From: a virus
Reading direction: 5' to 3' (one strand)
DNA length: 28,268 bases
Virus record (IMG/VR): IMGVR_UViG_3300009788_000256
Coordinates: 1-28,268 of that record
Numbering within the stretch: position 1 is the first letter of the stretch; every line of letters starts with the position of its first letter. Made by a program: the position numbers and the translations under genes. Shown here one piece after another: positions 1 through 28,268 of this stretch. The notes beneath the pieces are model-generated. The model did no database searches. It saw only the letters and a program-made list of their open reading frames with translations, and had not been told where the DNA came from.

Positions 1-221
1 AATGAATTGTTCGGCTTGTTGGTTCCAAGCAACCGCGCACACGCGCTGTCGTAAATTGCTCGCGCGTTATCGTTGAGATTTTCAACTCTCAACAACGGGC
101 TTGGATTAAAGTAATCGTACATCCGGCAAAGCCTGCGGTATTCATCGCTATTCTGCCCGCCGTGACAATCTGAAAGCGCGAGAAACCACGCTTCAACAAT
201 ATCGAATCGGTTAAAGTACAT
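1..221 (-). CDS. small phage protein, runs off left edge
   Basis: An ATG at 221 follows a strong GGAGG ribosome binding site and the frame stays open to the window edge, giving 73 codons without a stop. The protein starts MYFNRFDIVEAWFLALSDCH and continues with HGGQNSDEYRRLCRMY and FNPSPLLRVENL. From memory this resembles a small unknown protein common in phage accessory regions (pattern HGGQ.S..Y..L, then PSPLL...ENL). It has no signal peptide or membrane segment and its function is unknown. Its leader TGGAGGTTCCC is the same as those of the genes starting at 728 and 928, which suggests common translational control in this cluster. The 3' end is missing only because the window stops. Confidence 0.75.
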   Translation of the reverse strand, partial: MYFNRFDIVEAWFLALSDCHGGQNSDEYRRLCRMYDYFNPSPLLRVENLNDNARAIYDSACARLLGTNKPNNS

Positions 222-345
222 GGGAACCTCCATTGAAAGTGTTCGTTGCGTACAAAAAGTGGGCCAAGTTTACCGACTGATTCGCGAGTCTGTCGCGAAT
301 GTTTACCGCAGGCGAACGGTCGGCAAAAACTCCGAACCGTTGCAC
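211..345 (-). CDS. possible tiny ORF, weakly supported
   Basis: A GTG-initiated frame of 44 residues (VQRFGVFADRSPAVNIRDRL and onward) ends 8 bases inside the next gene. No good ribosome binding site precedes it. The stretch also contains a perfect inverted repeat (280-300) inside direct repeats, which fits a regulatory spacer equally well. It is listed because it is the only frame open across the 167-base gap between 221 and 389. Its function is unknown. Confidence 0.2.
   Translation of the reverse strand: MQRFGVFADRSPAVNIRDRLANQSVNLAHFLYATNTFNGGSHVL
280..300. repeat. perfect inverted repeat flanked by direct repeats
   Basis: ATTCGCGA at 280-287 and TCGCGAAT at 293-300 form a perfect 8-bp inverted repeat around the 5-base loop GTCTG. 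Direct repeats GTTTACCG lie on both sides, at 268-275 and 301-308. The arrangement suits an operator or an RNA hairpin in the leader of the gene starting at 221. No function can be assigned. Confidence 0.5.
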
Positions 346-388
346 GAGGCAGGGTTTCTCGGCCCCTAGTTTCTACGCAATGTCGAAC

Positions 389-574
389 TTAGTCAGGATA
401 AGGATGATCCCAACTTTCGAGATCGTCCCAACTAATTTCTCCATCCTTTGCCATCATATCCGTCCAGTTATTCCAGGCTTCATCCCTGGCAGGGCGGTCA
501 TTGACACCGTAGGTCGCGATGACCTGCGGCAGAACGGATTCTTCGAACATTCGGATCGCTTCGGCTCTAGTCAT
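389..574 (-). CDS. small phage protein of the WNNWTDM type
   Basis: This 61-residue acidic protein begins MTRAEAIRMFEESVLPQVIA and contains DEAWNNWTDMMAKDGEISWD. From memory, the pattern of an N-terminal helix, then W..WTD...K.G.I, is a small protein family common in phage accessory regions and of unknown function. The ATG at 574 has the ribosome binding site GGAGGG about 4 bases upstream and overlaps the end of the preceding gene by 8 bases, so the two are probably translationally coupled. It has no membrane segment or signal peptide. Confidence 0.8.
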   Translation of the reverse strand: MTRAEAIRMFEESVLPQVIATYGVNDRPARDEAWNNWTDMMAKDGEISWDDLESWDHPYPD

Positions 575-728
575 TCAACCCTCCACTATTAAGAGCGAGA
601 GCGCGAGCGTCCGCGCTATCCCTCGAATCAAGAATCGCGACCGCGTTTCCGCGCACACGATCAACAATGATAAAGACCGGCGCATATCTACCGGCCATCA
701 CGATCACTCTAAATCGATTGCTCATCAT
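567..728 (-). CDS. small unknown protein, paralogue of next gene upstream
   Basis: A 53-residue frame reads MMSNRFRVIVMAGRYAPVFI, then IVDRVRGNAVAILDSRDSAD. It aligns with the 67-residue product of 725-928: both start M..(K/N)RFRV, then GR(H/Y).P.FI.VD. The two genes are adjacent paralogues. The ATG at 728 overlaps the preceding stop (ATGA) and has GGAGG 6 bases upstream; a second ATG follows directly at 725. The 3' end overlaps the 389-574 gene. Function unknown. The good start signal, coupling at both ends and an aligned paralogue support it as a real gene. Confidence 0.75.
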   Translation of the reverse strand: MMSNRFRVIVMAGRYAPVFIIVDRVRGNAVAILDSRDSADARALALNSGGLND

Positions 729-928
729 AGGGAACCTCCACTAGAATCAGCGTCAAAACCAAACGCTGAGTTAAGAAAATTCGCGCTCTTTTCAGCGCCC
801 TTCTTTGTTCCGCAAACAATAGCGTCAACGCCGTCGCCGTTATTCTTGCGAGGCGAATGATCAACTACGATAAACATGGGGCCATGCCGACCCTCTTTCC
901 TTACGACTCTAAACCTTTTTGTATTCAT
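725..928 (-). CDS. small unknown protein (RFRV...FIVVD family)
   Basis: This 67-residue protein starts MNTKRFRVVRKEGRHGPMFI and continues VVDHSPRKNNGDGVDAIVCG. It is basic at the N-terminus and has no membrane segment. Its N-terminal half matches the adjacent 53-residue protein, pointing to a tandem gene duplication. The ATG at 928 follows the leader TGGAGGTTCCCT, which is repeated before the gene at 728 and nearly so before 221. Its stop overlaps the next start. A small hairpin with A and T tracts lies immediately upstream (940-970). Function unknown. Confidence 0.75.
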   Translation of the reverse strand: MNTKRFRVVRKEGRHGPMFIVVDHSPRKNNGDGVDAIVCGTKKGAEKSANFLNSAFGFDADSSGGSL

Positions 929-939
929 AGGGAACCTCC

Positions 940-970
940 AAAAACAGCAGAGCGGTATGCTCTACTTTTT
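940..970. terminator. small hairpin with A/T tracts, possible terminator
   Basis: AGAGC (949-953) and GCTCT (959-963) form a 5-bp stem with a 5-base loop. Five A bases precede it (940-944) and five T bases follow (966-970), so on either strand the hairpin is followed by a T run. It sits directly before the ribosome binding site of the gene starting at 928. The stem is short, so this could be a weak terminator or a leader hairpin. Confidence 0.3.
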
Positions 971-1025
971 GCAATGGTGCCGAAGCGTGTTATTCAACTC
1001 CGTTGAGATCGCGTGCAACCGTTAA

Positions 1026-1266
1026 GACGATAAAATGTACCTTATGGTTTGACGTTCACATTTCGCATCAGTTGATCGCCTCCGCCCGGATACGAATTAT
1101 CAATAGGCGGAAAGCCTGCGATTGTTCCATCAGCACTATATAATGCGCAACCTATGAGACGATGAAATGTACCCCACGGTTTGACGTTCACATTTCGCAT
1201 CAGTTAAGCGCCTCCACCCGGACACGAATTATCAATAGGTGGAAAGCCTGCGATTGTTCCATCAGC
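1026..1266. repeat. two 109-bp direct repeats, 132 bp apart
   Basis: 1026-1134 and 1158-1266 are the same length and differ at 9 of 109 positions by eye (about 92% identity). On the minus strand both encode DGTIAGFPPIDNS and MRNVNVKP. The upstream copy ends its glycine run with a stop (GCTTAA) where the other reads GATCAA; the downstream copy has TAA where the other has TGG after NVKP. The pattern is an imperfect tandem duplication in which each copy has lost a different part of the reading frame. Confidence 0.85.
1042..1200 (-). CDS. tiny unknown ORF bounded by repeated motif
   Basis: A 52-residue frame starts MRNVNVKPWGTFHRLIGCAL, continues YSADGTIAGFPPIDNSYPGG, and ends with a second MRNVNVKP before the stop. 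Start and end coincide with matching parts of two 109-bp direct repeats, so the ORF spans one repeat unit. GGAGG lies 10 bases before the ATG at 1200. In the upstream copy the corresponding frame (1204-1269) has no start and ends early (...CPGGGA stop), so it looks like a decayed or truncated paralogue. This could be a genuine tiny gene or the remnant of a tandem-repeat protein. Function unknown. Confidence 0.45.
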   Translation of the reverse strand: MRNVNVKPWGTFHRLIGCALYSADGTIAGFPPIDNSYPGGGDQLMRNVNVKP

Positions 1267-1303
1267 GCATCACGAGTTCTCGTAAGCGTCGCTGCACCAT
1301 TCC

Positions 1304-1342
1304 AAAAAATAGAGCGCGGGCCGAACCGATCAAGCGCGGCCC
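1304..1342 (-). terminator. possible second terminator hairpin
   Basis: On the minus strand GGGCCG (1342-1337) pairs with CGGCCC (1323-1318). A run of six T (1309-1304) follows 8 bases after the stem. The distance to the T run is long for an intrinsic terminator, and alternative GCGC pairings exist. It lies just after the better terminator of the putative structured RNA and could back it up. Confidence 0.3.
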
Positions 1343-1350
1343 AACGCCCC

Positions 1351-1380
1351 TATATATAAACGATGCAAAATCGCATCGCT
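1351..1380 (-). terminator. intrinsic terminator of the putative ncRNA
   Basis: On the minus strand AGCGATGC (1380-1373) pairs with GCATCGTT (1366-1359): 8 bp including one G-U, with the 6-base loop GATTTT. The tail is TTTATATATA. It is A/T-rich though not a pure U run. It closes the 360-nt non-coding stretch that starts at the promoter near 1718-1746. Confidence 0.55.
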
Positions 1381-1651
1381 AATTTAATGATTGACAACGC
1401 GGCAATTTTCCGCGTCGTTTCTTACAACCCCTTCCAGTCATCCGACTCCCGCTCTTTACTTCCCTTGCCAGATTTGGTTTCCGAAAGCCTCTTTTACTTT
1501 CGGCCTTTGTCGGTCCGTTTCATCGGTCCCGCGCGGCCCGCTTACTTGGCTCTCTCGTTGGCTTTCGATGTTTCCGGCTTTTCGAGGTCGTCGCCTTTCA
1601 GCCTTTCCGCCTCTCTGGTATCTCTCTTTCGAGAGCGGGTTTTCAGGTTTA

Positions 1652-1665
1652 AGTTTTCAAAGAAC
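1652..1665 (-). promoter_or_regulatory. boxA-like antitermination element
   Basis: The minus strand reads GTTCTTTGAAAACT, about 45 nt after the predicted transcription start. It closely resembles the boxA of Bacillus-type rRNA leaders (TGTTCTTTGAAAACT from memory), which recruits NusB and S10 to stop early termination of untranslated RNA. It sits just after a short hairpin. The match may be chance, but its place at the start of a long untranslated RNA is where boxA would be expected. Confidence 0.4.
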
Positions 1666-1717
1666 TCCGGGTTTTTGATTCCCGTTCGAGGTGTCTCTTA
1701 TGTTGCCCTCTATATAT

Positions 1718-1746
1718 AATATACATCCTGGCGGCCCAATTGTCAA
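1718..1746 (-). promoter_or_regulatory. strong sigma70-type promoter for the ncRNA
   Basis: On the minus strand the -35 box is a perfect TTGACA (1746-1741), the spacer is 17 bases, and the -10 box is TATATT (1723-1718), one mismatch from consensus. An A/T-rich tract follows, and the first suitable start purines are at 1711-1709. This is the best promoter in the window. It reads into the structured non-coding stretch and towards the small genes on the left. Confidence 0.75.
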
Positions 1747-1757
1747 GTTTTGCTGAC

Positions 1758-1945
1758 GCTGTAACCTATTGAGCCGCAAGGGTTTATACGATTGTGTCGA
1801 ATACTTCTGACACTCTAACTTACTGATTGCAAAGGGGTTACGGGTGCTTGCGCCTTTGGCGCTCTAACTCGTTGATTATAAAGGGGTTGCTGCCCCCGTG
1901 CCCCTGTCGCTCTAACCTACTGATTACAAAGGGGTTACGGGGTCA
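1758..1945. repeat. four-copy array of about 50-bp repeats
   Basis: Repeats begin with TAAC at 1762, 1816, 1865 and 1913 (spacing 54, 49 and 48). The consensus is roughly CTCTAAC, a few bases, TGATT, two or three bases, AAAGGGGTTACGGG. Units 2 and 4 are most alike and share AAAGGGGTTACGGG exactly; unit 1 is the most divergent. Most units are also imperfect inverted repeats (TAACC...GGTTA). Spacing near five helical turns resembles iterons of a replication origin or an array of protein-binding sites. The array lies just upstream of the strong minus-strand promoter. No gene was found between 1747 and 2094. Confidence 0.7.
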
Positions 1946-2094
1946 CACCAATAGCGGTAGAAGCCCTGGAAGTCAAGGAAAAACAGCCGGAATCGACCGA
2001 TGGGAGCGCGCTCAAGGGGAATGAACGATCACCGTGGCAAACGGACGATCCCGGCTCCGAACCGTGGCCCACGCCAAACCACGGACCCCCGCGC

Positions 2095-2427
2095 CTACTT
2101 CTTAGAGAGCGCCTCGACCAATCCGGAGTCGGCGACGCCCTGGCCGAGATTGAAAAGCGGGATCGCGAGTTTTATGACTGGCGCGATTGGCGGAAAAAGA
2201 GCGCCCGCCGCGATGCCCGCAATTGAGAGCCAGAACTTGCGGCTCTTCCACTTCTTCTTTTTGCCCTGTGCTTTTCCGTTCGAATCGGCAACGCCCTGGC
2301 CGATTACGAATGAACCTCCAATTGCCGTCGCTGTTTCCATGATGCCGGGATCGACAACGGACGCCGCTATCGTTCCCACCGTCATCAGCACTTTTCTTGA
2401 CGTGAATAAACTCTTGAGAAAATTCAT
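2095..2427 (-). CDS. holin-like membrane protein with internal duplication
   Basis: This 110-residue protein contains two tandem copies of one module: residues 9-49 (TSRKVLMTVGTIAAS...IGQGVADS) and 61-101 (KSRKFWLSIAGIAAG...LGQGVADS). Each has a short basic start, a hydrophobic segment, a proline, a second hydrophobic segment and the conserved GQGVADS end. From memory, single-copy proteins of the form KSRKFW...GQGIADAGK occur in phage lysis regions. The ATG at 2427 has AGGAG 7 bases upstream. It follows the endolysin and a membrane/coiled-coil gene, so it probably acts in the host inner membrane as a holin or lysis accessory protein. The assignment rests on membrane pattern and position. Confidence 0.65.
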   Translation of the reverse strand: MNFLKSLFTSRKVLMTVGTIAASVVDPGIMETATAIGGSFVIGQGVADSNGKAQGKKKKWKSRKFWLSIAGIAAGALFPPIAPVIKLAIPLFNLGQGVADSGLVEALSKK

Positions 2428-2445
2428 TTGGTTGCTCCTTTGGTT

Positions 2446-2751
2446 TTACTTGTTGCTGCGCTGCTGAAACAAAACACCTTCGATCTTACCTAGCCGTTCC
2501 CGTATATCGGCGAGCTTTTCTGTTTGTCGGTTGATCGAACTCCATTGCTCTGCATTTCCATCCTGCATCCGTTCAAGCCGCTGAGTATTATTTCCGATGC
2601 GCAATTCGCAATCACTTTTCATGTGTTTAAGATCACTCTTTAACGTCGCATAATGGTTCTTGATTAGAGCTTGCCTAGATCCATACGCATAGACGATGCT
2701 CAAGATTGGTAGTATGATTGCCGCCGCCTTTATTGCGATATCCCAACTCAT
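2446..2751 (-). CDS. membrane-anchored coiled-coil protein (spanin/DUF2730-like)
   Basis: The 101-residue product begins MSWDIAIKAAAIILPILSIV with one membrane segment (about residues 7-24). A long polar helix follows with probable coiled coil from about residue 35 to 95 (KSDLKHMKSDC, ERMQDGNAEQWSSI, RERLGKIEGVL). This shape fits an inner-membrane spanin or a Mu gp25/DUF2730-like protein found in lysis cassettes. Its ATG overlaps the endolysin stop (ATGA), so it is coupled to endolysin translation. No lipoprotein partner (outer spanin) was seen nearby, so the spanin role is an inference. Confidence 0.6.
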   Translation of the reverse strand: MSWDIAIKAAAIILPILSIVYAYGSRQALIKNHYATLKSDLKHMKSDCELRIGNNTQRLERMQDGNAEQWSSINRQTEKLADIRERLGKIEGVLFQQRSNK

Positions 2752-3248
2752 CGAACTCTCTTTTCGTTGTAGAATATCAATGCCTTATCGATGTATTGTT
2801 CTGGCACGATTCGATCTCGCGGCGTGCCGCTATTATACGCATCGAAAATATCTATTGGTTTTTCGTCTGAGAGTTTATCGAGAACTCTCCGGTTGATCAG
2901 CTTCACAACGTACCGGAGGGAAATATCAGGGTCGCGAAGCTCGATAGGATCTCCGCGAAACCCAAGCTCGTATGCGGTGATGAATAGGATTTGAAACGAA
3001 CCGAAAGATGAGTGCGCGAGGCATCCCCATTTTTGTGATTGCTCTCTGACGATCCGGCTTCGCTTGTAGTAATGCCCGCCGTAATGGTAAGCACCCTCAT
3101 GGTGCGTTGCATCGTTCTGTTTTCCGTATGTACTTTCAACGTTCGCGATGGCCCAAAGAATTCGACCGGGATCAATCTTCGATCCGATGTCGATGTGGAG
3201 TTTATCTTTCCAGTAGTTGATCGAGCCGTCGAGCTTTTCTTTTGTCAT
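2748..3248 (-). CDS. endolysin, lytic transglycosylase/lysozyme type
   Basis: A 166-residue cell-wall hydrolase. It shows the layout of the SLT/goose-lysozyme fold: WAIANVESTYG with probable catalytic Glu38, then SSFGSFQI at 81-87 (the usual S.G..QI motif), and DAYNSG at 136-141 (the usual AYN.G motif). It would cleave glycan strands between MurNAc and GlcNAc. It has no signal peptide, so release would need a holin. The chosen start is the ATG at 3248, which overlaps the previous stop (ATGA) and follows GGGAG; a longer frame to 3404 would run antisense-like through the upstream gene and is Arg-rich nonsense. It begins the lysis cassette. Confidence 0.8.
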   Translation of the reverse strand: MTKEKLDGSINYWKDKLHIDIGSKIDPGRILWAIANVESTYGKQNDATHHEGAYHYGGHYYKRSRIVREQSQKWGCLAHSSFGSFQILFITAYELGFRGDPIELRDPDISLRYVVKLINRRVLDKLSDEKPIDIFDAYNSGTPRDRIVPEQYIDKALIFYNEKRVR

Positions 3249-4084
3249 AGCTCCCTGTCCACGAATGGCCGCACTACGAAATGGTCGAGTAGCGCGTCGC
3301 CTGCGGTAACGCCAGAGGCGATCTTGACTTTGAACACGGGCCAGAGAACCGTTCCTAGACTGACGCCGCTCAAGGTCATGTCGCTGATTGGTTGCTCGAT
3401 CCAAAGCCCGCTTCCATCCTTGTCGTAATAGGTCCGGAAAATATCTGTAACGCCTACCTGTGAATCAAGAACTATTCGAACGCTCGTGTATGTCGTGCCG
3501 TTGTCATTGTTCCCTGCCACGAAATCAGATGATACCTTGTCACCGCCAGTATTAAGGCCGTGAGTTATGAATCTCCAATTGGTTCCCGTTGAACCTTTCT
3601 GCAAACCAAAGAACTCCGACTCGTCTGCGCTGTTAGAGTTCCCGCTCTGGAATCCGAAGAGGATATCGTGGTCAGTGAAATTGATGTTCGAGCTAAACCT
3701 GAACTCGATCATTGCCGGTGCATAAAGGGAGAGGTCGCCGAATTCATACGTTGCATCACTGAACCCAACACCACTTGTTTGGTCAACGTCGATGACGGCC
3801 CAATTCGGTGACGCCGTTCCCGTTGTGAGCTTGCAGAGATGCTTGTTGCCGCTCGCGTATGTCGCGCTCGCTCCGGTCCCCATGTTTTCACGGAGCCAGA
3901 ACGGACGCACATTGGAATTGAAATGCGAGCCGATAAAAGCGTTCGCGTATCCACCAACGACCGGCGCTATGAGATTGTTGTTGGATTTCAACTTCTGCCA
4001 GAGAAGTAAATCCTGTGCAACGTCTGACCCGGCCTCGGTTGCGGGATCTAAGAGTCTGAAAACATCATCAGGATCTACGGCCAT
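3245..4084 (-). CDS. fibre-like structural protein, concanavalin-type region
   Basis: A 279-residue protein starting MAVDPDDVFRLLDPATEAGS. It is rich in Gly, Ser, Asn and aromatic residues with alternating beta-strand pattern: MIEFRFSSNINFTDHDILFG, then FFGLQKGSTGTNWRF and YTSVRIVLDSQ. This looks like a lectin-type beta-sandwich, typical of phage tail fibre or receptor-binding proteins. It lies directly after another fibre-like gene and before the endolysin, the usual place for host-recognition proteins. The start at 4084 was preferred over 4225 because the longer form overlaps the previous gene by 150 bases, while 4084 overlaps by 10 and has GGAAG just before it. The role is inferred. Confidence 0.6.
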   Translation of the reverse strand: MAVDPDDVFRLLDPATEAGSDVAQDLLLWQKLKSNNNLIAPVVGGYANAFIGSHFNSNVRPFWLRENMGTGASATYASGNKHLCKLTTGTASPNWAVIDVDQTSGVGFSDATYEFGDLSLYAPAMIEFRFSSNINFTDHDILFGFQSGNSNSADESEFFGLQKGSTGTNWRFITHGLNTGGDKVSSDFVAGNNDNGTTYTSVRIVLDSQVGVTDIFRTYYDKDGSGLWIEQPISDMTLSGVSLGTVLWPVFKVKIASGVTAGDALLDHFVVRPFVDREL

Positions 4085-4950
4085 TCTTCCGCCCCGCTTG
4101 GTAACATGGAATTCGTTAGAGGATGAACCGTCATCGCGCCAATGTGACCCAAGTTCAGGTTCCCATTTGTCTGAATGAATGATTTCATTTCTACTGCCGG
4201 TCGGTAAAGTTTTCCACTCGCCCAACCATGACCCGAAGGGTCGGTGCTTGTCGCAAGTAGATCGCCTGCGTAAAAGAAGTCAACAGAACGCGGCGTTCTC
4301 TGGTTCCTAAATACGATTGCCATTTCTTTATTTTCGTTTTGTGCAATCAAGCCCGTGTGGGTTGAGATTATAAACGGCGTCGAGCCGGTATTCAATGTCA
4401 GAACCGAATCTGTGCCGTCGTTGGTGATATTAAGTTCGGCCCAAATCGTGTCGGCAACATTGGCAAAAAGTTCTGCTGCCGGGTTGCTGTCATCTGTCCA
4501 GCCCATTCTTATCTTAACATTGTTCGTAGTATGCCCGGTAGGTTGCGCCCCGAAATTCTTGCAAGCGAAAACCACGTCGGGCCAGGTAGGATCGTCAGCG
4601 TGATAAACTACGCCCTCATCGGTGTTGAATGATACCTTGCCCCATAGTGTTTGAGCCGTCGCGTTCGCGGTATGTACGAACCGAACACCGGAGAACGCTC
4701 CAAACGAGGCCCCTGCAACGATAGCCGACGATTGCATATCCTCGGTAACGAGACGCGGAACCGCTGCATTTCCAGATATGCGAACGCAACCATAGCGGGT
4801 AGCGTGGACACCACCGATCCACCCTGACATCAGCACGCGGTTGAGCGACATATTGCGTTCGAGTGAATCGAAGAACGATCCGAGAACCGGCTTGTTCACG
4901 GCAATCAGAGCGGGGTCGATCTCCAGGCTGCTCTTAAATAAGTTCGCCAT
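4075..4950 (-). CDS. tail fibre or tail-tip associated protein
   Basis: A 291-residue protein beginning MANLFKSSLEIDPALIAVNK. The N-terminal 40 residues look helical and may dock on the tail tip; the rest is beta-rich (VRFVHTANATAQTLWGKVSF, AELNITNDGTDSVLTLNTGS, TGLIAQNENKEMAIVFRNQR). It resembles no family strongly. Position after the tail hub and before a second lectin-like protein suggests both form the host-binding end of the tail. Its start is 3 bases after the previous stop, with a weak ribosome binding site, so translation is probably coupled. Confidence 0.6.
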   Translation of the reverse strand: MANLFKSSLEIDPALIAVNKPVLGSFFDSLERNMSLNRVLMSGWIGGVHATRYGCVRISGNAAVPRLVTEDMQSSAIVAGASFGAFSGVRFVHTANATAQTLWGKVSFNTDEGVVYHADDPTWPDVVFACKNFGAQPTGHTTNNVKIRMGWTDDSNPAAELFANVADTIWAELNITNDGTDSVLTLNTGSTPFIISTHTGLIAQNENKEMAIVFRNQRTPRSVDFFYAGDLLATSTDPSGHGWASGKLYRPAVEMKSFIQTNGNLNLGHIGAMTVHPLTNSMLPSGAEEWP

Positions 4951-4953
4951 ACA

Positions 4954-7347
4954 TCACCAAGAAAAATACCCCTCTTCGGTTCCGTCGTTGACGCGGTTCT
5001 GCTCATCGCCAGTGAAAACGTACTTCGCTCTTTCGACCGCAGACGCGAGCGGGTAATTGAGAGTTCCATTCGGCGCTATGAATCCATACTTCGGTTTATC
5101 GCGGAGTGAAAGCCCGACGATCCTGAACTTCGTTTGATCTACTCGCTTCCTGTCAATGATGAATAGCTCAGACTCCGACTTGTTGCCGAACGCATCGACA
5201 AGCTCTTTGCTAGAGAAGAATACCGAATCACCAACCTGATTCTGAGAATCCTTTATGTCGATATCGAATTGAAGCTGCCGAAGAGAGTTCCGGTACATCC
5301 CCACCATTTTCTTTGCAAAGAATTCAGCGGAACTCTTGTCATTGTTTTCAAACCATTTCGTGAATATCTTACGCGCTGGCGTTGTCTTTCCGTAATTCCT
5401 TGAGTCGGTTGCGTCGGTGTCCTCAACATAAACTGCCTTGTTGAAATTCGAAACATCCGTGTCGCCCGAGTTTGCATCAACTGGATCGTAAAACAGAATA
5501 ATTCGATTCACCCTGTTTTGATCTACGAGATCTGAGCCAACCGATAGCTCAACGAAGTTTCCCGCGTCGGTTAGGATTGGCAGGTTCGTTGGTATCGACG
5601 GAGGCAGCATCTTTTGTTTTACCTGCTGATTCACGTCAACCCAAATCGAAGAGAACATAAGCTCTCTGATTTCCCTAAGTAATTGCTCTACGCTTTCAGG
5701 CTCTTCGAGCGTTCGGCTCATCGTCTTGTCTGCAATCCATGTGTCGCGATCATTCAAGTACGATGAAACGAGAAGGTCAGACTCAACGAGGCCGGAACGC
5801 AAATGCAGGTTCAGCATGATATCAATTGGATTCAATCCAACCGTTGCCGTTGACCTGCATATCATCAATTCCTTCATCTCTTCGCCGATGACATGTGCAG
5901 CGAAGCTCGTTCCGAATCGAAACCTCGTAACGTCGAGTGTATTTTCTACTGTGTCGCGCGCGGTGATTTCTAGGATCTCGCTTTCGATTTTCATGTGGAC
6001 GCTGATCTTCGGTACGCCTGATATGGTTGGAATTGCTGCCGGATCGGTAAACTCACGCGCATTACTGACGTTGATCGTCATGGAGCTTCCGTTGTTTGGC
6101 ATCGCCGTCAACAAGACGTTGCTTGAAGTGATCCCCGAGTGCGTTTTTTCTCTCGACTTCTTGAGAATGTCTTTGAGAATTACTTCGACCGTACCGTTCG
6201 GAATGAATCTTATGTTGTCAACTTGCCCCGTGAACAAGAGCTTGGCCCCGGTGCTTTCGTTTCCAATTACTGCGTCGGGATAGGGCAGCATCCAAAGTTT
6301 CACTTTACGATGCGGGAAATTCCGATAGCGTTCGGCCCATAGCCGCCAGAACGATCCGACCCCGCTAGAGTTCCGGACCGTTCTTTCGAAATCAAAGATG
6401 CCCGGCGCTTTGTCATCGTTCATAATGAGCGTGATCTTTGTCGATTGCGTGACGCTATTTCTCGGATCGATCTTCTGCGAAGTGTACCCCGTCCTGACGA
6501 TGTATGGGCGAACGAGCGTTGTGCCTTCGCCAACCGCCATCTGAGATTCAAGAACCTCGTAGCCGTCGCGCATCGAGAACGCCCATTGCCTCATGTTCGC
6601 AGGAGAATCATTTCCGTCGAAGTTCGCGATGTCCTGACATGTCGGGAACGTGTAGAAACATCGCTTGCCGTCGCCCTTATCGGTTGCTTGGCAAGTCGAG
6701 GTTTCAAGCTCGTTCGTCGCTTCTGTTTTCTGGTAGCGCGTCGGGAAACCTAAGTTTGTAATTTGCATCCTAGAAAGATAGGTTCCGCCGTCGTTGAGTC
6801 CCAAGACATCCACGGCGAGATTGTGCCTGCAAAATATTCCGGCGGTCGCGGCAAAGGTATGAGTAAAGAAAAATCTAACCCAACCCCACACCGTTTTGTA
6901 TTTGACATCGTATCGTATTCCTGGCGCGGTCCCGCCCGGATCTCGAAACGCAACGGCTATTTGGAGATCCTTCGTTGAAAAGTAATCGAACGCATATCCG
7001 AAGGTTACTCCGGTAATCGTTCCTGATGGTACGCTGATATCACGGTGAATGAGCCTAGAGGCGGCCCCTGATCCCGTGCCGTCCCAATCGACCCGATCTG
7101 CCGTTAGATCCCCATTCCGATCATTGATATCATCGGGCACGATGGTTGCAAAGTTCTTCGCCCATACGCTACGATCTATTTCTTCGGACCATGTAACGAG
7201 GTTCCCGCGCTTCGTTGATCCCGAACCAATACCATTCAGCGCGTAGGTGTTCGCACAGTAAGGAAGCTCGAACACCGCGACAAGCTGAACCGCGCGCGCC
7301 ATGTCGGGCGAAGGATCACCGACCGAACCCATGAAAACGTTTGACAT
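4954..7347 (-). CDS. tail hub/tip protein with carbohydrate-binding-like insert
   Basis: A large 797-residue virion protein. Near residues 45-200 there is a jelly-roll-like insert (NLVTWSEEIDRSVWAKNFAT, then DRNGDLTADRVDWDGTG, and AYLSRM-like strands), similar in style to carbohydrate-binding modules in tail spikes. Later come CYTFPTCQD-like cysteines (KRCFYTFPTCQDIANFDG) and a long mixed alpha/beta body with VKLWMLPYP and GQVDNIRFIPNGTVEVIL, in keeping with gp27/gpJ-like hubs. The ATG overlaps the previous stop (TGATG). It follows the tape measure and a distal-tail-like gene, the normal hub position. It probably forms the central tail tip that contacts the host surface. Confidence 0.65.
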   Translation of the reverse strand: MSNVFMGSVGDPSPDMARAVQLVAVFELPYCANTYALNGIGSGSTKRGNLVTWSEEIDRSVWAKNFATIVPDDINDRNGDLTADRVDWDGTGSGAASRLIHRDISVPSGTITGVTFGYAFDYFSTKDLQIAVAFRDPGGTAPGIRYDVKYKTVWGWVRFFFTHTFAATAGIFCRHNLAVDVLGLNDGGTYLSRMQITNLGFPTRYQKTEATNELETSTCQATDKGDGKRCFYTFPTCQDIANFDGNDSPANMRQWAFSMRDGYEVLESQMAVGEGTTLVRPYIVRTGYTSQKIDPRNSVTQSTKITLIMNDDKAPGIFDFERTVRNSSGVGSFWRLWAERYRNFPHRKVKLWMLPYPDAVIGNESTGAKLLFTGQVDNIRFIPNGTVEVILKDILKKSREKTHSGITSSNVLLTAMPNNGSSMTINVSNAREFTDPAAIPTISGVPKISVHMKIESEILEITARDTVENTLDVTRFRFGTSFAAHVIGEEMKELMICRSTATVGLNPIDIMLNLHLRSGLVESDLLVSSYLNDRDTWIADKTMSRTLEEPESVEQLLREIRELMFSSIWVDVNQQVKQKMLPPSIPTNLPILTDAGNFVELSVGSDLVDQNRVNRIILFYDPVDANSGDTDVSNFNKAVYVEDTDATDSRNYGKTTPARKIFTKWFENNDKSSAEFFAKKMVGMYRNSLRQLQFDIDIKDSQNQVGDSVFFSSKELVDAFGNKSESELFIIDRKRVDQTKFRIVGLSLRDKPKYGFIAPNGTLNYPLASAVERAKYVFTGDEQNRVNDGTEEGYFSW

Positions 7348-8180
7348 CAGAACGCCGCCGTTTCGAAATCTTCGGTTTTTCCATCCATCTTGATCCTGAT
7401 CTGCCGAAGAGATTTGAAGTATGGAACCTCGTAAAGCTGTCCCGGTGGAATCATCACGAGCGCCGCTTGATGCGGGTGTGAGTTATCATCGTATGCAAAG
7501 AAGAACGGATTCCTGCGAATGAAACATTGATCTTTGAAATCCTGCCAACCAGGGACCGCCGTACTCTCAACGTATGAATCCGCGACCTGATCCATTACGA
7601 TATTATATCTCAACTTTTGGTAGTCCACGCTCACACCGAGAATCTGACCCTCGACCGATTGAAGCGCTTGCCCTCGTGCCGTCATCGGGAGCGGATTGAA
7701 GTTTGCTTGAAGGAAATGAGGAAGCTCAAGGTAATTTCCAACAAAGAAAATTCCAACCTGCGGCTCTTCGACCATCGCTCCGGTAACGTTGATCCGCCAG
7801 TATCGCGCCGACTGTGCTGCGAAGTTCTGCAACCAAAGCCCGTTCCCTGTAAACACCGCCCCCGCACCTATGTCATTCCACGCTGCATCATCGGTTGACC
7901 ATTGGATTTGCGCACCCAAGCCATCGTTGCCGAAATTATGCCCGGACAAAACCGAACCTGTGCATGAAACCGCCGTCAGGAAATCGTACTTAATCCACCA
8001 GGGAGAGGTTAGGTTTGACGCACGAACTCTAGTGAAGCGCCGCCAATCCCTAACGTTCTCTGCGTGGTAATCTCCCGGTGTCATCGTCGTTGCCGCTGTC
8101 ACCGTCGCGATGTACGCTTCGGCTGCATCACGCCGCGAACCGATGTTGTCGTAGTAGAGACGAGGTTTATTGAAAGCCAT
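7347..8180 (-). CDS. distal tail protein-like, discoidin-like N-terminus
   Basis: A 277-residue protein. The N-terminal half resembles a discoidin/F5-8C sandwich: SPWWIKYDFLTAVSCTGSVL, SGHNFGNDGLGAQIQWSTDD and ARYWRINVTG. The C-terminal half (LQANFNPLPM, VDYQKLRYNI, FFFAYDDNSHP) looks like a tail-tip docking domain. It starts with TAATG overlap at the end of the tape measure gene, where siphophages encode the distal tail protein joining tube and hub. The fold is judged by eye, so the distal-tail name is tentative; a tail protein is near certain. Confidence 0.65.
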   Translation of the reverse strand: MAFNKPRLYYDNIGSRRDAAEAYIATVTAATTMTPGDYHAENVRDWRRFTRVRASNLTSPWWIKYDFLTAVSCTGSVLSGHNFGNDGLGAQIQWSTDDAAWNDIGAGAVFTGNGLWLQNFAAQSARYWRINVTGAMVEEPQVGIFFVGNYLELPHFLQANFNPLPMTARGQALQSVEGQILGVSVDYQKLRYNIVMDQVADSYVESTAVPGWQDFKDQCFIRRNPFFFAYDDNSHPHQAALVMIPPGQLYEVPYFKSLRQIRIKMDGKTEDFETAAF

Positions 8181-10786
8181 TACGCACCCGTATTCAAAAC
8201 ACCGTTATCGTCAATGACGCCATTGAGTTCATCCGTGATCGAACGCGCAAATTCATCCATGCCACCGAGAATCGTTCCCTGATTAATTACTGTAACCTGC
8301 AACACCTGTTGCGAAGGGAGACTCGCTTGCGTTGTTGCTGCTGCCGGCGTTGCTGCTGCCGCCGATGCTGCCGGTTGAGCCGCACCGCCGCCGCCGCCGC
8401 CGAACACTCGACCAACCGTGATTGCTGCGGTTCCTGCGGCGATCTTCATAGCGCCAGCGGCGGCAAAAGCTGCCGATGACGGCCCCGGAATGATCGCCTT
8501 CGCGAGATCAATGAAGCCCTCCATGATTGCAGATTGACCTGTCGCTACGAGAGCTTCGCCGATGAACCTTTTTATGTTCTTCGCTTTCAGTGACGCGGCG
8601 ATCCCCTCTTGAGCGACCGACCGAGCGAACGCAGAGCCGAACTGCCGAACCGATCCCTGCGCAATATCTAGGGCAAGGCCGATTGCTTTAATTTTCCTTA
8701 TTGCTGCATCTTGCGAATCTCCGCCCTCTCTCATCGTCTCGTACAATTGGAGTAGGAACTCCCGAAGCTCCCTCGACTTGTCGCCGACAACTGTTAGGAT
8801 CGTGACCCATGCTTCCATGCTGGCAATTTGCTCTTCTGTCAGCACAAGCCCTTTCGCCCTTGCTGTCGCTACCGCGTTTTCAACATCTGCGAGAGTCTGA
8901 ATGTTGGCGATGACAGGAAGTAAACCAGCTTCATTCCAGAGAATTAGCAATTGTGTCGATGCAAGCGTCTGAAAATCAAACGATTTCTGTTGCTGCTGCT
9001 GATTGATTAACAGGTTCAACGCTTCTCGCCTCGACTGATTGAGTTCAGCTTGCGCGCGCTCACTTTCTGCTATCGCTTTCCTTCTTTCTTCTTCCTGCTC
9101 GCGAACCTTTATCTTGAGTAGTTCTCTCTGCCCTACTTCATCCTGTAGTTTTTGAATTCGCTTATCGGCGAGCTTGAGAGATTCTGCTGACGCATCCATT
9201 TCGAGCTTGAGTGATGCGGTTATGATTCCCATGTTACGTTCCGCAGCCTCTCGCGCTTCGAGCGACTTAATGATCAACGCCTCGAACGGCGCTGGAATTC
9301 GCAGGCCAAGCAATTGGAACTCTTCGCCGACCTTCTTTAAGTCTTTCGACAAGAGAATCAGCGCTCGTTCTTCTAGCTGCGAAGAGAACGCCGCCATGCC
9401 ATCGAATGATTGCTTGACCGCCTCGGCAAGTGTATTTAATCGAGTTTCAAGCTCTCCAACCGCGCCGCCTTCTTTTATTTTTTTTAATAGTTCCGCGAGC
9501 AGCGTGTCGTTCGTTCCAAATAGAGAATTTTGTTGCTTGATTAATGAAATGTTATCCCTGACAAATTTATTGTGAGCTTCGACCGCATTGTTCAATTCCG
9601 TGTATGATGTGCCGAGCTTCACGTTTATCTTTTCCAGTAGTGTCGTTTCTCTTCGAAGCTGTGCTTCCTCTTGCCCTGCCTCATTCATTCTTCGCTTTGC
9701 TTCTTCCCATAGATCGGGCATCATTCGCCCGAGTCTGATTAACTGAAACACTAGAAATGATACCGCAGCGATAAGCCCCGCGAGTAGAGCAGGCGTCCCG
9801 GCGAACGCTATGTTGATCGTGATCCCTAGTGCAGCAAACGCAGGGACCAACATGTTAACAACTAGATTTCCTAGCGCGAGCATTACCACCATTATCGCTT
9901 TCCAGCCCGCAGCAATTGACGCAAGTATGGCGGGACCAAACACAAGCGCCATCGTTATTCCAAGCGCGATTAACTGATCCTTGAATTGAATTATGACAGG
10001 GATCGCTCGCTTTGTTATTTCAACCAGCCTTGTGATCCCTTTTATGGTTGGCGTTATCCCTTCGGCGATTAACTTGCCGATCTCTATTTTTAGAGAGAGG
10101 ATCGCCGTGTCGAGTTGAGCAACCGCGCCGCCGTAGGTATTGAGAACTTTCTCTGCGTCACCTGCCGCGAAAGCACCCTCTGTTAAGAATCCATTCAAGA
10201 GCGCTTGTCTAGCGCCGAGCTTCTTTTCCTTCGTGTCGAGATCTTGAATTGTGAATCCAGCCTCTTTCAAAATGACAGAGAGATTTTTCTGGATTCCGGC
10301 GCTGTCAGTGAGAATTGAATTGCGGTTTTTGATTCCCTGCGTTGTACGCTCTACCGCTTGGCCCATCGTAAAAAACGATTGCCGGTTAAATGCTGCGGTG
10401 TCTTTCATCGAACTAAGTAGATCTATCGTCTCTTGTAGGCTGAATCCCTCTGACATCAAATTCTTGAACGCTCTCGTAGCGTTCGACATCGGGATCAATC
10501 CATCGGCGGTGTATGCTTTCACCGCTGCGGATACATCATCAATGCTCTGTCCGGTGAATTTCGCTACGGATCGCAACCCGATCTGCTGCTCTTCGAATTG
10601 CCTGATCTCGCGGAGGCTTTCACTTACGAATTGCTTGACCGCTTGGAGCGCTTTTTGAAACGACTGTTGTAGCTGAATCCCTATCCCGACGCCCGCAATG
10701 CCTTTGAGCGACGATGTAACCGAGTTGATCGCACCCGAAGCGCGATCCTTCCCGACTATTGTTACTTTCGCGTCTGCGGTCGCCAT
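8180..10786 (-). CDS. tape measure protein
   Basis: An 868-residue protein that sets tail length and is packed inside the tube. Features: an N-terminal helical region (VGKDRASGAINSVTSSLKGI), a block of strongly hydrophobic segments at about residues 270-350, and long coiled coils in the second half (about 505-600, with QQQQQ). The tail is low-complexity, with six Gly and Ala/Pro runs, before a beta-like end. At about 1.5 angstroms per residue it predicts a tail near 130 nm. The ATG at 10786 overlaps the chaperone stop (TGATG) and has GGAG 7 bases upstream; a TTG one codon earlier is less likely. It is the longest gene here and follows the tail chaperone as expected. Confidence 0.95.
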   Translation of the reverse strand: MATADAKVTIVGKDRASGAINSVTSSLKGIAGVGIGIQLQQSFQKALQAVKQFVSESLREIRQFEEQQIGLRSVAKFTGQSIDDVSAAVKAYTADGLIPMSNATRAFKNLMSEGFSLQETIDLLSSMKDTAAFNRQSFFTMGQAVERTTQGIKNRNSILTDSAGIQKNLSVILKEAGFTIQDLDTKEKKLGARQALLNGFLTEGAFAAGDAEKVLNTYGGAVAQLDTAILSLKIEIGKLIAEGITPTIKGITRLVEITKRAIPVIIQFKDQLIALGITMALVFGPAILASIAAGWKAIMVVMLALGNLVVNMLVPAFAALGITINIAFAGTPALLAGLIAAVSFLVFQLIRLGRMMPDLWEEAKRRMNEAGQEEAQLRRETTLLEKINVKLGTSYTELNNAVEAHNKFVRDNISLIKQQNSLFGTNDTLLAELLKKIKEGGAVGELETRLNTLAEAVKQSFDGMAAFSSQLEERALILLSKDLKKVGEEFQLLGLRIPAPFEALIIKSLEAREAAERNMGIITASLKLEMDASAESLKLADKRIQKLQDEVGQRELLKIKVREQEEERRKAIAESERAQAELNQSRREALNLLINQQQQQKSFDFQTLASTQLLILWNEAGLLPVIANIQTLADVENAVATARAKGLVLTEEQIASMEAWVTILTVVGDKSRELREFLLQLYETMREGGDSQDAAIRKIKAIGLALDIAQGSVRQFGSAFARSVAQEGIAASLKAKNIKRFIGEALVATGQSAIMEGFIDLAKAIIPGPSSAAFAAAGAMKIAAGTAAITVGRVFGGGGGGAAQPAASAAAATPAAATTQASLPSQQVLQVTVINQGTILGGMDEFARSITDELNGVIDDNGVLNTGA

Positions 10787-11561
10787 CAAAACGCTCCGGC
10801 GCTTTTGTTATTAAACGATGGGGTAAATTTATTCTTTTCTTCTTGAAATTTATTTTCTTTGATGTTCTTGCTGCGCTCTTCGATAAGAATGATCTTGAGC
10901 GCTTCCCATTCATCGTATTCGAGGTCATCGGGGGCAAACCTACATCCCGCATCAATCATTAACTTTAAGCTCAGTATATGAACGAGGTAATCGCTCATTC
11001 CTCCGGCATCGCCGGAATCATCAAGTGGCGGGCCGTTCTCGCACGAACCGCACGTTGCTTTTCTGTCTTTTGCAGTTTGCCAGATTCCGCAATTACTGAA
11101 TCCAGGGCAACCACCTTCGGAGCGGAAACCAGAACCAGAGATGAACGCTCTAATTTCCGCCGTTAGTTTTTTACTTGCTTCACCGATGGCATCAAGATCT
11201 GGACAACGGTTTGCTTGTGTTCATCGGGGATCATGTCGCGCCAATTTTCCATCGACATGAGTAACCCGTCGGCGGAATCCTCTTTGTCAACCTCGTAACC
11301 TTCGACGTTTTGAATGATCGAATCGTAGAGATCGAGCGCGGCTTTCAATGGATCGCCTTCCCACGCGAGCGTCATATCCTGATTAAGCTCGCCGCCCTCA
11401 ACGTCTTTCATCTTGAGGCCCATTTCGGTTGACATCGTTCGGTTGTATTCGATTCGCTCCTTCGTTGTGTAGGGTCGAACCCTGTGAACGAAAGTTTCCG
11501 CTGGAAATCGGTTGTCTTTGATCTCGATTTCGCGAACCTTCTTTTGGCGTGAAAGATTCAT
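10786..11561 (-). CDS. tail assembly chaperone GT, -1 frameshift fusion
   Basis: Reading 132 codons from 11561, then slipping -1 at AAAAAAC, gives a 258-residue fusion ending at 10786. The -1 frame is open directly from the slip site for 126 codons. It reads LTAEIRAFISGSG, then C-x5-C and C-x2-C (CPGFSNC, CGSC), then MSDYLVHILSLKLMIDAGCR and EYDEWEALKIILIEERSKN. In lambda-like phages such a G/GT pair binds tape measure and tube protein during tail assembly and is not kept in the virion. An independent start at 10998 has GGAGG only 1 base before ATG, too close for good initiation, which favours frameshifting. The paired cysteines in the T part resemble a zinc-binding site. Confidence 0.85.
11121..11172 (-). 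promoter_or_regulatory. -1 ribosomal frameshift site with downstream stem-loop
   Basis: The minus strand reads A-AAA-AAC (11172-11166) in the correct phase of the upstream frame, followed at once by the stop TAA. This is a canonical X-XXY-YYZ slippery heptamer. Five bases on, GGCGGAAA (11161-11154) pairs with TTTCCGCT (11128-11121): 8 bp with one G-U at the base. An inner AGAG/CTCT stem is possible within the loop. Spacing and structure fit a stimulatory hairpin. Confidence 0.85.
11163..11561 (-). CDS. tail assembly chaperone G (unshifted product)
   Basis: A 132-residue protein starting MNLSRQKKVREIEIKDNRFP with an acidic, helical second half (LAWEGDPLKAALDLYDSIIQ, MENWRDMIPDEHKQTVVQIL). The ATG at 11561 has AGGGG close upstream. 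It lies between tail tube and tape measure genes, the fixed place of the first tail chaperone. Most ribosomes should end at the TAA at 11163; a minority slip to make the GT fusion. It would coat the tape measure before the tube polymerises. Confidence 0.85.
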   Translation of the reverse strand: MNLSRQKKVREIEIKDNRFPAETFVHRVRPYTTKERIEYNRTMSTEMGLKMKDVEGGELNQDMTLAWEGDPLKAALDLYDSIIQNVEGYEVDKEDSADGLLMSMENWRDMIPDEHKQTVVQILMPSVKQVKN

Positions 11562-11571
11562 GGTTCCCCTT

Positions 11572-12606
11572 TTATGCTGCCGCTAGGTGAGCGAGATCAA
11601 CGGCATCGTTCGTGATGACTTCGAGCGGCCCTTGATCTGCTGCCGTCCAGAACGCATTGCCAGCGACGTTGAAAATGAGTTGGTTGTTGTCGCTACCCTT
11701 CGGAGTCGCCGTGAATTTGTAGTTATCAATGTTGAGCGTGACATCGTGGTTAACATCTTCGGTTGAGCAAGTGATTACGACCGGCGCGTTGGTTCCCGCT
11801 TCCATCAGCGCTTGGAAATCGAGCGTTGCGGTTGGCGGTGCGAGTATAGTCAACGCGAGTTCCACGCTACGCCGTCCGAAGAACATTCGCTCTCTGAACT
11901 TCCCGAAGTCGCCCGCCGTCCCGAGAACGTATCCGTCATCGAGCATCAGGTTATTCGAGATTTTGAGTGACCAACCCTTGATGTAATCCTTGAGGTTGAC
12001 CGCGTTAACCGTCATATCGACGTTTGACCCGCGCAGGTATTCATCTGCCGGCGTGATTGCAGGGATCGCAAGCGCGTTCACCGCGACCTGACCATTACCA
12101 ACTAAGCTGCAAGTCAACTGCACTCTGCCCTTGCCGCTTGCCGTCAACGTTACCTCGTTAACGCACATGCCGGTATATTTTCGGTTCAGGAGCGAGCTTA
12201 CGCCAACGATCTCTTCGATGATTGTTGCCGATGGTAGCTGCGTTCCATCGACGTTTTCATCCATGAACTTGAGCGTGTGTGTCCACGGATCGACAGCACC
12301 CGCAACCGCCGCCGTTCCCATCGCAAATGCGAACGCCCAACCAACCCAAAACACCGAAGCGTCCCACGTCCGCGTCATCTGCGATGACCATGTGTGAATC
12401 ACTTGCGAGTCGGGGAAGTCATGACCTCTACCAATCTGCTCTTCGTCGGTGATGATCTCGGGAATTCGCTCACCCATGTCCGGACCTTTGAATAGGCCCG
12501 CTCTTATGAGGTCTGGATCGCCAACCGCTGTCCCGTAGGCCGCTTCTGCCATACGAGACGTTAGCCACTTAACATCCCAATCGCGGAAATCTGATGTGAT
12601 CGCCAA
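11572..12606 (-). CDS. major tail tube protein
   Basis: A 344-residue protein just before the tail chaperone, the standard position for the tube subunit. It has beta-rich segments (RVQLTCSLVGNGQVAVNALA, YIKGWSLKISNNLMLDDGYV, SVELALTILAPPTATLDFQA) and a C-terminal NNQLIFNVAGNAFWTA typical of tube proteins that end with a conserved strand. It lacks the features of a contractile sheath, supporting siphovirus morphology. The start is TTG at 12606 with GGAGG 5 bases upstream, directly after the TAA of the preceding gene. It is longer than many tube proteins, perhaps through an extra surface domain. Confidence 0.8.
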   Translation of the reverse strand: MAITSDFRDWDVKWLTSRMAEAAYGTAVGDPDLIRAGLFKGPDMGERIPEIITDEEQIGRGHDFPDSQVIHTWSSQMTRTWDASVFWVGWAFAFAMGTAAVAGAVDPWTHTLKFMDENVDGTQLPSATIIEEIVGVSSLLNRKYTGMCVNEVTLTASGKGRVQLTCSLVGNGQVAVNALAIPAITPADEYLRGSNVDMTVNAVNLKDYIKGWSLKISNNLMLDDGYVLGTAGDFGKFRERMFFGRRSVELALTILAPPTATLDFQALMEAGTNAPVVITCSTEDVNHDVTLNIDNYKFTATPKGSDNNQLIFNVAGNAFWTAADQGPLEVITNDAVDLAHLAAA

Positions 12607-12792
12607 TTATTCCTCCGGCTCCGCGAGCGAGACATCATCATCATTGATGATCTCGAACTCACCCGCAAGAAATCGATTGTAGATATGATCGGGCACTTCG
12701 ACTTCATCACCTGAAACATCGTAGGTGACGCCTCCGGCATAGACTGACCCGCCGCCGCCTTTGATTCGCCTAGCTCTGATTAGTTTTGTCAT
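12607..12792 (-). CDS. small DUF2635-like protein
   Basis: A 61-residue protein, MTKLIRARRIKGGGGSVYAG, then GDEVEVPDHIYNRFLAGEFE and an acidic tail. The small beta core with VP...Y.R.L..GE resembles Mu gp38/DUF2635-type proteins found between neck and tail genes. It has AGGGG before its ATG and abuts the tube gene. It may assist joining of tail to head, but no function is established from the sequence. Confidence 0.6.
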   Translation of the reverse strand: MTKLIRARRIKGGGGSVYAGGVTYDVSGDEVEVPDHIYNRFLAGEFEIINDDDVSLAEPEE

Positions 12793-12800
12793 AACAACCC

Positions 12801-13292
12801 CTACGTTATCGGGCCGATGTAATCGAATTGCGTCATGAAAATCATTTGATACGCCGAAGCGTGCGTTACGCTTAGATTAATCCTCGAATATTCTGTAGGA
12901 ATTAACGGCTGATCTCCCTGAAATAATTGAACACTGAGTAAACGTTTCTCGATGTCCATGATCATTTGCCGAGTTCCGACGTGCATTACTGGATCGGCTG
13001 GATCTCCAGCGGCGGAATCCTCCGGCCCTGCGTAATTGGCATCATAGGCAATGATCACCATCGAGAGTTCTTGGTTATGGCTCCATGCGTTATCTTCGTC
13101 CGTTCTCGGAAACGTGCTACCAGAAAAGAATGTCCAGATGCGCGGCCCGTCGATGATCTCTCCGCGTTCTTGGAGAGCATCAAGTTCTCCTTCGTAAGAT
13201 TTTACATCCTCGAATAGATAGGCGAGCCGCGCAGGATCATTTAACTTTGCAATGATTTTCTCTTCGACATCTTTAATGCTATGCCTTGCCAC
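12801..13292 (-). CDS. neck/tail terminator protein, DUF1834 (Mu gp37-like)
   Basis: A 163-residue protein. It has the layout of Mu gp37/DUF1834 proteins: an N-terminal helix (VEEKIIAKLNDPARLAYLFE), then KSYEGELDAL, a beta core (IWTFFSGSTFP, LSMVIIAYDA), RQMIMDIEKRLLSVQLFQGD and a C-terminal strand pair (INLSVTHASAYQMIFMTQFD). Such proteins cap the tail tube where it meets the head. The start is GTG at 13292, overlapping the upstream gene by 14 bases, with a modest AGG upstream. Confidence 0.7.
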   Translation of the reverse strand: MARHSIKDVEEKIIAKLNDPARLAYLFEDVKSYEGELDALQERGEIIDGPRIWTFFSGSTFPRTDEDNAWSHNQELSMVIIAYDANYAGPEDSAAGDPADPVMHVGTRQMIMDIEKRLLSVQLFQGDQPLIPTEYSRINLSVTHASAYQMIFMTQFDYIGPIT

Positions 13293-13794
13293 GCTTCACA
13301 TACCTTTCAATGTTCGCAACGAGATCGTCCATGTGTCGTTTCGACGGCCAAGCAAACGGACGCGCCGGAACGAACACGGTTGCTGCGCTTTGATTTCCGA
13401 ACGGCTTGGTTTTGTATCCTGTCATGTGGAAATCACCATAGAACTTGAAGCGCAGCGTGAGCGCATCGCGCCGAACTGTTGCTCGCATACTTCGCCTGAG
13501 AGCGCCGCCTTTCTTCGCGCGTTTTCTGCCGCGAGCGGCGCGGCCTCCAAGCAAGACCTTCGCATGTCCCTTGTGTGCAATTGTGGCAGGGCGGTTCGGA
13601 ACCCAACGACTTTTCGCCCCGCTTCCGAATTTCGGCGGGGCGACGGCTGAATCGAAGCGCTTGTCGATATCTTTCAGGATTTGTTTTGCTGATTTACTGA
13701 ACGCCGGTTGGAGGTGACGCAAGCGAAACTTTATTCCCCTCAAACTTTTGTCAATCGATGAGGTATCCACCTTCGCGCTGATCTCTACCGGCAT
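13279..13794 (-). CDS. virion morphogenesis protein, gpG/gpS-like tail completion
   Basis: A 171-residue basic protein, MPVEISAKVDTSSIDKSLRG. It shows the pattern of the phage virion morphogenesis family (Mu gpG, P2 gpS): an N-terminal helix, W.PN (RWVPNRPATIA), GALRRSMRATV, then HMTGYKTKPFGNQS and VFVPARPFAWPS near the C-terminus. These proteins help join head and tail. The ATG overlaps the previous stop (TGATG). The central region (GGRAARGRKRAKKGGALRRS) is unusually basic. Confidence 0.75.
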   Translation of the reverse strand: MPVEISAKVDTSSIDKSLRGIKFRLRHLQPAFSKSAKQILKDIDKRFDSAVAPPKFGSGAKSRWVPNRPATIAHKGHAKVLLGGRAARGRKRAKKGGALRRSMRATVRRDALTLRFKFYGDFHMTGYKTKPFGNQSAATVFVPARPFAWPSKRHMDDLVANIERYVKRGKA

Positions 13795-14270
13795 CAGAAA
13801 CCAAATCCATCATCAAAGCTACCGAACGTTCCCGCTTTCTGGCTATCAGTCAATCCACCTTCGTAGGCTCCCCGCCATTCTCGATCTTTCTCGAAGTCTC
13901 GATTCGTTTTCGGCAACCCTTGTTCTTGACTCAGACCAGGGATCACCGCTTCGCCCTCAGAAACAGCTTTGAGGAATTCAATTGCGCCGTCGTATAGAAC
14001 CTGTACGTTGTCCGGAGGTAGAGATCCCCTCCGAGCAAACATCATATAGAACGTGATGTTGTTTGAGAGCGTGATTAGGATAACCGGAGTCGGGGAAACG
14101 GGCGTGGTGTACCGTCTCCCGATCCAGCCATCAATTAATGCGTCCGCATTTGCGATGATTTCGAGCAGAACTCCGGCATCTGCCGCACCATCCGAATCAT
14201 CGTCCGTTAACATGCGGATCTTGTCTTTGGAGAATAGGTTCTCCAAGTTTGTTTGCGTAGTATAAGCCAT
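13794..14270 (-). CDS. head-tail connector, DUF1320 (Mu gp36-like)
   Basis: A 158-residue protein with the usual DUF1320 signature: MAYTTQTNLENLFSKDKIRM, then LTDDDSDGAADAGVLLEIIA, NADALIDGWIGRRYTTPVSP and a helical YMMFARRG region. Mu gp36-type proteins form the ring between portal and tail. It follows the capsid gene, and its stop overlaps the next start. The ribosome binding site (GGGGA) is moderate. Confidence 0.8.
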   Translation of the reverse strand: MAYTTQTNLENLFSKDKIRMLTDDDSDGAADAGVLLEIIANADALIDGWIGRRYTTPVSPTPVILITLSNNITFYMMFARRGSLPPDNVQVLYDGAIEFLKAVSEGEAVIPGLSQEQGLPKTNRDFEKDREWRGAYEGGLTDSQKAGTFGSFDDGFGF

Positions 14271-14300
14271 AACGAAATCCCCTAATTCGAAATGACTATT

Positions 14301-15260
14301 CTACGATACGACGTTCTGGTAGCAGAACCCCGCAAGTCGATCAACAACTTTCTGATCGTAATACTTGTGGGTGTGAAAGAGTGTTGACCGTCTGCCGCCT
14401 GTCGCGCGTTCCCGCTCAACGATCATGCCGCTCTGCCCGCCTGCCGCCGTCCAGAGGAACGTATAGGCAAACGCAACGGTGTTGAGGCCCGGTGAAGGCG
14501 GAACCCAAAACAGCCAGAAGTGCTTTCCGAGAATGAAATCGAGCGCGCGGGTTGCCGCGAAATCCGCAGAGTTCAAGAGCGAATCCGCGATGACAACCTT
14601 ATCTAGCTCGAAAATGGTAGCGAGGTTCGCGTCGGTCATTCTCGGGCCAGCCGGAGAATTCACGAACTTGAATCGGTCGATCATGTCCGGAGCGTTCTTG
14701 ATCGCGTTCGCGGTGTGGCGAGTGCATAGACCAACGTTCGGAACTTCGCCACTATTCTTTAGAGTTGTGACCTTTGCGGTATCGACTCTTTTAACCGCAT
14801 CGTTTGTGGCTACGTCCCACTTGGAGGCGGTTTCGTCGGTCGTATTCGCGCCATTGAAGGTCGTTGTGAAATCCTGAACGATGTCTCGAAAAGCAAGCTC
14901 TTGAACGAGCAAGATTTTCGACGTTGCCAATTCGGTTGTTCGGATTTCGGCCTGAACTGCCGGATCGGAGTTGTCACGAACTTCGTCAGGAAGAACGCCC
15001 GTTCGGGAGTGCCCCTCTGCCGAATAGTTGTCCTGCGAGAGTGACCAGCGGGTTTCCTTCGCAGTATCTCCGGGCCGACGTAGATCGTCCGCGTCATCCC
15101 GCAGATGCTCGTGATCGTGAATGAAATACTTGTCGGATTTCTTCGCGACTCCGACACGAGGAAAGATCTCTTCGGCGACATAGCGGTTATCGCGATACTT
15201 CACGCTAACCTGCGTCATCGCCGCGTCAATGTGTACTGTTTCGATGGTTGGGACCGCCAT
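14301..15260 (-). CDS. major capsid protein
   Basis: A 319-residue protein expected to have the HK97 fold. The start MAVPTIETVHIDAAMTQVSV, then YRDNRYVAEEIFPRVGVAKK and DKYFIHDHEH, is the usual opening of Mu-like and related capsid proteins (Y....EIFP.V.V....Y). The remainder has the helix-strand alternation of that fold and ends in a beta region (YYDQKVVDRLAGFCYQNVVS). It has the best ribosome binding site of the operon (GGAGG, spacing 8) and sits directly after the decoration protein. Length is normal for the family. Confidence 0.9.
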   Translation of the reverse strand: MAVPTIETVHIDAAMTQVSVKYRDNRYVAEEIFPRVGVAKKSDKYFIHDHEHLRDDADDLRRPGDTAKETRWSLSQDNYSAEGHSRTGVLPDEVRDNSDPAVQAEIRTTELATSKILLVQELAFRDIVQDFTTTFNGANTTDETASKWDVATNDAVKRVDTAKVTTLKNSGEVPNVGLCTRHTANAIKNAPDMIDRFKFVNSPAGPRMTDANLATIFELDKVVIADSLLNSADFAATRALDFILGKHFWLFWVPPSPGLNTVAFAYTFLWTAAGGQSGMIVERERATGGRRSTLFHTHKYYDQKVVDRLAGFCYQNVVS

Positions 15261-15311
15261 TCTAACAACCTCCGGTTATTCGATTCTCTTTTTCTGCGAT
15301 GTCAGATTAGG

Positions 15312-15695
15312 TTATGTGGCCGCAATCGTCATCGGGTTAACGAAGATCATGATGTCATCGCCATCTGCCGCTGCGAGAGTTCTTGCGATTCCAACGACTC
15401 GAACCGCAGCACCGGCAGCAGAGATAAGTTTTCCTGCCGTTGACGCTTCGACAAGATCTCCAACGGTAATCGCGCCGCCTGCCGTGGCCCAACAAAGGCC
15501 GAGCATCATGACTACGCATCCTTCACCAACGATTGCTTGCGCTTCGAGCGCAATACCGCAAATCGAATCCGTCTCTGCGGTTGCAACGTCGATCTCGTCG
15601 TTGTTCGCGGTGTACTTAACCGCTTGCCCTGCTGTGATCGCTGCGGCTACCTTGAAGGTATCCGACAAAATCTGTTTTAGCGCTCCACCACTCAT
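15312..15695 (-). CDS. head decoration protein, DUF2190-like
   Basis: A 127-residue protein rich in Ala, Gly, Val and Thr: FKVAAAITAGQAVKYTANND, ICGIALEAQAIVGEGCVVMM, GDLVEASTAGKLISA. The pattern of AAIT.GQ.V and GIA...A..G.....V...G matches DUF2190-type capsid cement proteins that trimerise on the head surface. The ATG at 15695 has GGAGG 8 bases upstream. It is placed between protease/scaffold and capsid, as usual. Confidence 0.8.
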   Translation of the reverse strand: MSGGALKQILSDTFKVAAAITAGQAVKYTANNDEIDVATAETDSICGIALEAQAIVGEGCVVMMLGLCWATAGGAITVGDLVEASTAGKLISAAGAAVRVVGIARTLAAADGDDIMIFVNPMTIAAT

Positions 15696-15744
15696 CTCTC
15701 AAACCTCCGAAAATCGGTTTTGATTTTCTATCGCTTGTTCTGGA

Positions 15745-16467
15745 TTAGCTCGCGTTTCTCTTCGCTTGATGCACGCGGATCAGAGCTTCGCTGAACGAGA
15801 TCTTTTCCTTCGCGGAAAGCTCGCTCGCCTGCTCTGCATCACTGACGCCCTCGTACTCGATCTTGATTCCACTCTCGTTCTTTTCGGAGAACTTCATCGG
15901 GAGCTTGGAGACTTTCTTTTTCTTGTTGTCGGGATCATCGTTGTCTTTGATGATCTCTTCGGTTGTCGGGTTGAGATTTTCCTCTACGCACTTTTGGAAA
16001 AATGCCAGAGGCGTCATCTCGTCGCCCTTTTCCGCGAACTTAATCGCTTCGTTGTCGGTGTCGGAGAACGCGAGCATCTCCATGAACTTCACGAGGCCGA
16101 GATCCTTGACCTTCGGAGAGAGGCGCTTGCTCTTGATCTGCGTATCGACCCAATCAGTGATTCCTTTCTTCGTAGATTCCACGCGGAACTTGTGGTCGGG
16201 ATTCTTTTCAAGCTCCGACATCCTGACCGTTTCCTCTTTCGCGTTCATGGCATCGGCGATCTTTGAAATGCGTTCGCTTCCCGCCATCTTATCGAGCAAT
16301 TCCTCGACCTCTGGCTCACTCATTGCTTCGAGCGCTTCATCAATCGAGAGATCGCCATCAGGATCGGGTTCCGGTTCGCTGAATTTCTTGCCAGCGAAAA
16401 TTCCCTTGATTCCCTCGATCAGCTTACTGAATCCAGAATCCAAGTCTGCCTTTGTGATTCCGTCCAT
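15745..16467 (-). CDS. nested scaffold protein (internal start in protease gene)
   Basis: An in-frame ATG at 16467 (residue 153 of the protease) is preceded by GGGAG with spacing 9, a strong signal inside a gene. It would make a 240-residue protein from the C-terminal part: MDGITKADLDSGFSKLIEGI, an acidic linker (SEPEPDPDGDLSIDEALEAM) and long charged helices, as expected for a capsid scaffold. In Mu, gene I overlaps an in-frame scaffold Z in the same way. The scaffold would guide capsid assembly and then be cut by the protease. Separate translation is inferred. Confidence 0.6.
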   Translation of the reverse strand: MDGITKADLDSGFSKLIEGIKGIFAGKKFSEPEPDPDGDLSIDEALEAMSEPEVEELLDKMAGSERISKIADAMNAKEETVRMSELEKNPDHKFRVESTKKGITDWVDTQIKSKRLSPKVKDLGLVKFMEMLAFSDTDNEAIKFAEKGDEMTPLAFFQKCVEENLNPTTEEIIKDNDDPDNKKKKVSKLPMKFSEKNESGIKIEYEGVSDAEQASELSAKEKISFSEALIRVHQAKRNAS

Positions 16468-16923
16468 GTTGTCAGACTCCCTTTCTTGAAAAATCGATAT
16501 TGATTCATCGAACTCTTCTTTGAAGCATGTTTGCCGCAACCCTTTCACCTGCGGCACTCCTGCACCCAACATCGAGACAGCTTTCAGGTAGAGCTTCCCT
16601 TTGACCGGCGAATTATGACGCGGGTAGATTTCCACCGACCATTTTTTGAGTCTGCCTTTGCCGAATGAATTTTTGATTACATCGGAGATCTGAATTGGCA
16701 ATCCAGCGAGTAAGCCATCCTTTATATATAGGCGCTTGAACCAACCGTGTGCATCCTCTCCGGTTTTGGCCCTCTCATCGTTCTCTTTGTGGCCGATACA
16801 GAGCGGGGCTTCGTGAACTCCGGGGTCATAGCTCGCCGCGATCTCCGCGACATCCTCGGGGGTATAGACTCCCTGCGGGTATGAGTCGGGCCGGAATAGC
16901 TGCATCTCGGGGTCAGGGGTCAT
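15745..16923 (-). CDS. prohead protease/scaffold, Mu I-like
   Basis: A 392-residue protein. The first 150 residues form the protease: YPQGVYTPEDVAEIAASYDP, then CIGHKE with a likely catalytic His45, KKWSVEIYPR with a likely nucleophile Ser96, and AVSMLGAGVPQVKGL, the usual end of Mu I-type domains. The remainder is acidic and helical, like a scaffold. It would cut the scaffold and itself during head maturation. The ATG at 16923 has GGAGG with spacing 7. The gene lies between the basic proteins and the decoration protein. Confidence 0.85.
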   Translation of the reverse strand: MTPDPEMQLFRPDSYPQGVYTPEDVAEIAASYDPGVHEAPLCIGHKENDERAKTGEDAHGWFKRLYIKDGLLAGLPIQISDVIKNSFGKGRLKKWSVEIYPRHNSPVKGKLYLKAVSMLGAGVPQVKGLRQTCFKEEFDESISIFQERESDNMDGITKADLDSGFSKLIEGIKGIFAGKKFSEPEPDPDGDLSIDEALEAMSEPEVEELLDKMAGSERISKIADAMNAKEETVRMSELEKNPDHKFRVESTKKGITDWVDTQIKSKRLSPKVKDLGLVKFMEMLAFSDTDNEAIKFAEKGDEMTPLAFFQKCVEENLNPTTEEIIKDNDDPDNKKKKVSKLPMKFSEKNESGIKIEYEGVSDAEQASELSAKEKISFSEALIRVHQAKRNAS

Positions 16924-16952
16924 TAACTGCCTCCGATCCTAGTCTCGATATC

Positions 16953-17270
16953 CTATTTCTTTTTGTCAAGGGCTTTCGCCATTGCTTTCAACCCGTTGCG
17001 CTTTTTCTTCCGCGACCGGCGACGCTTCCGGTTGCCAAGCGCCGTTGGTATGCTGACAGATTCGAGGCCCGACTTTTTCCCGTTCTCACTGAACCGCAAT
17101 TTTCTCATTCTCTCCCTTTCAATCGCTGCTGCGCGTTGAGTTATGCAATCGGGACATGTGCATTGATCGGCGAACTGCGTTCTGCTGAGATAGAAATTCT
17201 TCGTAAAACTGCGCTGCTGCGCGCGCTGTTTTTTTGTCCAATCTCGGGGCCTGCCTTTTTGCCACGGCAT
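16953..17270 (-). CDS. small, highly basic unknown protein
   Basis: A 105-residue protein with about 32 Lys/Arg (30%). It starts MPWQKGRPRDWTKKQRAQQR, has a C-x-C-x2-C cluster (CTCPDC, residues about 37-42), and ends with NRKRRRSRKKKRNGLK and a KALDKKK tail. The ATG overlaps the stop of the previous basic protein (TAATG), so the two are translated together. It could bind DNA or RNA, perhaps in the head. No family was recognised. A long open frame on the plus strand here is only the shadow of this Arg/Lys coding. Confidence 0.6.
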   Translation of the reverse strand: MPWQKGRPRDWTKKQRAQQRSFTKNFYLSRTQFADQCTCPDCITQRAAAIERERMRKLRFSENGKKSGLESVSIPTALGNRKRRRSRKKKRNGLKAMAKALDKKK

Positions 17271-17863
17271 TATTTTTGCCTTCCAAACCGCCGACCCTTG
17301 CCGAGCTTCACTAGACTTTTTGCGAGCCGCCGACCTGAACGCTGCTTGACGCCAGCGGAAATGCTCTTGCTACCAATCGGTTTCTCACCGCGTATTTTTC
17401 GCAGCTTATTCGTACCGAATAATTTGCCGCGTTCCTTCTTGAGCAATCCCGATTTGAGGCCGCGCTTGATTCTGCGTCGAGAACCACGCAACCGCGCGCC
17501 TACTTTTTTGAACACCGCCTTACGTTGCGAAGAACTTATATTCGGTGTTGACGATGCCAGCCTCATCTTCGGAGTTTTTAGGGCAAGGCCGCGCTTCGTT
17601 CGTGTCGCTTTCGAACGCGGATCTTTTCCTGCCTTCGGCTTCCGTTCTTTCTTTCCTGTTTTCTGGAATCCTCCCTTAGTGAATCCCGCCGCCCCTCCGG
17701 GCGTCATCCGTAATCGGAGCGGCCCCGTTGCTCTTGATTTCCTTATGGTGCCCTGTTTGATTAATCCACGCGCGCGCTGAGTCGGAGTTCCGCCGCTTCT
17801 ACGAGATCGCGCGAAGATGGCGCGAAGCTGCGAGCGTGAGCGTCTGAAACCAAATGCCATCAT
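17270..17863 (-). CDS. extremely basic head-region protein
   Basis: A 197-residue protein with about 64 Lys/Arg and only 4 acidic residues by count, so about one third of the chain is basic and the charge is near +60. It starts MMAFGFRRSRSQLRAIFARS and ends LVKLGKGRRFGRQK. It has no clear globular core, like histone or protamine-type DNA-packing proteins. ATG at 17863 overlaps the MuF stop (ATGA), with GAGGG just before; a longer frame to 17995 would overlap MuF widely and is unlikely. Its place between minor head protein and protease suggests it enters or helps build the head. No family was recognised. Confidence 0.65.
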   Translation of the reverse strand: MMAFGFRRSRSQLRAIFARSRRSGGTPTQRARGLIKQGTIRKSRATGPLRLRMTPGGAAGFTKGGFQKTGKKERKPKAGKDPRSKATRTKRGLALKTPKMRLASSTPNISSSQRKAVFKKVGARLRGSRRRIKRGLKSGLLKKERGKLFGTNKLRKIRGEKPIGSKSISAGVKQRSGRRLAKSLVKLGKGRRFGRQK

Positions 17864-18558
17864 AGCCCTCGCAAAAACTTGGTCGGTGTCTGTTTGAATC
17901 CGGGGTCGGGGAACGCATCGAGCGGCAACACCGTCCGAAATCCCTTGAGCTTTCCGCGTTCCGTTCTTGTTAAGCCATCGATGACGCACCTGCAATTAAA
18001 TCCGTTCGGCGGCGTAATCACCCGCCAAACCCTAGCGTCCGCAGGCGCGACGAATTTGTGCATCGCAAAATGGTTGGGCCTAACGTGCGCATCGTCCCGA
18101 GTGTAATAAATCCACCAGGGGAAAACATCTTTAAGCTGGCTGAGTTCCGACATGCGACCCGAATTGTACGATGTCGCCATGCTCGTTTCGAAAATGGTCT
18201 TAACTCTGCCAGGGTGTTGAATGGTAATCCCTGCGCTTCCCAAAACATCAGATAGCCTCTTGAGAAAATTCTCTGCCGTGTCGCCTGCCCGCATCGATGC
18301 TGTCATTGCAGACTTAACGACTCGAACGATGTGCGCTTGCTCTGCGTTCGCAATTGAACGCGCCGCAGTTATCAGCAGCTTCGAAATATCTTCGCTATGG
18401 ATTACCTCTGCGAAGCGGATCGTTGCGCGCGATGCTCGCTTTGCGATGTCGGCCCGCCCCGCGTTGAAAGAAACGAAGAGCGATTTCTCCATTGTGAAAC
18501 GGAAGTTTTCAAGAGCGATCCTAACAACAGTATCAAGGCTCTTTCGCGCCCCGGACAA
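17860..18558 (-). CDS. MuF-type minor head protein
   Basis: A 232-residue protein with the C-terminal MuF/SPP1 gp7 core: ETSMATSYNSGR (124-135), FPWWIYYTRDDAHVRPNHFA (146-165) and the PPNGFNCRC motif (183-191) with paired cysteines. The N-terminal half is helical. These proteins bind the portal, enter the head and are needed for efficient DNA delivery or head assembly. No toxin domain is fused, unlike some MuF polymorphic forms. The start used is TTG at 18558, overlapping the portal end by 26 bases; the exact start is uncertain because GGAGG lies too far upstream. Confidence 0.85.
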   Translation of the reverse strand: MSGARKSLDTVVRIALENFRFTMEKSLFVSFNAGRADIAKRASRATIRFAEVIHSEDISKLLITAARSIANAEQAHIVRVVKSAMTASMRAGDTAENFLKRLSDVLGSAGITIQHPGRVKTIFETSMATSYNSGRMSELSQLKDVFPWWIYYTRDDAHVRPNHFAMHKFVAPADARVWRVITPPNGFNCRCVIDGLTRTERGKLKGFRTVLPLDAFPDPGFKQTPTKFLRGL

Positions 18559-20170
18559 ACCACGCTGATCGAAGTAACCTCCGAAGGCCGCGATTGACCC
18601 GAGAATGATCCGTCAATCCCGCTGCCGTCGCACCGGGTATTAACTGATCGAGTGATTGTTCTGGCATCTCGATCTCCGAAAACTTTGTGTTCTTGGAATC
18701 ATCATCACCTGTGGGCGGTTTACTTCCTCCGGTCGGTTTCGGCGGCTTAGGTCCGCCGAATCCACCTCCGCCGCCGCCGCCGGCTTGATCTTCTGCAACG
18801 TCGAACGGTTGCTCGCCCGTGATACCAAATCCACCAGGGATCACATCCTCTGCATCCACCGGCTCTTTGAGTTTGAATTCCTCTTGCATTTGAGCCTTCG
18901 ACAACGACATTCCGAGATTTTTCAGCGTGCTAAATGTCGTTGCACGCTCCGCCTGATTCTCTTTCTGCTGAACATCGAAGCGGATTCTCGGGTAGCCTAC
19001 GACGCCAGCGAAATTGAAATCGATCAACGGTCGAATCAATTGGAGGTCGATAACTCCGGAGAGCCATGACTCATCTTTTTCTAGCACATCCTGTTTAACG
19101 TCCGCGTGAACCTCTCCAAGTGCGAGCGATCCGGAGCGTCGCCCCTCCGTGCTAGAGAGCGTTTGACCAAGCACGGCTTTCGACATCGCATCATCGAAGA
19201 AATTCAGGAGGTCATGATAGATGTTGCCGGTTGACGTTCGATTTGCTTCGAGCAAGTCGATCTCGGTTCCTTCGGGCACCGTAAGAACGGCTTCCTGCTG
19301 TAGATCCTGTAGAACTTCCCTGAAATGATCCTGATCCGGCGATGACATCCCGACGCCGTACTTGCCGATGATTGTTGGTTGCCCGAACTTGTCTGCATAG
19401 ACCATCGAATACTTGATGACCGATTTCTTAAACCAATAATACCAGTAACATTTTCTCGCAAGCCCGTTCCCGTATGGGCTATTGTTTTTGACGTTGAATT
19501 GCGTCACGATGAATTTGTTCTTCGGAACGTGCGCGCCGATGACTGATGGATCGATCATTACACCGAACGTCGTTTGCTCTTCGTCCCGAAGCACCTTGAG
19601 CTTGTTATCCATGTCGAAAACGAATCGACGTTGCGGCCTGCCCTTGATTTCACCAACGACAACTTTTGGCCCCGGAGATTCCAGACCCGCAAGCTCTTGA
19701 ACGTCCCACATGATTTCTGCGGCCTTCCAACCCTTCCCCATTGCATCCATTAATTCATAAAGCGCAGATTTGAACTGCGGAATATTCTCAAGAACAAGCG
19801 TGATGAACTGCGCGTGTTCCTCTGCGCGAGGGTCGTGTTCGTTCGGAATGACTGTCCACGGCTTGCCAAGAACCGCGTTTTTTCTCGTGTCGAGAACCGC
19901 GTAGTAATGCGGGTCGGTATGTTCCATTTGCTCGTATAGTTCGTAGAACCTGCCGCGTGATTCGAAGCGGAGAACATCGTCAGGGTGCGGGTAGGTTCTG
20001 CCCGCGTCGAGCTTGCCCGCGCCGAACACAAACTGATTCAGGAAAATATCTGTAGCGTTCGAGGCGATCTCTCTGCTCGTTGGAACGGCTACGCTCTCAT
20101 CGAAAACTACGCTGCGCCTAACGAGCAAGCCCGACTTAGCTTTCTCTGGCAATCCCTTTCTTTTCGGCAC
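18533..20170 (-). CDS. portal protein, DUF935 (Mu gp29-like)
   Basis: A 545-residue portal subunit. Typical segments: LYEQMEHTDPHYYAVLDTRK, NAVLGKPWTVIPN, SPYGNGLARKCYWYYWFKKS, VYADKFGQPTIIGKYG and VLGQTLSSTEGRRSG, matching DUF935/Mu gp29. The portal forms the dodecameric ring at one head vertex through which DNA is packaged. The chosen start is GTG at 20170, with GGAG 6 bases upstream; a TTG 8 codons earlier lacks a site. Near the C-terminus is a seven-Gly run followed by Pro-rich linker, then a helical tail that may contact the MuF protein. Confidence 0.9.
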   Translation of the reverse strand: MPKRKGLPEKAKSGLLVRRSVVFDESVAVPTSREIASNATDIFLNQFVFGAGKLDAGRTYPHPDDVLRFESRGRFYELYEQMEHTDPHYYAVLDTRKNAVLGKPWTVIPNEHDPRAEEHAQFITLVLENIPQFKSALYELMDAMGKGWKAAEIMWDVQELAGLESPGPKVVVGEIKGRPQRRFVFDMDNKLKVLRDEEQTTFGVMIDPSVIGAHVPKNKFIVTQFNVKNNSPYGNGLARKCYWYYWFKKSVIKYSMVYADKFGQPTIIGKYGVGMSSPDQDHFREVLQDLQQEAVLTVPEGTEIDLLEANRTSTGNIYHDLLNFFDDAMSKAVLGQTLSSTEGRRSGSLALGEVHADVKQDVLEKDESWLSGVIDLQLIRPLIDFNFAGVVGYPRIRFDVQQKENQAERATTFSTLKNLGMSLSKAQMQEEFKLKEPVDAEDVIPGGFGITGEQPFDVAEDQAGGGGGGGFGGPKPPKPTGGSKPPTGDDDSKNTKFSEIEMPEQSLDQLIPGATAAGLTDHSRVNRGLRRLLRSAWFVRGAKEP

Positions 20171-20181
20171 GCTGCGCTCCT

Positions 20182-20589
20182 TTACTCGTTGCAAAATCCC
20201 GCTGATTTATTCCCGGCGTGATCTATCGCAATCATTCTGCCTGGAAAGACAGCCAGTTCCCCGATGTTGAGTTCGGGTAAGTTTTCAAATCGCAAGACAT
20301 CACAGACCGTAATCGGCATTGGTGCTGTACTTTTGAATTCGAGTTCTCTGTGGGAGTATCCAACGATGCAATCGAAAAGCTCAAGAGTGATTGGATTCTC
20401 ACATCCATTAATTTTCCAGATAGGGGTATAGACATCAGCTATCCACTCGTAATGATCGACAACATCGGGGTTGCAATCGATATCCTGCGTAACCTCGTCC
20501 CAACACCATCGACCTTCAACACGATTGTCAGGCTCTCCAATTTGAGCGGTAAAGCTCATTAGCACGCTAAGTAATATCGCGTTTAACAA
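20182..20589 (-). CDS. secreted six-cysteine protein, unknown
   Basis: A 135-residue protein starting MLNAILLSVLMSFTAQIGEP, a hydrophobic N-terminus that looks like a signal peptide. The mature part is acidic with six cysteines (29, 39, 63, 74, 96, 133), enough for three disulfides, and aromatic-rich segments (HYEWIADVYTPIWKINGCEN). The TTG start at 20589 has AAGGA with spacing 7; a downstream ATG at 20559 would lose half of the signal. Disulfides imply the periplasm or cell surface. It is not a usual virion protein and may change the host cell, for example by superinfection exclusion. No family was recognised. Confidence 0.6.
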   Translation of the reverse strand: MLNAILLSVLMSFTAQIGEPDNRVEGRWCWDEVTQDIDCNPDVVDHYEWIADVYTPIWKINGCENPITLELFDCIVGYSHRELEFKSTAPMPITVCDVLRFENLPELNIGELAVFPGRMIAIDHAGNKSAGFCNE

Positions 20590-20923
20590 AGAAGATTCCT
20601 TGCGTTAGCGTGTTGATTTTCGACGCTGCGGTTAGAATCTCCAAGTCGTATTCATATCTACCGGCGAGCGAAGCGGTGTCTGCTGCGTCGATGGTAACAT
20701 CAATTAATCCACTCCCCGCACTTGTCATGTCAATCCCTGACCCAATTGTTTTCTGGAATTCCTCTGCTGATTCCGGGTCACGTTTCACTGTGAACTTTGC
20801 GACCGTCGCGCCCGACACATCGACAACGACATCATTTTCGTCGGTTACTGTGAACCGAATCTCTTGATCGTCGCCGCGAGTGATGATGATCTGTAATGTG
20901 TCCGCATCGATTACCAAACTCAT
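20567..20923 (-). CDS. BppU-like immunoglobulin-fold virion protein
   Basis: A 118-residue protein with the pattern IITRGDDQEIRFTVTDENDV, VVDVSGATVAKFTVKRDP and AGRYEYDLEILTA. This matches the small all-beta domain at the N-terminus of phage baseplate upper proteins (BppU-type), also found alone beside fibre genes. It probably acts as an adaptor or decoration for an adsorption structure. Its start overlaps the preceding membrane protein stop (ATGA), and it follows the repeat protein. Confidence 0.65.
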   Translation of the reverse strand: MSLVIDADTLQIIITRGDDQEIRFTVTDENDVVVDVSGATVAKFTVKRDPESAEEFQKTIGSGIDMTSAGSGLIDVTIDAADTASLAGRYEYDLEILTAASKINTLTQGIFFVKRDIT

Positions 20924-21123
20924 TTAGATCTCCACGCTCGAATTAATTCAGCAAGACCATGAGTGATTTTCGGTAGCACGAAATAGAGCGCCGCCAGAAC
21001 GAGGATCATGATCATCGTTTGCCCGACATCGATCCCGGTGTCGCGCTCTATCTCTTCGAGCCATTCCCTTACCGCATCAAACCACGGCTTAGGTTTCGCT
21101 ATGCTTTGTTCCAATCCCGGCAT
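20920..21123 (-). CDS. small single-span membrane protein
   Basis: A 67-residue protein with one membrane segment (about 36-52, IMILVLAALYFVLP) after an acidic amphipathic helix (WFDAVREWLEEIERDTG) and before a basic tail (IRAWRSK). The ATG overlaps the stop of the repeat protein (TAATG). The shape could fit a holin-like or exclusion protein, but it is far from the lysis cassette. Function unknown. Confidence 0.6.
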   Translation of the reverse strand: MPGLEQSIAKPKPWFDAVREWLEEIERDTGIDVGQTMIMILVLAALYFVLPKITHGLAELIRAWRSK

Positions 21124-23171
21124 TACGGATACCCCAACGATGGTTTCGCTTTCAAGATATTGCCCGCGACCGGCGACTTGCTCGTGATGCCGAGCGCCTT
21201 GTCAATCGTAAGCGCTATGTTTTCAGATGCGCTTCCCGTGAATATACCCGCCGCATCTGCGGAGATGGAAAACAAAACGCTCACCGCCGCATCACCTGAA
21301 AGTTCGAGGGCCGGTGTCGCTTGAATTGCGAACACCGATGACACCGTAGCGTTCAGTTCTTGAATCCGCGTCGCCGTTGCTTGAATTGTGAACGCTATGG
21401 TTTCATCTGCTGCTGCACCGCGCACGATTGATGGGGTTGCTTGGTCGGATGAAAATACGAACGAAACACCTGCCGTTGCAGCGTGCGTTTTTGCTGCTGC
21501 TGCGGAGATAGAAAAAGCCACGCTTACATTAGATGATGTCGAGAGAATGAATGATGCGGTCGCCTGATCAATCGTTATTGGAACGGAGACGATTGCAGAA
21601 CCTCCGAGTAGCAGCGCCGCGTCGGAAATTTCAGTGACAGGAACACTCACCGAACTCGACGCGCCAAGATCTAATCCAGCCGCCGCGCCGTCAACCGATG
21701 CAATGATTCCAACGTCGGCGCTCTGCTCGAATTCGAGGTGCCCCGTCGCTTGATCAACGCTAACGGGGGTCGAAACATCTGCCGTCGCTTCGAGGTCTAA
21801 TCCTGCCGCCGCTTGATCGATTGTGAGTGGAGATGAAACCGATGCGGTTGCTTCGTGAACCGCGCCGCCCGTTACAACTTCCGCGTCCGCTCCATCGACG
21901 GTAATTACAGATGACACATCGGCGGTTGCCTGCCGCACCGCTTCAAGTGGCGCGCCGTCAACAGTAATTGCAGATGACACATCGGCGGTTGCAGGTTTAT
22001 CGACTTGGGAATTCGCGCCATCCTTCGTGAGCGGAATTGAAACCGAAGCGGCTGCCTCGCGAAATTCATTGTACGGGCCATCATGGAACGAATCGGAGTT
22101 GTCCATGTCCAGCGTGTAATCTTGCCCCGCACCGTGGGCCGCTGCGTTTTTCGCTACGATGCAAAATGCAAACCGGGCATCCGAAGCTGCTGCCTGAAAA
22201 TCCGTAGAGCCTAGTCCCGTTGTAAACATTTTTAACCCCGTTCCGGTGTATCCACCGCCAGGGCTAGTTCCGAAGTGCTTGACCGAAGAACTGAGGGCCG
22301 CATTGAGTCTATAAATCCCCGCGTCGGAATGATCGAACGTGTCCATTGAATAGGTAACGTCACCCCCTGCCGCCGAAACGTCTAGCTGTTCCCTCCACGA
22401 TCCGTTTTGATCGTGCCATTGAGCATTGCCAGGGAACGAAGCGACCGACGCAAAACCCATGCTCACTTGCCAAGCACCGCCAGAGGGTAGGCTTTGCGAC
22501 ACAACTTGATCCGATGTTCCTGCGGTGAGATCGAGGGTGTGATCGCTGCCTGCGGTGAACGCGGTAATCGTTGTCGATGCTTGACGCTGATAAACCGTCC
22601 GAGTTCCCTTTGGCTTGTCCCACAAACCAAGTTCCCTTTGACCCGGAACCTTTCCCCCCTCTCCCCAATCGCGCCAGCTATGCTTAGTCAATACCGCGTC
22701 GAATTCTGCGAGCTTCGATTCATCAAACCAAACACCATGCAGCGTTTCGGCCTCGGGTGGAATAACGAAATCCTCCCACGGCAATGATTCACGAAACCGC
22801 GTTGCTGCCTTGCTTGCGGCATAGACTTTTTGAATTTGCTTTGTATTCGTCGCGCCACCGAAAGCAAGATCGGGTGCGAGAGGATGGAATGTCCATTCGA
22901 CGCCCCAAAATTCATTCGGAGCGTAATCAGCGGGATCGTTGCTCCACGCTTTTAACGTCACGCTACCATCTGGATTGTCAATCATCCAGTAGTGATCGTG
23001 TGCCGAGAATTTTACGGCCTGAATATCGAGTTGGTGCAACCATCCGGGGTTTTCATCGAGTGTTTCGCCTCCGGTTGGTTCCAACTTTTTTGCGAGCGAC
23101 CCCCACTGACTTGAATCGATTTCGATCCAGTCAACTGCTGTGAGGGTCGCCCACTGAACGTAGATCTTCAC
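21123..23171 (-). CDS. 682-residue protein with about 14 beta repeats
   Basis: Residues 1-190 are a mixed, tryptophan-rich domain (YWMIDNPDGSVTLKAWSNDP, EFWGVEWTFHPL). Residues about 190-370 look like a beta-sandwich (YTLDMDNSDSFHDGPYNEF at its end). From about 372 to 662 there are about 14 tandem units of 19-26 residues with consensus ATADVSS.ITVD.A...L. The repeats are almost free of Lys and aromatic residues, like fibrous phage or adhesin stalks. It probably forms an elongated surface fibre. The start is GTG at 23171, 2 bases after the previous stop, without a clear ribosome binding site, so coupled translation is likely. Confidence 0.6.
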   Translation of the reverse strand: MKIYVQWATLTAVDWIEIDSSQWGSLAKKLEPTGGETLDENPGWLHQLDIQAVKFSAHDHYWMIDNPDGSVTLKAWSNDPADYAPNEFWGVEWTFHPLAPDLAFGGATNTKQIQKVYAASKAATRFRESLPWEDFVIPPEAETLHGVWFDESKLAEFDAVLTKHSWRDWGEGGKVPGQRELGLWDKPKGTRTVYQRQASTTITAFTAGSDHTLDLTAGTSDQVVSQSLPSGGAWQVSMGFASVASFPGNAQWHDQNGSWREQLDVSAAGGDVTYSMDTFDHSDAGIYRLNAALSSSVKHFGTSPGGGYTGTGLKMFTTGLGSTDFQAAASDARFAFCIVAKNAAAHGAGQDYTLDMDNSDSFHDGPYNEFREAAASVSIPLTKDGANSQVDKPATADVSSAITVDGAPLEAVRQATADVSSVITVDGADAEVVTGGAVHEATASVSSPLTIDQAAAGLDLEATADVSTPVSVDQATGHLEFEQSADVGIIASVDGAAAGLDLGASSSVSVPVTEISDAALLLGGSAIVSVPITIDQATASFILSTSSNVSVAFSISAAAAKTHAATAGVSFVFSSDQATPSIVRGAAADETIAFTIQATATRIQELNATVSSVFAIQATPALELSGDAAVSVLFSISADAAGIFTGSASENIALTIDKALGITSKSPVAGNILKAKPSLGYP
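21186..22058. repeat. tandem 60-63 bp repeats inside the 682-residue gene
   Basis: About 14 units coding 19-26 residues each. Most have diverged, but two neighbouring units share 22 identical bases (CAGATGACACATCGGCGGTT, plus GC, at 21908-21929 and 21971-21992) spaced exactly 63 bases apart, so at least one duplication is recent. Unit number may vary by slippage or recombination. Confidence 0.8.
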
Positions 23172-23173
23172 CG

Positions 23174-23599
23174 TTATGCTACCGCGATCTTCAATGTGTT
23201 TGCGTTGAATCGGAAGATGTCATTGTTCCCGACCAGCTTTGATGCGTCGAGAATTCCGTGAATCAGCATGTCGCCCGCGCCCCACGTCGCACTATTGCAA
23301 ATCGCGAAGTGCGTCACGGTGCCCCATGATCCCGTTGCTGTGTCGAATGTAAGAACCCCTGTATTGTCGGTTTGCCCGTCACCGCCAGCCGTCGCGGTCC
23401 AGTTTGCGTCGAGAGGATTATTTAGTTTACGCGCGTAACCGTTTGCATTGGCAACTTCGGTGATCGTAGCGCCGGTATCGCCATCAACCGGGGCGGCGGT
23501 GCAGAGTGCAACCGCTAGGACGGTTGGCTTGGTGAAGGAACCAGTGCGGAAAATGTGCTTGATAATTTCATCTTCTAGCCAGTTTGATGCAGCAGCCAT
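23174..23599 (-). CDS. conserved phage virion protein (SNWLED...GYAR type)
   Basis: A 141-residue protein with the pattern ASNWLEDEIIKHIFRTGSFT, KPTVLAVALCTAAP, ITEVANANGYARK and WGTVTHFAICNSATWGAGDM. From memory, many phages carry a small protein of the form SNYLED..L.H......P...YVALFT......TEV.GGGYAR, often called tail fibre or minor structural protein, with an expected jelly-roll fold. The ATG has AGGAG with spacing 9. It precedes the repeat protein in the adsorption-like block. Virion role is likely; exact place unknown. Confidence 0.7.
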   Translation of the reverse strand: MAAASNWLEDEIIKHIFRTGSFTKPTVLAVALCTAAPVDGDTGATITEVANANGYARKLNNPLDANWTATAGGDGQTDNTGVLTFDTATGSWGTVTHFAICNSATWGAGDMLIHGILDASKLVGNNDIFRFNANTLKIAVA

Positions 23600-23614
23600 T
23601 TCACGTCGCTCCTG

Positions 23615-24250
23615 TTATGGCTTCGGAGTAGGAATCCCCTTAGCCGTTGTAGGTTTTGGGGATGTCGTTGCTTTCCGAAAGTTGAGCGGCGTGAGTGTTC
23701 GTGCTTTGAGTTCTTGATCGATCCCTATTGCACCTTGACGGTAATTTCTGCGAGCGGGTTGTGCGCTGCGTGCGTCGGGATCTTCCCCTACGAATAAATC
23801 ATCGAGGTTTACTCTTGCGATTCCGAAGCCGCCACTCGTACCTTTATTGACGGCGAATCTCAATCGCATTGTTGTTCCTGTGGTTGTTATTTTCAAGGCG
23901 GGGAGTGGTGAGTACGATGATTCATTTACTTCAACGATAGCGGAATCACTTTCTGTGCCGCCAAATATTCCTATGGTTAGCTTTTTATTTGCAACGCCGA
24001 GATTTGATGCGGTGTACCAACCATTAAAGAATAGGGGGACGCCGGGTGTAACGGGGAACTCTTGAAAGATCTCTGAACACATCGGGCCGATGAATCGACC
24101 TTGAAGCTGCGCGTAATTTGTTCCTGTGCGCGCGTCCGGTTCGAACGTAATGATTGACGCGCCTTGAATGGTGCAATCCTGAATGAACTTCCATTCAGTT
24201 GAACGGAGTTCAAACCCTGGATCTACTAATAGGTTGGTGGGGGTCGGCAC
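23615..24250 (-). CDS. carbohydrate-binding-like secreted or virion protein
   Basis: A 211-residue protein. Residues 1-150 look like a CBM4/9-type jelly roll: NLLVDPGFELRSTEWKFIQD, GTNYAQLQGRF, GVPLFFNGWYTASNLG and VNLDDLFVGED, the usual closing strand. A proline- and threonine-rich tail follows (TSPKPTTAKGIPTPKP). No signal peptide is present, so it is probably a virion part. It starts with GTG at 24250 (AGAGG 9 bases upstream). The fold suggests binding of host glycans. Confidence 0.6.
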   Translation of the reverse strand: MPTPTNLLVDPGFELRSTEWKFIQDCTIQGASIITFEPDARTGTNYAQLQGRFIGPMCSEIFQEFPVTPGVPLFFNGWYTASNLGVANKKLTIGIFGGTESDSAIVEVNESSYSPLPALKITTTGTTMRLRFAVNKGTSGGFGIARVNLDDLFVGEDPDARSAQPARRNYRQGAIGIDQELKARTLTPLNFRKATTSPKPTTAKGIPTPKP

Positions 24251-24300
24251 TTTGCCGCGCCTCTACTCGATCATCGGTTGCTCCCGTTAGAGGTATCATT

Positions 24301-24331
24301 CGGGACGGACAGACCAAAGCTGCCCGCCCCG
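24301..24331 (-). other. RNA hairpin in the intergenic region, 12 bp
   Basis: On the minus strand CGGGGCGGGCAG pairs with CTGTCCGTCCCG across a 7-base loop: 12 continuous pairs, two of them G-U. On the plus strand these two pairs become A-C mismatches, so the structure belongs to minus-strand RNA. It has no T run behind it, so it may be an mRNA stabiliser, processing site or Rho-related structure between the outer-membrane gene and the genes that follow. The other 80 bases of this gap hold nothing I recognise. Confidence 0.6.
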
Positions 24332-24360
24332 GATCTCTGAACGTGTCTGCCGTCAGCATC

Positions 24361-24840
24361 TTAATGGAAACTGATAGCCGTTGTCAACGTATAAAAATCG
24401 TCCGCTTCGATTCCGGTGAAATCGGTAATCGAGCGATGGTACGCTGGATAGAGCGACCAGATAACATGCTCACCGATATCCAGTTCCCAACCGAGAATGA
24501 ACTTAATGAAGCGCTCATTTCCAGCGTCGCCATTGGCATATTCATACCCGCCTCCAAGCAACACCGAGTTTATCTTGAAAAGCGCCCCACCTGAAATCTG
24601 ATAGAACGTTGACTGATCTGTGCTGCGTAGAAAATCCCCGTAGAATTGGAGATGTTCAAACGTCGCCCATTTGACCAAGCCACCAATCGCATCGTTTTCT
24701 GCGTTGGTCCCGCCGTGGTCATCGAAGTATCGACCATACTGCAAGCCGATTTCGAACTTCTGTTCTTTCGCCTCGATTGCAGGCGCGAACATAACGATGC
24801 AAACAAGCACCGCAATTGCCATGACTAATCGTTTCCACAT
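24361..24840 (-). CDS. outer-membrane beta-barrel-like protein (moron candidate)
   Basis: A 159-residue protein with a clear signal peptide (MWKRLVMAIAVLVCIVMFAP, cleavage near AIEA-KE). The mature part alternates hydrophobic and polar residues as in small beta barrels: KFEIGLQYGRYFDD, LQFYGDFLRSTD, FYQISGGALFKINSVLLGGG and a final YTLTTAISFH strand with Phe next to last. It has AAGGAG before its ATG, 14 bases after the terminase stop. Proteins of this type in prophages (Lom-like) alter the host surface and can block other phages. It is not a usual virion part; the host effect is inferred. Confidence 0.7.
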   Translation of the reverse strand: MWKRLVMAIAVLVCIVMFAPAIEAKEQKFEIGLQYGRYFDDHGGTNAENDAIGGLVKWATFEHLQFYGDFLRSTDQSTFYQISGGALFKINSVLLGGGYEYANGDAGNERFIKFILGWELDIGEHVIWSLYPAYHRSITDFTGIEADDFYTLTTAISFH

Positions 24841-24854
24841 TCGCTTTCTCCTTT

Positions 24855-26504
24855 TTAATGTGAGTGAAAACCTGACTTCGCGTGGTGTTGTGAATCATGA
24901 AATCTACTTTCTTCGTGCTTAACGAACTCTCTTTTTTCACCTCCCGTTCTAATCGGCATACCGAACGTTGAAAGGATTGCCTCTCTACAAAACCACATCG
25001 CCATGATGATATCCGCTGTATGCTCTTTTCGATTCCACGTTTTCAACTTGTGCATCAGCGTGAAGATTTGCGGGAATGGTTTTCCATCGTTCGTCTTGTT
25101 AGGAAAAATCCACAAGCCATTATCTAGCTCTGTTGCGAGCGATGGAACGCCGCGTTCAGGATCGAGCTTATTCTTTCCTGTCGTGGTGAAACCTTTGATT
25201 GGCGGCATGTCTTTTCGGAGCTTCGCAAACTGAACGAGGTAATCTTGCGCACCGACATCCTCGACAAACACACCAACCAAATTCTTATATCGAACCTTCA
25301 ACTCTGCTAGTGCATCGAGTATCAAGCCCCCATCTAATTTCTCGGATACGGTGTGCAGGATTCTACGCCTGTTGTCAGCGTGAACACAAGCAACGAATAT
25401 CCCGGTGTCATCTGACGTGCGCTTTTTCTTGATGTTAGGATCGAGGCCGACGTACACCGGCTCTGTGTGAATCCAATTATCCTTTTCTGCCTCGACCGGC
25501 GCATAGCTTTTGAATAGCGTATAGTCTGCGCCTGCCTTCAATGCAAACTCGAACGATGCTGATTTGAAAATCGATTGCGCATCACTCAATGCCAAGCACA
25601 GGAATTGCCGTGCGAATTCGATGCGTCCGACCTTACGGAATTTCTGCTGCAACCGCTCAATCGGCCATTGACTCGGCCACGCTGTAGCGGCGCTCCAATC
25701 CGGATCGCCGTTCGGTAGCGTTGCGATTGCCGGTGTTTTCAAAACAACCCATTCGCCGCTCGCTTCACAACGGTGCGCTGCGTCATCCTCATTCCATGCG
25801 GTAGTAATGAAGATCGATTTTCCGTTCGCTACGAGTCGTGTTTCTGCGGTCGAGTTCATCCAATCCTCAATCTTGTTGCGCTGCACATCAGTTGACGTGT
25901 TCTCCATATCTAGGATGTCATCATAGATGATGCGGTCATAGCGCGCGCCGAGAAACGACTTGCCAACACCAATCGCAGCCATCGTATAATCAGGCGAAAC
26001 GATATTGCGCTCAATGATGATTGCGTTCTTGTCCCACGCTTTGAATTTACCCTTCGTCTTGCCGCGTTGAACGTGCGGGAAAACTTCGCGGTAACGAATC
26101 GAGATCTCGGAATCACCTGTGATGATCTCTTTGACTTCACCTAAAAACTTCTCGGCCTGCCCTGAACTCAAACAGATGAGCGCAATCCTGATGTCAACGT
26201 TGCGGCCCATTTCGAATAGAGGATAGGCAACAGAGAAATTCTGCGACTTGCCATGCTCGACTGATGCGTAGATTAGAACGGAGTGGAGTTCTGGATCTTC
26301 AACCGCGCGCTGCCATTCCTCTTGAAACGGCTGAACGTCCCAACCAAAAACGTAGCGTTCGAAATCAGCTAGGCTCGTCCGAGCTTTGAGTACCCTCAAG
26401 TACGCGGCCTCTGTTTTCAGCGCCGCTAAGAGTACGTTCAACTTCTGCGATGATTCCTCGGATATTTGTGCTGACTTCTGCGATGGTTCGTTCGCCGTGT
26501 CCAT
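24855..26504 (-). CDS. terL: terminase large subunit
   Basis: A 549-residue packaging motor. ATPase part: Walker A-like SVEHGKS (about 81-87), Walker B-like RIIYDDI (191-197), and coupling motif ITTAWNEDD (233-241). Nuclease part: GLDPNIKKKRTSDDTG with Asp355, FVEDVGAQ, and HTADIIMAM with Asp498. It cuts concatemeric DNA and drives it into the head with ATP. The start is uncertain: ATG at 26504 gives a long overlap with the small subunit, TTG at 26513 is 3 codons longer, and TTG at 26399 with AGAGG upstream would give a short overlap of about 35 bases and still keep the conserved region (LADFERYVFGW). Confidence 0.92.
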   Translation of the reverse strand: MDTANEPSQKSAQISEESSQKLNVLLAALKTEAAYLRVLKARTSLADFERYVFGWDVQPFQEEWQRAVEDPELHSVLIYASVEHGKSQNFSVAYPLFEMGRNVDIRIALICLSSGQAEKFLGEVKEIITGDSEISIRYREVFPHVQRGKTKGKFKAWDKNAIIIERNIVSPDYTMAAIGVGKSFLGARYDRIIYDDILDMENTSTDVQRNKIEDWMNSTAETRLVANGKSIFITTAWNEDDAAHRCEASGEWVVLKTPAIATLPNGDPDWSAATAWPSQWPIERLQQKFRKVGRIEFARQFLCLALSDAQSIFKSASFEFALKAGADYTLFKSYAPVEAEKDNWIHTEPVYVGLDPNIKKKRTSDDTGIFVACVHADNRRRILHTVSEKLDGGLILDALAELKVRYKNLVGVFVEDVGAQDYLVQFAKLRKDMPPIKGFTTTGKNKLDPERGVPSLATELDNGLWIFPNKTNDGKPFPQIFTLMHKLKTWNRKEHTADIIMAMWFCREAILSTFGMPIRTGGEKREFVKHEESRFHDSQHHAKSGFHSH

Positions 26505-26931
26505 TGCCACCAATGATGTTCGTTTGTTGGTTGCTCTGATTGAAGTTCACAACCATTGCTTCCTCAACTCTCATGCCGTGCGCACGCGCCCAATCGTGCA
26601 GAACTTCACGCGCGGTTCGGACATCCTTATTAATGATGGCGACGTGGTAAAGCTCTTCGAGTTGACCAATGTATCGCCCCTCAATTTCCTTGAGGTCGCC
26701 AGCTTCGCGGAGCTTGATGGCAATTGCTCTGCCGGTTCTGATGTCTTTGGTTACTGTCTGGTATGGGTCGGAGATTCCATCGAGCAATTCACCAGGGCGA
26801 GCGGAGAGTTCATTAACGATCTCTGCGGGCTTGAATCCCCTTCTATCCATTGACCATACAAGTTCGCGGCGGGTTTGAACGAGGATTCCATCCTTACGAC
26901 TGTAACCATTTCCATCATCGATCTCGTTCAT
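26365..26931 (-). CDS. terS: terminase small subunit
   Basis: A 188-residue protein directly before the large subunit. N-terminal part contains a possible helix-turn-helix (LVWSMDRRGFKPAEIVNELS), the DNA-recognition part of small terminases. Central helices (DLKEIEGRYIGQLEELYHVA, KDVRTAREVLHDWARAHGMR) suit oligomerisation; then a Gln/Asn/Gly-rich linker (NFNQSNQQTNIIGGNGHGE) and a helical C-terminus that would bind the large subunit. The call rests mainly on position and layout. The ATG at 26931 has only a weak ribosome binding site (AGAGG about 12 bases upstream). A promoter lies about 40 bases upstream. Confidence 0.75.
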   Translation of the reverse strand: MNEIDDGNGYSRKDGILVQTRRELVWSMDRRGFKPAEIVNELSARPGELLDGISDPYQTVTKDIRTGRAIAIKLREAGDLKEIEGRYIGQLEELYHVAIINKDVRTAREVLHDWARAHGMRVEEAMVVNFNQSNQQTNIIGGNGHGERTIAEVSTNIRGIIAEVERTLSGAENRGRVLEGTQSSDEPS

Positions 26932-26969
26932 GTCAAGGCGAACCTCTAACGAGGGTATTCTCTCCCTCT

Positions 26970-26999
26970 ATACTACAATTGACCTTTACCCTATGTCAA
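26970..26999 (-). promoter_or_regulatory. promoter and possible operator before terminase genes
   Basis: On the minus strand a perfect -35 TTGACA (26999-26994), an 18-base spacer and -10 TAGTAT (26975-26970, 4 of 6) lie about 40 bases before the small terminase. GTTGAC and GTCAA(T) form an inverted repeat over the -35 and spacer (TTGAC, 11 bases, GTCAA), which could be a repressor or activator site. It is the likely late promoter for terminase and possibly everything leftwards. Confidence 0.55.
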
Positions 27000-27248
27000 C
27001 CTTAACGGCCTACTATCTTCGCACGCCCCCGCCTTGATGTGGCCCCGCCAATCACATTTTACTGCGGGGCAGACTACCTCATCCTTGACAGTGAGCGCTC
27101 CGCAATTGTCGGTGCGGTTCTCCACTTGGGACAGGGAGATGGTTGCTTGACAGATTGGGCAGGGGATTATTCGAAAGCGCTTTTTCGTGCGCTTGTATCG
27201 AATGAGATTTCCTTCGTAGATGTCGCCGCCGTATTCGAACCAACACAT
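26991..27248 (-). CDS. small zinc-ribbon protein
   Basis: An 85-residue basic protein with two cysteine pairs: CPIC (30-33) and CPAVKC (60-65), followed by DWRGHIKAG, a common zinc-ribbon ending. It starts MCWFEYGGDIYEGNLIRYKR. It may bind DNA, RNA or a protein. The frame is open without a good start further upstream; the ATG has no strong ribosome binding site, so the start is uncertain. It is the last gene before the terminase promoter. The 125 bases upstream hold no convincing gene. Confidence 0.65.
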   Translation of the reverse strand: MCWFEYGGDIYEGNLIRYKRTKKRFRIIPCPICQATISLSQVENRTDNCGALTVKDEVVCPAVKCDWRGHIKAGACEDSRPLRLT

Positions 27249-27373
27249 GAGGCGTTCCGCGCGCGGTAGGTTTGATAGCAGATTCGTGGAGGATTCGAGT
27301 TTCGTGGGCTATTCGCTTGGGCTTTCAGGCAAGAACCAACCACGCGCGATTCGCTTAAACTCCCTCTTTCATA

Positions 27374-27685
27374 CTACCACCTTTCAGCTTCAATTTCATG
27401 GTACAACGTATCGATAGATTCGAGGAACTTTTCAGTGGATGGCTTTAATTCCTTCCCGCCGCGCACCTCGTCTCTATGCAGGTTGGGCTTCATCATTTCT
27501 TGCGCGATCAAGAACATCCTCTCAACCGTCCGCATCTGCGCGAGCTTGGTGAGTTTTGAAACGCTCATTTTGGCGTGTTCGATCTTCGGCTGCGTCATGG
27601 AATGAAAATCGTTGTACGCTGACTTGCACGCATCATCGATGTTTTTCTGCGCGTTGTCGTGCCACACCTTGATTTCGTGATCCAC
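27374..27685 (-). CDS. small unknown helical protein
   Basis: A 103-residue protein, charged and helical (DHEIKVWHDNAQKNIDDACK, SVSKLTKLAQMRTVERMFLI, LESIDTLYHEIEAERW). The start is GTG at 27685, overlapping the previous stop (TAGTG) with GGAAGG 7 bases upstream; a TTG at 27700 is possible. No family was recognised. It belongs to the small-gene cluster before the terminase. Confidence 0.7.
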   Translation of the reverse strand: MDHEIKVWHDNAQKNIDDACKSAYNDFHSMTQPKIEHAKMSVSKLTKLAQMRTVERMFLIAQEMMKPNLHRDEVRGGKELKPSTEKFLESIDTLYHEIEAERW

Positions 27686-27870
27686 TATTGCACCTTCCAA
27701 TTCGCAGCCTTAAGACATTCCTTTTGAATCTTGTCATCTTCCATTGATGCAATGATGAGCAAGTCAGCGAGTGCAGCCATGCAATCGATCTTCACGTCAT
27801 CATAAGGTGAATCCAGATGTCGTGAAAGAGCTTCGGCTATCCTTCGGTAGATTTCACATTTTGGTCCCAT
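27685..27870 (-). CDS. small unknown protein
   Basis: A 61-residue protein, MGPKCEIYRRIAEALSRHLD, then SPYDDVKIDCMAALADLLII. The ATG at 27870 overlaps the previous stop (TGATG) and has GAGG 7 bases upstream, so it is better than the GTG at 27903. Helical, with two cysteines. Function unknown. Confidence 0.65.
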   Translation of the reverse strand: MGPKCEIYRRIAEALSRHLDSPYDDVKIDCMAALADLLIIASMEDDKIQKECLKAANWKVQ

Positions 27871-28058
27871 CAGCGCCTCAAGGCCTCCTGTACTTTCTTC
27901 CACTGATTAATAGCATCCTGCCTATCGACCATAAGCTGATCGCTCCAACGCTGGAAAACTTCCTGAGCAAATCTCTCGACTGTCCAGTTGCCACGAATTG
28001 CTTTCCGCACCGCTTCCTCGACCGCTTCGGTAATATACGCTTCCTGAATAGCCATCAT
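27870..28058 (-). CDS. small unknown helical protein
   Basis: A 62-residue protein, MMAIQEAYITEAVEEAVRKA, then WTVERFAQEVFQRWSDQLMV. Two ATG codons lie in a row; GGGGAG precedes them closely, so the second (28055) may be used. It begins 8 bases after the previous stop and ends with a TGATG overlap. Amphipathic helices, no motif. Function unknown. Confidence 0.65.
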   Translation of the reverse strand: MMAIQEAYITEAVEEAVRKAIRGNWTVERFAQEVFQRWSDQLMVDRQDAINQWKKVQEALRR

Positions 28059-28066
28059 CTCCCCGC

Positions 28067-28267
28067 TTAGTTGTGGTAAGGAACTCCCTCGAACTCGGGG
28101 AATAGGATGCGCGCGATTCGCTCTTGCAACCCGTTACCGTTGCGAAGAACTTCCATTGATTCAGATTTGTGCGAGATTCCCGGCACCGCATCGATGTACG
28201 CCTTCCAAGCGAATTCGATGCGCGATCTTGCTACAACCAAAACGCGCGCTGCAAGCGCGGTGTGCCG
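28067..28267 (-). CDS. C-terminal part of an unknown gene, cut by right edge
   Basis: The frame is open from the window edge to the TAA at 28067, giving 66 residues: RSRIEFAWKAYIDAVPGISH, then MEVLRNGNGLQERIARILFP and EFEGVPYHN. Its start lies outside the window. It is followed 8 bases later by the next small gene. It reads like protein coding, but no family was recognised. Confidence 0.6.
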   Translation of the reverse strand, partial: RHTALAARVLVVARSRIEFAWKAYIDAVPGISHKSESMEVLRNGNGLQERIARILFPEFEGVPYHN

Positions 28268-28268
28268 A

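What the first reader, a model, noticed from the sequence alone, without database searches (positions are those of the whole stretch)
1351..1746. Putative structured phage RNA of about 360 nt with its own promoter and terminator
A near-consensus promoter (TTGACA, 17 bases, TATATT) reads into a non-coding, purine-rich stretch that ends in a terminator-like hairpin. The RNA carries about 13 GAAA motifs and several clean helices: CUCUC-GAAA-GAGAG, CCGAAAG/CUUUCGG, AGUC-GGAU-GACU and a 9-bp stem. No frame on the minus strand makes a sensible protein. Large phage RNAs such as GOLLD and ROOL are known, but this one is shorter and was not recognised. It could be a new RNA class or an antitermination leader. 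The combination of expression signals and helices is seen; the function is inferred.
Basis: partly seen in the sequence, partly recalled or inferred. Interest (0 to 1): 0.85.

Follow-up and report, generated by a model that had tools for sequence, protein, structure and literature searches.

The report
Phage RNA with rRNA-style boxA
A phage contig carries a strong promoter that reads into an untranslated stretch starting with the same short antitermination signal (boxA) that bacteria use on ribosomal RNA, which suggests that the phage borrows the host's rRNA machinery to make a long untranslated leader or RNA.

Summary
The promoter stands out: 1746-1718 (minus) is the only site matching 11 of 12 consensus bases in the window (shuffles: 0.1). 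The RNA strand is not visibly coding, and the 118-aa plus-strand ORF over it has no coding signal. The helices exist, but folding is only moderately better than chance (z -2.5 to -2.8; -1.6 without the two 3' hairpins) and the GAAA count is mostly composition. The terminator is weak. No homologue was found, so covariation could not be tested.

At 1665-1653 the RNA carries an exact GUUCUUUGAAAAC, an rrn-type boxA (expected 1.2e-5 in the region), 46 nt from the predicted start and just after a weak hairpin. The same 13-mer stands 50 nt before 16S in a Nitrospirae genome. Promoter-boxA leaders recur in unrelated phage contigs, often with a hairpin before boxA. Some lead into GOLLD RNA, a 23-tRNA array or an unknown highly structured RNA, others into protein genes.

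Best reading: a boxA antitermination leader feeding the small genes at 928-1, or a boxA-protected discrete RNA. A new GOLLD/ROOL-like class is unproven.

The parts
1753..1941 (.). Four direct repeats (38 nt, spacing 54, 49, 48), roughly palindromic TAAC...GTTA; they abut the -35 box. Possible operators or iterons.
   Evidence: close forms occur once each in five other phage contigs
1718..1746 (-). Sigma-70-type promoter TTGACA-17-TATATT
   Evidence: 11 of 12 matches; only such site in the window, 0.1 expected
1351..1711 (-). Untranslated RNA: from the predicted start to the last hairpin and its broken U tract
   Evidence: no minus ORF of 60 aa; plus ORF scores as non-coding; fold z -2.8
1668..1684 (-). 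Small hairpin CGGG-AAUCAAAAA-CCCG just upstream of boxA (boxB-like position in rrn leaders)
   Evidence: the 34 nt before boxA fold better than only 87% of shuffles
1653..1665 (-). boxA, GUUCUUUGAAAAC (identity with one other phage leader, L004, extends to 1647)
   Evidence: only exact match in the window; expected 1.2e-5 in the region; same 13-mer 50 nt before 16S in L293
1622..1635 (-). CUCUC-GAAA-GAGAG tetraloop hairpin
1481..1503 (-). CCGAAAG/CUUUCGG helix
   Evidence: read; in the minimum-energy fold of the whole RNA these bases pair elsewhere
1394..1418 (-). 9-bp stem, first of two 3' hairpins
1351..1380 (-). Terminator-like hairpin CGAUGC-GAUUUU-GCAUCG with UUUAUAUAUA tail (weak)
   Evidence: not called by the terminator scan
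725..928 (-). 67-aa ORF, GGAGG ribosome site; resembles the ORF after it (585-731)
   Evidence: codon score 0.07
389..574 (-). 61-aa gene, phrog_336 (unknown function)
   Evidence: E 1.8e-9; codon score 0.153

Best explanation
It is an rrn-type antitermination leader. A strong promoter makes an untranslated RNA. About 46 nt from its start the nascent RNA shows boxA, and the host NusB-NusE (S10) pair binds it together with NusA and NusG (SuhB where present). The modified polymerase resists Rho along the 450-720 nt that no ribosome covers and so reaches the operon of small genes starting at 928, about 730, 574 and 221 (the last runs off the contig). The hairpins down to 1351 form the structured leader; some transcripts may end or be cut there. 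Shown: promoter, boxA, non-coding stretch, small ORFs downstream with GGAGG sites, and no other promoter-like site on that strand in 1-3000. Inferred: Nus-factor binding, read-through, and any role of the structure.
For: Exact boxA, alone in the window, expected 1.2e-5 in the region. The same 13-mer lies 50 nt upstream of 16S in a Nitrospirae genome (L293). The promoter is unique in the window. In viral contigs the promoter-20..50-boxA pattern gave 24 hits in 19 clusters; 15 of the 24 hits have no ORF of 80 aa over the motif, against 11 of 74 control hits. A hairpin in the 34 nt before boxA beats at least 90% of shuffles in 7 of the 19 clusters and in 0 of 13 control clusters (Fisher 0.025). 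The 7 fall among 13 clusters that I count as intergenic (Fisher 0.005 against controls); on a strict no-ORF rule it is 6 of 11 (0.003). Leaders run into GOLLD (L120, L121, L126, L129, one cluster), a 23-tRNA array (L118), a strongly folded unknown RNA (L112) or protein genes. Minus-strand promoter-like sites in 1-3000: only the one at 1746.
Against: The raw collection count went the other way: the reversed-motif control gave 74 hits against 24. Of these 74, 55 belong to one sequence family, leaving 13 control clusters against 19. The hairpin idea came from looking at the same data, and the window's own hairpin is not significant (p 0.13). About half of the other boxA leaders (6 of 13 clusters) are short and stand right before an ORF, so boxA does not by itself mean a long RNA. 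rrn-type complexes mainly oppose Rho and not intrinsic terminators (recalled), so the 3' hairpins might stop them. The host is unknown. Only 2 of 43 related portal-bearing records hold a GNTCTTTRAAAA site.
Confidence: 0.5

Rival explanations
1. A discrete, functional structured RNA of about 360 nt (GOLLD/ROOL-like in kind, not in family), whose boxA only secures its synthesis; it ends at the 1380-1359 hairpin.
For: Some boxA leaders in other phages do lead into GOLLD, a tRNA array and an unknown strongly folded RNA. Two stacked 3' hairpins; fold z -2.5 to -2.8.
Against: No homologue, hence no covariation; z is -1.6 without the 3' hairpins; terminator not called by the scan; likely gene 420 nt further on.
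Confidence: 0.27
2. An ordinary 5' leader or spacer with a promoter; the boxA match and helices are incidental.
For: Moderate folding score, composition explains most GAAA; no conservation found.
Against: Exact 13-mer at 1.2e-5 expectation in the region, in the expected place after the only strong promoter.
Confidence: 0.14
3. A replication or regulatory region: the repeats at 1753-1941 are iterons or operators and the transcript primes or activates it.
For: Four spaced repeats next to the promoter.
Against: No replication gene was recognised among the 23 reading frames scanned for families, though most had no informative match and the contig is probably incomplete; boxA is not explained by this.
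Confidence: 0.07
4. The plus-strand 118-aa ORF (1363-1719) is the real gene.
For: Open for 118 codons with ATG.
Against: Codon score -0.039 against 0.134 to 0.262 for ten large genes; no PHROGs hit; no tblastn match in phages at E 1.
Confidence: 0.02

Closest known systems
rrn leader antitermination site (boxB-boxA-boxC, NusA/B/E/G, SuhB)
   Same: Exact boxA, small hairpin upstream of boxA (rrn order, recalled), strong promoter, untranslated RNA downstream
   Different: In a phage contig with no rRNA family match; boxC not examined; hairpin weak
Lambdoid nut sites (boxA then boxB, with N protein)
   Same: Phage use of boxA for antitermination (layout recalled)
   Different: A hairpin lies before boxA; another lies about 17 nt after it; no N-like protein was sought
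GOLLD RNA (RF02032)
   Same: Phage RNA; some GOLLD loci also start with hairpin and boxA (L120 cluster, LR745206)
   Different: Window does not match the model, is shorter, and ARAGORN finds no tRNA in the window
ROOL RNA
   Same: Phage-encoded untranslated RNA (passages of PMC12286853)
   Different: No Rfam match in the window; boxA in ROOL loci could not be tested (searches gave no answer)

Membership tests
rrn-type boxA antitermination site | boxA sequence near the 5' end of the transcript | tested here: met
   exact 13-mer at 1665-1653; identical 13-mer 50 nt before 16S in L293; the transcript start itself is predicted, not observed
rrn-type boxA antitermination site | hairpin (boxB) upstream of boxA | tested here: inconclusive
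   CGGG/CCCG 4-bp stem, -7.1 kcal/mol for the 34 nt, p 0.13
rrn-type boxA antitermination site | Binding of NusB-NusE and resistance to Rho | not testable with these tools
   needs experiment
Lambda nut site | boxA followed by boxB hairpin bound by N | tested here: inconclusive
   a GAAA hairpin (1635-1622) lies about 17 nt after boxA, but no N protein was sought
GOLLD (RF02032) | match to covariance model at gathering score | tested here: not met
ROOL and all other Rfam 15 families | match to covariance model | tested here: not met
   only a chance hit at E 3.6 to RF02085 (Yar_1) on the plus strand
New structured RNA class | covarying pairs among homologues | not testable with these tools
   no homologue found

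The most novel reading that the evidence does not exclude
Phages of several unrelated groups place a host rrn-type boxB-boxA site at the 5' end of long untranslated RNAs (some GOLLD loci, a tRNA array, the L112 RNA and the window RNA), borrowing the rRNA antitermination machinery to make them; the window RNA is then an undescribed member of this set, and boxA can be used to find more.
Probability: 0.3. Interest if true: 0.72.

Novelty: new variant of a known kind. Interest (0 to 1): 0.5.

Why it matters
How phages make long untranslated RNAs such as GOLLD without losing them to Rho is, as far as I know, not addressed. A boxA at their 5' end is a direct, testable answer and a handle for finding unannotated phage RNAs. 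I found no held paper that links boxA with GOLLD: the search 'boxA'+'GOLLD' returned 4 papers, all on plants by title, and the word boxA does not occur in the main text of PMC12286853 or PMC10383478 (passages seen). Literature searches on phage boxA were mostly seen as listings only, so earlier reports of phage boxA beyond lambdoid nut sites cannot be excluded; one phage paper in those listings uses the word for a PCR primer (PMC9025141, passages).

Tried and rejected
Rfam on the window and, with lax filters, on 1200-1950: nothing. Homologue hunts: BLAST of 1000-2000 in phages found nothing; BLAST of the RNA alone at E 5 gave 20 Staphylococcus phage records with one 30-nt chance stretch. The exact 19-mer around boxA found two unrelated contigs. 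A protein from the neighbouring gene 2748-3404 found nothing in viral contigs. The portal alone found only the same virus. A portal alignment gave 80 viral loci (the best 80 of 564), of which 79 are other viruses at 37% identity or less. I searched 43 of those 79 records: 16 had matches at E 1, the best 16 nt at E 0.006. It also gave 80 genome loci (best 80 of 123), the top ones in Sumerlaeota and Bacillota; I searched 14 of those 80 genomes, with one 21-nt match at E 0.05. None is a homologue of the RNA. Shared sequence between the window leader and 13 other boxA leaders is limited to boxA and its edge.

Diversity-generating retroelement: considered because of the 120-nt repeats at 1015-1266, rejected because differences between the copies are not confined to A (read off). 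CRISPR: the four repeats are too uneven (66-89%).

A leader-trailer helix like that of L112 was sought in the window: not better than shuffles (-41.7 against a mean of -45.1). L113 at first looked like a long RNA; reading it showed a gene 20 nt after boxA. GOLLD loci found by BLAST independently of boxA: 9 records, 6 fetched. Of the 6, 1 (LR745206) has boxA with one mismatch; 5 have none in the 1.5 kb fetched upstream, nor has a further 2.5 kb of AM24.

The class 'intergenic' (13 clusters) was set by hand: 11 clusters with no ORF of 80 aa over boxA in at least one member, plus L118 and L119 with short antisense ORFs (95, 83 aa). L114 and L127, left out, also have only antisense ORFs (104, 432 aa); with them it is 7 of 15 (Fisher 0.007).

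Full report
WHAT IS THERE. The window is a 28,268-base virus record. Terminase, portal, protease and a minor tail gene run on the minus strand between about 26.5 and 11.6 kb, with further large minus-strand ORFs down to about 2 kb. A second virus contig, L002, is 99.9% identical over window 8536-28192 and does not cover the RNA. Past these comes a non-coding stretch, then small minus-strand ORFs with GGAGG ribosome sites starting at 928, about 730 and 574, and by reading the sequence one at 221 that runs off the contig. The 574-389 gene matches phrog_336, E 1.8e-9; 17 phage records hold relatives, most of them cyanophages.

PROMOTER AND CODING. TTGACA-17-TATATT at 1746-1718 is the only 11-of-12 site in the window, with 0.1 expected. 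No minus ORF of 60 aa lies in 1351-1711. The plus ORF 1363-1719 has a codon score of -0.039; ten large genes score 0.134 to 0.262, and the median of 109 plus-strand open stretches is -0.045. It has no PHROGs or tblastn match. I take it not to be a gene.

STRUCTURE. The named helices exist, but the whole fold is only moderately unusual: z -2.79, opposite strand -3.69; -2.46, and -1.59 without the two 3' hairpins, with 4 of 78 background windows below -2.46. GAAA motifs: 13 against 9.0, 96 of 2000 shuffles at least 13. The 3' terminator was not called by the scan on that strand.

BOXA. The RNA holds GUUCUUUGAAAAC at 1665-1653, 46 nt from the predicted start. It is the only exact copy in the window; the first-order expectation is 1.2e-5 for the region and 8.5e-4 for one strand of the window. 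That this is the rrn boxA rests on recalled knowledge, on the consensus GYTCTTTAANA given for gamma-proteobacteria in PMC5725501 (section 13 read; the window differs from it by one base, G for A), and on a result here. Among 14 genomes of portal-bearing relatives the 13-mer occurs once in each of 6 (reversed control: one match, in 1 of 14). In L293 (Nitrospirae) it lies 50 nt before the 16S start. In L294 (Sumerlaeota) it is 56 bases from a contig end and unresolved. The other four showed no rRNA signature; three of them look like coding sequence to the eye.

THE SAME LAYOUT ELSEWHERE. The exact 19-mer GTTCTTTGAAAACTTAAAC is in two other virus contigs: in what reads as a gene (L003) and before a non-coding stretch of several hundred bases (L004). 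A promoter-20..50-TTCTTTGAAAAC scan gave 24 contigs; the control with the motif reversed gave 74. The raw count is therefore against enrichment. But 55 of the 74 are one sequence family. After clustering there are 19 real and 13 control clusters; 15 of 24 real hits have no ORF of 80 aa over the motif, against 11 of 74 control hits. I count 13 real clusters as intergenic (rule in Tried and rejected). The window is not among the 24, as its spacer is a few bases longer.

HAIRPIN BEFORE BOXA. Seen by eye, then tested on the same set: the 34 nt before boxA fold better than 90% of 300 shuffles in 7 of 19 clusters (L109, L122, L123, L128, L108, L120, L118) and in 0 of 13 controls (Fisher 0.025). All 7 are among the 13 intergenic ones (0.005); the strict rule gives 6 of 11 (0.003); adding L114 and L127 gives 7 of 15 (0.007). 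Folded with boxA and flanks included, L109, L122 and L128 stay strong, while L108, L118 and L120 do not stand out. The window's hairpin has p 0.13.

WHAT FOLLOWS BOXA IN THE 13 CLUSTERS. L120 with L121, L126, L129: GOLLD (RF02032, 314-328 bits) from about 436 nt after boxA; in L120 promoter, boxA, GOLLD and a terminator-like end read as one unit of roughly 900 nt, so boxA is at its 5' end. L118: 23 tRNAs, the first 15 nt after boxA. L112: about 345 untranslated nt, z -5.7 to -6.0, closed by a 28-bp helix, no Rfam match. L008, L123, L128: 240-420 nt before the first likely gene. L007, L108, L109, L113, L116, L119: an ORF within about 100 nt. L122: contig ends. GOLLD loci found without using boxA: 1 of 6 fetched (of 9 found) has it (LR745206, GTTCTTTGAAAT after a 7-bp hairpin, between a tRNA and GOLLD). 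The other 5 do not, including the related LR756502 and four Acinetobacter phages. So boxA is not a constant of GOLLD. Folding of the 360 nt after boxA varies widely among 14 leaders, from z -6.0 (L112) to +1.5 (L119); window -2.6.

READING. The window fits the long-leader group: strong promoter, boxA, 450 nt to the first possible ORF (52 aa, codon score 0.004, doubtful) or 720 nt to the first likely gene. The downstream genes have no other promoter-like site on that strand in 1-3000, which favours read-through over a closed 360-nt unit. Promoter match, boxA match and lack of coding signal are shown; Nus binding, Rho resistance and read-through are inferred.

LITERATURE. Seen: passages and section 13 of PMC5725501; passages of PMC12286853, which says GOLLD and ROOL are phage-encoded, often near tRNA islands, function unknown; passages of PMC9025141 and PMC10383478. 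All others: search listings only. Statements on Nus factors, SuhB and lambda nut layout are otherwise recalled.

Noticed in passing
L112:5980-6335 (minus), IMGVR_UViG_3300018080_000001: A 170-kb virus contig has promoter, boxA and then a strongly folded untranslated stretch of about 340 nt (z -5.7 to -6.0) closed by a 28-bp leader-trailer helix, right before a 118-aa ORF; no Rfam match.
   Followed up: partly
L120:5150-6130, L121, L126, L129: GOLLD RNAs whose transcripts appear to start with promoter, hairpin and exact boxA.
   Followed up: partly
L299:705-740 (LR745206.1): Hairpin plus boxA (one mismatch) between a tRNA and GOLLD in a 635-kb phage; the related LR756502 lacks it.
   Followed up: partly
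L118:3850-7767: Promoter, hairpin and boxA 15 nt before an array of 23 phage tRNA genes.
   Followed up: partly
window 1015-1266: Two 120-nt tandem copies, 90% identical, between the RNA and the small genes.
   Followed up: no
window 585-928: Two neighbouring small ORFs look like paralogues (RFRVxxxxGR..PxFIxVD) with the same GGAGGTTCCC start region.
   Followed up: no
L285:7767, L286:4983; L106 near 1955 (minus): Other phage contigs carry boxA-like sites (GTTCTTTGACAAC, GTTCTTTGAAAA) shortly before a gene start; L285 and L286 also share the window's upstream repeat motif.
   Followed up: no
L008:10600-10900: Several tandem copies of a promoter-bearing repeat ahead of a boxA leader.
   Followed up: no
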